From positions 2,294,001 to 2,358,000 of the forward strand of contig NZ_CP149817.1 in the NCBI RefSeq assembly GCF_037935975.1: 64,000 nucleotides of DNA, given 5' to 3'. Source of the DNA: Teredinibacter turnerae. GTDB lineage: Bacteria > Pseudomonadota > Gammaproteobacteria > Pseudomonadales > Cellvibrionaceae. Every line of letters starts with the position of its first letter. The first letter of the stretch is position 1. This document shows, one piece after another, positions 1 to 64,000 of this stretch. The notes under the pieces were generated by a model. It saw only the letters and a program-made list of their open reading frames with translations, was not told the origin of the DNA and ran no database searches. The translations under genes were made by a program, and so were the position numbers.

Positions 1-788
1 TGGTATTCGATATGCCTGGCACAACTCGCGATAGTATCTATATCGATTATGAACGGGATGAAAAGCACTATACGTTGATAGATACCGCAGGTGTGCGTCG
101 ACGCAAAAACGTAAAAATGACTGTTGAGAAATTCTCCATCATTAAAACGTTGCAGGCCATCAGCGATGCCAACGTCGTGATTCTGGTAATGGATGCGAGC
201 GAGGGTATCGTCGATCAGGACCTACACCTTCTTGGTCACGCTATTGAAAGTGGCAGGGCGCTGGTGGTTGCGCTCAATAAATGGGATGGTCTGGAAGACG
301 ATCACAAATCCTACGTTAAAACTGAATTACAACGCCGCTTGAGCTTTGTGGATTACGCCGATTTGCATTTTATTTCCGCGTTGCACGGCACCGGCGTGGG
401 CAACCTCTACAAGTCGGTTGAGCAGGCATATCAAGCGGCGACAGAGAAATACTCCACGAGTTTTCTGACCCGAATTCTGGAAGATGCTGTCACGGCGCAT
501 CAACCGCCGCTGGTGCGCGGGCGCCGTATCAAGCTGCGCTACGCGCATGCGGGGGGGCACAACCCGCCAATTATCGTTATTCACGGTACCCAAACCAGTG
601 AGGTGCCGAACCATTACACACGTTATCTGGAAAAGGTGTATAGACGTGCGCTGGAGTTGCATGGCACTCCCGTACGAATTGAATATCGCAGTGGTGATAA
701 TCCCTTTGCTGGACGGAAAAACAAGCTTACAGAGCGCCAGCTAACGAAAAAGCGCCGCCTTATGAAGCATGTGAAGAAAAAGAAATAG
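1..788 (+). CDS. der: GTPase Der (EngA), C-terminal part, cut by window start
   Basis: Ribosome-assembly GTPase that matures the 50S subunit. The reading frame is open from base 3 and enters the window inside the second of its two G domains: PGTTRD (G2), DTAG (G3) and NKWD (G4) follow in order, then the C-terminal KH-like domain with GGHNPP, and a Lys/Arg-rich tail ([13 protein letters not shown]) ending in TAG. The start and the first G domain lie outside the window. An ATG at base 12 lies inside the gene (it encodes the Met before PGTTRD) and is not the start. A short inverted repeat overlaps the stop codon but has no T-run, so I do not call it a terminator. Family assignment is secure. Confidence 0.95.
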
Positions 789-846
789 CGCGGATAAAAT
801 CAGCGCTAGTCTCATACATTACATTACGAAGCCCTCGAGAGGTCTG

Positions 847-1185
847 TTAACTGCAGCTCCAGCCCCAAGACTGCAATTTATCGACAAATTGGGCGGCTTT
901 TTCTTCGCAATATCCTTCCATGTTTTGTGCGCTCCAAAGAACGCTGGCTTCCTCAGGAGCGTCTGCATTTTTGTAGTAATTGACCGCGCAGGGAACCTTG
1001 GATGGCGCGGCTTCATAGGCTATTTCCACTTTGCGGGTCAGCCCCTGTAGCTCACACGTGTACATGGTCGGCTGAGTCGCGTCCTCTTCGGAGGTATCCG
1101 GGGTGGAGCTTGGTTGCGACCAGGCCATTGGTGTAAGCAGGTTTATAAGTACCGCGAATGCAATACCCTTTTGAATAGTCGGCAT
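847..1185 (-). CDS. Small secreted cysteine-containing protein, unknown function
   Basis: A 112-residue protein that I do not recognise. It starts with a typical Sec signal peptide (short polar N-terminus with Lys, hydrophobic stretch of about residues 8-20, likely cleavage after the AWSQ region), so it should be periplasmic or exported. The mature part is about 85 residues, acidic and Thr/Ser-rich at first, with four cysteines (TCELQG, VPCAV, GYCEE and the final SCS) that could form two disulfides. It stands alone, pointing left, between der and a rightward permease gene. The composition and the signal peptide make a real gene likely; no function can be given. Confidence 0.7.
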   Translation of the reverse strand: MPTIQKGIAFAVLINLLTPMAWSQPSSTPDTSEEDATQPTMYTCELQGLTRKVEIAYEAAPSKVPCAVNYYKNADAPEEASVLWSAQNMEGYCEEKAAQFVDKLQSWGWSCS

Positions 1186-1602
1186 CGAAATTTCCTCGTG
1201 CTGGTTAATCGATTAATAATACAAAAACACCCATCAGAGAACTCGCCTTATATCACACTGGCGCTTCGTTTTTTCTCTCTGCCTGTCAGGTCGAGCGTGG
1301 TTTTTGTCATCGCACACATGTTCTTTAGGTGGTTTGGCCGCAGCGAAGTTCACTAAAACTTAGCGCGTGAACGAGCCTGACGTTGCCATATTCCAGGTGC
1401 CGGGTTTCAGGCAGCCGTTGCTGGTTATAAGTTGCTGGTTATAAATAGTTCAAAAGTTTCATAAGACGTTTTCATTTGCGCTAGGCAAGCAGAAATGAAC
1501 ACGTGTATCCAACGTCGCAACATCAGCGATGCCGTTGATTATCGACCAGCGCGGATGGGGTTCGTTGCTGCGGTTTTAGATTCACCCGGGAGTTTCAACA
1601 TT
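1186..1602. other. Intergenic region with a perfect 14-bp tandem duplication
   Basis: Gene-free stretch between a leftward secreted-protein gene and a rightward permease gene, so it should hold both promoters. It contains two perfect head-to-tail copies of a 14-bp unit (gttgctggttataa) at 1417-1430 and 1431-1444. No other feature stands out. If the permease starts at the upstream ATG at 1495, the region ends there instead. Confidence 0.5.
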
Positions 1603-2439
1603 GTGAATGAATTGCTCGAGTATAGCTTTGTCTGCGCATGCAGTGGGATAGTCGCAGGATTTGTCGCGGGATTGTTCGGCGTAGGTGGCGGTATCGTGAT
1701 TGTGCCCGCGTTGTACTTTGTTTTTGGGGCACTCGGTATGGAGCCGAGCCACGCTTTGGCGATGGCGGTAGCGACCTCATTGGGAACCATTTTACCGACA
1801 TCTATCTCCTCACTGCGAGCGCACCATCGACTGGGCAATATCGAATGGCACGTGGTGCGGCTAGCAGTCCCAAGCCTGGTGCTGGGCGCGTGTGCCGGCG
1901 CCTTGTTGGTCAGTTTTTTCGCCGGGGAGTGGTTGTCGCTGGTTTTTGGCAGCACCTTGCTGGTTGTCGCCTGGCTGGTGTTGCGCAAGGGAAGAGGTGC
2001 CACGGGCGCAGTAGCTTCTGCCAAATTAACCCCTGTGGTGTTACGCCTAGCTGTTTTTTTTCTGGCAGTAATCTCGGCGCTGGCGGGTGTAGGAGGGGGG
2101 GCGCTGGGATCGCCGCTGTTGGTAATGGGCGGTTATTCTGTTCATCGGGCGGTTGGTACGGCGGCGAGTTTTGGAGCATTTATCGCACTGCCATCGATTA
2201 TATTAATCGCACTGTTTTCGGTAACACCTGAAGGCGCTCCTCCCTACAGTCTTGGCTTGATCAGCTTACCCGCGTGGGCCTTGATATCTGTGTGTACCTA
2301 TCTGGTGGCACCGTTTGGTGCTAAGTTCGGCAAGCAGCTCTCCGCTCGCCATCTGGCAACAGTATTGGCCGCATTTCTGATGTTTATCGGCGTAAAAATG
2401 CTATACACCGGCATTGCCTATTATTTTGCCCTTGCATAG
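1603..2439 (+). CDS. TauE/SafE family membrane transporter (sulfite/organosulfonate exporter type)
   Basis: Polytopic inner-membrane protein of the TauE/SafE (formerly DUF81) family, whose members export sulfite, sulfoacetate or related anions. The family shows as two homologous halves, each starting with a Gly-rich helix: FVAGLFGVGGGIVIVPALY near the N-terminus and SALAGVGGGALGSPLLV in the middle, with about eight hydrophobic segments in all. The frame is open from an ATG at 1495, but the first 36 residues are hydrophilic and atypical. A GTG at 1603 with GGGAG ten bases upstream begins right before the first membrane segment and gives 278 residues, close to the family length, so I prefer it. 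The substrate cannot be told from sequence. The gene faces the thiamine cluster tail to tail. Confidence 0.8.
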   Translation: MNELLEYSFVCACSGIVAGFVAGLFGVGGGIVIVPALYFVFGALGMEPSHALAMAVATSLGTILPTSISSLRAHHRLGNIEWHVVRLAVPSLVLGACAGALLVSFFAGEWLSLVFGSTLLVVAWLVLRKGRGATGAVASAKLTPVVLRLAVFFLAVISALAGVGGGALGSPLLVMGGYSVHRAVGTAASFGAFIALPSIILIALFSVTPEGAPPYSLGLISLPAWALISVCTYLVAPFGAKFGKQLSARHLATVLAAFLMFIGVKMLYTGIAYYFALA

Positions 2440-2444
2440 TTTGC

Positions 2445-3251
2445 TTACTCGACGCTACGTGGCGTTGCCTGGTAAAACCCATTTGTTTGAAACACATCCA
2501 GAGGAATTTGGTAGAGCTCACTGAGCATATTACTGTTGAGAACTTCCCCAGGCGCGCCATCTGCATACACATGGCCTTCATTCAGCAGGACTACGCGGGA
2601 TATCTCCGGAATAATTTCGTTCAGGTGGTGCGTTACCATGACTAGGGTTACGCCGGACTGGGCAAGTTCTCGCATCTGCGCGGTGAGTAACATCGCGCTT
2701 TTCATATCCAGCCCGCTCGTGGGCTCATCGAACACGAGGACTTTTGGCTGGTGAATTAGTGCTCTTGCCAGAAGAAGTCGACGCTGCTGCCCGGTTGAAA
2801 GCTGCAAATAGGGGAGCGCTGCCAGATTGTCGATAGCCATTTGCTCCATGATGCGCGTTGCGTGCTGTTTTTGCTCAACACTTACCGCGTGGTGGCTATG
2901 CAGGCCGACAGAACCGAAATAGGCGGATAGCACCACTTCGAATCCGGTGGCCAGGCTGCGGTAATCGTTTTGCAGGTCTTGCGACACAACGCCGATTTTT
3001 TTTCGCAGATCCCACAGATTAAACACTGTTTTGCCGAATATTTCGCAGCGCATCTCTGGCGTTACGCGCGGCAGTAATTCTCGGGTCAGCACTTTCAATA
3101 GCGTCGATTTGCCGGCACCATTGGGACCGAGTATGGCGGTGTGTTGGCCTGTGCGCAGGGTCAGGTTCATCTGGTGGAGTGCGGGCTCTGCGCCCCTGTA
3201 TACCGTGGCTTCGCGCAGACAAAAAAAATCGGTTGGATCGGTTTCGTTCAT
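2445..3251 (-). CDS. ABC transporter ATP-binding protein, ModF-like, last gene of thi operon
   Basis: Single-domain ABC ATPase of 268 residues. Visible motifs are Walker A GPNGAGKST, the Q-loop VSQDLQ, the signature LSTGQQRR (a variant of LSGGQ), Walker B VLVFDEPT and the switch His in THHL. The VVLSAYFGSVGL and VTHHLNEI segments resemble the COG1119 (ModF-type) branch. No permease gene is nearby. Its ATG overlaps the thiG stop by one base (TAATG), implying translational coupling with thiG and co-transcription behind the TPP riboswitch. Whether it acts in thiamine-precursor uptake, molybdate handling or something else is unknown; the operon position is the only hint of a thiamine link. Confidence 0.85.
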   Translation of the reverse strand: MNETDPTDFFCLREATVYRGAEPALHQMNLTLRTGQHTAILGPNGAGKSTLLKVLTRELLPRVTPEMRCEIFGKTVFNLWDLRKKIGVVSQDLQNDYRSLATGFEVVLSAYFGSVGLHSHHAVSVEQKQHATRIMEQMAIDNLAALPYLQLSTGQQRRLLLARALIHQPKVLVFDEPTSGLDMKSAMLLTAQMRELAQSGVTLVMVTHHLNEIIPEISRVVLLNEGHVYADGAPGEVLNSNMLSELYQIPLDVFQTNGFYQATPRSVE

Positions 3252-4057
3252 TATTTCTGGTGCCAGAAAGGTTGGCCAATGGTGGGCGTGCTGGCACTTG
3301 CCGTTTGCCGTTTTTGCATCAAGCCTGCGTGCCAGGCGTCCCGCCCGGCCTGGATCGCACTGGCAAAGGCTCTCGCCATAAGCGGCGGTTGCTGGGCCTT
3401 GGCAACGGCGGTATTCAACAATATACCATCAAAGCCCATTTCCATCGCTTCTGCAGCGTGCGACGGGGCGCCGAGCCCCGCGTCCACGATCATCGGTATA
3501 TCCGGCAAACGTTCTCGAATCGAACGCAGGTTGTAGCGGTTGAGCAGACCTTGTCCAGTGCCAATGGGGGCGCCCCAGGGCATGAGAACCTCGCATCCTG
3601 CATCCAGCAGTCGCTGACAAAGTATCAGGTCGTCGGTGCAGTAGGGCAGTACGCAAAAACCTCGTTTAACGAGTTCGCGGCTGGCTTCCACAAGTTCGAA
3701 AGGATCTGGCTGGAGGGTGTAGTCATCGCCGATAACCTCCAGCTTGATCCATGGGGTCTCAAACATTTCGCGGCTCATCTCCGCCAGATTGATCGCTTCT
3801 TTTGCGCTCTTGCAACCGGCAGTATTTGGCAGCAAAGTGCAGCCTGTGCGTTGAATCGCCTGCCAGATGGTTTGGCCACCGTTAGTGTTGGGGTTTTGAC
3901 GACGCAGACCGAGCGTGACTATTTCACACTGCGATGCGGCTACGGAATCCAGCATCAACTGCGGCGAAGGGTAGAGCGCAGTACCGAGCAGCAGGCGACT
4001 GGAAAAAGTTTTGCCGTAAAGGGTTAACACATCATCGGAAATTGCGGAATCTTGCAT
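3251..4057 (-). CDS. thiG: Thiazole synthase ThiG
   Basis: Makes the thiazole phosphate ring of thiamine from 1-deoxy-D-xylulose 5-phosphate, the ThiS thiocarboxylate sulfur and dehydroglycine. The TIM-barrel family is clear: [14 protein letters not shown] at the N-terminus, NTAGC, the WIKLEVIGD strand carrying the Schiff-base lysine, [18 protein letters not shown], and [19 protein letters not shown] followed by LLNTAVA. The start is the ATG at 4057, giving 268 residues. The frame stays open upstream to 4216, but that extension runs through thiS in another frame and looks noncoding. It lies between thiS and the ABC ATPase gene in a tight operon. Glycine oxidase ThiO upstream supplies the dehydroglycine. 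Confidence 0.95.
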
Positions 4058-4109
4058 GCTTGTCTCGTATAGCGCCTGGTGACTAGGGGGTTGTTGTGCG
4101 CAGCGGGCT

Positions 4110-4310
4110 TTAGCCCCCGCCGACCGGGCTGACCAGATCAACCAGATCTCCGTCCTGCAGTTGGGTTTGCTGGTGTTGGCTGCGGGGAACAAATTCGCCA
4201 TTAATTGCGGCCGCAACCGGTTGCCCCGGCGGATTGGTGTTGGCTATCAGCGTGTGTAATGAGCCTGCGGGCACCTGTATGGGTTCACCATTCAAACTAA
4301 TTTCAATCAT
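4110..4310 (-). CDS. thiS: Sulfur carrier protein ThiS
   Basis: Small ubiquitin-like sulfur carrier, 66 residues from the chosen ATG. It begins [10 protein letters not shown], the usual beta-grasp start, and ends VSPVGGG; the terminal Gly-Gly is adenylated and converted to a thiocarboxylate that feeds ThiG. An in-frame ATG five codons upstream (4325) is also possible; neither start has a strong ribosome-binding site. Both starts overlap the end of thiO, so translation is probably coupled. No thiF or thiE gene is visible in the window, so the activating enzyme must be encoded elsewhere. Confidence 0.9.
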
Positions 4311-5466
4311 GTGCACGTGAGACATCAGGATTCACCGAGTTAACCAGTTGCGCTGCGAACGGCAGCGCTGGAGCAGTATCATTTAACAGGGCCAGAGCCT
4401 GTTCAACGAGCGTGGGAGCGAGGAGATAGCCGTGACGGTAGAGCCCGTTTATAGCGATAACAGGGACTTCGCCGCAGGTAGTGGTGTCGATATGGGGCAT
4501 ATTGTCCATCAGGCCCGGGCGGAGATTGACGTCGAGCTTGGTGATGCGCGCCTCGGCAAAGGCCGGGTTCAGGGTGTAGAGCGCACTGGTTAGCTCAAGG
4601 CACGAATGGATACTCACCGGTGTCAAATCCTCGCTCTCGATTTCGGTGGCGCCGAGGATATAGCTGTGGTTCGCGCGGGGCACGACATAAAGTTTGTAGC
4701 GCGGATGGAGCAACCGAACAGGGCGGGTGAACGTCACTTCGCGGGTTTCAACCCATAGCACTTCACCGCGCACACCGCGTACCTGCGGATTACTTTCTTT
4801 CGCGCCAACACCGCGTACATCAAAGATCAGGTCGTACCCGGTTAACGGCTTGCCATTGACTTGTGGGCTGTGGCTAAGCGCGACCTGGACATTTTCTACC
4901 AGGATCGCACCGGCCTGTCGAATGTGGTCGAGAAGGCCATCCATAAACGCGCAGTTGTCGATATGCGCTTCGGAGGGAAGGTACAGGCCCTGCTCGAACT
5001 GCGTTAAATCCGGTTCCAAATTACCGATTTCACCACTATTAACCCAGCGCGCGCTGTTGTCATTGCCGAGGTGAAATTGGAGTTCCTGATGCAGCTGGTG
5101 CAGCTCGCTGGCGTCTTGTGGGTGAGAGACTACCAGAGACCCGCGGCGCTGATATAAGGAGCTTAAGTTGGATGGGAGCGCGGCAAGCCAGGCTTCCCAG
5201 AGGTGGATCGAGCGCATGCCGATATCAAATATCAGTCGGTTCGACACGGCCACTTCGTTGAATGGAGAAATCATACCCGCAGCCGTATAAGCCGCAGCTT
5301 TAGGAAGCGCAAAGCTGCTGGCTTCAAAAAGCGTCACTTGGTGCCCCAGTTGCAAAAGCTTCCAGGTTAGAAGTCGTCCAAGCAAGCCGCCGCCGGCGAT
5401 TGCGATGTTAAATGGCTCGGATTCCAAGCGAGTGGGGACGGAAAAATCGTGTGTTGGAGCAGTCAT
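4303..5466 (-). CDS. thiO: Glycine oxidase ThiO
   Basis: FAD-dependent oxidase of the DAO family that turns glycine into dehydroglycine for the ThiG reaction; it is used by aerobic bacteria in place of the radical enzyme ThiH. At 387 residues it has a normal length. The N-terminal dinucleotide-binding fold reads IAIAGGGLLGRLLTWKLLQ and ends with the acidic residue of LFEAS. Near the C-terminus, GLYRHGYLLAPTLVEQ is the usual FAD-binding end of the family. The first gene of the operon, its ATG lies only a few bases downstream of a TPP riboswitch, and its end overlaps thiS. Confidence 0.92.
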   Translation of the reverse strand: MTAPTHDFSVPTRLESEPFNIAIAGGGLLGRLLTWKLLQLGHQVTLFEASSFALPKAAAYTAAGMISPFNEVAVSNRLIFDIGMRSIHLWEAWLAALPSNLSSLYQRRGSLVVSHPQDASELHQLHQELQFHLGNDNSARWVNSGEIGNLEPDLTQFEQGLYLPSEAHIDNCAFMDGLLDHIRQAGAILVENVQVALSHSPQVNGKPLTGYDLIFDVRGVGAKESNPQVRGVRGEVLWVETREVTFTRPVRLLHPRYKLYVVPRANHSYILGATEIESEDLTPVSIHSCLELTSALYTLNPAFAEARITKLDVNLRPGLMDNMPHIDTTTCGEVPVIAINGLYRHGYLLAPTLVEQALALLNDTAPALPFAAQLVNSVNPDVSRAHD

Positions 5467-5469
5467 AAT

Positions 5470-5549
5470 TGTTGCCTACGCAGGTTCGAACCTGATCAGG
5501 TCGTACGGGTATGTTCTCAGCCAACAACGTCATGTTGGCACCCCGACAG
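5470..5549 (-). promoter_or_regulatory. TPP riboswitch (THI element) upstream of thiO
   Basis: Reading the minus strand, the conserved THI-box elements occur in order: CGGGGTGCC, the pyrimidine-sensing GGCTGAGA, ACCCGT, then ACCTGATCAGGTT and CGAACCTGCGTAGGC. The P1 helix appears to pair TGTC at the 5' end with GGCA at the 3' end (one G-U). The aptamer ends about five bases before the thiO ATG and there is no room for an expression-platform terminator. The only plausible Shine-Dalgarno (GTAGG) lies in the 3' strand near P1, so ligand binding would hide it directly. Recognition as a TPP aptamer is firm; the translational mechanism is inference. Confidence 0.93.
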
Positions 5550-5988
5550 TCATTTAAAGCGAGCGGCTAGTCTAATCATCTGCGCAATTACCTGCAAGTT
5601 TTGCGGTGCTTACAATTAGTGGCGCGAAAAGCATCGGATCATGTCGATTTGCTATGAAGAAAAAAGCAGCACGAGTTCAAAAATTATTGATGCGGATAAT
5701 GCAAAAAAGAAACTGCCATCTACATTTAAGAAACCTTCGGGATGTTTATTAGAGTGGCGTTAACTTAGGCTTTGCATTCGTTGAGTGTTTCGGTGGGCCT
5801 TGTCCGCTGTAGCGGGCACTCCCTGTGCGACGCTTGATTTTGTGCGCAAGCGTGCGACCAACGTAATGAGCAGGTTAGAGCTGCCGTCAAAATGAATGAA
5901 GAACGGATGCGAGCGCGGTGTATAACACGGCGTTAGGCGCAAGGCGCGTTTGTGTTGAGACACACTTGTGGTGATTGTGAGTCTAAAA
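5550..5988. other. Intergenic region between thi operon and phzF-like gene
   Basis: Divergent promoter region. A 67-codon leftward frame (5760-5963) is open here, but it has no ribosome-binding site or recognisable motif and I do not call it. GTGAG at 5978-5982 is the likely ribosome-binding site of the downstream gene. Nothing else can be supported. Confidence 0.4.
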
Positions 5989-6792
5989 ATGGGTCGTGTT
6001 GAGAACCTCTTTATTGTTAAAGCATTTGCCAGTCAGCCTTTCGCTGGTAATCCTGCCGCAGTTTGTGTGTTAACCGAGTTGCCTTCCGCGCAGCACATGC
6101 AGCAGATTGCGCGCGAGATGAATCAGCCCATCACCTCTTTCGTTGTGCCGGAACTTGATGGCACTTACACCTTGCGCCACTACGGCCCAACAAATCCGGT
6201 CGACATATGCGGCCATGGCACGATTGCCACGTCTCACGTGGTTTACGAATATCTTGGCCACAGCAAGCCCTATATCGATTTTAACCTTGCCACGATGAAT
6301 GTCCGGGTTGGCGTACGCGACAAGGGGTTCGAGCTGGAGATTCCCGCCTTTCCCTGCAAGCCTGTGGTGGATGTACCCTGCGTCGTGAAATTTTTGGGCG
6401 TGCGCCCATTGCAGTGCTACCGAAGTTTTTATGACGTGATCGCTGAGTTTGCGACAGAGGATATTGTGCGATCACTCAAACCAGATTTCAGTGTGCCTCT
6501 GGTTAATTCCATTCGTGCCCTTTTGGTTACGGCAAAGGGTAACTCCAGCGACTATGTTTATCGTGTGTTTGCGCCGTCTATAGGGGTGAACGAAGATTAT
6601 TTTTGTGGATCGGCGAATGGTGCATTGGGGCCGCTGTGGCGAGATAAGTGCGCGAAAAACGAGTTATTGGGTTATTCCGTCAGCGAGCGGGGTGGACCAA
6701 TCCCCTGTGTTGTGCAAGGAGAGAAGGTGCGCATTTACGGCCAGGCGCTCACATGGTTTTCGGGCACAGTGAAATTTGACGCTTGCGCGTAA
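5989..6792 (+). CDS. PhzF-family isomerase-like protein with altered active site
   Basis: Homologue of the PhzF family (diaminopimelate-epimerase-like fold; PhzF itself isomerises a dihydroanthranilate in phenazine synthesis). The N-terminal FIVKAFASQPFAGNPAAV, the PVDICGHGTIATSHVV segment and the C-terminal YFCGSANGALGPL are family hallmarks. The segment that normally reads N-x-S-E-T/x-x-F-V, with the catalytic glutamate, is here NQPITSFV, so the Glu position (about residue 48) is Ile. The protein may therefore have changed chemistry or only a binding role. I chose the ATG at 5989 (267 residues), preceded by GTGAG; in-frame GTG codons from 5968 are alternatives. It lies 93 bp before an unrecognised gene on the same strand, possibly co-transcribed. 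Confidence 0.85.
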   Translation: MGRVENLFIVKAFASQPFAGNPAAVCVLTELPSAQHMQQIAREMNQPITSFVVPELDGTYTLRHYGPTNPVDICGHGTIATSHVVYEYLGHSKPYIDFNLATMNVRVGVRDKGFELEIPAFPCKPVVDVPCVVKFLGVRPLQCYRSFYDVIAEFATEDIVRSLKPDFSVPLVNSIRALLVTAKGNSSDYVYRVFAPSIGVNEDYFCGSANGALGPLWRDKCAKNELLGYSVSERGGPIPCVVQGEKVRIYGQALTWFSGTVKFDACA

Positions 6793-6885
6793 TCAGCGCC
6801 TGTAAGCCGGCTATGCCACACGAAGTGTGAGTGAGCTGAAAGTAAGGGTATTTACCGGCCCCGAATTGGCCACTAAAGGGAGTCT

Positions 6886-8214
6886 ATGGTGTTGGATTGG
6901 CGATCATTCCTGGCGCGACTGAATACAAACAACCCTGTGTTAGCTCGTCATCTTACCCAGTGGGAGAACGAATCTTTATGTGGATACGCAGGCGCATTGT
7001 GGCGGCATCACCCGGACCCGGCCAGCGCGGCTGGTCAGATGGCAGCAGCAAATCACCTGGAAGCCGTTGCACAGCGCTATTTTGGGCACTCGGTTGAGCT
7101 TGCGTCTCAACTGGAATTTCAGCGCGTTTTATTAACGGTGCATCACACGGCACCGTTATTCCATCCCATTGCGTTACAAACTTTATTGCTTGCCGTAGCA
7201 AGTGCGGACATGCCCCAGCGAATTCCTGTTTTAGCGACCGACTGGATTCCCATGGACAACATGTTTTTTCCGCGAGGGCTGTTGTTGCCGACGGACAGCG
7301 GCCTCACAAGCTACAACTTGTTCGGCAAAAGTAGCCGGAAAAAGCTGGTCTCCCAGATGGAAGGGTTCGATAAGGCCGCTGTAGCCGGCATGTTGTCCAA
7401 CTTGCACAAAGATACTCGTAAAGGAGCCATCCCCGCGCCGCTCGGCAAATTTACGTGCGAGTTTGTTGAGCAGTTTTATTTAGCCGAAAAGGTCCTGGAA
7501 AAGGGCCACTACCGGGAGCAATGTGCCGTCCTTAATCATCTGGCGTGGGCGCAGTTATTTCCCGCCCATCCTCTGATTCAGTTGAATATTAGTGATGTTA
7601 TTTTACCGCTGTTAGTGGAAAGTCTGCGGGACCCGAGTTCGTTGATATACGCAGTGTTGTTCGATCCGGATGTCCGCAGCGAAGTGCTGGATGTACTCGA
7701 AGGTGTTGGCGGCTGTTGGGACAGGCAAAGAGAGAGCGGGACGTGCTTTTTCTGGCTGCAGCACAATCAAAAAATGCGACCTATTTTGCAACTCGAAAGG
7801 GACTGCCTGCTGGCTGGCGAAATAGAAATTGAATTGACGCCACGTACGATTATTGAGCTGCTGGAGCGCGGGCATATTATTCCCGGTGTTTTTCTGGTTT
7901 TCGCACAATTAATGTTTGTGAATCGTTTTTCCTGTGTCGGAGGCATGCGTCAAATTGCCTACAATTCTGATATTCGTGACGGCTTGATTCGCGTTTTCGT
8001 CACCCGGGCACCGCAATTTGTTGCAGCGGTAAAAAATTTCCCCATGGACCACTTCGCAGCGGGTATAAATGCGATAAACCTTGCACCTGGTCGCGCTATA
8101 ACCCTGCTCGAATTAATGAGTTCGCCCCATTTGCTCGAAGATGACTGGCGCTGCCAGCCATTGCGCGGCGCGGTACTCGAAGCATCCGACTACTTACTGG
8201 CTCTCAGTGCCTGA
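6886..8214 (+). CDS. Unrecognised 442-residue cytosolic protein
   Basis: No family recognised. The start ATG at 6886 has a good ribosome-binding site (AAAGGGAG). The product is soluble, with no signal peptide or convincing membrane segment, and rich in hydrophobic-aromatic and His/Cys residues. Visible points are WRHHPDPASAAGQ near residue 40, VHHTAPLFHP near 110, a Cys-rich middle (GGCWDRQRESGTCFFW), and a mostly helical C-terminal half. It follows the phzF-like gene in the same direction and ends 20 bp inside the tail of the convergent xseA. The pairing with a PhzF-like protein makes a role in small-molecule metabolism thinkable, but nothing in the sequence proves it. Confidence 0.75.
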   Translation: MVLDWRSFLARLNTNNPVLARHLTQWENESLCGYAGALWRHHPDPASAAGQMAAANHLEAVAQRYFGHSVELASQLEFQRVLLTVHHTAPLFHPIALQTLLLAVASADMPQRIPVLATDWIPMDNMFFPRGLLLPTDSGLTSYNLFGKSSRKKLVSQMEGFDKAAVAGMLSNLHKDTRKGAIPAPLGKFTCEFVEQFYLAEKVLEKGHYREQCAVLNHLAWAQLFPAHPLIQLNISDVILPLLVESLRDPSSLIYAVLFDPDVRSEVLDVLEGVGGCWDRQRESGTCFFWLQHNQKMRPILQLERDCLLAGEIEIELTPRTIIELLERGHIIPGVFLVFAQLMFVNRFSCVGGMRQIAYNSDIRDGLIRVFVTRAPQFVAAVKNFPMDHFAAGINAINLAPGRAITLLELMSSPHLLEDDWRCQPLRGAVLEASDYLLALSA

Positions 8215-9555
8215 GCATTTCACTACTCGCGCGTTCAGCGCCCCCTGGTGCAGGGTGATGTTAAGCGTTTCACCTTCTTCAACGTGATCGCTATTGCGGA
8301 CCACGTCGCCGACTGCGTTGCGGGTTATCGAATAGCCCCGCTCCAACGTGTTCAGTGGACTAACAATATTTAACAGCGCCATGGCCTTCTGCATACGTGC
8401 GTTTTGATCTTTCAAGGTGCGGCGCAGCGCCTGTTCCAGTCGCTGCTCAGAACTCGTGAGTTGCTGTTTACTGCGGCTGAGTTTGAGTGCGGGGGTTTGG
8501 GTGCGAAACCGTTGCTGTGCGTGTTCTAGCTGTTTTTTCTCTGCCGCTATTTTTTTCTGCCAGCTTTTGTGGAGCCGAATGTCTAAATGATCGAGCCTTT
8601 GGCTCCATGCCTGTAGCTGCTGGCCCGGGTGACGCAACAGGCGTTGGAGAGAAAGTAGCTGCTGTCTGGCTGTGCCAATGTGCGCGCTGACAGCGCGCTG
8701 AAAGCGGCGTTCGAGATGACTTAACGACGACAGGTAGTCGGCTCGATCCGGGCTGAGCAACTCCGCAGCGGCGGACGGGGTTGGCGCTCTCACGTCGGCC
8801 ACAAAATCCGCAATGGTAAAGTCGATCTCGTGGCCGACAGCGCTGACGACCGGCAGTTTCGAGTCGAATATGGCATGCGCCAGGGCTTCGCTGTTAAAAC
8901 TCCATAAATCTTCGATGGAGCCTCCACCACGACACAGCAATATTACGTCAAAGTGATCGCTCTCATTTGCTGTTCGAAGCGCATCGATGATTTGCTTGGC
9001 TGAACCTTCGCCTTGCACAGCGACGGGCAGTACGGTAACCATTGTTGCCGGAAACCGCCTTTTCAACACTGAAAGGACATCCTGAATAGCGGCACCACTG
9101 GGAGATGTAATCACGGCTATATGCTGAGGGAGTGCTGGCAAGGATCGCTTGCGTTCTGGTGCGAACAAGCCATCAGCTGCCAGTTTTTGCTTGAGAGCTT
9201 CGAACTGTCGTTGCAGCAGGCCGAAGCCCGCATCCTCCATATGTTCGACTATGAGCTGGTAGTCGCCGCGGCCTTCATAGATGCTGGTGCGCGCGCGCAC
9301 CACCACTTTGTCACCGGGTTTTGGCGAGAATCGAACCAGCGCGTTGCGGTTGCGGAACATTGCACAGCGCACCTGAGCGGCGGCGTCTTTGAGAGTAAAA
9401 TACCAGTGCCCGGAGCTTGGGCGGCTAAGGTTCGAAACTTCCCCTTCCACCCACAGAAGTGGCAGGTGTAGCTCAAGCAGGCTTCGCGCTCGACGATTCA
9501 GCTCCGCAACTGAAATGATTTCTCTCGTGGGCGTATTACTGTGCGGATCTGTCAT
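8194..9555 (-). CDS. xseA: Exodeoxyribonuclease VII large subunit
   Basis: Large, catalytic subunit of exonuclease VII, which degrades single-stranded DNA from both ends in recombination and mismatch repair. The 453 residues show the N-terminal OB-fold (LLELHLPLLWVEGEVSNLSRPSSGHWYFTLKD split over residues 27-58), the central catalytic domain with AVITSPSGAAIQD, CRGGGSIEDLW and VSAVGHEIDFTIADFVADVRAPTPSAAAE, then a long heptad-rich coiled-coil and the C-terminal LERGYSIT segment. It is transcribed away from guaB and its end overlaps the convergent unknown gene by about 20 bp. The small subunit gene xseB is not in the window. Confidence 0.96.
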   Translation of the reverse strand: MTDPHSNTPTREIISVAELNRRARSLLELHLPLLWVEGEVSNLSRPSSGHWYFTLKDAAAQVRCAMFRNRNALVRFSPKPGDKVVVRARTSIYEGRGDYQLIVEHMEDAGFGLLQRQFEALKQKLAADGLFAPERKRSLPALPQHIAVITSPSGAAIQDVLSVLKRRFPATMVTVLPVAVQGEGSAKQIIDALRTANESDHFDVILLCRGGGSIEDLWSFNSEALAHAIFDSKLPVVSAVGHEIDFTIADFVADVRAPTPSAAAELLSPDRADYLSSLSHLERRFQRAVSAHIGTARQQLLSLQRLLRHPGQQLQAWSQRLDHLDIRLHKSWQKKIAAEKKQLEHAQQRFRTQTPALKLSRSKQQLTSSEQRLEQALRRTLKDQNARMQKAMALLNIVSPLNTLERGYSITRNAVGDVVRNSDHVEEGETLNITLHQGALNARVVKCSGTESQ

Positions 9556-9692
9556 CGCTATCTCCTGTCAAACGTTTACGCGCGCTGCTGCGCGCCAGCC
9601 GGACATTCTCAATCTTGAGCTATCGGCTGTAAACCATCTCTTTACAATAAGTCGTTGTTATTTCAATTGTTTACCGAAGTCTGTCTAAACTC

Positions 9693-9698
9693 TATAAT
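9693..9698 (+). promoter_or_regulatory. Putative -10 box of the guaB promoter
   Basis: A consensus TATAAT lies 110 bp before the guaB start, with only a weak -35 candidate (TTACCG, 16 bp upstream) and a GC-rich discriminator (GCCCGG) after it, as is common for growth-rate-controlled promoters. The 252-bp gap between xseA and guaB should hold both divergent promoters. Confidence 0.5.
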
Positions 9699-9807
9699 GC
9701 CCGGTTTATTTCGATGCCCAGATAAAAGCCCGCCACACAGTGGGGCTTAAGAATCCGGGTTCAGCCATGAGAAATGGCTCTTCTACTACGCTTGAGGTTG
9801 TTGTTTC

Positions 9808-11283
9808 ATGTTGAGAATCGCTCAAGAAGCACTTACGTTTGACGATGTTTTGTTGGTACCTGGGTACTCCGCTGTTACCGCGAAAGATGTCAGCTTAAAA
9901 ACCCGGATTACGCGAAACATTTCGCTCAATATTCCTTTAGTATCCGCTGCGATGGACACAGTTACTGAAGCATCGTTGGCGATTGCTTTGGCGGAAGAGG
10001 GTGGAATCGGGATTATTCATAAAAGCATGTCAATTAAGCAGCAGGCTAAGGCTGTGCGTGCAGTTAAAAAATTCGAAGCTGGCGTGGTGAAAGACCCTAT
10101 AACGATTGAGGCTTCTGCCACAATTAATGAGTTGATCGCGCTGACCGGCAAGCACAAAATTTCAGGTGTGCCTGTGCTGGAAAACAGCAACCTTGTGGGC
10201 ATAGTGACAGGTCGCGATGTGCGTTTCGAGTCCAATCTGGATGCGACTGTTGCCAGCATAATGACGCCGAAAGAAAAATTGGTCACCGTGAAAGAGGGCG
10301 CAGACCCTACCGAAGTAAAAGCGCTGCTGCATAAAAATCGCATCGAGAAGGTTCTGGTTGTTAATGACAATTTCGAGCTGCGCGGTTTGATTACCGTTAA
10401 AGACATGAACAAAGCAGAGACCTTCCCCAATGCCTGCAAAGATGCAGACGGAAGTTTGCGCGTGGGCGCCTCGGTGGGCACCAGCCCTGATACCGATGAT
10501 CGGGTTGCGGCTTTGGTGGAAGCTGGGGTCGATGTGTTGGTGGTCGACACCGCTCACGGCCACTCGAAAAATGTGTTGGACCGGGTTGCGAAAATCAAGC
10601 GCGATTATCCGCATGTGGATGTCATCGGCGGTAACATCGCGACGGGCGAAGCAGCTTTGGCCTTGGTGGAAGCGGGTGCTGACGGTGTGAAGGTGGGTAT
10701 TGGTCCCGGTTCTATTTGCACAACCCGTATTGTTACCGGGGTAGGCGTTCCCCAGATTTCGGCGATTGCCAATGTGGTTGACGCCTTGAAAGACACCAAT
10801 GTACCAGTGATAGCCGATGGCGGCATTCGTTTTTCTGGTGATATCGCTAAGGCGCTGGTCGCCGGTGCGCACGCCATTATGATGGGGTCCATGTTTGCTG
10901 GTACCGAAGAAGCACCGGGCGAAGTCGAGTTGTACCAGGGGCGAACTTACAAATCCTATCGCGGTATGGGCTCGCTGGGCGCAATGTCGAAAACACAGGG
11001 GTCTTCCGACCGCTATTTCCAGGATTCGAGCCAGGGTATGGAAAAGCTGGTTCCAGAAGGTATTGAGGGTCGCGTTCCTTATAAAGGCCCTCTCAGCGCC
11101 ATTGTGCATCAGTTGATGGGCGGCGTGCGCGCCGCTATGGGCTACACCGGTTCTGTGGATATCGAAACCATGAGAACGTGTCCTCAGTTCGTGAGGGTGA
11201 CATCGGCTGGTATGGGCGAGAGCCATGTACACGATGTCAGCATCACCAAAGAAGCGCCCAACTACCCGATCTCAGGGCGCTAA
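9808..11283 (+). CDS. guaB: IMP dehydrogenase
   Basis: Oxidises IMP to XMP with NAD, the first committed step to GMP. It is 491 residues, the standard bacterial length. The TIM barrel starts with [13 protein letters not shown], is interrupted by two CBS domains (about residues 93-205) and resumes with VDTAHGHS. The catalytic cysteine is C304 in GPGSICTTR, followed by the [11 protein letters not shown] phosphate loop and [15 protein letters not shown]. The flap carries the Arg-Tyr-type segment GSSDRYFQD. It is followed after 68 bp by guaA; an intrinsic-terminator-like hairpin sits in the gap. Confidence 0.97.
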
Positions 11284-11299
11284 AGTTACCTTTCTCAGA

Positions 11300-11328
11300 G
11301 GCCCGGATTTTCCGGGCTTTATTTTTTT
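11300..11328 (+). terminator. Terminator-like hairpin between guaB and guaA
   Basis: GCCCGG and CCGGGC form a 6-bp GC stem around an ATTTT loop and are followed by TTTATTTTTTT. This is a good Rho-independent terminator by appearance, but guaA follows 24 bases later on the same strand with no obvious separate promoter, so it probably acts as a partial terminator that sets the guaB:guaA ratio. Confidence 0.75.
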
Positions 11329-11351
11329 AGTTGTGTTCGTGGAACCACTCT

Positions 11352-12929
11352 ATGACCCAGGATATTCATTCTCAGCGAGTCCTCATTCTTGACTTTGGAT
11401 CGCAGTACACCCAGTTAATTGCGCGTCGAATTCGCGAGGTGGGTGTTTTTTCTGAAATTCGCGCATTTGACATGACCGATGAGGAAGTTCGGGAGTACAA
11501 CCCGAAAGCCATTATTCTCTCGGGCGGCCCGGAATCGGTAACGGCTGGCGCCTCACCGCGCGCACCGCAAGCCGTATTTGAATTGGGTGTGCCAGTGCTG
11601 GGTATCTGTTACGGCATGCAGACTATGGCTGAGCAGCTTGGAGGCAGGGTGCAGTCCTCGGAGGTGCGCGAATTCGGTTACGCGCAGGTACGGGTTGCCG
11701 GTGAAAGTGCGCTTTTCCGCGATATTAAAGATCATGTTGACAGTGATGGCGGTGCGTTGCTGGATGTTTGGATGAGCCATGGCGACAAAGTCATTGCCAT
11801 GCCAGACACGTTCAGTCTGCTGGCCTCAACGCCCTCCTGTCCTATCGCCGGCATGAGCTGGGAAGGGAAGCGATTTTACGGTGTTCAGTTCCACCCGGAA
11901 GTCACCCACACGTTGCAGGGCAAACGTATTTTCGAGCATTTTGTCTTGGAGATTGCCGGCTGCGAGCCCCTCTGGACTCCTGCGAATATCGTGGAAGATG
12001 CCATTGAGCGTGTGCGCGAAAAAGTGGGGTCAGACAAGGTTTTGCTGGGCTTGTCCGGCGGCGTGGACTCCTCTGTCGTAGCCGCACTTCTGCACCGTGC
12101 GATTGGTGACCAGCTGACTTGCGTGTTTGTCGACAACGGGTTGCTGCGAAAGCAGGAAGGCGATCAGGTGATGGATATGTTTGCCAAGAACATGGGGGTG
12201 AAAGTTATCCGCGCGGATGCTGAAGACCTGTTCCTTTCCAAACTGCATGGCGTAAACGACCCGGAACAGAAGCGAAAGATAATAGGCAACACGTTTATTG
12301 AGGTGTTCGATACAGAGGCGGTCAAGCTGCAAAACGTGAAATGGCTTGCGCAGGGCACAATTTATCCGGATGTTATTGAGTCCGCGGCATCCAAAACGGG
12401 CAAAGCGCACGTTATTAAGTCCCATCACAATGTGGGCGGCTTGCCAGAAGATATGCAGTTTGAGCTGGTTGAACCTCTGCGCGAACTGTTCAAAGACGAG
12501 GTGCGCAAAATTGGCCTGGAATTGGGCTTGCCTTACGATATGGTCTACCGCCATCCGTTCCCTGGCCCTGGCCTTGGGGTGCGTATCCTCGGTGAAGTCA
12601 AAAAAGAATATGCGGATATTTTGCGCGAAGCTGATGCCATCTTTATCGAAGAGTTGCGCAATGCTGATTGGTACCATAAAACCAGCCAGGCTTTTGCGGT
12701 ATTCCTGCCGGTGAAATCAGTTGGTGTCGTTGGCGACGCTCGGCGCTACGAATGGGTTATCTCGCTTCGTGCCGTTGAAACAGTGGATTTTATGACCGCG
12801 CGCTGGGCTCACTTGCCCTACGAATTGTTAGAGACGGTTTCCAATCGAATAATCAACGAGATTTCCGGTGTGTCGCGTGTGGCTTATGACGTATCGAGCA
12901 AGCCTCCTGCGACCATAGAGTGGGAATAA
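11352..12929 (+). CDS. guaA: GMP synthase (glutamine-hydrolysing)
   Basis: Aminates XMP to GMP. At 525 residues from the ATG at 11352, it contains the class I glutamine amidotransferase domain with the nucleophile C86 in GICYGMQTM and the QFHPEVTHT His-Glu pair, then the ATP-pyrophosphatase domain with the [10 protein letters not shown]-loop, and the C-terminal dimerisation domain ending KPPATIEWE. An in-frame GTG at 11331 overlaps the upstream terminator hairpin and is not a credible start. It completes the guaB-guaA pair. Confidence 0.97.
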
Positions 12930-12950
12930 TACCCAGCTACTGACATCTCT

Positions 12951-12996
12951 TCCGGCCTGGTGTATAAACATAAGCACCGTTGGGCCGGAGCTTTTT
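12951..12996 (+). terminator. Long hairpin terminator after guaA
   Basis: TCCGGCC pairs with GGCCGGA, and inside it GGTG pairs with CACC, around an AT-rich loop; CTTTTT follows. It lies 22 bp after the guaA stop codon and is a convincing end for the gua transcript. Confidence 0.75.
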
Positions 12997-13321
12997 CGGC
13001 GAGTTAAGGCGTGTGTAGAGCGCCTTACCGCTAGTACGTATCTCCCTGCTATATATCATCTTGCTGTTAACCAAGTACTCGCTGATTTAAGGACCCCTGT
13101 GTTTTTCTCAGGGTTGGGGAATATTCACCATTTGTCCGCCGATTTGTTAACAGTCCACACCTGTGGATTTAGTACCATATATGGATAACAGGGCGCCATA
13201 AAGTGTGATAAGCTTCACTCGATTGCTCAATTTGAGCCACCGATTCAGTTCTAATGCCGTTTGTCTGGCAGCGCTATTCTCTAGCCAATTAATGCGAGAC
13301 ATTATTGGGTGAAACAGCTCC
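12997..13321. other. Intergenic region after gua operon
   Basis: No supported gene. A leftward 84-codon frame across 13147-13401 lacks a ribosome-binding site and overlaps the small gene on the other strand, so I leave it out. A short inverted repeat, TCCACA-CC-TGTGGA, lies around 13155-13168; I cannot assign a role. Confidence 0.35.
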
Positions 13322-13615
13322 ATGATGGTGTTGAGCGAAAATAACCGCGAGTTCGAGGATCTTAAAATGGATTTTGACGCATGGAATGTCGATCTCGACA
13401 CCTTGTCTGCCTATCACACTACAGGATTCCGCATTTCTGTTGAGGGCAGCCCAACCCACCCTTTAGGTGTGTCGCCGAGTCATTTCCCCGCTGGTTTAAG
13501 TGCTGTAGAGCAAGCCCGTTTAATCAGATGTGGTATGAAAGCGATTAAAGATGCCGCTACCGGCACTCGGGCATCAAAAACGTCCGATGATGTGTTTGAC
13601 GAGGCGGCTTCTTGA
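13322..13615 (+). CDS. Small hypothetical protein
   Basis: A 97-residue (or 96 from the second ATG) acidic protein of unknown function. It contains FDAWNVDLDTLSAYHTTGFR and an SPTHPLGVSPSHFPAGLS segment, then a helical C-terminus. No signal peptide or membrane segment is seen. The frame is followed directly by a strong terminator, which supports a real transcription unit. Neither the fold nor the role can be named. Confidence 0.55.
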   Translation: MMVLSENNREFEDLKMDFDAWNVDLDTLSAYHTTGFRISVEGSPTHPLGVSPSHFPAGLSAVEQARLIRCGMKAIKDAATGTRASKTSDDVFDEAAS

Positions 13616-13651
13616 GGGCTTGGAGGTTTCAGGGATCTTCCTGGAGAATAC

Positions 13652-13684
13652 AAAAAAAGGCGCTTATTTAAGCGCCTTTTTTTG
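13652..13684. terminator. Bidirectional Rho-independent terminator
   Basis: AAAAAAAGGCGCTTA and TAAGCGCCTTTTTTT form a perfect hairpin with A-run and T-run on the two sides. It separates the small rightward gene from the leftward gene for the secreted protein and can stop transcription from both. Confidence 0.9.
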
Positions 13685-13738
13685 TTGGTAATTAAGCCGT
13701 ATTCGGTTCAGGCTGGAGACATCTAGCGGGTAACAAAT

Positions 13739-14260
13739 CTAGCGAGTAACAAAGCGTCCCTTCAATAGCATCAGAGTTTTGTGGTCATCGACGCGTTTAA
13801 GCAGGGTTTCGAAACGAGAGTTGATGACCTGGCTGGAGTCTTGAGTGCTTGGGGTGCCAGCGATAAGCTGGTTCATTTCTGTTGATATGTCGTCCATAGC
13901 ATTAAAGATGGCTTTGGTCGTCTTGTCGTCCTCAAATATGCGCTCGTCCCGTGTGCTAGCCAAGTAATCGTCACACTCTTGCAGCCACTCTTTGCGCTGC
14001 TCTACAAAGCCTTTAATGTTTCGCATTCCGCCTTTGTAGCGTGTATCGAAATGATGCGTCCGGTACTTGTCGAGGCTTGCGACCGCGGTAGTCATAAAAT
14101 CGAAACGCGTGTCCTCACAGAATTTCCAGCTTAAGTAGCTGGGGAATTTTTCTGTGCGCTTGGCTTCTGCTTTTTCCCGTTTACATTGCTCGTTACAGCT
14201 TTCAGCAAAGCTCACTAACGGAATAAGAGAGCAAATTATAATAGCAGCGATATGTCTCAT
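13739..14260 (-). CDS. Secreted protein of unknown function
   Basis: A 173-residue protein with a clear Sec signal peptide (RHIAAIIICSLIPLVSFA, cleavage after SFA-ES). The mature part starts with a Cys pair in SCNEQCKREKAEAKR, has a third Cys in KFCEDTRFD and a fourth in QECDDYL, and is otherwise charged and helical. This suggests a periplasmic helical-bundle protein with two disulfides. I do not recognise the family. It is a single gene ending at the bidirectional terminator. Confidence 0.7.
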   Translation of the reverse strand: MRHIAAIIICSLIPLVSFAESCNEQCKREKAEAKRTEKFPSYLSWKFCEDTRFDFMTTAVASLDKYRTHHFDTRYKGGMRNIKGFVEQRKEWLQECDDYLASTRDERIFEDDKTTKAIFNAMDDISTEMNQLIAGTPSTQDSSQVINSRFETLLKRVDDHKTLMLLKGRFVTR

Positions 14261-14461
14261 AATAATTTCCCTTTCTATTAAACTTTATTATTAGGGTCGA
14301 ACAAGTTTTAATCTATTAAACGGCGCCCAAAAAGCAAAGTCAACCCCATGTGAACCAGTTACTTGTCTATATTGGGAATTAGTTGACTTTTTGGTGATGT
14401 GCGCGCCAACTTTACAAAAGTATTAGTTTGTGACGCGAAACTTTATGAGAAGTTTGATGTG

Positions 14462-14833
14462 TTAGTTTGGCTTTGTTAGTACAACAATAATGATAAAGAA
14501 GTAGGTTATAAACGACATTGAAAACAGAGTGATTTGGTATAACCGATTTTGGTGGGTACGGAAGAGCAGTACACCGAGCACAATATAAAGCGCAATGAGA
14601 GCGAGCTTTATGCCAAACCAGAACACGGCGAATGGTGAATAGCCAAAGAAGATGGCGAGGGTAACCCCGCTGATGAGCAACCCTGTGTCATTTATGTGGG
14701 GTAATATTTTCACCCAGCGTTTGTGGAGTAGGTCCGATCGTCCGATCAACCACAGAAATCGCAGAGAAAAACCGACAAAAGTAAGCAAGGCAAACCACAC
14801 ATGCAGGTGCTTCGCCAGAAGGACGTAGGACAT
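14462..14833 (-). CDS. SirB2-family membrane protein
   Basis: A 123-residue protein with four hydrophobic segments, starting MSYVLLAKHLHVWFALLTF. The early His residues (KHLHVW) and the pattern of short polar loops (RWVKILPHINDT) fit the SirB2 / invasion-gene up-regulator family, whose biochemical role is not established. The frame runs further upstream to 14986, but that part overlaps the DUF4202 gene and is not coding. The ATG at 14833 lies one base after the stop of the DUF4202 gene, so the two are coupled and probably in one operon with the fnr-type gene. Confidence 0.8.
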   Translation of the reverse strand: MSYVLLAKHLHVWFALLTFVGFSLRFLWLIGRSDLLHKRWVKILPHINDTGLLISGVTLAIFFGYSPFAVFWFGIKLALIALYIVLGVLLFRTHQNRLYQITLFSMSFITYFFIIIVVLTKPN

Positions 14834-14834
14834 A

Positions 14835-15431
14835 TTAGCTGAGGGCTTTGTTAATGAGTGTACCGAGGTGGGGTTTGTAGGGTAGGGCGAGCGCAGCCTG
14901 GTGTCCAGATTCGGACATTTTGTTCCAGGTTTTCTGGATAATATCGATGAGTTTGTCTTCTGCGTGCTTGCTGGCAAAATCTTCAAGGTAGTGCTTCAGG
15001 AACACCAGACAAATAACATCTTCAAGGGTTTGGGTTTCCGGGTCCCTCCGCAGCTGCCTTTTTTGAATCAGGAACTTTACACGCGCGCAATCGTCTTCGC
15101 TAAACCCGCATTCAGTCATGATCTCTGCTGCGCGGCTTGCGTGGAAGAGAGACAGCTCCGAGCGCCACTTCTTGTAGCCCGTGCGACCTTCCGGGTAGGC
15201 CGAACGAGGAGATGTCCAGCGCTCGATGTGTTGCGCTCGAGCGGCTATTTGGAGATGAACCGAAGCTTCAGGGCAAAATTCTGCAAGCTGCTCCGTCATG
15301 CGCTGGCCGTAGAGCAGTTCTTTCGGCTGCTGTTGGCCAGTTTCTGCGTCTAACTCAAGATTCGGGTCTTTTGCATTGGCGGCATCGATTGAACGAAGTG
15401 CCGCATCCAACGCTGGATCTTGCGTCTGCAT
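14835..15431 (-). CDS. DUF4202 domain-containing protein
   Basis: A 198-residue soluble protein. The diagnostic segment is HIERWTSPRSAYPEGRTGYKKWR followed by FHASRAAEIMTECGF (shown here over residues 68-108), typical of DUF4202. The His/Asp arrangement suggests an HD-like metal site, but this is inference. The ATG overlaps the stop codon of the fnr-type regulator by one base (TAATG), and the next gene starts one base after its end, so fnr-DUF4202-sirB2 form a compact operon. Confidence 0.85.
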   Translation of the reverse strand: MQTQDPALDAALRSIDAANAKDPNLELDAETGQQQPKELLYGQRMTEQLAEFCPEASVHLQIAARAQHIERWTSPRSAYPEGRTGYKKWRSELSLFHASRAAEIMTECGFSEDDCARVKFLIQKRQLRRDPETQTLEDVICLVFLKHYLEDFASKHAEDKLIDIIQKTWNKMSESGHQAALALPYKPHLGTLINKALS

Positions 15432-16171
15432 TAGTCGATTGAGACGGAGGCGACGCCTTTTAATGCGTCCAAATCAGAAATGATTACGTGTTTTTTATCC
15501 AGTGTAATCACGCCCTGCTTGTGTAAACGGCTGAGTACCCGGCTGACCGTTTCGATCGTTAAGCCGAGGTAGTTACCTATGTCGGAACGCGACATGGGCA
15601 GGTAAAACTCTTTCGCAGACAGGCCACGGTTGTGGTTGCGTGTAGAAATACTGAGCAATAGCGAGGAAATACGCTCGTCAGCGCTGTTTTTGCTTAGCAG
15701 TGTAATGAGTTGTTGCTCGTGTGTTATCTCTTTACTCATCAACTGAAAAAAGCGGCGCTGAAGATTGGGAACCTGTGCACTGAGCTCTTCGAGCCGGGTA
15801 AAGGGAATTTCACACACCGCAGACGTTTCCAATGCGATGGCCGAGTTGGTGTGATGGTTCGACGCGAGGCCGTCCATACCAATGATTTCGCCTGGGAGAT
15901 AGAAGCCGGTTACTTGTTCCTGGCCGTCGTGGGTCACTTTTACAGTTTTGACTGCTCCAGACCGCAACGCGTAAACAGAACGAAAGGATTCTCCCGCATG
16001 GTAGACGTGATCGGTTTTTTGTACCGGTCCCCCTCGCTGAATAATGTCGTCAAGTTTGTTGATATCGTCAATATGCAGGCTGATTGGCAGGCAAATAGAT
16101 GCGAGACGGCAATCGGCGCAGTTAACTTGAGGATTGTGGTGGCACTGATGGTTGGCAATAGACTGCGGCAT
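15431..16171 (-). CDS. fnr: Fnr/Anr-type oxygen-sensing transcriptional regulator
   Basis: CRP/FNR-family regulator of 246 residues that should control the aerobic-anaerobic switch. It has the oxygen-labile 4Fe-4S ligands: C18-x2-C21-x5-C27 in NCADCRLASIC plus C120 in SAVCEIPF, matching FNR Cys20/23/29/122. A cyclic-nucleotide-like beta-roll follows, then a helix-turn-helix where MSRSDIGNYLGLTIETVSR carries the E-x2-S-R recognition pattern that reads TTGAT half-sites. In pseudomonads the orthologue is called anr. A perfect TTGAT-N4-ATCAA site lies 1 kb upstream in front of the HemN-like gene and is a likely target. Confidence 0.93.
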   Translation of the reverse strand: MPQSIANHQCHHNPQVNCADCRLASICLPISLHIDDINKLDDIIQRGGPVQKTDHVYHAGESFRSVYALRSGAVKTVKVTHDGQEQVTGFYLPGEIIGMDGLASNHHTNSAIALETSAVCEIPFTRLEELSAQVPNLQRRFFQLMSKEITHEQQLITLLSKNSADERISSLLLSISTRNHNRGLSAKEFYLPMSRSDIGNYLGLTIETVSRVLSRLHKQGVITLDKKHVIISDLDALKGVASVSID

Positions 16172-16277
16172 GGCACCTTCCCAGGCTGTGATTTACGGCA
16201 CCGGCCATTATAGCGAAAAACGATGTTAAATACCCGTAAAGACCAGCCTCTGCGGTAAAAAAGTGCCTCAAAAAGGT

Positions 16278-17117
16278 TTATTCGTGTGTCGGGCCATGGT
16301 TTATCGGCAGTTTCCCTTCTTGCAATGCGTCCAGGTAGCGATTTTGCGTACAAAAATTTTGTAAAGCCATATGTTGTAAGTGGCTTTTGCCCTCTAGCCC
16401 CATGTAAATGCAGTTATTTTCAAGTTCGCACTCACCGTCGAACAGAATCCCGCCGTTTGCACTCAGGTCGTTGTCGATCAGTTTGGGGCGGTTGCCGATA
16501 TAAATAAAGTCAGGAGCGATCATCCGTTTGACCTCGATAACATGTTCACGAAGGTCATCCAGACAGTTCGAGTCGTGGATTTGGATGCTCATTCCACTAA
16601 ACGCATATTTACGGATCAAGTCGCCCACAGCCTTAAGCTTGTCCAAGTCTTCGAGGTCGCTGCGGTTAAGAGCGATTTGATAGTGGTTAAATCCCAGGCC
16701 TTTCAGCAGGGCAATATGGTCGCTGTTGACTTCATCCTGGTGGGTTACCACCCGATGTACCCGTTGCTCCGACTCGGAGAGCCCAAAATGGGACGCTAAC
16801 GCATGCATAATTCCGGTTAGCTCATAAGGCTCAAAGGATTGGAAGGGGTAGCACAGAAGAAGATTCTCTACCGACTTATGCCCGACGGCGTCAGCCCACA
16901 GTTTTATTTCTTTTGTGAGCAGCGCTCCTGCTCCTGCCGCCTGAGGATCTGTGCGCGCCCAGCTGAAGGCCTGCCCATCCATACATATGCTCACCGAATG
17001 GCTCGGGTGAAGGCGGTATTTTTCCAGGACGCGAGCTGCTTCGAACGCCGAAATTTTGGTATGTCGGCGCAGCGTCGGGTGTTCAGAAATATTGGATTTG
17101 GGTTCATTCGTTTGCAT
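16278..17117 (-). CDS. Truncated HemN-like protein lacking the radical-SAM iron-sulfur motif
   Basis: The 279 residues follow oxygen-independent coproporphyrinogen III dehydrogenase (HemN). The segment LLKGLGFNHYQIALNRSDLEDL matches the HemN 'LRAEGFNRLSMGVQDF' region, IAPDFIYIGNRP matches the 'LNPDRLSVFNYA' strand, and YMGLEGKSHLQHMALQNF matches the 'GMGVSAIS...YAQN' region. HemN has HIPFCxxxCxxC near its N-terminus; here the equivalent place reads SVSICMDGQAFSWAR and no CxxxCxxC exists. The GGGTP SAM-binding motif is also gone, and the C-terminal third is missing. The frame is intact, so the protein may be a maintained non-enzymatic derivative. A perfect FNR box precedes it and fnr follows it, as in hemN-anr neighbourhoods. 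Confidence 0.7.
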   Translation of the reverse strand: MQTNEPKSNISEHPTLRRHTKISAFEAARVLEKYRLHPSHSVSICMDGQAFSWARTDPQAAGAGALLTKEIKLWADAVGHKSVENLLLCYPFQSFEPYELTGIMHALASHFGLSESEQRVHRVVTHQDEVNSDHIALLKGLGFNHYQIALNRSDLEDLDKLKAVGDLIRKYAFSGMSIQIHDSNCLDDLREHVIEVKRMIAPDFIYIGNRPKLIDNDLSANGGILFDGECELENNCIYMGLEGKSHLQHMALQNFCTQNRYLDALQEGKLPINHGPTHE

Positions 17118-17121
17118 AAAA

Positions 17122-17164
17122 ATAGTCTAAGTCAGCGCGCGGTATCCGACTTGATGGAAATCAA
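17122..17164 (-). promoter_or_regulatory. FNR/Anr-box promoter of the HemN-like gene
   Basis: A perfect consensus FNR/Anr site, TTGAT-GGAA-ATCAA, occupies 17151-17164. On the minus strand its centre is about 40.5 bases from the A of the downstream ATG, and a TAGACT hexamer (4 of 6 matches to TATAAT) lies at 17124-17129. A class II FNR promoter places the site near -41.5, so transcription would start at or next to the ATG. No Shine-Dalgarno is present before that ATG, which agrees with a leaderless message. The site is certain; the start point is inference. Confidence 0.75.
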
Positions 17165-17307
17165 CGGCGCGGAAGGCTGTCGCGCGCGGTCTGGGAAAAA
17201 ATGACACTAAATGCAAGGGTATTTGATGCAGTCACCAAAAGTTTGCTTGGCGAGGAGGTGAAGAGCTGCAGCGGGCAATGTTGCAGGCGGGAAATTTCGC
17301 GGTGTGC

Positions 17308-17333
17308 GCTAGTGCCGAAGCTGCGGCACTAGC
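17308..17333. repeat. Perfect 10-bp inverted repeat downstream of mutarotase gene
   Basis: GCTAGTGCCG and CGGCACTAGC form a perfect hairpin around a 6-base loop. It lies just beyond the mutarotase stop codon on its downstream side. No T-run follows on either strand, so it is not a standard intrinsic terminator; it may stabilise the transcript end or be an operator. Confidence 0.5.
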
Positions 17334-17358
17334 AGGGATTGCCAGGGGAATACGTCCG

Positions 17359-18231
17359 TTAATGGTCCTGGCTGAGATTTTCCAGTGAGATGGTTTGCGA
17401 CATACTGATTTTCTCGCCGGGCTCGATGACGATGTCGCTGGTATTGGCGGTTTCAACACAGAGAAATTCGTGTTCGCCGCTTTCGTGCATATCATTCATG
17501 CTCGCGGCGTCGCTGCCCGGGTTCCACACAACCCAGTGTTGGGACCGTTGTTTATCAATACAGATTTTGCGGGCGTACTGGGGGTCAAGCAACTCTATGC
17601 GCTCGCTACTGGAATAGATTCTATCCAGTGGCCCCAAATACCCCAATTGCTCAGTGTCTCTATTTTCCAGTTGCTGCTGCTGACCTGTCAGTTTGTCCTC
17701 GTAAAACGCGCTGCCGAGCAGGGGTATTGTCACTGTTGCAGGGTTGCTTACCCGAAGATAATTATGAAAGGCGAAATTGAAACACTGAGGCTTGTCGCTG
17801 GTGTTCTCAACCAACAATGACTGCAACAGAGATTCACCGAAACTCACTTTCATGACCAGCTTATTTGGATGTGGCCATGGGTTCTCGCTTTCGCTCAGGT
17901 TAACCTCCAGCTCCACAAAGGTTGCGTTGGCTGTGTCCTCGAAGTGGGTCACCTGCCAGTTGCGATTTCTCACCAAACCGTGGCGCCCTTTGTCCGCTAC
18001 CGCACCGAACCAGGGCCAGCAGATGGGAACGCCACCACGCAATGCGGTAGACCCGTCATAGCGGGCGGTATCGCTCATCCACAAAACGGGTTTTCTTCCA
18101 GAAGGTTGCCACTGCAAAACATGGCCACCAAATAAACTTATTTCGGCGCTGCAAGCGGCGTTATCTATTTGGATAACGTCCAGCTCACCGCGCCTGACTA
18201 TATGAGGTTCGTCGGGCATAAAAGGACTCAA
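17359..18231 (-). CDS. D-hexose-6-phosphate mutarotase (aldose 1-epimerase family)
   Basis: YeaD-type sugar-phosphate mutarotase, 290 residues, that interconverts anomers of glucose 6-phosphate and similar sugars. The family is shown by CSAEISLFGGHVLQWQPSG, RGGVPICWPWFG, HGLVRNRNW, the catalytic histidine region FNFAFHNYLRVS, and the C-terminal FLCVETANTSDIVIEPGE, where the Glu acts as base. A cytosolic enzyme without signal peptide. It begins one base after the trhP (yegQ) stop codon, so the two are co-transcribed although functionally unrelated. Confidence 0.9.
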   Translation of the reverse strand: MSPFMPDEPHIVRRGELDVIQIDNAACSAEISLFGGHVLQWQPSGRKPVLWMSDTARYDGSTALRGGVPICWPWFGAVADKGRHGLVRNRNWQVTHFEDTANATFVELEVNLSESENPWPHPNKLVMKVSFGESLLQSLLVENTSDKPQCFNFAFHNYLRVSNPATVTIPLLGSAFYEDKLTGQQQQLENRDTEQLGYLGPLDRIYSSSERIELLDPQYARKICIDKQRSQHWVVWNPGSDAASMNDMHESGEHEFLCVETANTSDIVIEPGEKISMSQTISLENLSQDH

Positions 18232-19548
18232 TTAACGAATATGACGCATAAGCATAGCGTAGCCACCGTCTTCGGTCAGCGGCAGGCTGGGAATGGGCAG
18301 GCGAACTGTATGGCCGGAACCGGGTGCCGCGTCCATGCTTGCCCCCTTGGTGTTCTCCAGGTGCTCAATATTGAATTGCAGGTTGCCTTGTGGGGTGATT
18401 AGTTCAACGGCATCACCCTTTTCGAATCGGTTTTTTACGTCCAGTGTCAGCCAGCCGCTACCGGCATCGTAACTGATCGCTTCGCCAACGAATTGCTGCG
18501 AGCCGTTGTCGGACACACCTTTTTCGTAGTTTTGGTATTCGCTCGGAATGTGGCGACGATAAAAACCTTCGGTATAGCCGCGGTTGGCAAGGTGCTCTAG
18601 TTGTGTCATCAACGCCATATCAAACGGAGTCCCGGCCTCTGCGGCATCAATTGCCTGCCGGTATACCTGCGCTGTGCGCGCAACATAGTAGTGGGATTTG
18701 GTGCGTCCTTCGATTTTGAGCGAGTGCACGCCCATTTTCACCAGTCGGTCAACGTGTTGTACCGCGCGAAGGTCCTTGGAGTTCATAATATAAGTGCCGT
18801 GCTCGTCCTCGTACGCCGGCATGTACTCTCCCGGACGACTTTTCTCCTGCAGGAGTACTGGCGCTGAATCCGGTTGCCACTGGCTAGCGCCTGAGTCCAC
18901 GGCAATAATATCGCCAGTTTCAGTCTCTTTGGCTTCGTGCGCGTTGTATTCCCAGCGGCACGAGTTGGTACAAGCACCCTGGTTGGAGTCCCGATGAGTC
19001 ATGTAGCCGGACAGCAGACAGCGCCCGGAGTAGGCGATGCACAAGGCTCCGTGGACAAACACTTCTAACTCGACCTCGGGGCATTGCTGACGGATTTCTT
19101 CAACTTCATCCAGCGACAATTCGCGAGACAGAATCACGCGTTCAATACCTTGTGCAGCCCAGAATTTCACTGTCGCATAATTTACGGCGTTGGCCTGAAC
19201 ACTCAAATGCACGGGCTGATCTGGCCAGGCTTCTCGTACCAGCATGATTAATCCGGGGTCGGACATAATCAGCGCGTCGGGTTTCATCGCGATAACCGGT
19301 TCCAAGTCGCGCAGATAGGAACGCACTTTATCGTTGTGCGGTGAGATGTTGCTGGCGAGATAAAATTGTTTGCCTTGCGCGTGCGCTTCTTCAACGGCGG
19401 CAGCGATATTTTCTATCTTGTTGAACTCGTTGTTACGCACTCGCAGGCTGTAGCGTGGCTGGCCCGCATATACAGCGCTTGCGCCGTAAGCGAACGCGTA
19501 GCGCATGCTCTTAAGTGTGCCAGCCGGTGAGAGTAACTCGGTGCTCAT
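18232..19548 (-). CDS. trhP: tRNA 5-hydroxyuridine modification protein (U32 peptidase family, YegQ/TrhP)
   Basis: Member of the U32 'peptidase' family. The close E. coli homologue YegQ (TrhP) is needed for prephenate-dependent 5-hydroxylation of U34 in several tRNAs. The 438 residues begin ELLSPAGTLKSMRYAFAYGA, contain the family segment VHGALCIAYSGRCLLSGYM, and place cysteines for an iron-sulfur cluster at ALC, GRC, ACTNSC. KDLRAVQHVDRLVKMGVHSLKIEGRTKS is the usual second signature. The C-terminal beta-barrel ends in MLMRHIR. Co-transcribed with the mutarotase gene downstream. Confidence 0.9.
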   Translation of the reverse strand: MSTELLSPAGTLKSMRYAFAYGASAVYAGQPRYSLRVRNNEFNKIENIAAAVEEAHAQGKQFYLASNISPHNDKVRSYLRDLEPVIAMKPDALIMSDPGLIMLVREAWPDQPVHLSVQANAVNYATVKFWAAQGIERVILSRELSLDEVEEIRQQCPEVELEVFVHGALCIAYSGRCLLSGYMTHRDSNQGACTNSCRWEYNAHEAKETETGDIIAVDSGASQWQPDSAPVLLQEKSRPGEYMPAYEDEHGTYIMNSKDLRAVQHVDRLVKMGVHSLKIEGRTKSHYYVARTAQVYRQAIDAAEAGTPFDMALMTQLEHLANRGYTEGFYRRHIPSEYQNYEKGVSDNGSQQFVGEAISYDAGSGWLTLDVKNRFEKGDAVELITPQGNLQFNIEHLENTKGASMDAAPGSGHTVRLPIPSLPLTEDGGYAMLMRHIR

Positions 19549-19622
19549 TGTGTGATTCCCTTAAGTAAAAGAGCGCGCATTGTAAATAGTCAGCCGCCGG
19601 AAACAAGCTTTTTGCACAAAAA

Positions 19623-20411
19623 TTATTCAGCGGATTTTGATCCAGGCAGAATTTTAATCAGGTAACGTACTGGCCACTTCTTGCCGGTGACCCAGAAGGC
19701 ATCTTTGTCAGCATCGTAGGCTATGCCGTTAAGCACGTGATCGTAGGAGTTTTTGAGGTGCGGCGGGACCAGGGCGGCTAAATCGAGTACGCCAGTGACA
19801 GCGCCGGTTTTCGGGTCGATACGGTAGATAAGCGTGGTCTGCCAGCGGTTTGCCCAGACTGCCCCCTTGGCATACTCAAGTTCATTGAGGTAGCGGATTG
19901 CGCCTTCGTTGCCGGTTACTTGCAGTGTGCGTTTAGGCTTAAAGCTAGCCGGGTCGCGGAAGGTTAGTGTGGGAGAGCCATCACTCATCACCAACTCGGT
20001 ATCGGTATGTGCGATTCCCCAGCCTTCACCCCGGTACTTTTTGCTGCCTGTAATTTGTAATGTGGTGGGGTTGAGGGTGAACAATATCCCATTACGCCAG
20101 GTTAAGAGATAGAGCTTATTGTTGAACAGGGTAATGCCTTCTGCGAATACCCGCCCTGGGAAATGGGTTTCCTGAATAACCTCGCCAGAGTCAACCCGGT
20201 AGCTGCGGACAAAAGACTTGTCTGTAAGCCCGCTACTTTCATACATCACATCGCCATCGAGCTCGAGTCCTTGAGTAAATTGCTGGTCGTCGTGTGCCAG
20301 CTCTTCAAGCAGGATGAAGTTGAGTGGCTCATTAGCCCGTAGGGGAGTTGCTATAAAAGCAACCAGCGCTAACGCAAGTGCGTGAAACCCTCGTATGGAT
20401 GTAACTGACAT
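19623..20411 (-). CDS. Glutaminyl-peptide cyclotransferase (glutamine cyclotransferase), exported
   Basis: Plant/bacterial-type glutamine cyclotransferase that converts N-terminal glutamine of peptides to pyroglutamate. A 262-residue five-bladed propeller protein with a Sec signal peptide (ALALALVAFIATPLRA, cleavage near residue 26), so periplasmic. Family motifs are FTQGLELDGDVMYESSGLTDKS, FAEGITLFNNKLYLLTWRNG, EGWGIAHTDTELVMSDGSPTL, LNELEYAKGAVWANRWQT and LNGIAYDADKDAFWVTGKKWP. These are the usual repeated blade signatures. A stand-alone gene. Confidence 0.9.
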   Translation of the reverse strand: MSVTSIRGFHALALALVAFIATPLRANEPLNFILLEELAHDDQQFTQGLELDGDVMYESSGLTDKSFVRSYRVDSGEVIQETHFPGRVFAEGITLFNNKLYLLTWRNGILFTLNPTTLQITGSKKYRGEGWGIAHTDTELVMSDGSPTLTFRDPASFKPKRTLQVTGNEGAIRYLNELEYAKGAVWANRWQTTLIYRIDPKTGAVTGVLDLAALVPPHLKNSYDHVLNGIAYDADKDAFWVTGKKWPVRYLIKILPGSKSAE

Positions 20412-20461
20412 AACGGATTCCGGTTATAAACGGAGCCATATAATATACGATTTAGGTCAGA

Positions 20462-20962
20462 TTATTCGCTTTGTTCATCTGCAGCGCGAGATGTTCCAGC
20501 GAGTTTTTCCCGTTCCCGCGTTTCAACGTAAGCCATTGCATGGTTAACTGCGTGAGCGACTTTGGTCTCCATCTCCTCCATTTCTGACGGAGAGAGAAAA
20601 AATGTCATATCGACATCGTGGCGAACATAGCGTGGTGGCAAACGATTCAGGGCGACGCAGGTAACGTCTGCCATAAACTCTGCATCTTCATTGGCGCGGT
20701 CACTGGCACGTAACAGCTGTGCGATTACCAGGGATTCGTAGTAGTTGTGCACACTGTCCTGTGTGGAGACAAGTGTTTCCGGGTTATTTCTGGAGCGCAG
20801 TAACATGGTAATTTCCTCTCTTATTCTTCGCAGCGAAACGGACGCGATTCTCGGCCTGCCGGTTCGGCGTACAACAGTCGGCTCGACCGCGGGCCGCACC
20901 GGCCTTACGTCTTCAGTTGGCAATTGTGCACTAAAGCGGTTGGTTAACATGCCCTGAGCCAT
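20462..20962 (-). CDS. ComFB-domain protein (late competence development family)
   Basis: A 166-residue protein whose middle, SVHNYYESLVIAQLL...DVTCVALNRLPPRYVRHDVDM, is the ComFB domain. ComFB-like proteins in cyanobacteria bind cyclic dinucleotides and affect motility; in proteobacteria the role is not settled. Basic, Arg-rich N-terminal 50 residues precede the domain and an acidic tail follows. It lies alone between the cyclotransferase and mnmC, all pointing left. Confidence 0.85.
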   Translation of the reverse strand: MAQGMLTNRFSAQLPTEDVRPVRPAVEPTVVRRTGRPRIASVSLRRIREEITMLLRSRNNPETLVSTQDSVHNYYESLVIAQLLRASDRANEDAEFMADVTCVALNRLPPRYVRHDVDMTFFLSPSEMEEMETKVAHAVNHAMAYVETREREKLAGTSRAADEQSE

Positions 20963-20991
20963 AAACAGCCTGCTCTTAAGTTTAGCTGTCT

Positions 20992-23175
20992 TCAGACACT
21001 GCGTTTCCGCGAGCCGCGAATGAGTTCTCGAATCAGAAAGCGAGCGGGGTTGAGGTGTCGGTACAGTTCCTGGCTGAGAGGCAGAGGTTCACCGCAAATA
21101 ATCGCGGCGAGCGTTTCTGCCGCAAGTGGGCTGTAGGCGAGCCCACGCGAACCGAGACCTAAAAGGCAAAACAGGTTTTCATGGTACTCACCTGCAGTTG
21201 TCAACGCGGCATTCGCCTTGTGTTGCAGGGGGCTGAAACTCGCGCGCATTTCGCCGTGTTTTGGGACTGGGCCCACCAGAGGAAAATAATCCGGCGTGGT
21301 GGTACGAAACCCGACCCTACCGTCCAGGGGAGGCGGCGTCATTCCGCTTTCTAACTGAACCATTGCTGCCAGGTTGTCGAGGTTGGCCTGTTGGCACTGC
21401 CCGTTCAAGCTTTGCTCGTGATTGCGAAGCGTAAATGTGGCGCCAGTGCAAACAATATTTTGGTGAGGCGGAGATACGTATCCGTCACCGCAAATAACGG
21501 TTTGCAAGCCGGCAAGCGCTTCTCCTATGGCGTGGTGCGTGGCGATATGGGAGACCTGCCCCCTAATCTGATTGAACGGTAATTCGGCGGTTTGTGCTAA
21601 TTTATTTGCCGCCGCCGCATTGGCGATAACGACGTGTGATGCGGTTGTAACCTGCGCATTATCACTATCGCAGAGGAGCCAGGCGTTTTCAGTTCGGCGC
21701 AGATCGGAGATCTCGGTACTCAGCCGCAGCTCAATATTCGGGTGCGAGCACAGTGTGTTGCAGACATCCTGGGGTGACAGCCAGCCAGCGCCTTCGACTA
21801 GTAAGCCAGGGTATTTTACCTGGAGACCCGCGCGCTCCGACGCTGTGCCCTCGTCCAGCCACTGAAATGGATTCGATTTGGACGCTGGTGCTGAGGTGAA
21901 CGACATAGGGGCATTTTGTGCTGGCTCACAACGATACCGCTCTGCGATGGCCTGGTAGTGCGTGCGTTGTTTGTCACTCATGGCAAGGTGCAGCACGCCG
22001 CAACGGTCCCCACAAGAGTTGAATAGATCGTAATCTGGGGCAGCGTAGAAATTATTGGCAAATACCTGCGCTAACAGATTAAACCGGCTTAATGGATCGT
22101 TGTGAGGGGACAGCCGACTGTACACAACGCCCTGCCGATTGCCTGATGCCGCCTGGGCAAGGTTTGCTTGCAGCTCAACAATTGTCACTTTCAGGCCTCG
22201 GCGGGCGAGGGCTGCACCGGCCATACAGCCCGCGAGCCCGCCGCCAATGATCGCGACATTGGTGGCAGTGGAAGCAGGCCGGTCAGTCGAGCTCAGCAGG
22301 TGCCAGAACAGCCTTGCTGAACTGCCTCGAGCATTGCCGCGAGTGGTCGTACCTTCGCTCGAGGAAGGCGTATCGTCGTTGCTGATAGGGGTTTCCGGAT
22401 TGAATCGCCCACGCAGCATCTCCCGCTTGCGGCCAAATCCCGGTACTTTTTCAATCGCGAAACCCGCTTCCTGCAGCCCACGCTTAACCATGCCGGCAGC
22501 GGTGAAGGTGGCGAAGCTGGCGTTCTTAGCGCTTAGCGCACCGACACTTTGGAACAGTTCAGAGCTCCACATGCCTGGATTTTTCGCCGGGGCGAATCCA
22601 TCGAGAAACCAAGCGTCAACTTTGGCCTTGCCCGGGCCAAATTGGTAGTTCGGTGGCGCAGGTGAACCGTCGGTCGCGCAGGGTTTCAATTGGCGCAAAC
22701 CGTCTGCGGCATCTTCAAAGATCAGCGTGAGGCTAACACCTCCGAGCGGAAACCTGATTCTGTGGACGCCTAAAGCCGGTTGTGGTGGGTATTGGTCAAT
22801 AAGCTGATCAGCATAGGGCTTTAGTTCAGGCCACAGCGAGAGTGCACGGATGAGGTCCTCGCACGTCAGCGGGTACTTCTCCACCGAAACAAAATGCAGG
22901 TGCGTAGTGGAGTGGTTTTTGGAACGTGATTGCTCCCAGAGCTGCCAGCACGCGAGAAAGTTCAGCCCTGATCCAAACCCGGTTTCTGCTATGCAAAACG
23001 TCTCGCCGTTCGCAAGCGCAGCGAAACGCTCGGCGAGATTGTTCTGCGCCAGGAAAACGAACCGGGTTTCTTCGAGGCCGTTATGTTTCGAAAAATACAC
23101 GTCACCAAATTGTACTGAGACGGGTTGGTTATTCTCATCCCAGCGAACAGACGCGTTGTCGAGCGGCTTTTCCAA
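20992..23175 (-). CDS. mnmC: Bifunctional tRNA wobble-uridine enzyme MnmC
   Basis: Carries out the last two steps of mnm5s2U34 synthesis in tRNA: the FAD domain removes the carboxymethyl group and the methyltransferase domain methylates the resulting amine. The N-terminal domain (about 1-260) has the SAM-binding ETGFGSGLNF (64-73) and AWFLDGFAPAKNP (188-200). The C-terminal oxidase starts with AIIGGGLAGCMAGAALARRG (308-327) and ends with the GLGSRGLAYSPLAAE segment. At 727 residues it is slightly longer than the roughly 670 of E. coli, partly through a Ser/Thr-rich linker at about 262-300. It lies two bases after the flavodoxin stop. Confidence 0.95.
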   Translation of the reverse strand: MEKPLDNASVRWDENNQPVSVQFGDVYFSKHNGLEETRFVFLAQNNLAERFAALANGETFCIAETGFGSGLNFLACWQLWEQSRSKNHSTTHLHFVSVEKYPLTCEDLIRALSLWPELKPYADQLIDQYPPQPALGVHRIRFPLGGVSLTLIFEDAADGLRQLKPCATDGSPAPPNYQFGPGKAKVDAWFLDGFAPAKNPGMWSSELFQSVGALSAKNASFATFTAAGMVKRGLQEAGFAIEKVPGFGRKREMLRGRFNPETPISNDDTPSSSEGTTTRGNARGSSARLFWHLLSSTDRPASTATNVAIIGGGLAGCMAGAALARRGLKVTIVELQANLAQAASGNRQGVVYSRLSPHNDPLSRFNLLAQVFANNFYAAPDYDLFNSCGDRCGVLHLAMSDKQRTHYQAIAERYRCEPAQNAPMSFTSAPASKSNPFQWLDEGTASERAGLQVKYPGLLVEGAGWLSPQDVCNTLCSHPNIELRLSTEISDLRRTENAWLLCDSDNAQVTTASHVVIANAAAANKLAQTAELPFNQIRGQVSHIATHHAIGEALAGLQTVICGDGYVSPPHQNIVCTGATFTLRNHEQSLNGQCQQANLDNLAAMVQLESGMTPPPLDGRVGFRTTTPDYFPLVGPVPKHGEMRASFSPLQHKANAALTTAGEYHENLFCLLGLGSRGLAYSPLAAETLAAIICGEPLPLSQELYRHLNPARFLIRELIRGSRKRSV

Positions 23176-23177
23176 CG

Positions 23178-23711
23178 CTAATCGAGCCCGAATTCACTGC
23201 GGATCTGGCGGCACCAGGTCGCAATACGTTCGGCGGACTTGTCGAATTCAGTTTCCTCGTCCAGCGCTAATCCAACAAACTGCTGTGAATCTTCAAGCAG
23301 AGCTTTGCTCTGCTCAAATTCATAGCCATCAGCGGGCCAAAATCCAACTATCTTTGCGCCTTGCCCCTTCAACTTATGGTAGAGGTATCCCAAAGCATCG
23401 AGGAACCATTCTGGATAGCCCACTTGATCACCCAGGCCATAGAGTGCGATTGTTTTGCCGGAGAAATCGAGATCGTCCATTTCATCCCAGATTTCCTCCC
23501 AGTCTTCTTGCAATTCACCGTAATCCCAGGTTGGGATGCCAAAAATCAGGTAGTCGTAGTAAAGCCCGTTAGCGATGGGTTCGTCGGCAACATTAAAAAC
23601 ATCCACCAGATCCTCACCAAGTTCTGTGCGAATTTTTTCGCCCGCCATTTCGGTGTAGCAGGTGGAGCTGCCATAAAACAGGCCAATAGGTGCTCGTTCG
23701 GGATTGTTCAT
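23178..23711 (-). CDS. Flavodoxin (long-chain, FldB-like)
   Basis: FMN electron-transfer protein of 177 residues. The phosphate loop is [15 protein letters not shown], the isoalloxazine loops are [14 protein letters not shown] and [20 protein letters not shown], and the long-chain insertion precedes a C-terminal [10 protein letters not shown] helix. It is very acidic, as expected. The Cys in the phosphate loop is unusual compared with the common GSxTGxTE. It could donate electrons to radical or P450-type enzymes; no partner is adjacent. It overlaps transcriptionally with mnmC, which starts two bases downstream. Confidence 0.92.
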
Positions 23712-23840
23712 TGATGATACTCGGAAAATCTCACAGTGCTAAACAGGCCGCTAGCGCAACAGTACTGTGTGCGGATGACCTTCTACATGGGGCTGCGTAT
23801 ACTACCAGAGGTTATTCACAGTTTGCAGAGAGACAAAAAC

Positions 23841-24107
23841 GTGACAACAGAAATCATACCCGGCCGCTACCGCCATTTTCGTGGCAATGAATATCAAGTG
23901 CTCGACACCGCACGCCACTCGGAAACTGAGGAGGTGATGGTGGTCTACCGTTGTCTATACGGAGACCACAGTTTGTGGGTTCGACCGCTATCGCTGTTTG
24001 CCAGTCTGGTAGAGGTGGAAACTGATGGTCAGCTTAAATCGGTTCCCCGGTTTGCATTAATTGAACCGGTGGACGACCGTCTCGCCGATAGCGGAGGGCT
24101 GGTGTGA
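23841..24107 (+). CDS. DUF1653 domain protein
   Basis: Small protein with the DUF1653 pattern: GRYRHFRGNEYQVLDTARHSETEEVMVVYRCLYGD (over residues 7-41) then LWVRPLSLFASLVEV. I chose the GTG at 23841 (88 residues) because it follows AGAGAGA and places the domain directly at the N-terminus, as in the family; upstream in-frame ATGs at 23778 and 23793 and an even earlier start at 23736 are possible. Function unknown. Its end overlaps the rlmA start by four bases (GTGA), so it is probably co-transcribed with rlmA and tadA. Confidence 0.8.
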   Translation: MTTEIIPGRYRHFRGNEYQVLDTARHSETEEVMVVYRCLYGDHSLWVRPLSLFASLVEVETDGQLKSVPRFALIEPVDDRLADSGGLV

Positions 24108-24958
24108 CCTGGTGTTGCCCGAAGTGCATGGAGCCGCTAATCCAGCAGGATAAAATCTTTCGGTGCGAACAAAATCACCAGTACGATCAAGCGCGGCAAG
24201 GCTATTTAAATCTTCTGCTTGCGAACCAAAAAAACAGCCGTAATCCTGGTGATAGCGACACCATGATTGACGCGCGCAAAGCCTTTTTGCGTGCGGGTTT
24301 TTATGCACCTTTAGTTGAAACACTACAGTATGTGGTGCGCACAAATGTAAATAAAAGCGCAGGTTGTCAGCTTCTGGATTTAGGCTGCGGTGAAGGTTAT
24401 TACCTCGAAAAAATTGCCGCCTCACTTGGTGGTTCCGCCGTTGCTTACGGCGTCGATATTTCCAAGCCTGCTGTGCGCAGAGCGGCGGTTGCGGGCAAGC
24501 AGCTGCAAGCAAATTGTGACGGGCTGGCACTGCGCTACGCGGTCGCCAGTACGTTTGCAGTTCCTCTGGAAGACAACAGCATTGATATTGCGCTCAATGT
24601 TTTTGCGCCTTTTGATGAGCAGGAAGCTTTGCGGGTGTTGCGCAGCGATGGCGTGTTGGTGAGAGTCAGCCCCGCCGAACGGCATTTGTTTCAGCTAAAG
24701 GAAAAACTCTACGCGGACGTGCGCCTGCACGAAAAGCCGCTGGCGCTCGAGGGGTTTTCGATACGCACTGAGCAGCGTTTGCAGTTTTTAATCAAGTTGC
24801 CCAACGCAGCTGCAATTGAAAGTCTGTTGGCAATGACGCCGCTCGCCTGGCATGGTGACCCCGAGGCAAGGATAGCGTTGGTTGGATCTGGCGAACTCAG
24901 TGTAGAGGCCGATTTTTATATTCAAATACTAGCGCCCAAGGAAGTGTGTGAGCAATGA
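24104..24958 (+). CDS. rlmA: 23S rRNA (guanine-N1)-methyltransferase RlmA
   Basis: Methylates G745 (E. coli numbering) of 23S rRNA. The 284 residues start with the zinc finger CCPKC (C5, C8) ... FRCEQNH, followed by FDxA-like YDQARQGYLNLLLANQ, which is diagnostic of RlmA. GDSDTMIDARKAFLRAGFY comes next. The Rossmann SAM motif is LLDLGCGEGYYLEKI, with NVFAPFDEQEALRVLRSDG later. Starts at a GTG overlapping the DUF1653 gene by four bases, and its last four bases overlap the tadA ATG. Confidence 0.93.
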   Translation: MTWCCPKCMEPLIQQDKIFRCEQNHQYDQARQGYLNLLLANQKNSRNPGDSDTMIDARKAFLRAGFYAPLVETLQYVVRTNVNKSAGCQLLDLGCGEGYYLEKIAASLGGSAVAYGVDISKPAVRRAAVAGKQLQANCDGLALRYAVASTFAVPLEDNSIDIALNVFAPFDEQEALRVLRSDGVLVRVSPAERHLFQLKEKLYADVRLHEKPLALEGFSIRTEQRLQFLIKLPNAAAIESLLAMTPLAWHGDPEARIALVGSGELSVEADFYIQILAPKEVCEQ

Positions 24959-25449
24959 TCTTAAACGACGAGCACTGGATGACAGAGGCACTCGCTTTAG
25001 CTCGCCAGGCTGCGGCGCAGGGTGAGGTGCCTGTGGGCGCGGTGGTGGTTCAGGATGGCGCTATTATTGGCCGCGGTTCCAACAACCCTATAGGCAGTTG
25101 CGACGCCTCCAGTCATGCAGAAATCTGTGCGCTGAGAGATGCGGGTCAGCGGCAAAAAAATTACCGTCTGCCGAATGCAACTCTATATGTAACCATTGAA
25201 CCCTGCACCATGTGCTTGGGCGCTATTGTACATGCCAGGATCGCTCGTGTCGTATTTGGCGCGCAGGAGCCAAAGGCCGGTGTGCTGGAGAGTAATCCTG
25301 AGCTTTTGTCCGCTAATTATTTTAATCATGAATTTGAGTGGTCGGGCGGCGTTTGCGCACAGGAGTGCAGTGAAGTAATCCAACAATTCTTCAAATTTCG
25401 TCGAGAATCAAAAAAGCGATTGCGAAATCAAGCGGATGGTCTTGGTTGA
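24955..25449 (+). CDS. tadA: tRNA-specific adenosine deaminase TadA
   Basis: Deaminates A34 of tRNA-Arg(ACG) to inosine. The zinc and proton-relay residues are visible: H54-A-E56 in SSHAEICALRDAG and P83-C-T-M-C87 in IEPCTMCLGAIVHARI. PVGAVVV and NNP loops match the family. 164 residues, the normal length. Its ATG lies within the last codons of rlmA. Last gene of the DUF1653-rlmA-tadA group. Confidence 0.96.
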   Translation: MILNDEHWMTEALALARQAAAQGEVPVGAVVVQDGAIIGRGSNNPIGSCDASSHAEICALRDAGQRQKNYRLPNATLYVTIEPCTMCLGAIVHARIARVVFGAQEPKAGVLESNPELLSANYFNHEFEWSGGVCAQECSEVIQQFFKFRRESKKRLRNQADGLG

Positions 25450-25759
25450 AAAAAGTCTGCGAATTATTTATCCAGTTAACAAAGTATTGTTGTTGAATAA
25501 AAACGGGTGAGTTCACTTGAGTGCGCGTTAAGCTTGAACCAATTTTGCCGATGGGGATGCCTGGTAAACACTAAGCTGGATTTGGTTTTTGTTTTGCTGT
25601 GGTGAGGTTAATCGTTTGGCCAGTGTGCCTCGCAATGTTATCGAAGCATCATGGTGAATAGATGCAGCGCCACTTAGGTTATTGCGCTGGGGTTAGGGCG
25701 CTGGGGTTAGGGCGCTGGCAAAAAAATGATTGGTTGTCTTGCGAAGCAAGTTAACAGGT
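25450..25759. other. Intergenic region with 14-bp tandem repeat
   Basis: Gap between convergent tadA and mltF. At 25684-25718 a 14-bp unit (gcgctggggttagg) is repeated two and a half times without mismatch. No clear intrinsic terminator for tadA was found, and no coding potential is seen. Confidence 0.5.
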
Positions 25760-27274
25760 TTAAAGGCTGGAGGGGGTTGCTTCACCTGCGAGTGATCTCA
25801 CGGCTTCGGTTACAACCGGGCTGAAATGCTTAAATTGTGGCGTTTCTGTCTCGAGGCTGGCAATTTGCTCTTGTGCGATCTTGCCTTTGCCATTCCATGC
25901 GATGATCGTGTGGAAATTGCGAATATTGCGGACATACTTCACCGCTTCCCAGCCGCGCGCGTAACCGTGCTTGGTATTCTTGTAGTATTTTCGTTTGGCG
26001 AGCAGCGGCAGGCGTTCGCGCACATCGGCCCATTTATCCGGGTTGCCACCCTGGCGGGCGGTTAAAACGCGTGCATCTTCGAGATGACCCATCCCGATAT
26101 TGTAGGCGGCCATTGCTAGCCAGGTTCGATCCGGGTCGGCGATTCGTTTGGGGATTCGATCGTAAATAGATCTGAAGTACTTGGCACCACCAAAAATGCT
26201 TTGTTTCGCGTCGAGCCGGTTTTTAATGCCCACATATTTCGCTGTATCGAGCGTTAGCATCATAAAACCACGCACGCCAGTGGGTGATTTTGCTTTTGGA
26301 TTCCAGTGTGATTCCTGGTAGCTCTGCGCGGCGAGCAGTTCCCAATCCAGACCGTTCTCTAAAGCTGCTTCTTTCAGCAGTGCGTCCCATTTCGGCAGGC
26401 GGGTCTGGATTCGGCTGGCGAACAATATGGCACCGCTATAATCGATTTCACCTAGATGGCCGTAATAATTCTCGAGCGCATCAGCGATCAGGCCGCTCTG
26501 CTTGATGCCTTGGAAAAACTTCTGTGCTTCCCGATAGAGGCTGTCGTCGCTCGACTGTGGGAATGCCCAGGCCACGTCCTGAGGCTCACTGATATCGAAC
26601 GCCACCTGGGCTTCCGGGAACAGGTTCGAGTTAATCGTGAACGCGTTAGAGTCGACGATGGTGTAATCGATGCTGCCATCGTGCACCATCTCAATAAGGT
26701 CGAGCATCTCAACTTCGTGGCTCTCGTGCCACGTGAGCTCGGGGTAGGTCTTCTGTAATTCGCGGAGCTTTTCGGCGTGGGAACTATTGCCGATAACCAA
26801 TATGTTTTTATTTTGTAAATCGCCAACGGAGGTGGGCCGCGTTTCACTTTGGCGATACACCACCTGCTGGGTGATTTGCATATACGGGTCGGAGAAGCGG
26901 ACTTTCTGCTTGCGGGTGTCGGTTATCGCAAGCCCGGCAGCGGCGAACTGGCCTTTGTCTGAGCCGACAGAATCGAGCATAACGCCCAGGTTCTCTGTTT
27001 CGCGAATTTCCAGGTCGACGCCGAGGTACTTAGCGAATTGGTCCGCGATCTGATACTCAAATCCGGTCAGCCCCTCGGGCCCTTCGTAGTAAGTCGTAGG
27101 GCCGTTGCGGGATATGACCACAAGTTTTCCGGATGCCTGCACTGATTCCAATGTCGTTGGAATACGGCTGCTCACCAGGCCCGCACAAACCGCGCCCAGG
27201 GTGGCGAGTTTGGTAAGGCTGCCAATGGCACTTAACATCAGTGACCACGGTGAGTGAGTATTAAGATATAGCAT
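25760..27274 (-). CDS. mltF: Membrane-bound lytic murein transglycosylase MltF
   Basis: Cleaves peptidoglycan glycan strands with formation of 1,6-anhydromuropeptides. The 504 residues have an N-terminal hydrophobic export segment (about 10-35), a periplasmic-binding-protein-like ABC domain (about 45-275, FEYQIADQFAKYLGVDLEI) that regulates activity, and a C-terminal SLT domain with catalytic E321 in AAQSYQESHWNPKAKSPTG, GFMMLT and AMAAYNIGMGHLEDAR. A Cys at residue 30 (VCAG) could be a lipidation site, but the lipobox is imperfect. It is divergent from purL, the same neighbour as in many gammaproteobacteria. Confidence 0.93.
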   Translation of the reverse strand: MLYLNTHSPWSLMLSAIGSLTKLATLGAVCAGLVSSRIPTTLESVQASGKLVVISRNGPTTYYEGPEGLTGFEYQIADQFAKYLGVDLEIRETENLGVMLDSVGSDKGQFAAAGLAITDTRKQKVRFSDPYMQITQQVVYRQSETRPTSVGDLQNKNILVIGNSSHAEKLRELQKTYPELTWHESHEVEMLDLIEMVHDGSIDYTIVDSNAFTINSNLFPEAQVAFDISEPQDVAWAFPQSSDDSLYREAQKFFQGIKQSGLIADALENYYGHLGEIDYSGAILFASRIQTRLPKWDALLKEAALENGLDWELLAAQSYQESHWNPKAKSPTGVRGFMMLTLDTAKYVGIKNRLDAKQSIFGGAKYFRSIYDRIPKRIADPDRTWLAMAAYNIGMGHLEDARVLTARQGGNPDKWADVRERLPLLAKRKYYKNTKHGYARGWEAVKYVRNIRNFHTIIAWNGKGKIAQEQIASLETETPQFKHFSPVVTEAVRSLAGEATPSSL

Positions 27275-27725
27275 CGGTAAACAGTAGCTCCTTGGGTGGT
27301 ATCAGCCGGGCCGCTTGCCTGGGCGTTCATAATTGAATGTGTTTAATATCCCATTTTTAGACAAGTGTCCGTGAAATAAGCCCGGATAGCTCAAAAGTTC
27401 GCCATCCTACACGTTTCCCCTGTGAGCTGCTAGCTTGCTTTCCCAAATACGTTGCGGTAAGGCTTACAGATCATTTTAGGCCAGGGGTGGTCAGCTGTGG
27501 GTGCTTGCGGGCAAATTCAATAACCGCGCTGGCGTTAATAGTTCGCCCTCGACTGTTCGAAATTTGCGCAAATTGTGCGTAATCACTGAAACTGACTAGT
27601 ATTTAGGAGGGAGTAGATAACCTGTAATTGGCTCCCTAAAAGCGGAGTATTCAAGTACAATGCCGCCATTTTTCAACTCCCTCCGTGATTTTCCACGCAG
27701 CAACAAAATGAGGCCCAAGCCGACG
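27275..27725. other. Divergent mltF/purL promoter region
   Basis: Contains no supported gene. A perfect 14-bp palindrome, AATTTGCGCAAATT, lies at 27561-27574 and could be an operator; its TTTGCG core half resembles PurR half-sites, but the spacing does not match the 16-bp PurR consensus. The purL frame is open from 27660, but similarity to other PurL proteins starts at 27726. Confidence 0.4.
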
Positions 27726-30700
27726 ATGTTAACCCTCCGTGGCGCTCCCGCCCTTTCTGATTTCCGCCTGAACAAGCTTGTAAACCAGATTCAAATTCCA
27801 GATTTGTCTATCACCAGCCTGGAAACCTGTTACGTCCACTTTGTCGATCTGCATGAAGCGCTCGATGACGAAGAACTCCATGTGCTGCAAAAGCTGCTCC
27901 AATACGGCCCAGGAAGTGAAAAGCGGAGCGATTTACCACCGGGATCTACGGAAACAGTCGTTGCTGTTGACGATAAGCATCAGTTATTGGTTGTGCCGCG
28001 GGCCGGCACCATATCACCCTGGTCTTCAAAAGCAACCGATATCGCCAAGAATGCCGGGCTCGCGAAGGTAAAACGCATTGAGCGAGGCGTGTTGTACGAA
28101 TTTAGTCGCAACATAGCAGCAGACGCTGTCATTCCTTTTGTTTACGACCGTATGGTCGAGCAGGTCTTGTTGGACCTCGCTGATGCCGAAATGTTATTCC
28201 GCAAGGATTCACCGCGCCCGATGGTGCAAGTGGATGTACTAGGCGAAGGGCGCGCAGCACTCGAGAGCGCCAACGTCACTCTGGGTTTGGCGCTGGCGGA
28301 AGATGAGATCGATTACCTGACTGAAGCGTTTACCGAGCTTAAACGCAACCCTACCGATGTCGAACTGATGATGTTCGCGCAAGCGAACTCCGAGCATTGC
28401 CGCCACAAAATCTTTAACGCAAGTTGGACAATTGATGGCGAGGAGCAATCGCTATCGCTGTTTAAGATGATTAAAAACACCTATGAAACAGGTGGCGAAG
28501 GTGTGCTATCTGCCTACGCGGACAACGCGTCTGTCGTGGTTGGCCCGATGGCTGGCCGTTTTTATCCCGATCCGGAAACTCGCGAATATCGCTACAGCCA
28601 GGAAGCGATTCACCTGTTAATGAAAGTCGAGACCCACAACCACCCAACAGCAATTGCGCCTTTCCCGGGTGCGGGTACCGGTTCCGGTGGCGAAATCCGT
28701 GACGAAGGCGCGGTGGGCAAAGGGTCAAAACCAAAAGTGGGTCTGACGGGGTTTACTGTATCCAACTTGCAGATTCCCGGTTACAACCAGCCGTGGGAAC
28801 AAGATTACGGCAAGCCCACGCGCATTGTTACCGCACTCGATATTATGCTCGACGCACCTTTGGGTGGGGCTGCATTTAATAACGAATTCGGCCGGCCAAA
28901 TATCTGCGGCTATTTCCGTACGTTTGAAGATGACTTTGATGGCGAGCGCCGCGGTTATCACAAGCCTATTATGCTTGCCGGTGGCTACGGCAATATTAAA
29001 GAAGAGCATATTGATCAGGAAACCTATGACCCCGGCAGTAAGCTGATTGTAATTGGTGGGCCAGCAATGTTAATCGGCCTTGGCGGCGGTGCTGCATCTT
29101 CAATGACCTCGGGTACTTCATCCGAAGACCTGGATTTTGCGTCAGTGCAACGCCAGAACCCGGAAATGGAACGCCGCTGTCAGGAAGTTATCGACCAGTG
29201 CTGGCAGCTGGGTAAAGCCAACCCGATTGCGTTTATCCACGATGTCGGCGCTGGAGGTCTTTCCAATGCATTCCCGGAGCTTGCCAAAGACGGTGGCTGC
29301 GGAGCGCATTTTGAGTTGCGCCAGGTGCCAAATGATGAGCCGGGTATGTCGCCGCTGGAAATCTGGTGTAATGAATCTCAGGAGCGGTATGTACTCGCAG
29401 TTGCGCCGGAAGATCTCGCGCGCTTTGAAGCTATCTGCGAGCGTGAACGTTGCCCCTATGCGGTTGTGGGCGAAGCCTTGAGTGAAAAAACACTCATTGT
29501 TAACGATACCCATTTTGACGCGCGCCCGGTGGATTTACCGATGAGCGTGTTGTTCGGTAAGCCGCCCAAAATGCATCGCACCGGCGATAAAAAAGTGGTG
29601 AACAACCCAGCGTTTGACTACAGCGGCATCGACCTTAAAGAGGCGGCCGAGCGCGTTATCCAGCACCCCAGCGTGGCGAGCAAACAATTCTTGATAACCA
29701 TCGGCGATCGCTCGGTAACGGGACAAGTGGTGCGCGACCAAATGGTCGGCCCCTGGCAGGTGCCGGTTGCCGATTGTGCCGTGACTACGGTTTCTTACGA
29801 TAGTTACGCGGGTGAGGCCATGAGTATGGGCGAGCGCACGCCCACGGCTCTGCTCGATGGGCCGGCTTCCGGCCGTATGGCCATCGCTGAATCCATTACC
29901 AATATTGCGGCAACACGTATTGGAGAAATCAGTGACATTCGTCTGTCGGCCAACTGGATGTGTGCTGCAGGCCATCCAGGTGAAGACGAAAAATTATTCC
30001 GCACGGTTGAAACCGTCGGCATGGATTTTTGCCCTGCATTGGGAATTACCATTCCCGTGGGTAAAGACTCCATGTCCATGCGCACAGCCTGGCAAGATGG
30101 CGACGTGCCCAAAGCAGTGACCGCGCCTTTGTCGTTGATTATTTCTGCATTTACCCCAGTGTTGGATGTCCGCAAAACAGTGACGCCACAATTGCGTGTA
30201 GAAGAGGGTAATCGGCTGCTGTTGGTTGATCTCGGCAATGGCAAGAACCGTCTCGGTGCCTCGATTTTTGCTCAGGTCTATAACGCCATCGGTGATGTGC
30301 CTGCGGATGCTGACAGCGCCGCACAATTGAAATCCTTCTTCGATGCGATGCAGTTGTGCCTGGAGGACAATTTAATTCTTGCGTATCACGACCGATCTGA
30401 CGGTGGTGTATTTGCAACGCTGGCAGAAATGGCGTTTGCTGGTCGCTGCGGTTTCGAAGTTGACTTGTCTGCTGCAGGTGCAGACGCGCATCAGGCGCTG
30501 TTTAGCGAAGAGCTTGGCGCAGTCCTCCAGGTGAGGGCCGAGCACCTGACCAAAGTGAAAGCGATTTTTGCGGATGCGGGCCTTGCCGATATCCTGCTGG
30601 ACATTGGCAGTGCGCAGGCAGATCAGGCGTTGACTTACCGCTGTGGCGAGACCGTGTACGCCGAAACTCGTGTAAAACTGCAGGAATTGTGGAGTAAAAC

Positions 30701-31625
30701 CAGTTACGAAATTCAACGCTTACGGGATAACCCCAAGTGTGCGGACGAAGAGTATGCACGCATTTCTCAGGACGACCCCGGTTTACAAGTGCAACTCACT
30801 TATAATCCGGCCGAAGACGTCGCCGCACCGTATATTGCGTCTGGGGTAAAACCCAAGGTGGCGATTTTGCGTGAGCAGGGCGTTAATGGTCATGTGGAAA
30901 TGGCAGCGGCATTTGACCAGGCTGGTTTCACCAGTGTCGATGTGCACATGTCCGATATTCTTGCCGGTCGGGCGAACCTGGAAGATTTTAAAGGCCTTGT
31001 TGCCTGCGGCGGCTTCTCCTATGGCGACGTGTTGGGTGCGGGTGAAGGTTGGGCGAAGACCGTGTTATTTAATGCGTTGGCCCGCGATCAATTCACCGCT
31101 TTCTTCCACCGTGACGATACTTTCAGCCTTGGTATTTGTAACGGCTGCCAGATGTTGTCCAATCTCAAGTCGTTGGTGCCGGGTGCGGAGCACTGGCCGC
31201 ATTTTGTACGCAATATTTCCGAGCAATTCGAAGCGCGCTTTTCTATGGTACGTGTTGAGGAATCGCCTTCGGTATTGCTGAAAGGCATGGCAGGCTCCTA
31301 TTTGCCGGTCGCGATCGCTCACGGCGAAGGTCGCGCCGAGTTTGCGGATGACGCGGCACAAGCCACTTGCGAAGCCGAAAGTGGTGTGGCGATGCGTTTT
31401 CTGGATAACAACCTGAAAATTGCGAAAACCTATCCGGCCAACCCCAATGGTTCCCCAGCAGGTATTACGGGTGTGAGTTCGCTCGATGGCCGCGCCACCT
31501 TGATGATGCCGCATCCGGAACGTGTTGCGCGGGCCGTTTGTAATTCCTGGAAACCGGAAGATTGGCAAACGCCGGAGAGTGGCTGGATGCGTCTATTCCG
31601 CAATGCGAGGGTATTTGTGGGCTAA
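27726..31625 (+). CDS. purL: Phosphoribosylformylglycinamidine synthase (FGAM synthase)
   Basis: Large single-chain PurL that converts FGAR, glutamine and ATP to FGAM in purine synthesis. From the ATG at 27726 it begins [18 protein letters not shown], matching the family start, and has 1299 residues; an upstream in-frame ATG at 27660 would add 22 atypical residues. Domains in order: PurS-like N-terminus, linker, two AIRS-like halves ([50 protein letters not shown]), and the C-terminal class I glutaminase with nucleophile Cys in [12 protein letters not shown] and the [10 protein letters not shown] His-Glu pair. Confidence 0.96.
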
Positions 31626-31695
31626 GCGAGCCTGCGATATCTGGCCTCTGCCACACCTGAGGCCAGATTTATTCTGGTTACTGACGTGGCTGGGG

Positions 31696-32568
31696 CTAGA
31701 GGTCGTTTAGGTCGAGCCAATAGTCTTTCCGTTCGAGCGGAGTTTCCTTGCTTAGCAGCGGATTGGAAATACGGAACGCGAGACGCTCTTTCAGGTCAGA
31801 GCGGGTGAGAGCGTCGTTAACCATTTTGGAGTTGTAAAAATAGTTATCGAAGCTGCCGTCGGCAAGCGCTGCATCCAATGCCGCGTGAAGGGCGTTGGCC
31901 AACTCGATATTGTTTTTATCGACAAACAAATAGAACGGCAAAGTGTAGATCAACACAATATTGCGTTCTACGCTCAAACCAAGAGAAGGGTGTTTTGCCA
32001 GCTCTACCCAGGGTTCCAGCACGCCGCGTGGAAAGGCATCGAAACGGCCGCCTTCCGTCATGTGAAACAAATTTTCATATTTACTCGTGGTGATAACTGT
32101 AAAGCCGTTGGAGCGCAAAATTTCCACGTCTGGCCAGCCGGCACCCTGGCCAAACCGTAGCTCTTTTAAATCGTTGATGGTGCGAATGTCGGAAAAGCGG
32201 GGCTGATTTTTCTGGTTGATAATAAATACCCGGTGACCCAGTAAGCCTTTCAACAGCGGAAAGCGAATGGGGCGCAGTGTTTCTTCTGCCGTTTTGTCAG
32301 TGGCGAGCCACATCAAGTCCATTTCGCCAGTCTGCAGATATTCCACCGCACGCGCCTGGGTGATATCACTGGTACCGACTTCTAGCTGATAACGTTTCGG
32401 CATGTGTTGCAATGCAACACGAATGGCTCCTACGGCGTAGGCGTCCAGTGGGTGGTTGGTTTGATTAACTCGCAGGGGCTCCGCATTGAGTGCAGGGATG
32501 AATAGGGCGCAAATGAGCAAAAGCCCGAAGCGCTGTGTTAGAGCGTGGAAATGGGTTTGCATAGACAT
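31696..32568 (-). CDS. Periplasmic solute-binding-like protein (family 3 type)
   Basis: A 290-residue protein with a Sec signal peptide (FGLLLICALFIPALNA, cleavage near residue 29). The mature part has the two-lobe binding-protein pattern: LRVNQTNHPLDAYAVGAIRVALQ, the MDLMW strand, RTINDLKELRFGQGAGWPDVEILRSNGF and FDAFPRGVLEPWVEL. No ABC permease or ATPase gene lies next to it, so it may act as a sensor input or a stand-alone binding protein. Ligand unknown. Convergent with purL and divergent from the aldo/keto reductase gene. Confidence 0.8.
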   Translation of the reverse strand: MSMQTHFHALTQRFGLLLICALFIPALNAEPLRVNQTNHPLDAYAVGAIRVALQHMPKRYQLEVGTSDITQARAVEYLQTGEMDLMWLATDKTAEETLRPIRFPLLKGLLGHRVFIINQKNQPRFSDIRTINDLKELRFGQGAGWPDVEILRSNGFTVITTSKYENLFHMTEGGRFDAFPRGVLEPWVELAKHPSLGLSVERNIVLIYTLPFYLFVDKNNIELANALHAALDAALADGSFDNYFYNSKMVNDALTRSDLKERLAFRISNPLLSKETPLERKDYWLDLNDL

Positions 32569-32779
32569 TGTTTGGTCCCTGGCTCCTCATAACAAAAAAG
32601 CATAATAGCTGCTGGGAATTTTCCGTAGATTTGTTAAAGTCCCTGCACCTTGAACACGGGCTTCGATTGTTCGCGTGGCGTTTAAACAAATTGTTTAGTT
32701 TGAGTATAGAACAAACAATTCTTTCTCAAGCCGCGTGCGAAGCCGAATTTTTCATCGAACAACAGGTTAGGTAATCGAT

Positions 32780-33760
32780 ATGAAACAACGCATTTTGGGT
32801 AGTTCAAAACTCGAAGTCAGTGAAGTAGGGTTGGGATGTTGGCAGTTGGGCGGCGATTTTGGCCCAGTGACCGAAGCGCGTGCGCAAGAAATTATCGAAA
32901 CCGCGCTCGCTGAGGGTGTTACCTTTTTCGATACAGCGGACGTCTATGGGGCAGGCCAGAGCGAAAGCTATCTCGGCAAGGCGCTCGCCAACGCCGGAAG
33001 TGACATTAAAATTGCGACTAAATATGGTCGTGGCCCAGGGACCTATCCGGATGGTTATTCTCTGGTGGATTTGCGCGATTCGGTTAAGCGAGCGCAAGAC
33101 CGGTTAGGCCGGGATTGTCTGGATCTGCTGCAATTGCACTGCATCCCGACTGAAGTCATGCGCCGTGGAGAAATATTCGATTTTCTGCGCGAGGTGCAGC
33201 AGGAAGGCCACATTGCGCATTTTGGCTCCAGTGTCGAAACGATTGAAGAAGCATTGATTTGCTGCGAACAGGACGATTTGGCGTCTCTGCAAATTATTTT
33301 TAACCTGTTCCGTCAGCAGCCGTTGAAGAAATTATTCGATACTGCAAAAGCGCGGGATGTCGGTATTATCGTGCGTTTACCACTCGCCAGCGGTTTGCTG
33401 AGTGGCAAATTCTCCGCAAACACCCAGTTTGACGAGACCGATCACCGCAACTACAACAAAGATGGCGATGCGTTTAGCGTAGGTGAGACCTTCTCTGGTA
33501 TCGAATTTAGTCGCGGTCTTGAGCTGGTAAAAACGCTCGACGGATTCAAGCCAGACGGCCTGACTTTCGCACAGTTCGCTATGCGTTGGATTCTGGATCA
33601 CGATGCGGTAACCACGATTATTCCTGGCGCAAGCTCCAAGGCCCAAGTGGAAAGCAATGTTTCCGTCAGCGATTTGGCTGAATTGCCCGCAGATCTGCAC
33701 GAAAAACTCTTCGCGTTTTACGAAGCCGAAGTAGAGCAGCACATTCGCTGCCCTCTGTAA
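32780..33760 (+). CDS. Aldo/keto reductase
   Basis: NADPH-dependent oxidoreductase of the aldo/keto reductase superfamily, 326 residues, TIM barrel. The catalytic tetrad is visible: D51, Y56 (in FFDTADVYG), K81 (ATKYG) and H120 (LLQLHC). The coenzyme-binding end is TTIIPGASSKAQVESN. It resembles the YajO/IolS-type branch that reduces sugars or small aldehydes; the substrate cannot be read from sequence. Single gene, cytosolic. Confidence 0.88.
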   Translation: MKQRILGSSKLEVSEVGLGCWQLGGDFGPVTEARAQEIIETALAEGVTFFDTADVYGAGQSESYLGKALANAGSDIKIATKYGRGPGTYPDGYSLVDLRDSVKRAQDRLGRDCLDLLQLHCIPTEVMRRGEIFDFLREVQQEGHIAHFGSSVETIEEALICCEQDDLASLQIIFNLFRQQPLKKLFDTAKARDVGIIVRLPLASGLLSGKFSANTQFDETDHRNYNKDGDAFSVGETFSGIEFSRGLELVKTLDGFKPDGLTFAQFAMRWILDHDAVTTIIPGASSKAQVESNVSVSDLAELPADLHEKLFAFYEAEVEQHIRCPL

Positions 33761-33927
33761 AGGCACCTGACCCCGGTGCGCCAGTGCCGGGGCTTATGAC
33801 TCCCTTTGCTCTCCTCGTTTTTCTCTCCATTTTTTTACCGCGTCGTTCCTGTGTTTTCCTGTTTTACATTATTCTGCGGTTGAATTCTTTCGCGTTTACA
33901 TCCAATGGTGTGGGTTGCGCCTGCCTC

Positions 33928-35185
33928 TTACACTTCCCGGGAAAGTTCGTCCAACTCGGTAAACATATTCGTTGGTATGTGAAGCTCCTCCAGAAGCGTC
34001 TGCGCAAGTACAGCATCTTTCGGGCGAATCGCAACATAGGTTTCGCACGCCAGGTTGGCTTCGAACAGTATCGCGCCATATGGGCTTATTTTGTCTCCAG
34101 GGTTTACCGATACCTGCTCGGCAATGGCTTTACACAATTCCGTTGGCAGCTCCCAGTCTCGCGTTATCCGGTAGCTGGTGGCGGGCGCGAGCAATTGCAT
34201 GATGGGCACGAAAGCGTTGCTTTCGGGAATGATGTTCTCGCTGTTGAGCTTAAATTGTTTACTGAGCTCGCTGAACAGTGTGATTTTGCCAATATCGTGT
34301 ACCAAACCCACTAAATACGCTTTAAACGGCTCAAGTCCACGCTCTTGTGCGGTGCTGGCGCAGGTGACAGCACACTCCATTGCATGGAACCACAAGCGCT
34401 GCCCGGTTTGCATAGAGTAGGCGGCATCCCGCTGAATAATGGGTTGCATTACCGCTGCCGAGAGCACCAGCCGAATACCGTTGATACCGAGCTTTACCAC
34501 GGCGCGGTCGATATCGTGAATACGCTTGCCAATTGGGTTGAAATAGAGGAACCTCTGATCAACCTAGTAATTTCTCTGCGTGACCTGCGGCGGTTAGTTG
34601 TTAGGCGCCTTTCGCAATTAATGGCCTTAGTCCTTAATAAGAAAGGCAACGCCACAAATGATCGCCGCAGGCCGCGCCTTTATGCCCTTGGGTGCTGCGG
34701 GGCTCACAGGAATTTAACCTGAGGGTGTTGCGCTCGTTCGCCGTGCAACCAGCACGCCTCGCTCCCGCGCCTACTCACGTTAAATTCCTGTAAGCCAGAG
34801 GAATCACTAGGTTCATTAGAGGTTCCTAGACACTGTTAGCGAGCTTTAGCACCGCAGCACTCATCGCAGGGTCTTTATTAATTATCTCTACATATTCTTT
34901 GGCTGAACTTTTCGGGTTGCGAAGGCTACGCAGCAACCTGGGAATAACAGCGGGAAGGCGTGGAACTACTTTGTCGCGAAATTCCCGTTTGGGCAGGCTG
35001 TTTTTTAAGTGCTCAATCACCAGCTTTTGCGGCACACTCAGGGGGGCTTCGGCGCTGCGTGGAAACAGGTAACCATAAAATGCCTGATGGATGTCTGCGG
35101 GGGGCAAACTTTGCGGGTTATTTACCTCGAGCAACGCGCCTTTGCGGTCATTGAATACTGCACGAATTTTTGAAAATACTGACAT
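33928..35185 (-). pseudogene. HDOD-domain protein gene interrupted by a 279-bp inverted-repeat element
   Basis: The gene starts at 35185 (SVFSKIRAVFNDRKG) and reads 119 codons to LKLANSV, where the inserted element supplies a TAG stop. The remainder, from about 34543 to 33928, keeps the rest of an HDOD signalling domain (FHAMECAVTCASTAQERG, YLVGLVHDIGKITLF). Removing the element and one copy of the TAGA target duplication restores a continuous frame: ANSV joins YFNPIGKRIHDIDRAVVKLG, giving about 324 residues with no frameshift. HDOD proteins are non-enzymatic relatives of HD phosphodiesterases found in signalling. The gene follows the CBS and FapA genes on the same strand. The break looks recent, since both halves lack other lesions. 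Confidence 0.88.
34544..34830. mobile_element. MITE-like element (279 bp) with 21-bp terminal inverted repeats and 4-bp target duplication
   Basis: The element spans 34548-34826 and is flanked by direct TAGA copies (34544-34547 and 34827-34830). Its ends, GGAACCTCTGATCAACCTAG(T) and the complement of ACTAGGTTCATTAGAGGTTC(C), match at 19 of 21 positions. It encodes no transposase. Inside are two more perfect inverted repeats: CCTGCGGCG/CGCCGCAGG (34584-34592, 34663-34671) and ACAGGAATTTAAC/GTTAAATTCCTGT (34706-34718, 34779-34791). Terminal sequences and a 4-bp duplication suggest mobilisation by an IS5-like transposase, which is inference. Confidence 0.9.
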
Positions 35186-35249
35186 AACAACTCAATGAAT
35201 GCGGGCGCGCATTAAGCGGCGTTGGCTGCCATTGCTGAAGACTGCCGGG

Positions 35250-35675
35250 TCAGCAATGCAGTGTGTTGTCGATGCCATAAACGTGGTATTGCAGAATATC
35301 TTTCCAACTGAGTATGCCGACAATTCTGTTAGTGTCGTCCACCACCGGAAGGCAGGAAATATGGTTCTCCAATAACAGTATTGAAGCACAGTCGATCAAG
35401 GTGTCCGGGTCGATGGTGATGATGCTGTCTGACATAATATCCCGCACCATAAGCTCCAGCAGATTGCGATCGCATGCTCTTTCCTGCTCGGTTCCTGCAA
35501 ACGGGCTCAGGTGTGCCAGTACATCCCGGTCAGACACGATACCGATTAGCACATCGTCTTGTTCCACGAGCAGGTGGTGGTAATGTACCTCAGCAAAAAT
35601 ATTGCGAAGCTCTGCGAGCGTCTCTTCGGGCGAAACCGTGTGTACGGTTTTGCTCATAATGTCGCTGACGATCAT
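35250..35675 (-). CDS. Paired CBS-domain protein
   Basis: A 141-residue protein made of two CBS domains: VSDIMSKTVHTVSPEETLAEL...IGIVSDRDVLAHL and VRDIMSDSIITIDPDTLIDCA...IVGILSWKDILQY. Such pairs bind adenosyl nucleotides (AMP, ATP, SAM) or c-di-AMP and regulate partners. It lies 8 bp after fapA-like and 64 bp before the broken HDOD gene, so it probably belongs to one leftward signalling operon. Partner unknown. Confidence 0.9.
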   Translation of the reverse strand: MIVSDIMSKTVHTVSPEETLAELRNIFAEVHYHHLLVEQDDVLIGIVSDRDVLAHLSPFAGTEQERACDRNLLELMVRDIMSDSIITIDPDTLIDCASILLLENHISCLPVVDDTNRIVGILSWKDILQYHVYGIDNTLHC

Positions 35676-35683
35676 AGGTGTTC

Positions 35684-37375
35684 CTAATTCTTTAATGGAC
35701 CACAGATAATGCTGCCGTTTTCCTGGCCTACTTGTACGCGTTGCTGGGTTTTTTCGCTGGTCCAGGTCAAATTGTTAATTTTGACGGTAACGTTGGGATA
35801 GAGCTTCGCGGTTACGCGAACAGTCAGGTTGTCAGTAAGTTTAGCGTGCGGCTTCAGTTTCTCTATTTGCTCGCTCAATTCTTCAATTTTATTGGCCAGG
35901 AGCAGAAGCGTCTGTTCGATTTTGCGCGCTTTATCCAGCGTGGTCTGGCCGACGTTGGTTGGCTTGCCTGTGCGGCGTATTTTATCGAGGATCTGTTGAA
36001 GTTGGGTCTGCTCCCCGGTACGTTTCTCCAGTTGCTGCGTTAGCGCTGTGAGCAGACGATTTGCGTCGGTATCGCATCCGAGTTGTATCATTGTAGGGAC
36101 ATAGGCTTCGCTGCCGAGTACCTTGGCGTTAACGCCAACGTTCGCCAGGCAATGTCCACCGATGATGCAACCCCGGCCACGACTGGTGCCAGCATTGATC
36201 GACCCTTCGGCGGTTACGTCGCACTGCATTAAATATTCAAGAACGTGGACATCACTGCGGCTGGCAATTCGTACGTGTTGAAAAAATTTTGCGGTGATAT
36301 CGCCTTCCGCCTGAAGCACACAATTGTGGTCCTCTGAGAGATCGTCGCCAGTAACTCCGCCACGAATATCTATATTGCCACCAGACTGCACGCGCGCGCG
36401 AAAGACTGCGCCTTTAACCAGTACATCGCCAGAAACCCGCACGTGGTAGCCAGCCTCGATATTTTTGTGCACAACCAGAGAGCCGTCGTAGTCGATATTT
36501 CCGGTGTGGATGTCCACCGCTTTCACAGTCATTACCGGTTCGACGCGAGCGCCCTGGCGAGTAAATACCGGGTGGCCGTCGATTGCTGCCAGTAACACGT
36601 TTTCGTTGGCAGGGTCTACTTCTACACCTTTGAATGGCTTTGCAAACCGAATATCTGTTCCGGCTTTGGGTTTGACCACTTTGCCGGTCACGTCCATGCC
36701 CGGGGTGCCGGGTGTTGCCGGGGTTTTGCGCATAATGGCGACCCCGGCTTTCACTGAGTGAAACTCGTACACCTCATGCTGATCAATGGCTTCTTCCGCG
36801 TCCGCATCATGCTCTACGGCGATTTGCGTGTTTACTAAAGGCTCCAGCTTCGCGTTGGCGCCGTTTATTGGGGGGATGGCGTTGGCAATTATCAGATCTG
36901 CAGCGCCTGCTGCGGAGCAGAGTGCGTCGATTTTTTCGGCGTTGAGTGTCTGCTCTGCCACATGCGCTCGCCGGAGTTCGGCGGCAATCATCTCGCGGGT
37001 AAGTGGCGATCCGCCCCAGGCGGGCTCCATTTGCGCGCGCGCCGTAAGTTTGTCGTGGGCTACGGTAATCTTCAGCTTCGCATCACGTTTTTCACCCAGC
37101 ACATATTTGCCCTGATCCGCTTGCTGTAGCTTGCGTAAAAACTGCTGCAAACTGTTGGTGGGAAAGAAAAACGTGTCGTAGCCCAGTTCGCGCAGGTGCG
37201 TTTTCAGGCCGTGCAGGGTAGGGGGGGATAAGGGCTGTGCCGAACCGAGTCCATCGGGATCTGGGGCTTGAACAGCGTGGGGATTTACAATGCCGAACAG
37301 GCGTCCGCTGCGTTCATCCAGTTGGAACGCGTAGCGTGGGTCGACGGGGGTCAAGTCCTTTATTTCAGTGGTCAC
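35684..37375 (-). CDS. FapA-family (DUF342) protein
   Basis: A 563-residue FapA/DUF342 protein. The hallmark is the right-handed beta-helix segment: IDYDGSLVVHKNIEAGYHVRVSGDVLVKGAV...GNIDIRGGVTG...AEGDITAKFFQHVRIASRSDVHV, then GRGCIIGGHCLANVGVNAKVLGS. A coiled-coil (about 455-515) and a small C-terminal domain follow. In Vibrio a DUF342 protein (FapA) links phosphotransferase signalling to flagellar pole localisation; here the role is unknown. First gene of the FapA-CBS-HDOD group. Confidence 0.88.
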   Translation of the reverse strand: MTTEIKDLTPVDPRYAFQLDERSGRLFGIVNPHAVQAPDPDGLGSAQPLSPPTLHGLKTHLRELGYDTFFFPTNSLQQFLRKLQQADQGKYVLGEKRDAKLKITVAHDKLTARAQMEPAWGGSPLTREMIAAELRRAHVAEQTLNAEKIDALCSAAGAADLIIANAIPPINGANAKLEPLVNTQIAVEHDADAEEAIDQHEVYEFHSVKAGVAIMRKTPATPGTPGMDVTGKVVKPKAGTDIRFAKPFKGVEVDPANENVLLAAIDGHPVFTRQGARVEPVMTVKAVDIHTGNIDYDGSLVVHKNIEAGYHVRVSGDVLVKGAVFRARVQSGGNIDIRGGVTGDDLSEDHNCVLQAEGDITAKFFQHVRIASRSDVHVLEYLMQCDVTAEGSINAGTSRGRGCIIGGHCLANVGVNAKVLGSEAYVPTMIQLGCDTDANRLLTALTQQLEKRTGEQTQLQQILDKIRRTGKPTNVGQTTLDKARKIEQTLLLLANKIEELSEQIEKLKPHAKLTDNLTVRVTAKLYPNVTVKINNLTWTSEKTQQRVQVGQENGSIICGPLKN

Positions 37376-37431
37376 CAGCGGGCTTTCTCAGAAAGTGTTT
37401 ACTCTCTAAGGTATAGCACATTGGCGCGGAT

Positions 37432-37878
37432 TTAGTCGGGGCGAACCTCGAGTTTAGCTCTAATAAACTGGCTATGGCTCACGTAAATCAGCTCTGCGAC
37501 CTTGCGAATGATGTATTCCTCGTATTTGTCGAGTGAGCCATCGGCGTAGGCGATAGACCACATGCCGCGAATAAGCAGGTACTTTTCTTCGTCGGTACAG
37601 AATTCATTAACCAGTTGGGTAAACTGGTAGGTGGACGTGGCGTCTGCCTGTTGTGACTCGGCGAGCGTAATGAGCTTTTCGCATTGCTCGTTGGACAGGT
37701 TGAAGCTCTGGGTGAGCACACGTTTTAGTGTGTTTAATTCGGATCTATCGAGCTTTTGGTCGACAATGGCGACTTCGAGGAGAAGAGCAGCGCACGCAAG
37801 GTTGCGCCGCTGCTCATTGGTTTCGTGTGGGGAGCTTTGCAGCTCACTGCGGAAAAAGTCCTTGATGGCACTTAACAT
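37432..37878 (-). CDS. TerB-family protein
   Basis: A 148-residue soluble helical protein of the TerB (tellurite-resistance B) type. It shows two EF-like acidic turns, VAIVDQKLDRSELNTLKRVL and IAYADGSLDKYEEYIIRKVAELIYVSHSQFIRAK, which bind metal in TerB. Isolated TerB proteins without other ter genes are common and should not be read as tellurite resistance. It lies between tal and the FapA group, same strand. Confidence 0.85.
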   Translation of the reverse strand: MLSAIKDFFRSELQSSPHETNEQRRNLACAALLLEVAIVDQKLDRSELNTLKRVLTQSFNLSNEQCEKLITLAESQQADATSTYQFTQLVNEFCTDEEKYLLIRGMWSIAYADGSLDKYEEYIIRKVAELIYVSHSQFIRAKLEVRPD

Positions 37879-37908
37879 TCTAAAGCTCCCCGAAACAGAC
37901 GGCTTGGA

Positions 37909-38841
37909 TTACGCTTTTGACTTCAGGAAGTTTTCCAGGTTGACCTGGTCAGCAACAAAGCCGCGAATGCCCTGAGACAGCTTCTCTGTTGCCATAGCGT
38001 CTTCGTTGTTGGAGAAACGGAAGGCCGCTTCATCTTCGATCAGCTTGGCAATCGCTTCGCCGCTGTTTTCTGGTGAAAGAACACGTTTCAGCTCGCCAGT
38101 GTCTGCTTCCAGCTCACCCAGCAACTGAGGGCTGATGGTCAGACGGTCACAACCGGCCAGTGCTTCAAGTTCACCGGTGTTGCGGAAGCTCGCGCCCATA
38201 ACCACGGTGTTGTAGCCGTGTTGCTTGTAGTAGTTGTAAATGCGGGTTACTGATACTACGCCTGGATCTTCCATCGGCGCATATTCTTTTTGGTCGGTAT
38301 TGGCTTTGTACCAATCCAGAATACGGCCCACGAAAGGAGAGATCAGGAATGCACCAGCGTCGGCACAGGCCGCAGCCTGGCTGAAGCTGAACAGCAGTGT
38401 CAGGTTACAGTTGATGCCTTCTTTCTCCAGCACTTCTGCAGCCCGAATACCTTCCCAGGTGGAAGCCAACTTGATTAAAACGCGCTCTTTGCTGATACCG
38501 GCTTCTTCGTACAAGCCAATCAAGTGCTTGGCCTTTTCAATGCTCGCATTGGTGTTGAAAGACAGGCGGGCATCAACTTCGGTAGAAACGCGGCCGGGAA
38601 CGATTTTCAAAATCTCACAACCAATTGCGACTGCGATTTTGTCGCAAGCGGCTTCGATTGAATCTGTGCTAGACAGGGCATCTTGTACCAGTGGCGCATA
38701 CTGTTCCATCTGAGCTGCTTTGTAGAGCAGTGACGGGTTGGTGGTGGCGTCCAGAGGCTTGTAGCGGGCGATGGCTTCAATGTCACCGGTATCGGCTACA
38801 ACGTCTGAATATTGCTTCAATTGCTCAAGTTTGTTGGTCAT
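37909..38841 (-). CDS. tal: Transaldolase
   Basis: Moves a dihydroxyacetone unit in the non-oxidative pentose phosphate pathway. From the ATG at 38841, which has GGGGAGA in front, there are 310 residues. Signatures are [12 protein letters not shown], the Schiff-base lysine in [41 protein letters not shown] and [12 protein letters not shown]. The frame is open upstream to 38907, but that part lacks similarity. Class I (TalB-type) enzyme by length. Confidence 0.96.
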
Positions 38842-39076
38842 GATTCTCCCCATAACACATGAGATTTGTGAGGCGCACATTATCCGTGTTGCGCGATAGC
38901 GAAACAACCTGAAAATCTGCGATATTTAGTCATTCTGACTATTAGCTTGATTGCTAGTTCAAAAAGCACACGCTGTGGCTGGTGCGGAATGCTACGCGTG
39001 TGCGTTTAATTGCTCAGCATTCCCCGAGATTATAGTTTGGCCGCCATGACAGGCCGATTGCACACCTCGACTCAGA

Positions 39077-40159
39077 TTAGATCTGGTTGACCCTATCGTT
39101 GCGCCCCATGGCGTCGCGCGCGTCGAGCAGCACATCGGCAGTTGCCCCCGGCTGGTTGGCGCGCTCGGTAATATACCGCCGGAAGGTGCGCGCGCCGTAC
39201 TCGCCTGCATACAGACCGAGGATATGCCGCGACATATGATGCAATCTTTGCCCTGCGGCGATCTGTTCGCGACAATACGCCACGAACTGTTCAAGTGCCT
39301 CATCGCGTGTTATCGGCGGTCTGTTGTCTGAACCATAGAGCTCTACGTCTACACCGGCAAGCAGGTAGGGGTTGTGGTAAGCCTCGCGACCAATCATTAC
39401 CCCGTCTAACTGGCTCAGCAGCGCGCAACATTGGCTGAGTGTGGTGATTCCACCATTTATGACGATATCCAGCGCAGTATGTTCCTGTTTCAGCTGCACA
39501 ACCCGTTCATAATTTAGCGGGGGGATGTCGCGGTTTTCTTTCGGGCTCAAGCCCTTTAGCCAGGCTTTGCGCGCATGAACGATAAATCGTTCGCAGCCCG
39601 CTTCAGAAACAACTTTAACAAAACGTTGCAAATCGTTGTATTCGTCCTGATCGTCAACACCAATTCGGTGTTTAACGGTTACCGGGATATCGCATTCTGC
39701 CTGCATCGCACTTACGCACTGTGCCACCAGTTCCGGCTCCGTCATTAAAACCGCGCCGATCTTGCCCTCTTGTACACGGTCGCTCGGGCAGCCGCAGTTC
39801 AGGTTGACTTCGTCGTAACCCCACTGCTGGGCCATAGCCGCGCAACGCGCCAACTCATCCGGGTTGCTGCCGCCTAATTGCAGCGCCAGCGGGTGTTCTT
39901 CGCTGTTAAATTTTAGAAAGCGCTCGACATCACTGTTATTCAGCAGTGCGCCGGTGGTCACCATCTCAGTGTACAGCAGCGCGTTCTTTGTTAGCAGGCG
40001 CCAGAAATAGCGGCAATGACGGTCTGACCACTCCATCATAGGGGCGATGGAAAAGCGAAAGCTCGGGTAGGTGTGTGTGGGTGCAATCGTCACAGAATTT
40101 TGTATACAACGGGAAACAGTGGGCCGCGCATTCTCTACTATAGTCGGTAGTGGTAGCAA
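39077..40159 (-). CDS. dusA: tRNA-dihydrouridine synthase DusA
   Basis: FMN enzyme that reduces U20/U20a in the tRNA D-loop. The family start is FSIAPMMEWSDRHCRYFWRLL; the catalytic cysteine is in NLNCGCPSDRVQ; the FMN-binding GGITT and GVMIGREAYHNP follow. GLSPKENRDIPPL and the C-terminal HMSRHILGLYAGEYGARTFRR are DusA-specific. 360 residues from the first ATG; about 30 residues precede the conserved start, so a GTG at 40093 (338 residues) is also possible. Confidence 0.93.
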   Translation of the reverse strand: MLPLPTIVENARPTVSRCIQNSVTIAPTHTYPSFRFSIAPMMEWSDRHCRYFWRLLTKNALLYTEMVTTGALLNNSDVERFLKFNSEEHPLALQLGGSNPDELARCAAMAQQWGYDEVNLNCGCPSDRVQEGKIGAVLMTEPELVAQCVSAMQAECDIPVTVKHRIGVDDQDEYNDLQRFVKVVSEAGCERFIVHARKAWLKGLSPKENRDIPPLNYERVVQLKQEHTALDIVINGGITTLSQCCALLSQLDGVMIGREAYHNPYLLAGVDVELYGSDNRPPITRDEALEQFVAYCREQIAAGQRLHHMSRHILGLYAGEYGARTFRRYITERANQPGATADVLLDARDAMGRNDRVNQI

Positions 40160-40478
40160 GTCAGTAGTAGCAAGTCGCGCGACTACTTCCGTAGATTGAC
40201 CCCCTAGAAAGATTTAACCATCGGGCTGAACGGATTGATGCAATGCGTGTCGATATCACTGTAGCGACCTGATTTGGTGCGTTGCGTTGAACGTCCAGCG
40301 ACCTAGCAGCAGAATTGTCACGCAGTTGCGGGCGCCATTGACCCAGTTCAATGTATTTGAAGTTCAATTGATACAAGCTATTAGCGCACCAATGATAGAT
40401 TAATTATATAAAAATTCCGGTAGTGGTAGTATTTGCCTATCCCCTGGAGTTTTCCTAATTGTTGAAGGAGTCTTGGTT
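40160..40478. other. Intergenic region upstream of dps
   Basis: Divergent promoter region of dusA and dps. It ends with a good ribosome-binding site (GAAGGAG, 40464-40470) for dps and an AT-rich stretch with TATAAA around 40407. No credible gene is present. Confidence 0.4.
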
Positions 40479-40946
40479 ATGAGTCAGATTGATATTGGTA
40501 TTTCCACCGAAAACCGCGAACAAATTGCTGAAGGCTTGAAGAAGCTGCTCGCGGATTCTTACACGCTTTACCTTCAGACCCACAACTTCCACTGGAATGT
40601 GACTGGCCCGCAGTTCCGCGAGCTGCATTTAATGTTTGAAGAGCACTACACCGAGCTTGCGGTAGCGGTTGATGATATTGCTGAGCGCATTCGCACCCTG
40701 GATGTTGCCGCGCCAGGCACATACAAAACGTTTGCCGAATTGTCGTCAATCGATGAAGTGGAAGGCGTACCTACAGCAGGCGATATGGTTGATATTCTTA
40801 CGCGCGGCCATGAGCAGGTCGTGAAGACTTGCCGTGAAACTCTGGCTATTGCCCAGGAATCGGCTGACGAATCTACCGCATCTCTGGTTTCCGATCGCAT
40901 GCGCATACACGAGAAAACCGCTTGGATGCTGCGCGCTACACGTTAA
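40479..40946 (+). CDS. dps: Dps-family ferritin-like protein
   Basis: DNA-protection/iron-storage protein of the Dps family, 155 residues from the ATG at 40479. The ferroxidase-site pattern is [39 protein letters not shown] (residues about 33-71), with conserved His, Asp and Glu. It lacks the long Lys-rich N-terminal tail of E. coli Dps, so direct DNA binding is uncertain; it is closest to the 'Dps/neutrophil-activating-like' group. Single gene, likely induced by oxidative stress or starvation. Confidence 0.92.
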
Positions 40947-41034
40947 TCCCTCGAAGAACCTGCTAATATAGCGGCTTTGAAATTGTAGAACCCGCCGCCA
41001 ATAGGCGTGGTGATTCGGGAAAGATGTTAACGCG

Positions 41035-41913
41035 ATGATCCCCAGCGAAAAAAAATCGCTGGTTTATGCACTCTTGGCGGTACTCTGTTGGTCGACTGTT
41101 GCAACAGCTTTTAAGCTGGCGCTCGATCAGCAGAGCCGTTTCCAGTTATTAATCTCAGCTAATTTGGTCTCGGTTTTTGTGCTGGCCGCAGTTCTTGCTG
41201 CCCAACAAAAGCTAATACCCGCGCTTACCCAGTGGCGCTCCTGGCGAACCGCGTGCGCCAGCGCTGCCATTAACCCTGCGATTTATTATCTAATCCTGTT
41301 TCAGGCCTATGAACTGCTGCCAGCCCAAGTGGCGCAGCCCATCAACTACACCTGGGCGATAACCCTTAGCCTCGGCGCGCTGGTTGTATTGCGCCAACAT
41401 CTGGTGTGGCGGGATCTGCTCGGAATACTCCTGGGCTACGCCGGTGTGGTGGTCATTTCGGTCGCGGGCTGGCAGGCGGGGTTAAATGTTCCGCTCTTTG
41501 GCGTCGGCCTCGCGCTATTAAGTACGCTCTTGTGGGCCGGCTATTGGCTGTTGAACGCGCGAGACTCCCGCGAGCCGGTACAAGGGCTGCTGCAGAATTT
41601 CCTGCTGGCGCTACCGCTGACCGGTGTCGCCTGGTGGATTTTTGATGGTCACTGGGTCGCAGAGCGCCGCGCGCTTCTGTCTGCGGCTTATGTCGGCGTG
41701 TTTGAGATGGGTATTGCGTTTCTTTTTTGGCTTTTGGCGCTTAAACATGCCAAGCGGGCAAGTTCGGTCGCCGGCTTGATTTTTATATCCCCGTTTTTAT
41801 CACTATTTTTTATTCATACCGTGTTGGGCGAACCTGTTGGCTGGCTCACCATTGGTGGGCTTGGCCTGCTAGTCTTGGGGCTATTACTTAAACAATCCAC
41901 TTCCAAACTTTAA
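41035..41913 (+). CDS. EamA/DMT-family transporter
   Basis: Ten-helix drug/metabolite transporter family member, 292 residues, in two EamA halves: ALLAVLCWSTVATAFKLAL at the start and a second beginning near ALLSTLLWAGYWLLNAR. The paired PINYTWAITLSLGALVVLRQ and GLIFISPFLSLFFIHTVLGEP helices are typical. Likely an exporter of amino acids or metabolites; the substrate is unknown. It is 13 bp before the marC-type gene and likely co-transcribed. Confidence 0.88.
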   Translation: MIPSEKKSLVYALLAVLCWSTVATAFKLALDQQSRFQLLISANLVSVFVLAAVLAAQQKLIPALTQWRSWRTACASAAINPAIYYLILFQAYELLPAQVAQPINYTWAITLSLGALVVLRQHLVWRDLLGILLGYAGVVVISVAGWQAGLNVPLFGVGLALLSTLLWAGYWLLNARDSREPVQGLLQNFLLALPLTGVAWWIFDGHWVAERRALLSAAYVGVFEMGIAFLFWLLALKHAKRASSVAGLIFISPFLSLFFIHTVLGEPVGWLTIGGLGLLVLGLLLKQSTSKL

Positions 41914-41926
41914 AGATTTTGTTTCA

Positions 41927-42610
41927 ATGGAATATTTTATCGTCGCATTTATGACCTTCTTCGCCACCATCGGGCCATTGGATGTTGCTGCTGTGTTTGC
42001 AGCCCTGACTGCCCGCTACAAGCCGCGCGAGGCGCGCAAAATGGCAGTGAAGGGCATCCTTATTTCTATCAGCATCTTATTGTTGTTTGCGCTCTCGGGT
42101 GAATGGCTGCTGTCGCAGCTGGGGATTTCACTCGCAGCTCTGCGCGCTGGTGGTGGTATTTTGTTGTTGCTGATTGGTATCGACATGGTGTTCGCCCGCA
42201 CATCCGGTGGTACCTCCACCACGGCCGACGAAGAAGAAGAAGCGATTACCCGGGAGGATATTTCCGTATTCCCGCTGGCCACACCGCTTATTGCAGGGCC
42301 GGGTTCAATGGGGGCATCCATTCTGTTGATGGCAAATGCAGATGGGCATCCGTGGCAGCAGGGTGCAGTGTTGTTGGCGCTAGCGGCGATACTGTTGCTT
42401 ACACTGGTGATGTTGCTGGCTGCGGCGCAGATTCAGCGCATTCTCGGGGTTACCGGTATGCACGTGATTACCCGCGTATTCGGCGTGCTGTTAACAGCGC
42501 TGGCGGTGCAGTTTATTTTTGATGGGGTTGTTTCGAGTGGCGTGTTTTCTGGCAAAGCAGCAACGGAAACCGCAGAAATGGTGATACCTTTGCCGCATCA
42601 GTCAGGATAA
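41927..42610 (+). CDS. MarC-family integral membrane protein
   Basis: A 227-residue protein with about six membrane helices. It follows the MarC/UPF0056 pattern: FATIGPLDVAAVFAALTARY at the start, LRAGGGILLLLIGIDMVF in the middle, FPLATPLIAGPGSMGASILL and RVFGVLLTALAVQFIFDGV at the end. The family has no established transport substrate; older links to multidrug resistance were not upheld. It follows the EamA gene closely and precedes a terminator. Confidence 0.9.
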   Translation: MEYFIVAFMTFFATIGPLDVAAVFAALTARYKPREARKMAVKGILISISILLLFALSGEWLLSQLGISLAALRAGGGILLLLIGIDMVFARTSGGTSTTADEEEEAITREDISVFPLATPLIAGPGSMGASILLMANADGHPWQQGAVLLALAAILLLTLVMLLAAAQIQRILGVTGMHVITRVFGVLLTALAVQFIFDGVVSSGVFSGKAATETAEMVIPLPHQSG

Positions 42611-42712
42611 ATATTTTTAATATTCCTGGAACTTAACCTGGGGGAGTGGCTCCAAGTTACCGTAAGCAATGTGTTTTACTTCCTTAACTCCCCGAATTTT
42701 ACTTCTTCGATC

Positions 42713-42743
42713 GCGGTGCTCCTTGGAGTCACCGCTTTTTTTT
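42713..42743. terminator. Rho-independent terminator after marC-type gene
   Basis: GCGGTG pairs with CACCGC, with an inner TCC/GGA pairing, followed by eight T residues. It stops the EamA-MarC transcript and lies just before the convergent nitroreductase stop codon. Confidence 0.88.
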
Positions 42744-42748
42744 GTCTG

Positions 42749-43327
42749 TTAGTCGGCTTCTTTTAAGTAGCGAATGCGGGAATCCAAGTCTGGGCGGGGG
42801 CGTTCCGTTGGCGCGTTCTTGGCGGTGCCGATATAAATATAGCCCGCGATCGACTCAGCTTTGGTGAGCCCCAGCTTCTTGTTGAATTTTTTATCGTAGG
42901 CGTACCACTCAGTGAGCCACTGGGAGGCGAAGCCCATGGCGGTTGCGGCCAAAAGCATGTTTTGACAGACGGCTCCGGCGGTTAACACCTGTTCCTGCTC
43001 AGGTACTTTTTCGTTTACGACCGGCGAGCACACCACCGCGATAACCAGTGGCGCTCGCGTGAAGCGGTTGCGCTCAAACCCCAGCAGCTTCGAACTGGCG
43101 TCGGGGTTGCGTTTGGCAAACACCTTGGCCAGTTGCTCACCGTAGCTCGCGCGGGCATCACCGCGAAACACGATAAAACGCCAGGGGCCAAGCTTCTTGT
43201 GGTCCGGTACGCGGTGCGCGCAGCGCAATAAGGTTTCCAGTTGCTCGTCGCTGGGCCCGGGCTCGGTCATTTCGGCGGCAGTTACCGAACGGCGAGTAAG
43301 CAGAAGATTAATAAAGTCGTTATTCAT
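42749..43327 (-). CDS. Nitroreductase family protein (YdjA-like)
   Basis: FMN-dependent nitroreductase-fold protein of 192 residues from the ATG at 43327. FINLLLTRRSVTAAEMTEPGP and RVPDHKKLGPWRFIVFRGDAR match the compact YdjA-type branch; the FMN-binding end is IAGYIYIGTAKNAPTERPRPDL. In-frame codons extend to 43402 but lack similarity. Natural substrate unknown. Confidence 0.9.
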   Translation of the reverse strand: MNNDFINLLLTRRSVTAAEMTEPGPSDEQLETLLRCAHRVPDHKKLGPWRFIVFRGDARASYGEQLAKVFAKRNPDASSKLLGFERNRFTRAPLVIAVVCSPVVNEKVPEQEQVLTAGAVCQNMLLAATAMGFASQWLTEWYAYDKKFNKKLGLTKAESIAGYIYIGTAKNAPTERPRPDLDSRIRYLKEAD

Positions 43328-43584
43328 AGCTCGATCCGAATACATCCGTGAGGCTAAAGATGGGTCGTGGAAGGCGAAATCGCATTCTACCAAAAAGGGC
43401 ACCGAAATTGAGCACTCGTCGACAGCTTGTTAAACGATTGTCTGGCTCACTGCCGGAAGCCCCGTTTGTACGGGGCGTTGCGGCTACATCAATTAATGAA
43501 CGCGCGTACTTTTTCAGCGATTTACCCTGATTTCGTCTGGGGAGTATAATTGTCCCCCTTTTTTATCAGCCATTAGAGAGTCGT

Positions 43585-45087
43585 ATGACTGTAAGAACCC
43601 GAATTGCACCATCACCCACCGGCGACCCGCACGTAGGTACGGCCTACATTGCACTGTTCAACCTATGTTTTGCGCGCAAGCACAACGGCAAATTTGTGTT
43701 GCGAATTGAAGATACTGACCAGACGCGCTCCACCCCGGAGTCTGAGCAGGCAATTCTTGACTCTCTGCGCTGGTTGGGTCTGGATTGGGACGAAGGCCCG
43801 GACGTTGGTGGCGAATTTGGCCCTTACCGGCAGAGTGAACGCAAGGATATTTACGGGCAGTATGTCGATGAGCTGTTGGCAAAGGGGCTCGCGTTTAAAT
43901 GTTACCGAACCACGGAAGAGCTGGACGCGCTACGTGCAGAACGCAAAGAGGCGGGTATCCATAGTGCACTCAAACCATCGGATCTGCGCCTGAGCGAAGA
44001 CGAGCAAAATGCGCGCGAAGCACAGGGTATGCCCTATGTTGTGCGTATGGTGGTTCCAGAAGAAGCGGGCACCTGCGCTGTGAACGACATGCTGCGCGGT
44101 ACCATGGACCTGGACTGGAGCCTGGTTGACGCTCAGATATTGCTAAAGTCCGACGGTATGCCCACCTATCACCTGGCCAACGTGGTGGACGATCACCTGA
44201 TGGGTATTACCCACGTTATTCGCGGCGAAGAGTGGATTAACTCCGCCCCCAAACATCAGCTTTTATATGAATACTTTGGCTGGGATATGCCCGTGCTTTG
44301 CCACTTGCCGCTATTGCGCAACCCGGATAAAACCAAGCTGAGCAAGCGTAAAAACCCAACCAGTATTTTGTATTACAAGCGCATGGGCTTTTTAGCTGAA
44401 GCCCTGTTGAATTACCTGGGCCGTATGGGTTGGTCCATGCCTGATGAGCGCGAAAAGTTCAGTCTGAACGATATGCTGGAGCAATTCGACATTTCCCGTG
44501 TTTCCCTTGGCGGGCCAATTTTCGATGTGGCCAAGCTCAAATGGCTCAACGGCCTGTGGATTCGCGAAGATCACGACGACGCCCAACTGGCACAGCGCCT
44601 GACTCAATGGCTGCTAAATGAAGAAAACCTGCTGGCGGTTATTCCGCACGTTAAACAACGTATGGAAACCCTGAGCGATTTTGCACCGCTGGTGAGCTTT
44701 TTAGCGAGTGGCCAATTGCCGTTGAACGAAGACAGCTTCAGCCCTAACAAACTCGATCTGGAGACTCAGAAAAAGGTACTTCAGTTTGCTTTGTGGCGAA
44801 TGGAAGCACTGCGCGCCTGGGAGCGAGACACCATCTTCGCCGAGCTTAAATCCCTCGCGGATGGCCTGAGTATAAAAATGAAGGATTTCCTCGCGCCGGT
44901 GTTTATCGCCGTTTCTGGCTCTACTGCGAGTTTCTCGGTCATGGATGCGATGGTACTGCTTGGGCCGGATATGAGCCGCGCGCGTTTGCGTGAGGCCGTT
45001 GATGTGCTTGGGGGTGCGGGTAAAAAAGTGCTGAAGCGCTACGAGAAGGAATATGCGGAGTTGAGTGCCGAACCTAAAGTAGAGTAG
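43585..45087 (+). CDS. gltX: Glutamyl-tRNA synthetase
   Basis: Class I aminoacyl-tRNA synthetase charging tRNA-Glu, 500 residues. The HIGH-type motif is [19 protein letters not shown] and the KMSKS-type motif is [31 protein letters not shown] and [20 protein letters not shown] are GltX-specific. The C-terminal anticodon-binding helical domain follows. Standard length, no anomalies. Confidence 0.97.
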
Positions 45088-45205
45088 GGGCGGGCGCCAA
45101 TTGAGGGCTTTGCACTCAAGTACAACGCCCTGTTTAAAACGAGGAGGCCATCCCGGGCCTCCCTGGGTTTCAGCCGACTTATCCCTCGGCTGTATCCCGT
45201 GCTTT

Positions 45206-45559
45206 TCAGGCGACTTTGGCGCCGCGATACACCTTTTTCTGCCTGGCTAAACGCTCCTGAACCGCCTTCTCAAAGGTGCTGATGTCACCGACGCCTGGAA
45301 TAGGCTGCAGCGCCCACAAATCCAGATTAATCTCCAACAACGCACGCTTCTGCTCTTTGTTCAGTTGCTCGCGGAACAGCTCAAGTTGCTGACGAACCTT
45401 CGGCTGGCGGCTGGCCATCGCAAACTTGATCAGCCGTAGCTTTTCGCGCAACCCCTGAAATACGCGAAAACGCTTGTGATCGTGCAATTCAACAACCATT
45501 GCCAAGCGAACCAATGCGTTTTCTGCGCGCTCTGTAAATACAATATGTTCAATCAGCAT
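45206..45559 (-). CDS. Conserved-looking small protein, unknown function
   Basis: A 117-residue protein from the ATG at 45559, which has a good GGGAGA site in front. It is basic and helical: LIEHIVFTERAENALVRLAMVVELHDHKRFRVFQ, then a Gln/Glu/Arg-rich stretch and LDLWALQPIPGVGDISTFEKAVQERLARQKKVYRGAKVA. No signal peptide or membrane segment. I cannot name the family. The frame continues upstream to 45682, but the good ribosome-binding site decides the start. Confidence 0.7.
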   Translation of the reverse strand: MLIEHIVFTERAENALVRLAMVVELHDHKRFRVFQGLREKLRLIKFAMASRQPKVRQQLELFREQLNKEQKRALLEINLDLWALQPIPGVGDISTFEKAVQERLARQKKVYRGAKVA

Positions 45560-45711
45560 ACAAATCTCCCAACATCCCTGTGTACGTGTAAAGTCGTTCA
45601 AATAGTGGTGCGCCGTGCAAGGCGCCAGACCACCTCGATTGAGAGAAAGTATGCTAAAACAACATCCAGCGCTCCACGCCAAAGTAGCGGGCTAAAAAGT
45701 GAATATTCCTG

Positions 45712-45739
45712 TTGACACAATATAAAACCTTGATAGAAT
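45712..45739 (+). promoter_or_regulatory. Sigma-70 promoter of tRNA-Ala
   Basis: A perfect -35 box TTGACA (45712-45717) and a -10 box TAGAAT (45734-45739) are separated by 16 bp and followed by a GC-rich discriminator (GCGCAGCC), the arrangement typical of stable-RNA promoters under stringent control. Confidence 0.88.
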
Positions 45740-45803
45740 GCGCAGCCTTGTCGCCAAGCACTCAACCCGCAGGGTGTGATTACTAAAAAAAGCGAAGTAT
45801 TAC

Positions 45804-45879
45804 GGGGCCTTAGCTCAGCTGGGAGAGCGCAACACTGGCAGTGTTGAGGTCAGCGGTTCGATCCCGCTAGGCTCCACCA
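45804..45879 (+). tRNA. tRNA-Ala (anticodon GGC)
   Basis: All parts of a 76-base tRNA can be folded: acceptor GGGGCCT/AGGCTCC with the alanine identity pair G3:U70, D arm GCTC-AGCTGGGA-GAGC, anticodon arm CAACA-CTGGCAG-TGTTG with GGC at positions 34-36, variable loop AGGTC, T arm AGCGG-TTCGATC-CCGCT, and encoded ACCA. A strong promoter precedes it and a terminator follows it. It is the evident parent of the degenerate units downstream. Confidence 0.97.
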
Positions 45880-45885
45880 AAACGG

Positions 45886-45913
45886 AAAGCCCGCTTATGT
45901 AGCGGGCTTTTTT
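45886..45913 (+). terminator. Terminator of tRNA-Ala
   Basis: AAAGCCCGCT and AGCGGGCTTTTTT form a strong hairpin around a TATGT loop with a T-run. The same terminator is repeated in each downstream unit. Confidence 0.93.
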
Positions 45914-45980
45914 GTGCCTGAAATTCGGCTATTTGCAGGTGTAATAGTCCCGTTCGTTGTACTGTTCGAAACGCAGAAGC

Positions 45981-46095
45981 AGCTCAGCTGGGAGAGCGCA
46001 ACACTGGCGGTGTTGAGGCGGCCGGCGTTCCGGGCAGCGTCGATCCCGCTAGGCTCCACCAAAACGAAAAGCCCGCTTATGTAGCGGGCTTTTTT
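45981..46095 (+). ncRNA. tRNA-Ala-like unit 1 of 5 (pseudo-tRNA plus terminator)
   Basis: Closest in spacer to the true tRNA gene: the sequence following it is almost identical to the one following tRNA-Ala. D arm intact (GCTCAGCTGGGAGAGC). Acceptor 5' strand replaced by AGAAGCA. No promoter of its own is evident. The hairpin core, encoded ACCA and terminator are intact. Whether it is expressed is unknown. Confidence 0.6.
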
Positions 46096-46162
46096 GTGCC
46101 TGAAATTCGGCTATTTGCAGGTGTAATAGTCCCGTTCGTTGTACTGTTCGAAACGCAAAAGC

Positions 46163-46277
46163 AGCTCAGCTGGAAGAGCGCAACACTGGCGGTGTTGAGG
46201 CGGCCGGCGCTCCGGGCTGCGTCGATCCCGCTAGGCTCCACCAAAACGAAAAGCCTGCTGATGTAGCGGGCTTTTTT
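46163..46277 (+). ncRNA. tRNA-Ala-like unit 2 of 5
   Basis: Core as in unit 1, with GGCGCTCC in the inserted arm, GGGCTGCG instead of GGGCAGCG, and a CTGCTGATG change in the terminator loop side that leaves one G-U or mismatch in the stem. D arm GCTCAGCTGGAAGAGC. Followed by the first spacer type in a more diverged form. Confidence 0.55.
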
Positions 46278-46342
46278 GTGTCTGTAATTCGGCTATTCGC
46301 GGGTGTAATAGCCCCGTTCGGCACTCTTGGAAACGCAAAAGC

Positions 46343-46457
46343 AGCTCAGCGGGGAGAGCGCAACACTGGCGGTGTTGAGGCGGCCGGCGCTCCGGGCAGC
46401 GTCGATCCCGCTAGGCTCCACCAAAACGAAAAGCCTGCTCATGTAGCGGGCTTTTTT
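46343..46457 (+). ncRNA. tRNA-Ala-like unit 3 of 5
   Basis: Core as in unit 1 with GGCGCTCC. D arm GCTCAGCGGGGAGAGC. The spacer that follows switches to a second type containing TTTAACGACAAATAG and CTGAGAGCTTG, shared with the next unit. Confidence 0.55.
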
Positions 46458-46522
46458 GTGTCTGAAATTTAACGACAAATAGTTCAGTACGCCCGATTGT
46501 CATCACCTGAGAGCTTGCGAGC

Positions 46523-46637
46523 CGCTCAGCAGGGAGAGCGCAACACTGGCGGTGTTGAGGCGGCCGGCGCTCCGGGCAGCGTCGATCCCGCTAGGCTCCA
46601 CCAAAACGAAAAGCCCGCTCATGCAGCGGGCTTTTTT
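46523..46637 (+). ncRNA. tRNA-Ala-like unit 4 of 5
   Basis: Core as in unit 3. Starts GAGCCGCTCAGCAGGGAGAG. Terminator loop reads CATGC. Followed by the second spacer type. Confidence 0.55.
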
Positions 46638-46702
46638 GTGCCTGAAGTTTAACGACAAATAGTACTAGACGCCTATTTTTCATCCCCTGAGAGCTTGAGA
46701 GC

Positions 46703-46817
46703 CGCTAAGCTGGTAGAGCGCAACACTGGCGGTGTTGAGGCGGCCGGCGTTCCGGGCAGCGTCGATCCCGCTAGGCTCCACCAAAACGAAAAGCCTGCTC
46801 ATGTAGCGGGCTTTTTT
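46703..46817 (+). ncRNA. tRNA-Ala-like unit 5 of 5
   Basis: Last unit, with GGCGTTCC as in unit 1 and a D-arm-like CGCTAAGCTGGTAGAGC, which no longer pairs fully. The similarity ends within about 20 bp after its terminator, where unrelated AT-richer DNA begins. Confidence 0.55.
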
Positions 46818-47689
46818 GTGCCCGCAATTTAAGTCCAGATAGATTGCCGTTTCTGGCTCACGCAACTTGTGTGTTATGAGATACCAAAAGTTGATTGATC
46901 TGCCATGCGAACCACGATGGTTCGACAAGCTTTAATCTCCTCTCTTAATCTTTTGGCCTTCGTAGGTAAAATAGGACGTGCATACATGGATGCCAGATGC
47001 GGTGGGCGTGTGGGTTTAATCTCAGTCTGCAACGAGACGCCAGTCTTATATTGGCCTATTCAGAAATGCGAGCGCAGAGCACGCGGTACGCTTGAAAATA
47101 AGATGATCTACTTCGTGTCAATTATCCCAATCAACGCCCCTGAGAAAAAACTCAGAGAATGGCTCGTAATGGAAATAGGGGGTCTCTGTTCAAAATTAGT
47201 GAGTATTTGCGGTTGGCAACTCATGGAAATTTAACGAAAGCGAAATTTAGTGTGTTAAATAGCGCCTCACTCGTTGCGAGGCATGAATGTAAATGATGAG
47301 AGCTCTCTCAGTGGAGAGACAAACGGCACTAGGAATAAAGGCAGATAAATAAGTGGTTTTTAAATCGTCTGAGATACATTTTTTTGATGTCCTACGGCAG
47401 CCTGGAATATTAACTACGCTTGCTCTGGCGATCAGCAGTGCTTCAGAAAAAGTGCACTTGTGTAAAGCTAGCGAATTAGCACACAGTCAACCTCTAAATC
47501 AGTAATCAACCGCTAAAAAGGAAACCAACCACATGGGTACTGTAAAAAGGAGTGTTACGGTCTACATATGGGTGACCCGGTAGCACGTTTCTTTTTAAAA
47601 TTACGTTACCTGGGGCAGTGGGTTGAAATGTGGACCCCGTATGATGTTCATCTATACGCGCTTCAAATTAAGTCAGCCAAGGGTTTTTC
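46818..47689. other. Gene-poor stretch after the tRNA-like array
   Basis: No gene can be supported. A rightward frame of 109 codons (46905-47234) has no recognisable similarity, an unlikely Cys/Arg-rich composition and no ribosome-binding site. The base composition is more AT-rich than in the flanking housekeeping regions. The end of the stretch should hold the promoter of the deacetylase gene. Confidence 0.45.
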
Positions 47690-48637
47690 ATGAGCAATCG
47701 ATTGGTGTATTCAGAGGGGTATGATTTCGCCGTGGCGGGGCTTGACAAGCTTCATCCCTTTGATGCAAAAAAAATCAGTAAAGCGTGGAATATACTCAAC
47801 GATGAAATCCCTGATTTGGTTGAATACCACCTTTCCCCAAAGGAATTGGCGGCAGACGAACTCTTAAAGCTTATCCATACGAGTGAATATTTAAAATCAC
47901 TTAGTCAATCGACAGCCATAGCTAAGGTGGTTGAGCTTGGGTTGCTCCGATTTTTCCCTTCAGGCATTCTTGCTAGAAGTTTGCTCGACCCGATTCGGTT
48001 GGCGACAAGCGGAACTTTGCTTGCCTCGCAGTATGCAGTTAAAAACCAAGCGATGGTGATGAACTTTGGTGGAGGCTATCATCATGCGTTTTCGAATCGT
48101 GGCGAGGGGTTTTGTTTTTTTGCTGATGCAGCGCTGGCGATAAAGTCATCTAGAATCAGTGGTCTACTGCAACAAAATGACAATGTCGGAATGATCGACT
48201 TGGACGCGCATCGAGGTAATGGGTTTGAGTCATTTTTTACTGATGATTCGTCTGTATCAATATTTGACATGTATAATTTCCAGGTGTATCCCGGCCTGCA
48301 CCCTGGTGATGTTGATGACTACCCTTATATGGTTCCGCTGCAAAGCGGAATGTCAGGAGCAAGCTACCTAAGAGCACTCAAGGAAGAATTGCCAGCGTTT
48401 CTTGAAACACTGCAGGATGCGAAGCTTGTGTTCTATAACGCTGGAACCGATGTTCTAGCGGGTGATCGGTTGGGGAGGTTAAATCTATCATTTCAGCATG
48501 TTGTGGAGCGTGATCGCTACGTACTTCAACAGCTAAAAGCTTTGGCTGTGCCTGTGGTTGTGTTAACTAGTGGCGGATACACCAGCGAGTCATACAAGCT
48601 GGTTGCTGAATGCGCCAAAATATTAGTGAATATGTAA
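47690..48637 (+). CDS. Histone-deacetylase-family protein (class IV, HDAC11-like)
   Basis: Zinc-dependent deacetylase fold, 315 residues. The N-terminal HPFDAKKISKAWNIL is the class IV start. NFGGGYHHAFSNRGEGFC carries the paired active-site His (131, 132); the zinc ligands are D172 and H174 in MIDLDAHRGNG and D254 in YNAGTDVLAGD; the catalytic-tyrosine loop is TSGGYTS (Y297). In GGGYHH the residue before the His pair is Tyr instead of the usual Trp or similar. Bacterial members act on acyl-lysines, polyamines or are uncharacterised; the substrate here is unknown. It lies alone in an accessory-looking region. Confidence 0.9.
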   Translation: MSNRLVYSEGYDFAVAGLDKLHPFDAKKISKAWNILNDEIPDLVEYHLSPKELAADELLKLIHTSEYLKSLSQSTAIAKVVELGLLRFFPSGILARSLLDPIRLATSGTLLASQYAVKNQAMVMNFGGGYHHAFSNRGEGFCFFADAALAIKSSRISGLLQQNDNVGMIDLDAHRGNGFESFFTDDSSVSIFDMYNFQVYPGLHPGDVDDYPYMVPLQSGMSGASYLRALKEELPAFLETLQDAKLVFYNAGTDVLAGDRLGRLNLSFQHVVERDRYVLQQLKALAVPVVVLTSGGYTSESYKLVAECAKILVNM

Positions 48638-48892
48638 AGAATTTAGGCTTCAAAAACGTGATTGAATAAATAATAACGCGCCTTAATAAATACCATTCGC
48701 CAAGGCGCTGATTCGAATACCTGGGACGGTAGGTGATGCAGGTGATGCAATGCACAAGGGCATGCACTGAAGAGCCACATGCATTTGCTTTAAGTGCCAG
48801 CCCGGCTACCAGGTTAAGTTCGGATCGTTATAGAAATGAATGAAAATAATATTTGGAGGTTTTTCTGAAATTGCAGGTATGCAGGGGGGCAG

Positions 48893-49276
48893 GTGTTTCG
48901 CACGTATCTCATATTGTCTATTTTAGTGGTTTCAGCGTGTTCGTCACATGGCACATTGAACAAAGCAGAGATTGCATTTGGTAAGCCGAGAATACATCTG
49001 TTTCTTTATGGGGAAAATAAAGAGAATTCTCGGAAATTTATCGAAGCGTTCAACGATGCTGGATTTGAAGTCGTGTTAAGGGCCGGAGCTCTACCAGTGG
49101 GAGACAACAAGAGTTTTATAATACATAGCCCAAACATTAATCCAAATCACTTTGTTGAAATCGAAAATATACTTCAAGTTCTAAAATCCGTAGGTGTAGA
49201 GGATTTGGTTCTGTATCAATATCAGCGGGGGAAGCACTACTATACCGCGAAGAATGTGGGTGTTTATCTTCTTTAA
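48893..49276 (+). CDS. Small predicted lipoprotein, unknown function
   Basis: A 127-residue protein that starts at a GTG preceded by an AGGGGGG site. The signal peptide FRTYLILSILVVSACSS ends in a lipobox (VVSAC, Cys16), so it should be lipid-anchored. The remainder alternates strand and helix (IHLFLYGENKENSRKFIEAFNDAGFEVVLRAG, then SVGVEDLVLYQYQRGKHYYT), suggesting a small alpha/beta domain. No family recognised. Separated by 250 bp from the deacetylase gene. Confidence 0.65.
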   Translation: MFRTYLILSILVVSACSSHGTLNKAEIAFGKPRIHLFLYGENKENSRKFIEAFNDAGFEVVLRAGALPVGDNKSFIIHSPNINPNHFVEIENILQVLKSVGVEDLVLYQYQRGKHYYTAKNVGVYLL

Positions 49277-49576
49277 AGCGGTAAATGTCAGGCAAACACG
49301 GCACGCCCTAAAAGGGCATCCGCAGAGCAAACCAGGGAGTAAATTGTGAGAGTCACTGCGAGCAAACCGTACACAACCCAAGCTTATGGTGGGAAGTAGG
49401 ATTCTAGGGTGGAGAAATAAATAATAAAAAATGCTCTCCTCATAGTACTCACAGAGAGTAGGCACACAAAGAGCCGTTACTATTCTATAAAATACTGAGG
49501 TGGCTTATTTAATTATCAAATAAACTATCCATAGCCACACCAATAAATAAATCATCAAAACAGCATAATACCCAAA
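49277..49576. other. Intergenic region between convergent lipoprotein and CHAT genes
   Basis: No gene supported; AT-rich towards the CHAT gene end. No clear intrinsic terminator hairpin with T-run was found. Confidence 0.4.
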
Positions 49577-52435
49577 TCAGCGGGGCTCAGGCGCTTGCGC
49601 CCGCTGTTCTTGTTGTTCTAACAGAACCTCCCAAGCGCTTAAACCGCCCTTAACACCCAAGTGTTCGTTTAAACCCAAGCCCTCAGCCAATCGAGCCAAC
49701 GCCTCCAGAACCTGAGCCAGTTGTATCGGCTTTGCCAAACGGTAAGCGGAAAGCCAAGCGTTTAACGCTTCAGAGCCTTGTTCGTTCTGTAAATGAATAT
49801 GCCCCATATTAAACAGCACTGTACACAATCCAGCGACATCCCCGATCTCCTGCCTTATCGTCAGCGATTGCTTCAAGTAGCTCAAGGCCGCCTCGTAATC
49901 GCCTTTCGCATCGTAGATCTGCGAGATATTGTTGAGGGTGGTGCCTTCCCCCGAGCGATCCCCGATCTCCTGCAGAATCGCCAGCGATTGCTTCAAGTAG
50001 CTCAAGGCCGTCTCGTAATCGCCCAAATGGAGATATTGCTTGCCAGTTTGTCCTAAAGCTTCTCCGCGAATGTGGGCGTTTTCCGCTTCGCAAATCGGCG
50101 GCAACCACTCTTCCAGTAAAGTACGATAAAGCCCGGCATTATTCAGCCGCCCCACAATGGTATCCATGGCAAAGCGATGTGCTAGTTCTTTTTGCTTTGC
50201 CCTCATCATGGCTCGGTGAAGGCTTTGAGCCATGGATAAGTTGCTGCGCTCGTTTTTGAACAAGTAACCCAGGTATTCTGCTGCTAACAGCCAACTGGCG
50301 TCCTCTATTGGAGTACCTAGGTGGTCGTTAACCGCCTTCACTACTAACTCAGGGCAGTGGTATTCATTGGCGAGCCAGTGGGGATTGTGGCTTTGTTCTA
50401 CGAGGGAGAAGTTGACTAATTCCGCCAACAGAGATTCGGGGTCAGTGAGGTCTGCGCCCAGTTTAATCACGCCTTCTATGGGCACGGGTTCCTCAAAGAC
50501 TTGCATCCGCTGCAATAATTGCCGCTGTTCGTCACTGCGTTGGTGGAGTAATTGCTGTAGCGCCATATCCGTTTGCACGTCACTTTCGGCTTGTGACAAG
50601 GCTTGGAGAAACTGGGTTTCCTCCTCTAGGTTCATACTCTTTGCTGCGGCGCTAAAGTATTGTAAGCCGCGGCCGTTGCCATTGAGTACGCGGTAGATTT
50701 TTCTCAGTTTGCTGTAATCACTGGTGGGCTGCCCCTGCAGCACGAACAGTTGCAGAAAGTCTCCGTAGCTCAGGTGGTCCAGAGGCCAATGGTGGTCTTC
50801 TGGCCATTCGGGCAGCAACCAACGGGAGGTGGCGAGTAAAACAACGCCTTTGTCCGCTAAGCGCTGGGCAGCGCGGATAAAAGCTTCGACAGTTTTATCC
50901 TGCAAAGCGCGTGATTGCTCGTTTTGCAGGCTCTCCAAATTATCTAACAGTATCAACAGTTTTTCGGTGCGTTGGGCACACAGCGCGTCCAATAACTTAA
51001 AAGACAATTGTTCTGGGTCTTTGACTACTTCACAGACGTCTTTAAACCAATCTCTATTCTCTTTGTTCAGCTTTAACCTGAGATCCAGGTAAAAGTCGTC
51101 CCAGTGTTGTCCTTCCTTCGCCGACCAAGCCACTACTTGCCAACCGGCCTGTTGGCACTCTAAGGCGAGTTTGCCCGCCAAGGCGGTTTTGCCCTGTCCA
51201 CCGGGGCCGGTAAACAATAACTGGCTCCGTTTTCCCTGTCGTAACTGACCCATAAATTTGCGTAATTCCCGACGGCGACCACGAAATTTCTCTGGTAGCG
51301 GTACGCCTTCCAGCTTGGTTTGGAGTCGGTACTGGTGGGGTGGCTGGGCCTCAAATTGCCAGTGAATTAAGGGAGCCTCCAAGTGTGCACAATAGAGAGT
51401 GGGCAAACACCATTGGCCCAAACTGAGTTCGGCCAGTTCGCTTTTGTCTCCATCCTTCCCGATACTGTTTTTAATGGGTGTAATGATGGCTTTGCGGGCG
51501 GCTTGCAGGGCAACATCGACTCTTTCGCGGAGGGCAATGGCATCACAGAAGGCCCGAGCAAAGAGAATGCCGGCGCGATCCATCACCGATTCACGCATAC
51601 CGATAACAAAGGGAAGGTGTGCGGCCATTAAGCGCCGGGCCAAACCATTGTTCAGGGCATCTGATGCTGCTTTGCCCGATTCACAAGCGGAAAGTACCAC
51701 ACCGCGAACAGCGCAGCCGTGAAAAGCTGAAGCCAATGTCTCTTCTTCTATCGCTTCACTAAAGCCCCAGTCATCTTCAAAGATAAAACAACCCCGACTG
51801 CCTTGGTCATCAATCGCCGATTGAATAAACTTGCCATGACCCGAGAGAAACACCAGGTGCGGTTTAAAAGTTTTCAATTGTTGTTGCAAGGTCTCAAAGC
51901 GGCCATCATTAGGAGCTTCGAACAGCACTTGACCCGAGGCAATAGCGGGCATCAACGCTTCCAAGACGGCTTCTTGCTCTTCTTCAACGGCTAGGCGGCC
52001 ACGTTCTGGGTTCAGGTCATCTGGCAGAGAGGTAAACAACAATACCCGCAGGGGGCCCGCGTTAACTTCCTCGGGTTCGGTATCTGCTTGTGGTACATGT
52101 CGGCTGAACGTAAACGCGGTTTCTCTGCCTAGGAACCCATGTTGCGGGTGGTGAAGGATTTCCCAAGGCAGATTTTGAATAGCTGGATCTGCACTTTTAA
52201 CAACAATGGGTAACACTTTGTTACCTGCGTATTCAAGCGATTGTTGAAAGCCTTCGGCAGAATTAATCGCCTGCCACAGCTGACTACCAATGGCTTTTAA
52301 GCGATCGTCGGTCACCAACTCGCAGTGGGCATAGCTCAAGGCCAATTCGTGGGCCGCTCGCTTCAGCTGCGGGTACTGTTGGAGCAAATCATCGGGCGGC
52401 TCGATGACAAACGCAGTTTTGCAAACTTGTGTCAT
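49577..52435 (-). CDS. CHAT protease - STAND NTPase - TPR protein, likely defence or cell-death effector
   Basis: A 952-residue protein with three parts. The N-terminal CHAT (caspase-like) domain carries the catalytic dyad H200 in VFLSGHGKF and C251 in VLSACESGKAA. The central NTPase of the STAND/NB-ARC class has Walker A GPGGQGKTA (410-418), Walker B LLILLDNLES (D498), and the ATSRWLLPEWP sensor-like segment. The C-terminus holds about three TPR repeats (about 790-900, 40-residue period, SYLKQSL-I-QEIGD). This is the layout of STAND sensors in which ligand recognition by repeats triggers oligomerisation and an effector protease. It overlaps the zinc-ribbon gene by four bases (ATGA), the last of a three-gene leftward operon. 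No transposase or integrase is adjacent. Confidence 0.9.
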   Translation of the reverse strand: MTQVCKTAFVIEPPDDLLQQYPQLKRAAHELALSYAHCELVTDDRLKAIGSQLWQAINSAEGFQQSLEYAGNKVLPIVVKSADPAIQNLPWEILHHPQHGFLGRETAFTFSRHVPQADTEPEEVNAGPLRVLLFTSLPDDLNPERGRLAVEEEQEAVLEALMPAIASGQVLFEAPNDGRFETLQQQLKTFKPHLVFLSGHGKFIQSAIDDQGSRGCFIFEDDWGFSEAIEEETLASAFHGCAVRGVVLSACESGKAASDALNNGLARRLMAAHLPFVIGMRESVMDRAGILFARAFCDAIALRERVDVALQAARKAIITPIKNSIGKDGDKSELAELSLGQWCLPTLYCAHLEAPLIHWQFEAQPPHQYRLQTKLEGVPLPEKFRGRRRELRKFMGQLRQGKRSQLLFTGPGGQGKTALAGKLALECQQAGWQVVAWSAKEGQHWDDFYLDLRLKLNKENRDWFKDVCEVVKDPEQLSFKLLDALCAQRTEKLLILLDNLESLQNEQSRALQDKTVEAFIRAAQRLADKGVVLLATSRWLLPEWPEDHHWPLDHLSYGDFLQLFVLQGQPTSDYSKLRKIYRVLNGNGRGLQYFSAAAKSMNLEEETQFLQALSQAESDVQTDMALQQLLHQRSDEQRQLLQRMQVFEEPVPIEGVIKLGADLTDPESLLAELVNFSLVEQSHNPHWLANEYHCPELVVKAVNDHLGTPIEDASWLLAAEYLGYLFKNERSNLSMAQSLHRAMMRAKQKELAHRFAMDTIVGRLNNAGLYRTLLEEWLPPICEAENAHIRGEALGQTGKQYLHLGDYETALSYLKQSLAILQEIGDRSGEGTTLNNISQIYDAKGDYEAALSYLKQSLTIRQEIGDVAGLCTVLFNMGHIHLQNEQGSEALNAWLSAYRLAKPIQLAQVLEALARLAEGLGLNEHLGVKGGLSAWEVLLEQQEQRAQAPEPR
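49841..50023 (-). repeat. Near-identical 120-bp-period DNA repeat coding for two TPR units
   Basis: The 63 bases at 49841-49903 recur at 49961-50023 with five differences, exactly 120 bp (40 codons) apart. Both code for the A/B-helix junction of consecutive TPRs. Identity at DNA level is higher than protein constraint alone would ask for, pointing to a recent duplication or gene conversion in the putative sensor region. Confidence 0.85.
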
Positions 52436-52689
52436 GACAACTCTTCTTCCGTGGGTTCAGAGGTCTCAATAACCTCCGGCAGATTTAGGGTTTCTCTCTC
52501 CAAGTCGATATCGCTACCTCTGAGTACTTCGCTTTTGCTGTCCCGGTAGCGATTAAAATCATAGACACCGCGTTTGCTGCAATAGGGGCAGTCGATGATT
52601 ACCCTGGGATTACCGCTTATTTCCCGCGTGAGCTGATAGGTTTTACCGCAGTTCCAACACTTGAATGTGAGCCTCATTCTATTCTTCAT
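52432..52689 (-). CDS. Small zinc-ribbon protein of the CHAT module
   Basis: An 85-residue protein whose first half is a zinc ribbon: C11-x2-C14 in KCWNCGKTYQL and C34-x2-C37 in DCPYCSKRG, with a beta-strand spacer. The second half is acidic and low in hydrophobics (EVIETSEPTEEELS). It lies 12 bp after the 2-TM gene and overlaps the CHAT gene by four bases, so the three proteins are almost certainly made together. It may be an adaptor that binds nucleic acid or its operon partners; this is inference. Confidence 0.8.
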   Translation of the reverse strand: MKNRMRLTFKCWNCGKTYQLTREISGNPRVIIDCPYCSKRGVYDFNRYRDSKSEVLRGSDIDLERETLNLPEVIETSEPTEEELS

Positions 52690-52701
52690 TTTCCTATTCC
52701 T

Positions 52702-53163
52702 TTAGAAAATAGAGACAGTGGCAGCAATAATACCGAAAAAGAAAAAACCGCAGGCAATAAGTAAGCGACAATATTTGTATTGAGCAGAGGACTGGAAAAA
52801 AGCTTCGATGCTTAGTGCCTGATCGGCTTCAGTACTGTGCTCGATATAGATAACATTTCGATCAACGTTGTATTTCTTCGGTAGTACGGCCCAGAGAGTC
52901 ATAAGCAATGCAACAAACCAGCAGAAAAATGCGATAGCAACTTCTATACCCGTGACAACGGCTTGCTTGCCTTGTACAAGCTTCAGGGCGGTTGCGTATA
53001 AACCGGGGACGGATAACTCAATGGTAATCAACAATTTTCCGAGTTCATCCATTCGTGTAACTTGAGCGGCAATTTCTTCATCAAATTTTTGCCGGAGTAT
53101 GTCGTCGGTGGGCGAGGGCGGGCAGGTCGATAAAACAAGAGGGCTGGGCTCTTCCGATTCCAT
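52702..53163 (-). CDS. Two-transmembrane protein of the CHAT module
   Basis: A 153-residue protein, first gene of the operon. A charged N-terminal region (about 1-43, Pro/Ser-rich, then FDEEIAAQVTRMDELGKLL) is followed by an amphipathic stretch, TM helix 1 (about 69-94, VVTGIEVAIAFFCWFVALLM), a 36-residue loop and TM helix 2 (about 131-153, LLIACGFFFFGIIAATVSIF) that ends the protein. No enzymatic motif is seen. In a CHAT operon a small membrane protein is a plausible proteolytic substrate or pore-forming effector, by analogy with caspase-like/gasdermin pairs; this remains a hypothesis. Confidence 0.75.
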   Translation of the reverse strand: MESEEPSPLVLSTCPPSPTDDILRQKFDEEIAAQVTRMDELGKLLITIELSVPGLYATALKLVQGKQAVVTGIEVAIAFFCWFVALLMTLWAVLPKKYNVDRNVIYIEHSTEADQALSIEAFFQSSAQYKYCRLLIACGFFFFGIIAATVSIF

Positions 53164-53771
53164 TATTGAATTCCTGACGTAAACTAGTCGAGCAAGTGGG
53201 AGATGATAAAAATTTACAATGCTGGTCTCGGTTGCGGTTTAGACTGCTTACTGCAAAATGTAAGCCTGCTTTGGGCTAACAAAGAAATCTCTGAATGAAA
53301 ATATCTCATGGCTGCAATGGAGGGTAAAGCGGCTTTTAGATAAAGCTGTCCAGATTGACGCCTAATTAAACCTCCGCTCGTTCTGCCAGTCCAAGCACAT
53401 CATAAACTTCAACTCATAGGCCTCTGCACGTGCTCTCCAGCTTTGTGTGACTCATAAGCAGTTGGATCGCTCATCGGCTCTTTGTTCGTATGTAGATCGG
53501 GGTGACTTTTTTGCTAATTTTTGGCTGCGTGCCCTAGTCATTGGGGGATAAATCGACTGGGCTGAAACATGGTTTGATGCTGCGAGCGAGGAGATAAAGA
53601 GGACATCACCGATGACATTCACCGATGAAATATGCCGATGAGAAAAAAAGAGCAAAAAAATACGGATGTGCGCTGATGAGTCACAGTCGTTTTTTCAAGT
53701 CTCAGCAAATCCGACACAAACCTGAGACAGGCACTTAAGCGGAGTTATATAATTAATTACCCCATTAAAAG
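53164..53771. other. Gene-free region upstream of the CHAT module
   Basis: Should carry the promoter of the three-gene module. A short repeated motif (CACCGATGA, CACCGATGA, GCCGATGAG) occurs around 53610-53642. A 67-codon leftward frame at 53452-53655 lacks support. Confidence 0.4.
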
Positions 53772-53804
53772 AAAAAGTGCGACATGACTATGTCGCACTT
53801 TTTT
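53772..53804. terminator. Bidirectional terminator
   Basis: AAAAAGTGCGACAT and ATGTCGCACTTTTTT pair perfectly around a GACT loop, with A-run and T-run. It lies 24 bp after the stop codon of the large secreted protein (leftward) and marks the end of its transcript. Confidence 0.93.
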
Positions 53805-53827
53805 CATTGTTTACTGGCTGGCTGGAT

Positions 53828-56800
53828 TTACTGGCACGCGCCCAGACTTGTCCAGGATTGATCGCTCCCCGGCACCGTTGCAGTGTACCAGTTCGCGACA
53901 TAGAGTGTGTTTTGGTAGACCATTTGGTCGCCGGCGTCGGCGTGGTTAAATTCTCCACCGGACCAATCTTTGGCTGTCCAATTTGGGTAAACGTTAACTC
54001 CAGCACAATTGCTGCCGCCACCCGAAGAAGACGAACTTGAGGATGAACTGCTGGTTGCGCCTGATGAGGAGCTGCTTGAAGAAGAGCTACTTGAAGACGA
54101 GCTGCTACTGGAGCTGGAACTCGTTGAGCCATTACATCCGACTGGGCCACCATTACCCCATTGATTTGAGCAAGTGTTAATACCGATGCATTGGGCATTG
54201 TTTTCCCAGCCCCAGCCAGTGTTTTGATTCTGGCACAAAGCATAGAGCGCGCCGTACCAGTTGCACTGGCAGCTGGCGCCACCTGAAGAGCTGGAGCTGC
54301 TTGATGAACTGGAGCTTGAGCTTGAAGACGTTGAGCTTGCACTTGAAGAAGCCGAGCTGGACGAACTTGAAGAACTGCTGGATGAGTTGGAGCTGCTGGC
54401 ACTGGACGAGCTACTCGAGGAGCTGCTGGAAGAACTCATTCCGCCGGGGAAATCCGCCGCATCGTCCATGGCCGTACCGGCCTGATACTCCACCGCATTA
54501 CTGTAGCCATCACTATCCAGGTCATCGGCACCATCGGCAAAATTAAATGGGTCGAGTAAATAATTTACCTCAACACTATCCGGTATCAAGTCGTTATCCT
54601 GGTCCCCGGGGAAACTTAAAATAACGCCCCATGTCACTGCCCGGCTGTCGACTGCCGGTCCATCGCTTACTCCGATGACGGTTGCGTACTGGCCGGCGTG
54701 CTCAGAGCCCAGGCTGCCGGAAACAACACCGGTTTCGCTATCGAGACTCAAACCTGCGGGCAGGTTGTTGGCGGAATAAAACAGCGTATTGCCGTCGGCG
54801 TCGCTAGCGCTCAATGCAAAATTCACTGTCTCGCCTTCCTGGAAAATCCGTGGTTGTGGATTGCTAAGCACTGGGGCTGTATTGGTCGTCTGCTGTGGAA
54901 TACTCAAGTACAAACTTGTGCTGTCCAGGCTGCGCTGTCCAAATCCCGGGCCGGCCCATTCCACGGCAAGAGATTGCGGGCCCCATGCATCGAACACATC
55001 AAGCTGAAAATTATGATAGCCCTCGCTCAGGGTCACTGTGCCGGTTGTTGGCTTCTCCCAGAAACCCGTGTTGTTCACCACCATAGCGTTGTTAATACTT
55101 AATTGACTGCCATCGTCGGCGTCGGAAACGAAGGTGTACTGACCGGTTTGAGGAATGTAAATTAATGCAGTGAAGCGCAAAGCAAAGTTATCGTCGCGTT
55201 GCCGCAAGCCAAGATCAAAAGACGTGGTTGTGCCCGAACTCACCACGATTTCGTTATCCAGATTGGGCGTACCGAACCCGGTGGTTTCGTAGTAGGCGTA
55301 ATTTAATCCACTACTGCTGCTGAAATTGGGATCGATACGTTCGATCCATGCTTCAACAATATTAGCGCCAACTTCATCTACCAATGCTTTTGCCAGCGGG
55401 GGCATGGCATCTGTACCGATCCCGTTAATTAAGTGTAAGGCGGTTGAGCGCTCTGGAAACTGAGGAGTAATAATGAAGGGATCGATGAGTCCGAAATCGC
55501 GACTGCTGTTACCGTAAATAAGATTCTGTTGCGTAAGCTGGCTAGTAAAGCGCGCATCGAATTGTGCGCGGCCAGTTGCCGGCTGGTGGCAATAACTACA
55601 GTTGGCGTCTAGCCAGCTGCGCGCGCGCGATTCTAGTGAAGCACTGGCATCGTCAATATTTGCGCCTCGAATTAAATCCGCTACCTGGCTTTCGCTCAGT
55701 GAGGTATCGAAAATATTCAGATGGCTCCAGGTTTCTAATTGGTTGGCTAAAATTCCGCTTGGGTAATCTAAGTTACGGTTGATCTGGTGCGTGCGTGGGC
55801 CGAGCGCGCCTCCCGCGCCATCCGTATGGCAGGTTGTACACTGCGAGCGAGAGGGAAACAGCCAGGTTTGCGTACGGCTGCTACCATCGGCCAATAGAAC
55901 CGTGTAATCGGCGGTTTCGCTAGTTGTGAGCAAATCGGCATCGCTGAGGTCTGGGCGCCAGCGATAGGTGAGACCATACCATTTTTCATTTTCACCAAGC
56001 ACAAGCAGTCGCGTTTCCAGGCGTGCTCGAATGCTCGGGTCATTCTCATCCAAGGGTAATTCAAAGTGCTTCATCAATACCGTACCAACGGGGTATTGCC
56101 AATTACCTGATTCAGAAAACACAATTTTTTCGCTGGTGCTATCGCGGTTGCCATCGTTTGGAATCGCAATCCAACGCTGTTTAAAGGCGCCGTCGCTCCA
56201 GAAGGGTTGAACTAGGTCGTAAGGGATGAAGTAGTCGGCAACCTTAAAATCTACCAGATCATCAAAAATGCCCAGCAGAGAAATTTGCCCCGGGGCATCA
56301 ACCAATGGGCCGCTGTTGCGCGCAAGAGCGAAGATTGATGCGTTCTCACTGGCAACGTCGCCGAGAAATAATTCGCCATTATTATCCTGTCCCCATGTTG
56401 CCAGGTTGCCTGGTGAAAAGGTGAGTAAGCGGTCGAAAGTCGCGCCCAGACCATCTTCGTCTAGCGTGATCGCCCACACATAATCTGTCATGTAATCGCC
56501 AGCGATGTACTTGCCGTAGAGCTCAGGAAATTTAGAACCCCGATATACATACCCACCAATAATCGATTGTGATTCGTCGCGTGTGAAGTCGAGAAGTGGA
56601 TCTGTTAGTTCGCCTCTAATATTTGCAGGGGGATCATAATCGCCCGCTACGCTACCTTCACGAAAGGGCCAGCCGTAGTTTTTACCAAGCTCGATAATAT
56701 TGATTTCATCGCGCGCGAGATTACCTACCTCGCTTGACCAGATGCGGCCCGTTTCGGCGTCTAAGGTCATGCGGTGTGCATTGCGATTACCCACAGTGGC

Positions 56801-57796
56801 AAACTCTTCATACACACCACCTTCACCTACCCAGGGGTTATCATCGGGAATACAGTAAAAATTCCCGGTAATTTCTTCATAAATGCCATTGGCGAAATCG
56901 TTTTCCGGGCTAGCTTCATTCATTCGTCGCACTGGCACATGAGTGCCTTCAGGGCAGGCCCAGGTGCCATCGCCGTTAGGTGTTACATCCGTTGCAATAC
57001 GAATAATCCCGCCTTCGAAATTGTCCGTAATGCGTTGCGATGTGTCGTAACGAACCTGTTCACCTATCGCCAGCCACAAATAGCCGTCGTTATCGAAGGT
57101 TAAACCCCCGCCGCGGTGGGAAGCGTTGTAGAGTTGAATGTTAAGTAACGTGCGTTCGCTGTCTGGATCGGCCGTGTTGGTTTGGTGATTGAAGGTGAAG
57201 CGAGAAAGGCGCAAATACGCATCGTAAAAAACCTGGTCTTGTTCTTCTTGGAAGCTCTCAGGAACCGAATTGTTGCAGGGGTGATTCGCAACACCGTTGG
57301 TTTTAAATTCGCCCTCTAGCTCGAATTCGCCAGGAATAGTCGGGTGTGGCCCCACCACACCACAGCGCGACGTGTAATACACATAAAAATAATTAGCATA
57401 GGGCGAACCCTGCTGACCGAACTCTGGATGCACCACCATATTCAAAAAGCCGCCATCAAAAACATTGGCAACTCTGTCGCGCATGTCGAGCACAATGTTA
57501 GAAGAGGTGACGTTAGGTGTATTTTCGAACGCCTGAATTAAACCGGAGCGCGAAGCTGCGAACAGCTGATTGTTCGCCGGGTTGGCGGTAATGGCTAAGG
57601 TTAAATCGAGGTCCAGGTTGGTGAAAATTGGCTCCGCAGCCCAGTCGGAATTGCTCGGGTCGAGTGGTTTTGTGGTTGGTAGGGTACCGTTTAAAAACGG
57701 CGCAACAGGAATATTTTCATCGATGCCGCTGGGTCCAGCCAGTGCACCCTGAAATAACAATACAGCAATGGTAAGTGTTAGAAAGCGATTTTTCAT
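53828..57796 (-). CDS. Secreted PQQ-dehydrogenase-like / diheme / PA14 / CBM10 / CBM5 redox protein
   Basis: A 1322-residue exported protein. Order of parts: Sec signal peptide (1-20, ending GALA); a glucose/sorbosone dehydrogenase-type six-bladed propeller (about 55-490, NPANNQLFAASRSGLIQAF, SHRGGGLTFDNDGYLWLAIG, IIELGKNYGWPFREG); a diheme c-type region with CTTCH (653-657) and CSYCH (733-737); a PA14-like domain (about 830-965); an Ig-like putative-binding domain; Asp-rich calcium-type repeats (GDQDNDLIPDSVEV, DDLDSDGYSNAVEY); a poly-Ser linker; a CBM10 with six cysteines starting at 1176; a second poly-Ser linker; and a CBM5/12 at 1264-1322 (YPNW, NTLYVANWYT, SWTSLGAC). Such proteins in cellulolytic Cellvibrionaceae are thought to donate electrons to lytic polysaccharide monooxygenases. 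Single gene. Confidence 0.9.
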   Translation of the reverse strand: MKNRFLTLTIAVLLFQGALAGPSGIDENIPVAPFLNGTLPTTKPLDPSNSDWAAEPIFTNLDLDLTLAITANPANNQLFAASRSGLIQAFENTPNVTSSNIVLDMRDRVANVFDGGFLNMVVHPEFGQQGSPYANYFYVYYTSRCGVVGPHPTIPGEFELEGEFKTNGVANHPCNNSVPESFQEEQDQVFYDAYLRLSRFTFNHQTNTADPDSERTLLNIQLYNASHRGGGLTFDNDGYLWLAIGEQVRYDTSQRITDNFEGGIIRIATDVTPNGDGTWACPEGTHVPVRRMNEASPENDFANGIYEEITGNFYCIPDDNPWVGEGGVYEEFATVGNRNAHRMTLDAETGRIWSSEVGNLARDEINIIELGKNYGWPFREGSVAGDYDPPANIRGELTDPLLDFTRDESQSIIGGYVYRGSKFPELYGKYIAGDYMTDYVWAITLDEDGLGATFDRLLTFSPGNLATWGQDNNGELFLGDVASENASIFALARNSGPLVDAPGQISLLGIFDDLVDFKVADYFIPYDLVQPFWSDGAFKQRWIAIPNDGNRDSTSEKIVFSESGNWQYPVGTVLMKHFELPLDENDPSIRARLETRLLVLGENEKWYGLTYRWRPDLSDADLLTTSETADYTVLLADGSSRTQTWLFPSRSQCTTCHTDGAGGALGPRTHQINRNLDYPSGILANQLETWSHLNIFDTSLSESQVADLIRGANIDDASASLESRARSWLDANCSYCHQPATGRAQFDARFTSQLTQQNLIYGNSSRDFGLIDPFIITPQFPERSTALHLINGIGTDAMPPLAKALVDEVGANIVEAWIERIDPNFSSSSGLNYAYYETTGFGTPNLDNEIVVSSGTTTSFDLGLRQRDDNFALRFTALIYIPQTGQYTFVSDADDGSQLSINNAMVVNNTGFWEKPTTGTVTLSEGYHNFQLDVFDAWGPQSLAVEWAGPGFGQRSLDSTSLYLSIPQQTTNTAPVLSNPQPRIFQEGETVNFALSASDADGNTLFYSANNLPAGLSLDSETGVVSGSLGSEHAGQYATVIGVSDGPAVDSRAVTWGVILSFPGDQDNDLIPDSVEVNYLLDPFNFADGADDLDSDGYSNAVEYQAGTAMDDAADFPGGMSSSSSSSSSSSSASSSNSSSSSSSSSSSASSSASSTSSSSSSSSSSSSSSSGGASCQCNWYGALYALCQNQNTGWGWENNAQCIGINTCSNQWGNGGPVGCNGSTSSSSSSSSSSSSSSSSSSSSGATSSSSSSSSSSGGGSNCAGVNVYPNWTAKDWSGGEFNHADAGDQMVYQNTLYVANWYTATVPGSDQSWTSLGACQ

Positions 57797-58560
57797 GCCA
57801 GCCCCCAGCTGTGCGTTTTTGATAATCCCCAGTCTACCGCAGAGTGATATTTATACACAGGGTATTTTTTATACGAGACACATGTTCATGGTTAAATGAG
57901 AATCCGCGCAACTTGCGAGATAATTAAATTAACAAAACAAAATATTAAAACGGCTGTTTATTATTTTTTATCTTTTAGATTTTAAAAAAATAATTTGTCA
58001 TTTTTGTTTCAAAAATAAGTGTTACGGGCGGGTGCTGATGGTGGTGGTGTGGTTATCTATTGAGATTTGGGCTCATGTCTGTTGGTGTTTGTTGGTTGTG
58101 TTATCGTTTCTGTATCAAAAGGAAGTTCGATTTTGTTGTGGTTCGCGCTGGCCTCATTACGTTTTTGAATAGTGTTCTAGGTTTTTGTATCCATTTGTGG
58201 GTATATAAATATCCGTGTATTTTTGGTTAAGCTTTATGTCGCAGTGTGTAATGCCGAAATGTTGCTTTTTGCCTGCGGGCGTGGCGATTTTAAAACAAAC
58301 GTTAGGTTGGTGCTGTATGTGTTAAAACGCTGAATAATGCTGGCTAATATGTTTATTTTATGGGGTGTATTGAATTTTTGGTGGTGAGTAAATTTAGGGT
58401 CGTGGCTATCGCATTTTCTTATTTAAGACGGTTGTATAATTCCGGTTGCATCGGCTTAGGTGGCTTGTAATCTAATAGTCAGTAGCTGGGGCGGCGAGAA
58501 TCACGCATTCCTATAGGGTGTGAAACAGAAGCTCGTTGCGGAGGGGGCTCATCTGACACG

Positions 58561-58602
58561 CCGCCACATAAATACACGCTGAAGCTTGTATTTATGTGGC
58601 GG
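58561..58602. repeat. Perfect 16-bp inverted repeat
   Basis: CCGCCACATAAATACA and TGTATTTATGTGGCGG are perfect complements around a 10-base loop (CGCTGAAGCT). There is no T-run after it on the plus strand (GTGATAAA). It may be a structured RNA element, a terminator of a different kind or part of a mobile-element remnant. Confidence 0.8.
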
Positions 58603-58684
58603 GTGATAAAAGTAAAGACTTAGGCGGCAAACTGTGAGTAATATTGATAAACCAATTTTGCGAATAGGGCAGCAGGGAGGGTGA

Positions 58685-58717
58685 TGTTATTGGGGTAGGC
58701 CGCCTGCCCCAATAACA
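58685..58717. repeat. Perfect 11-bp inverted repeat with inner stem
   Basis: TGTTATTGGGG pairs with CCCCAATAACA; inside, AGG pairs with CCT. It lies 83 bp after the first hairpin. Part of the same motif (CGCCCCAAACACCAG) is repeated just downstream, so it could belong to a small repeat family. Confidence 0.7.
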
Positions 58718-59117
58718 CCAGTCGCCCCAAACACCAGTAATGAACATGTTATAAATTCGTCGTATTTATAAATATGGCATTTTTTTTTGATCGGCCATTG
58801 CCGCAGTTCTGGTTATCACTGTTTTGGCGTAAAATATTCGCACATCGAAACGATGTGTTTTGTCAGATCGCTTTAGGCTCAGCGCGCAAAAAAATAACCC
58901 TAGTTTCTCCGACCGATTTTCCAAGAATTCCTGGCTGGCTTTATAAAGCACAGAAAAAAACTGATGCTTATCAACAAGTCCAGGCAGAAAAATTGGAAAA
59001 TGGGCGCCTGACGTGTTTTAACGCTCAATGTATAAGCGTTGGCTGGCGCGCATTACAAGAACCATTACACTTTGTAACACACTCGTGTCGGTGCTATTTC
59101 CCCGCGTGGTAAACGCT

Positions 59118-60182
59118 ATGAATGACGTATTGATCAAACTCGGTTTTGTCCCCTTTTTTGCTCAACAACTAGCTGACCCCGTTGTTCTGGAGAGTCGTCT
59201 GGGGCGGGTTATTTCTGTAAAGAGGTCTGTTGTCTTGGTTGCTTGCGGCGATCAGAGGCGAAATGTAGAGCTGACGTTAAACCTGCAGCAGGCCGAACCT
59301 GTTGATCGTCCAACGGTTGGTGACTGGGTTATTTTGGATGAAACACACACCCGAATTGAGCAGGTGCTTGAAAGAAAGAGCCTTTTCAAGCGAATCGGGT
59401 CTGGCAATACGACGCAGTTTCAGCCGATTGCCGCAAATATCGATGTGGTATTTATCGTCACCTCCTGCAACGATGAATTTAAAGAGTCCCGTCTTGAACG
59501 TTACCTCGCTTTGTGCGATGAGGCTGGGGCTATCCCGGTAATTATCCTCACTAAGGTCGATCTCTTAGATGATGCCGGTGGCTATATCGAGCGTGCGCGC
59601 AGCGTTCAGTCCGGAGTAGCGGTGGAGGTGGTCAATGCGCTCGATCCATCCACGCTCGATGGTGTAAAAGGGTGGATAGAGGGTAATTCAACGATTGCGC
59701 TTGTTGGCTCCTCCGGTGTGGGCAAGTCCACGCTGCTGAATGCGCTGGCGGAGGACACCTTAGCCGTCACTGGCAACATTCGGGAAGATGACAAAAAAGG
59801 TCGGCATACAACCACCCACAGGGAGTTGTATTTTCTCTCTTCCGGTGGGCTAATTATTGATGTGCCGGGGATGCGGGAACTGCGGGTCGCTGACGTAGAT
59901 GATGCATTGGGCCATGTTTTTGACGATATCGAGGAGTTGTCTGAGAAATGCAGGTTTATCGATTGTAAACATATGAATGAGCCTGGCTGTGCTGTACTGG
60001 CAGCGATTGAAGAAGGGAGGCTGAGTGGTCGTAGATTGGCCAGTTACCAAAAACTGGTGCGTGAAAATGAATTCGCGACATCAACCTTGGCAGAAAAGCG
60101 CGCTAAAGATCGCAGTTTTGGCAAAATGGTTAAAGGTGGAAAACTCCACAAGGAAAAAACCGGCCGCCGCGGCCCTCCATAG
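59118..60182 (+). CDS. rsgA: Ribosome small subunit-dependent GTPase A (RsgA)
   Basis: Circularly permuted GTPase that checks late 30S assembly. From the ATG at 59118 there are 354 residues: an N-terminal OB-fold (about 25-90), then permuted G motifs in the order G4 TKVD (145-148), G1 GSSGVGKST (197-205), G2-like KKGRHTTTHRELY and G3 DVPGMRE (248-254). The C-terminal zinc finger is CRFIDCKHMNEPGC. The start LIKLGFVPFFAQQL matches the second RsgA branch common in gammaproteobacteria, so another rsgA copy may exist elsewhere in the genome. The frame runs upstream to 59028, but that part is not conserved. Confidence 0.93.
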   Translation: MNDVLIKLGFVPFFAQQLADPVVLESRLGRVISVKRSVVLVACGDQRRNVELTLNLQQAEPVDRPTVGDWVILDETHTRIEQVLERKSLFKRIGSGNTTQFQPIAANIDVVFIVTSCNDEFKESRLERYLALCDEAGAIPVIILTKVDLLDDAGGYIERARSVQSGVAVEVVNALDPSTLDGVKGWIEGNSTIALVGSSGVGKSTLLNALAEDTLAVTGNIREDDKKGRHTTTHRELYFLSSGGLIIDVPGMRELRVADVDDALGHVFDDIEELSEKCRFIDCKHMNEPGCAVLAAIEEGRLSGRRLASYQKLVRENEFATSTLAEKRAKDRSFGKMVKGGKLHKEKTGRRGPP

Positions 60183-60395
60183 CGGTGCTCCGCTCCTACG
60201 AAACCGTTCCTTTCTTTTCGGCAGTTGGTCGAACCTGGCGATTTCATTCTGAGGCAGCCCAGGTACTAAGTTGCCATTCCCAATCTTTCATAGCCAGGTC
60301 GCTTACGGCTCAATCCAGCAATATGGCCTAACTGCACGCGCAAAGATATAATCCGCCAGCAGGTTTTGCATTATCAATCACATGGAAATATAACT

Positions 60396-60764
60396 ATGTT
60401 AAAAAGCATTTTGAAATTGTTGATCGTGGTAAGTGTTGTTGGGGTTGTAGGCTGTACCACGAGTGGTACTTTTGTGGTTCCTGAGGGTAGCCAGCTCTAT
60501 CTGGCTGGAAGGGATACCCCTGTAGATATCAATGCAAATGGCGAGGTTCGTACACACGGCTTTAAATGGAGCCAAATTGGTATACCGCCTGGCGGTGGTG
60601 TGTCTTACCGGCTGGAAAAAGACGGAAAAACAATTCAGGAAGGAAAATTAAGATCTAAATTTAGACCTGCATCCATATTTATACCTATCTATGGGGTTGT
60701 GGCGTGCCCGGTCGGATTGAATGGCGATATTACCTATGATCTTATCAACGGGACGCAGGAATAA
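60396..60764 (+). CDS. Small predicted lipoprotein, unknown function
   Basis: From the ATG at 60396, 122 residues: a signal peptide (LKSILKLLIVVSVVGVVGC) with lipobox VVGC (Cys20), so it should be lipid-anchored. The mature part is rich in strands (GSQLYLAGRDTPVDINANGEVRTHGFKW, IPPGGGVSYRLEKDGKTIQEGKLRSKF) and contains a hydrophobic segment IFIPIYGVVACPVG near the C-terminus. No family recognised. Single gene between rsgA and the rtcR remnant. Confidence 0.75.
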   Translation: MLKSILKLLIVVSVVGVVGCTTSGTFVVPEGSQLYLAGRDTPVDINANGEVRTHGFKWSQIGIPPGGGVSYRLEKDGKTIQEGKLRSKFRPASIFIPIYGVVACPVGLNGDITYDLINGTQE

Positions 60765-61009
60765 CTTGCATCTTTAAGCAGCCGTGCCGCAGGGATTTAA
60801 GTATTTTTGCGGGGTTGTTGTATTGCGTTTCATGTATTGCATTTGATGTATGGCGTTTAGCTGGGGCTGGTTGGGTGCTGAGTATCAGCGCCCACCTTAG
60901 CCTTCAGTTGAGCGTTTAGCCCGTCAGAGTTTCGGCCACGAACTCATTTAACCCAACCCTTTTCAGCGTTGAGTTAGCTATGTTAAATCGCGTTTATCTC
61001 CTCTACCCA

Positions 61010-61342
61010 TTATTGAATATCCGAAAATTCCAGCCCATATTTAGCCAGTAGTTGTTTAACCCTGTGGGAATCGTTATTGGATTTTTTCAGGTTTCGGCTC
61101 TTATCGAACAGCTTTCTCCCCGCTTCTGCCATTGAGCTAGATGCTTTGCAAACTGAAACTATGCCCGCCAGGTTCATTTGCTCGTAATAATCTAGCGCAT
61201 TTAGCCCGGCGCTTCCGAGCAGGGGTTCCAGCAATGCCTGTGGCGTTGTTGGGGTGGGGGGCTGTGTTGTTCGCCATTTGCCTTCCAAGCGTTTTAGTTC
61301 CTCAGCGACGACATTGCGGGTTATACGGCCGTTGCGGTGCAC
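61010..61342 (-). pseudogene. rtcR: C-terminal remnant of an RtcR-type sigma-54 regulator
   Basis: A 110-codon frame whose sequence resembles the C-terminal end of RtcR, the activator of the RNA-repair genes rtcBA: NGRITRNVVAEELKRLEGKW, LDYYEQMNLAGIVSVCKASSSMAEAGRKLF, then SNNDSHRVKQLLAKYGLEF. In full RtcR this follows the AAA+ domain. Here the frame begins at a GTG with an in-frame stop (TAA) two codons upstream, and no AAA+ or CARF domain is present next to it. A short repeat (CTCGCTACTAC twice) lies at the break. No rtcA or rtcB is in the window. A truncated relic is the best reading; a small expressed protein cannot be excluded. Confidence 0.6.
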
Positions 61343-61500
61343 GCGTTACTACCCCTCGCTACTACCTCTCGCTACTACCCCGCAATGCTACCCAATGAAG
61401 TTACCGTCTTCACGTTGGTTCACAACGTCATCAAACGGCCGGTGTTGCCAGCTCCCGTGTGCTGAACGAGAAAAAAGTTCCATAACCTGTTGTAATCTAC

Positions 61501-61519
61501 ATGATAAGTATTATCATTG
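61501..61519 (+). promoter_or_regulatory. Fur box upstream of exbB
   Basis: ATGATAA-GTA-TTATCAT is a perfect inverted repeat with the NAT(A/T)AT hexamers of a Fur site, 43 bp before the exbB ATG. It predicts iron-repressed expression of the exbB-exbD-exbD-tonB operon. Confidence 0.82.
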
Positions 61520-61561
61520 CGATTAATATATGTGTTTGGCGCATTTTTGGTGAGGTTTGGT

Positions 61562-62215
61562 ATGCAGGCGTTGGTGGAGTTTCTGGTGCTTGGAGGGCTG
61601 GTGGTGCAGGTGCTACTGGTGTTTTCGGTGGTATCTGTGGCGATCATTCTGGTTAAGTTGTGGCAGGCATTTCAGTATCGCCCGGCAGCCAACGCGCACC
61701 CCGAGCAGGTTTTGGGGCACTTCGAGAAAGGCGAATGGCAGCAAGCCTTGCTGCTAAGTAAAAATCAGCGCAATGCACGCGCCTTGGTGATGGCTTCCGC
61801 CCTTAATGCGTTTGACCAGGGCTCGCTCGGGGAGGCCGACGTTCGAGCCGAGGTGGGCCGGGTTGCCCGCAATGCGATAGAAGAACAACAGCGTTATTTG
61901 CGGGTGCTTGAGGTTGTGGCGATGGTCGCTCCGCTGCTGGGGCTATTTGGCACCGTACTCGGGATGATTTCGGCGTTTCAGGCGATGGAAAACGCCGGTG
62001 CGCAGGTGAATCCTTCAGTGTTGTCCGCTGGAATCTGGAAAGCACTCATGACCACAGCGGTAGGGTTGGCGGTTGCTATTCCTGTGTCCATTGCTCATAG
62101 CTGGCTGGAACGCAGAGTAGAAAACCTAGCTCACCATATTTCTGATGATGTACAGCGGCTGTTTACGGCGTTTCACCAGCGCAATGCCCAACCTGTAGCC
62201 AAAAAACAGGCGTGA
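61562..62215 (+). CDS. exbB: ExbB/TolQ-type proton-channel protein
   Basis: MotA/TolQ/ExbB-family inner-membrane protein, 217 residues from the ATG at 61562 with GGTGAGG in front. Three membrane helices are seen: VEFLVLGGLVVQVLLVFSVV, VAMVAPLLGLFGTVLGMISAF (with the conserved Gly/Thr of the channel) and KALMTTAVGLAVAIPVSIAH. It uses the proton gradient to energise TonB. An in-frame start at 61517 would overlap the Fur box and is unlikely. The first gene of the operon. Confidence 0.92.
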   Translation: MQALVEFLVLGGLVVQVLLVFSVVSVAIILVKLWQAFQYRPAANAHPEQVLGHFEKGEWQQALLLSKNQRNARALVMASALNAFDQGSLGEADVRAEVGRVARNAIEEQQRYLRVLEVVAMVAPLLGLFGTVLGMISAFQAMENAGAQVNPSVLSAGIWKALMTTAVGLAVAIPVSIAHSWLERRVENLAHHISDDVQRLFTAFHQRNAQPVAKKQA

Positions 62216-62219
62216 TAGC

Positions 62220-62636
62220 GTGTTAGAGGCATATATCGATAAACCGCGGCGAAAAAAAATAAGCCTGACTGCGCTGATTGATGTGGTGTTTATTCTGCTG
62301 CTGTTTTTTATGCTGACATCGTCGTTTAGTCAGTCGCGTGCGGTCGATTTATCACAGCCCATAGCGTCGGCAACAGCGTCCGTAGCGCCTCGTACGCAGC
62401 TGCTATTACTCTATACAGACGGCCACTTACGCTTGCATAACAGTGATTTTTTTCTCGCTCACTATCGCGAGTTATCGGGTTCACATTTAACTGAGCTCGA
62501 CAATACCGCGCCGGTGGTATTGCTCACTGAAAGCACAGTCCAGATTGCCGCTATTACGGAGCTGCTGAGTCGTTTACACGTGTTGAATTTTGAGCGAACG
62601 ACGCTCGGTGGCGTGTTGCCAGAGGACCAGCAATGA
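62220..62636 (+). CDS. exbD: ExbD/TolR-type protein 1
   Basis: A 138-residue bitopic protein. Its single TM segment has the essential Asp: SLTALIDVVFILLLFFML (Asp21). The periplasmic part is short. Starts at a GTG four bases after exbB. The next gene is a second exbD, so the complex may contain two different ExbD chains. Confidence 0.9.
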   Translation: MLEAYIDKPRRKKISLTALIDVVFILLLFFMLTSSFSQSRAVDLSQPIASATASVAPRTQLLLLYTDGHLRLHNSDFFLAHYRELSGSHLTELDNTAPVVLLTESTVQIAAITELLSRLHVLNFERTTLGGVLPEDQQ

Positions 62637-63052
62637 ACGGGTTTTCGCCACAGGAACTTATTGGTCCGCGCAAACGCTCTGACTCCGAGGGAATGATTCC
62701 GCTCATCAATATCGTATTTCTGCTGCTTATCTTTTTTATGGTTGCGGGCCAAATGAGCTGGTTAAGCCAACTGAATCTGGAGCTGCCGAAGTCGAACAGC
62801 CAGAAGCCTGTCGACGCCTCTCAGCCGACACTCGCGCAGGATGCCGCAGGACAGCTGTATTTTAATGGCGACAGCGTCTCAACTGAAGAATTGGCTGCAC
62901 GCCTTGCTAACGTGGTAGTGACTGATACGCCTATCAATATTTCGATGGATAAACACCTAACCGCAAAAGAGTTGGATGTTGTTCTCGCGCAGTTGCGTCA
63001 AGCGGGTATAGCACAATTTGTATTGTATTCAACCGTAACGGACGACTTATGA
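62633..63052 (+). CDS. exbD: ExbD/TolR-type protein 2
   Basis: A 139-residue bitopic protein. In its TM segment, MIPLINIVFLLLIFFMV, the residue aligned with the essential Asp of ExbD is Asn (INIVF versus the usual IDVVF), so it probably cannot carry protons itself. The periplasmic domain ends QLRQAGIAQFVLYSTVTDDL, as in the TolR/ExbD family. It overlaps the first exbD by four bases (ATGA) and tonB by four bases. Confidence 0.9.
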   Translation: MNGFSPQELIGPRKRSDSEGMIPLINIVFLLLIFFMVAGQMSWLSQLNLELPKSNSQKPVDASQPTLAQDAAGQLYFNGDSVSTEELAARLANVVVTDTPINISMDKHLTAKELDVVLAQLRQAGIAQFVLYSTVTDDL

Positions 63053-63921
63053 ACACGGCCGGTTGGATTGCTGCACTTGGCTTTTCCGGTGCTCTTCACG
63101 TGTTGGTTGCGGCGTATTTTCTACACGCACAAGAGCGTACAGAGGTAGCCGGATATGCTGCGGGAGAAGGTGAGGGCGGTGTCGAGGTTGGCGTGGGAAT
63201 GGCGGGCTCCTATATGGATTTGCTGCGTGAGACGGACGCCTCTCTCGAATCTGATGAGCCTGCAGAAACCGCTGTCGATTCCGAGGCTATTGAAACCGAG
63301 AAAGTTGTCAACGAAGAAATCACTACCCGAACGGCTGATCACGTAAAAGAGGTACCTGTACAGGAACCACCGGCGCCGGAGATTCGCGAGAAAGCGCCTC
63401 CCACCCTGGCTGTTGCTGTTGTTGAGCGCACTCCACAAGCAAAAGATACGGTGGTTGTAAATGCGAAGCAGGAAGCGGCACCGGAGCAAGAGCAACAAAA
63501 AGTAAAGACCCCTGATAAAACTGCTCCGCAGGCAAAAAAATCGAGTACGCCAAAAAAATCAGCGGCGCTGGCGATGCAAAAGGCAACTGGGCGCGGGGAT
63601 CACGCCGGTTCCGGGGGGCGAGTCGGAAATAGTCGAAGTTATTTTGGCCGTTTAACCTCATGGTTAAACCAGCACAAGGATTACCCCGCACACCTTAAAA
63701 AACGCAAGGTTCAGGGTGTGGTGGTGGTGCGGTTTACGATCAACGCCACCGGCGAAATTCTTCACAAAGCAATCAAGAAAAGTTCAGGGAATACGGAGTT
63801 GGACCAGGCTGCACTGGATGTGCTCGATAAAGCAAATCCACTCCCACCAATACCGGCAGAAATGAAGCGTACAAAGCTCACGCTCTCACTTCCTGTCGAT
63901 TACTCACTTATTACAAAGTAA
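63049..63921 (+). CDS. tonB: TonB energy-transducing protein
   Basis: A 290-residue TonB protein. The N-terminal anchor is AALGFSGALHVLVAAYFLH (His of the SxxxH motif in place), followed by an acidic then Lys/Pro/Ala-rich periplasmic linker (about 50-180) and the C-terminal TonB domain: LNQHKDYPAHLKKRKVQGVV, VVRFTINATGEI, LDQAALDVLDKANPLPPIPAEM. It carries energy from ExbB/ExbD to outer-membrane receptors. Last complete gene of the Fur-preceded operon. Confidence 0.93.
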   Translation: MNTAGWIAALGFSGALHVLVAAYFLHAQERTEVAGYAAGEGEGGVEVGVGMAGSYMDLLRETDASLESDEPAETAVDSEAIETEKVVNEEITTRTADHVKEVPVQEPPAPEIREKAPPTLAVAVVERTPQAKDTVVVNAKQEAAPEQEQQKVKTPDKTAPQAKKSSTPKKSAALAMQKATGRGDHAGSGGRVGNSRSYFGRLTSWLNQHKDYPAHLKKRKVQGVVVVRFTINATGEILHKAIKKSSGNTELDQAALDVLDKANPLPPIPAEMKRTKLTLSLPVDYSLITK

Positions 63922-63939
63922 ACCCCCTTAGGAGTTGTT

Positions 63940-64000
63940 ATGGAAAAGAAGCCCGCTGGACAACTGCGTCCGAAATCTCTGCGCGAGCAAATGTTCGGTG
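63940..64000 (+). CDS. Start of a gene cut by window end
   Basis: An ATG at 63940 follows TAGGAG at an optimal distance and opens a frame reading MEKKPAGQLRPKSLREQMFG to the window end. It lies 18 bp after tonB and is probably in the same operon. The product cannot be identified from 20 residues. Confidence 0.6.
   Translation, partial: MEKKPAGQLRPKSLREQMFG

Follow-up and report, generated by a model that had tools for sequence, protein, structure and literature searches.

Tandem repeats beside tRNA genes are easily written off as debris, and the array that follows the tRNA-Ala(GGC) gene of Teredinibacter turnerae raises the question of whether its repeated core is kept by selection or is a passive product of recombination. 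The window analysed here, a stretch of 64,000 nucleotides, is part of a single-contig 5.35-Mb genome that we label G000. Two well-separated genomes have units with both a fixed and a changed part, and copy number and the side of the tRNA on which the units lie vary among six genomes. These fixed and changed parts and variable copies make selection versus drift at a tRNA locus directly testable.

An array of tRNA-Ala-derived units downstream of tRNA-Ala(GGC) is real. ARAGORN detects this gene as the sole tRNA of the window, TRF reports 5.4 copies of a period of 180 over 45858-46829 (score 1278), and direct repeats define five units over 45981-46820 with spacings of 182, 180, 180 and 180. All three agree with an earlier note on this DNA, which described an intact tRNA-Ala(GGC) and five head-to-tail units of about 180 bp; that note ended the array at 46817, and the last terminator region actually reaches 46820. 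Each unit comprises an 81-nt core and then a 37-nt stretch with a terminator-like hairpin (Table 1). All five cores contain tRNA positions 9-76, including the 3′ acceptor strand and CCA, and all five carry A37G in the anticodon loop (CTGGCGG versus CTGGCAG in the tRNA), a 16-nt GC-rich block, CGGCCGGCGYTCCGGG, in place of one T of the variable region, and a 2-nt deletion ('GT') in the T-arm. The 5′ acceptor strand, GGGGCCTT, is missing from all five, and no unit has an acceptor stem with both strands, GGGGCCT being absent before every core. The altered T-arm and variable region, the anticodon-loop change and the lost 5′ acceptor strand were thus described correctly in the earlier note; its nearly identical core is right overall, but not for the D-arms and terminator loops, which differ among units.

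Table 1. The tRNA-Ala(GGC) gene and the units of the array, in window coordinates.
Feature	Position	Strand	Evidence
Sigma-70-like promoter of tRNA-Ala, TTGACA-16-TAGAAT, 11 of 12	45712..45739	+	promoter scan
Intact tRNA-Ala(GGC), parent of the units	45804..45879	+	ARAGORN
Terminator-like hairpin region of the tRNA	45880..45916	+	sequence
Spacer A, before unit 1, 64 nt	45917..45980	+	sequence
Unit 1, modified core	45981..46061	+	direct repeats, sequence
Unit 1, terminator-like region	46062..46098	+	sequence
Spacer A, second copy, before unit 2, 1/64 sites different	46099..46162	+	sequence, site comparison
Unit 2, modified core	46163..46243	+	direct repeats, sequence
Unit 2, terminator-like region	46244..46280	+	sequence
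Spacer A′ (diverged A), before unit 3	46281..46342	+	sequence, site comparison
Unit 3, modified core	46343..46423	+	direct repeats, sequence
Unit 3, terminator-like region	46424..46460	+	sequence
Spacer B, before unit 4, common to G003, 2/62 sites different	46461..46522	+	sequence, G003 comparison
Unit 4, modified core	46523..46603	+	direct repeats, sequence
Unit 4, terminator-like region	46604..46640	+	sequence
Spacer B′ (diverged B), before unit 5, 12/62 sites differ from B	46641..46702	+	sequence, site comparison
Unit 5, modified core	46703..46783	+	direct repeats, sequence
Unit 5, terminator-like region	46784..46820	+	sequence

The spacers had been called two unrelated types, a description that holds for their inner part and fails at their ends. 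Over the full length, A′ and B align better than shuffled sequences (p 0.0005), but without the first 9 and last 3 nt the alignment is no longer exceptional (p 0.28); since it is confined to the ends, we rejected A′ and B as diverged homologues. Among 58 genomes searched for relatives of either spacer, strong matches were limited to the array itself and, for B, to the sister genome G003, all others having E values of at least 0.026.

The tRNA gene lies downstream of an ORF at 43585-45087 that is presumably gltX; between the two is a small ORF on the minus strand. The only promoter-like site in a scan of 45600-46900 is the one before tRNA-Ala, and none was found in the spacers. Every downstream unit is preceded by a terminator-like hairpin. 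Of the six hairpins in the array, a terminator scan recovered three, all called on the minus strand, and it listed 4 sites in the region where 2.0 were expected; the intact terminator of the earlier note is therefore borne out by the hairpin and T-run read from the sequence, and not by the scan. The block 3′ of the array (46841-53549), which differs from that of G003 (about 3.7 kb there), contains a gene of the histone-deacetylase family and one for a CHAT-ATPase-TPR protein, which may be a defence gene. Elsewhere in the window there is a TPP riboswitch at 5456-5555 on the minus strand.

How widely the modified core occurs was assessed in 144 genomes of the family. A core pattern allowing up to 3 mismatches matched in four of them, and a covariance model, R1, found 13 units in six at 70.6-92.7 bits (intact tRNA-Ala, at most 63.6): five in G000, three in G162, two in G020 and one each in G003, G005 and G034. 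Because R1 was trained on the 12 distinct units, their high scores arise by construction; the outcome that counts is that no further locus among the 144 genomes scores high. Every one of the six carriers has the modified core next to tRNA-Ala(GGC), in 1-5 copies that lie either upstream or downstream. Genome contigs were also scanned for the exact pattern, in a set that may omit records near the window, and two carriers were named: Teredinibacter sp. ISS155 (G162) and Cellvibrionaceae bacterium 1162T.S.0a.05 (G020), both shipworm symbionts. G003 is presumably T. turnerae T7901. Pattern matches in Bacteroidales and Planctomycetes were rejected as relatives, there being no tRNA in either locus.

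Arrangement differs among the carriers. The units of G000 and G003 lie downstream of the tRNA and lack the 5′ acceptor strand; those of G005, G020, G034 and G162 lie upstream, lack the 3′ acceptor and, with the exception of the first G162 unit, keep GGGGCC. G020 also has, downstream, a 24-nt fragment that begins at position 9 and shares its D-loop with unit 4, which hints that the downstream form, too, is old. A gltX tree (28 rows, without G034) requires 3 changes for five carriers, all within a 14-row fork (support 93/87), and an rpoB tree (24 rows) requires 4 changes for all six, at least 3 of them forced by well-supported branches. The rpoB carriers fall within one larger clade (support 96/95), in which they make up 6 of the 16 sampled rows, the other 10 being without the element. 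G034 was placed by rpoB (PF00562), an RsgA-like marker being unusable for it: this was found in 11 of 24 genomes, G034 not among them, and 8 hits had 42-46% identity, so that they are probably paralogues. Such a pattern could reflect one gain and several losses, or transfer. We favour gain and loss, since the element sits beside tRNA-Ala(GGC) in every carrier; the distribution is most simply read as a single old origin followed by repeated loss.

Partial copies of tRNA-Ala were surveyed in 78 non-duplicate loci of 1.6-15 kb with an intact tRNA-Ala copy, some of them from other families. Extra copies on the same strand were found in the six carriers, in five genomes of the genus g5, in a tRNA cluster (G043) and in an island (G155); one locus, L091, gave a weak opposite-strand match. 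In the g5 loci (L022, L112-L115) the intact gene is preceded, 371-666 bp upstream, by another tRNA-Ala copy, whose T-loop is interrupted by hairpins of differing sequence in which pairing is kept, as judged by eye. A tRNA-type promoter was seen by eye ahead of most of these five copies, and matches to Rfam TwoAYGGAY (RF01731) lie nearby in all three g5 loci scanned (L022, L112 and L115). Two carriers have additional repeats. G005 has a 158-bp × 2.5 array downstream of tRNA-Ala (L052:9061-9459), in which the unit combines a T-arm, a GC-rich insert and an inverted acceptor-end copy, and G034 has two 192-bp upstream units (L003:207-596) with the 5′ 20 nt of the tRNA and a 3′ hairpin, another hairpin sequence replacing the anticodon arm.

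The sister genome G003 is 95.1% identical to G000 over 36891-46105. Its only unit has a changed insert and an interrupted T-run in the terminator; in this genome the element appears to be in decay. Over the spacer, D-arm, anticodon arm and 3′ part, this unit differs from unit 4 at 2/126 sites; against this, its insert differs from that of unit 5 by 3 substitutions and one inserted base, and from that of unit 4 by 4 substitutions and one inserted base (excess in the insert over the other parts, p 0.003). The G003 spacer differs from B at 2/62 sites, and B′ differs from B within G000 at 12/62. As B is nearer to G003 than to B′, the B/B′ duplication would predate the split of the two genomes, and the G003 array would have contracted. 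The earlier note had proposed that a lack of transcripts in any condition and of copies in related strains, or decay of the core there, would argue for neutral duplication: half of that test is answered by the copies in relatives (6/144 genomes, including that of the window), and G003, with one unit, an altered insert and a broken T-run, bears on the decay.

Within G000, the core has changed less than the spacers. Units 4 and 5 differ at 12/62 spacer sites and at 1/63 core sites outside the D-arm (p 0.001), and units 2 and 3 at 8/62 and 1/63 (p 0.017); the D-arms differ at 3/19 and 2/19 sites, respectively. Units 1 and 2 show no contrast (spacer 1/64, core 2/63), and the unit pairs are not independent of one another. 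To this extent the alternative drawn in the earlier note, that the core is under selection or homogenised by conversion, is right; inside G000 the two are inseparable, as conversion there could produce the contrast. Comparison with G005 is more informative. The insert is identical at 16/16 sites between G000 and G005, genomes that differ at 114/180 (63%) four-fold sites of gltX, an identity with a P of 1e-7 under neutral, vertical descent at one gltX four-fold rate. The D-arm differs at 6/19 sites (unit 3) or 5/19 (unit 1), whereas the 42 columns after it are alike except for a single inserted base (p 0.003, unit 3). Conversion within one genome cannot fix an insert between two; barring transfer of the piece, this shifts the balance towards selection, and the core has likely been under selection between the G000 and G005 lineages. 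The inserts of G020 and G162 have 14/16 sites in common, with a P of 6.6e-5 that borrows its per-site identity of 0.38 from the G000 comparisons. Overall, the interpretation in the earlier note is partly supported.

ARAGORN and Rfam recover only the intact gene, and we rejected the units as tRNA genes; the Rfam tRNA model (RF00005) matches none of the five at E≤10 and gives the intact gene 61.8 bits, so 'tRNA-like', the earlier description, finds no support in structure. In the minimum-energy fold of the G000 units, the anticodon-arm side and the 3′ side pair with each other to form a single long hairpin, followed by the terminator; this fold is not a cloverleaf, and the same run gave no cloverleaf for the intact tRNA either. 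Fold z-scores of the five G000 units with their terminators range from -2.6 to -3.9, and unit 4 with its spacer scores -1.4. This long hairpin is not common to G005. Upstream units of relatives scored -0.2 (G005), -0.4 (G162), -1.1 and -1.8 (G020) and -2.8 (G034), and, G034 excepted, are predicted to fold little better than shuffled sequences.

The 6-pair anticodon stem is invariant across all 12 distinct units. For a hairpin in the insert, the covariance analysis that the earlier note suggested gave no excess over shuffles: the sequence alignment has 1 double-change pair, equalled by 225 of 500 shuffles, and in the alignment of units the covariation score is below the shuffle mean. On the sequence alignment, slid partners pair less than the stem itself (34-53% versus 89.8%), and hand alignment of the insert tips places double changes at 2/4 stem pairs; shuffling the four inserts that have a 4-bp stem yields such stems in 17-66% of cases. 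With no excess over shuffles and stems common in shuffled inserts, we do not rely on covariation of this hairpin. An integron attC site was also considered and rejected, no R boxes being recognised by eye.

Our preferred reading, held tentatively, is that an old element derived from tRNA-Ala was duplicated in tandem next to tRNA-Ala(GGC) and that its core was kept by selection, perhaps as an untranslated RNA. The array is lineage-restricted, dynamic and probably old. The element would already have been present in the ancestor of the carriers, and its copy number would grow and shrink through unequal recombination. Selection would have kept the core because the core is made as a short untranslated RNA, an RNA and a function that we infer from sequence. 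Upstream units could be transcribed from the tRNA promoter, and downstream units by read-through or from unmapped promoters. Such an RNA might act as a decoy or sponge that resembles the anticodon arm of tRNA-Ala and is needed in dosage, in keeping with altered copies, and not intact ones, having multiplied. Should the units be transcribed, theirs would be an unusual case of a tRNA-derived RNA encoded in several copies. We consider it rather unlikely, though worth stating, that the units define a novel family of untranslated RNAs that derive from tRNA-Ala and are multicopy in shipworm-symbiont relatives, that selection keeps their core of anticodon arm plus insert, and that copies amplified for dosage act in trans as a mimic, for example as a decoy for a factor or toxin that targets tRNA-Ala.

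A purely recombinational by-product is nearly as likely as a selected element. It is quite conceivable that a copy of tRNA-Ala gained the GC-rich block, lost its ends and was multiplied by slippage and unequal crossing-over, with conversion keeping functionless copies alike. Variation of copy number and side among the six genomes would follow, and the G003 unit resembles a hybrid of units 4 and 5 left by contraction, its spacer being nearest to B and its insert and terminator nearest to unit 5. Palindromic tRNA-Ala fragments in G005, G034 and the genus g5 also mark the locus as prone to rearrangement. Decay in G003, insert-hairpin covariation no higher than in shuffles and the weak folds of upstream units all count against selection. 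Neutral copying does less well with the fixed insert, which conversion confined to one genome could not hold identical in G000 and G005, and with the D-arm, which has diverged in the very units whose insert is identical. Transfer of a piece between these two lineages may also explain the identity.

It is improbable that the units are attachment-site remnants, derived from the far-end tRNA copies of islands that integrated at tRNA-Ala(GGC), even though this gene is an island integration site in the family. In G155 the tRNA is directly followed by a phage-integrase-family gene, and positions 8-76 recur unchanged 12.5 kb away, together with what by eye is a terminator-like hairpin. G016 repeats these positions at 98.6% identity some 15.7 kb away; in G023 positions 27-76 recur about 11 kb away, and an integrase gene lies close to that far end. 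The G155 island (L122:1596-14074), which closes with its copy of positions 8-76, contains the integrase and restriction/defence-like genes recognised by eye. The array units begin at position 9-10, near the G155 and G016 boundary, and G000 (46841-53549) and G003 have different gene blocks directly 3′ of the array. Yet the units differ from the tRNA by the insert, A37G and the T-arm deletion, whereas the copies in G155, G016 and G023 do not, and the upstream units of four genomes share the modified core, an outcome that one integration would not yield. Exact-word searches found no further exact tRNA end in the window, and of the four ORFs of at least 110 aa between the array and 53549, the three scanned against Pfam include no integrase, the fourth being 127 aa long. 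An island copy is possible as the origin of the first downstream copy, not of the array. A cis-acting role, in which the core, as part of a leader or trailer, would influence the processing or level of tRNA-Ala through its structure, is very improbable: four genomes (G005, G020, G034 and G162) have units upstream of the tRNA, behind a TTGACA-type promoter seen by eye before the first unit in G005, G020 and G162, but the G000 and G003 units lie beyond the tRNA's terminator-like hairpin, and the model search lists no unit in 138 of 144 family genomes.

Under our preferred reading of a selected, tandemly duplicated element, the nearest known architecture is that of the 178-bp repeats at E. coli tyrV/tyrT (rttR / rtT RNA, tpr). 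As at that locus, tandem repeats of about 180 bp lie directly downstream of a tRNA and start inside it; the tyrV array of E. coli MG1655, measured again here, has a period of 178 and 3.1 copies and overlaps the last 19 nt of the tRNA. In contrast to tyrV/tyrT, the array described here involves another tRNA, copies 68 tRNA positions rather than 19, and has a modified core and a terminator-like hairpin in each unit. The rtT RNA, which we take to be RF00391, was not among Rfam hits up to E=10 in a search run without a positive control. We found no paper on this array among open-licence papers, judged mostly from listings. A table of Salmonella indels lists rtT RNA as a '175 bp VNTR' (PMC2658671). 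The pseudo-tRNA tRNA-Other of Bacillus cereus is likewise a tRNA-like element not used in translation, maybe part of a regulatory RNA, at an island locus; it is a single element with reported transcripts and deletion effects, whereas our array is known from sequence (PMC3399842). At the tandem ssrA islands of Dehalococcoides, too, the end of a tRNA-like gene is directly repeated several times downstream of the complete gene; those repeats are 20 bp long, mark island boundaries no more than 100 kb from ssrA and are accompanied by a serine recombinase (PMC3146451); here the copies are altered, 81 nt long and 180 bp apart, and no recombinase was found. What is new at tRNA-Ala(GGC) is thus a variation on known tRNA-flanking tandem arrays.
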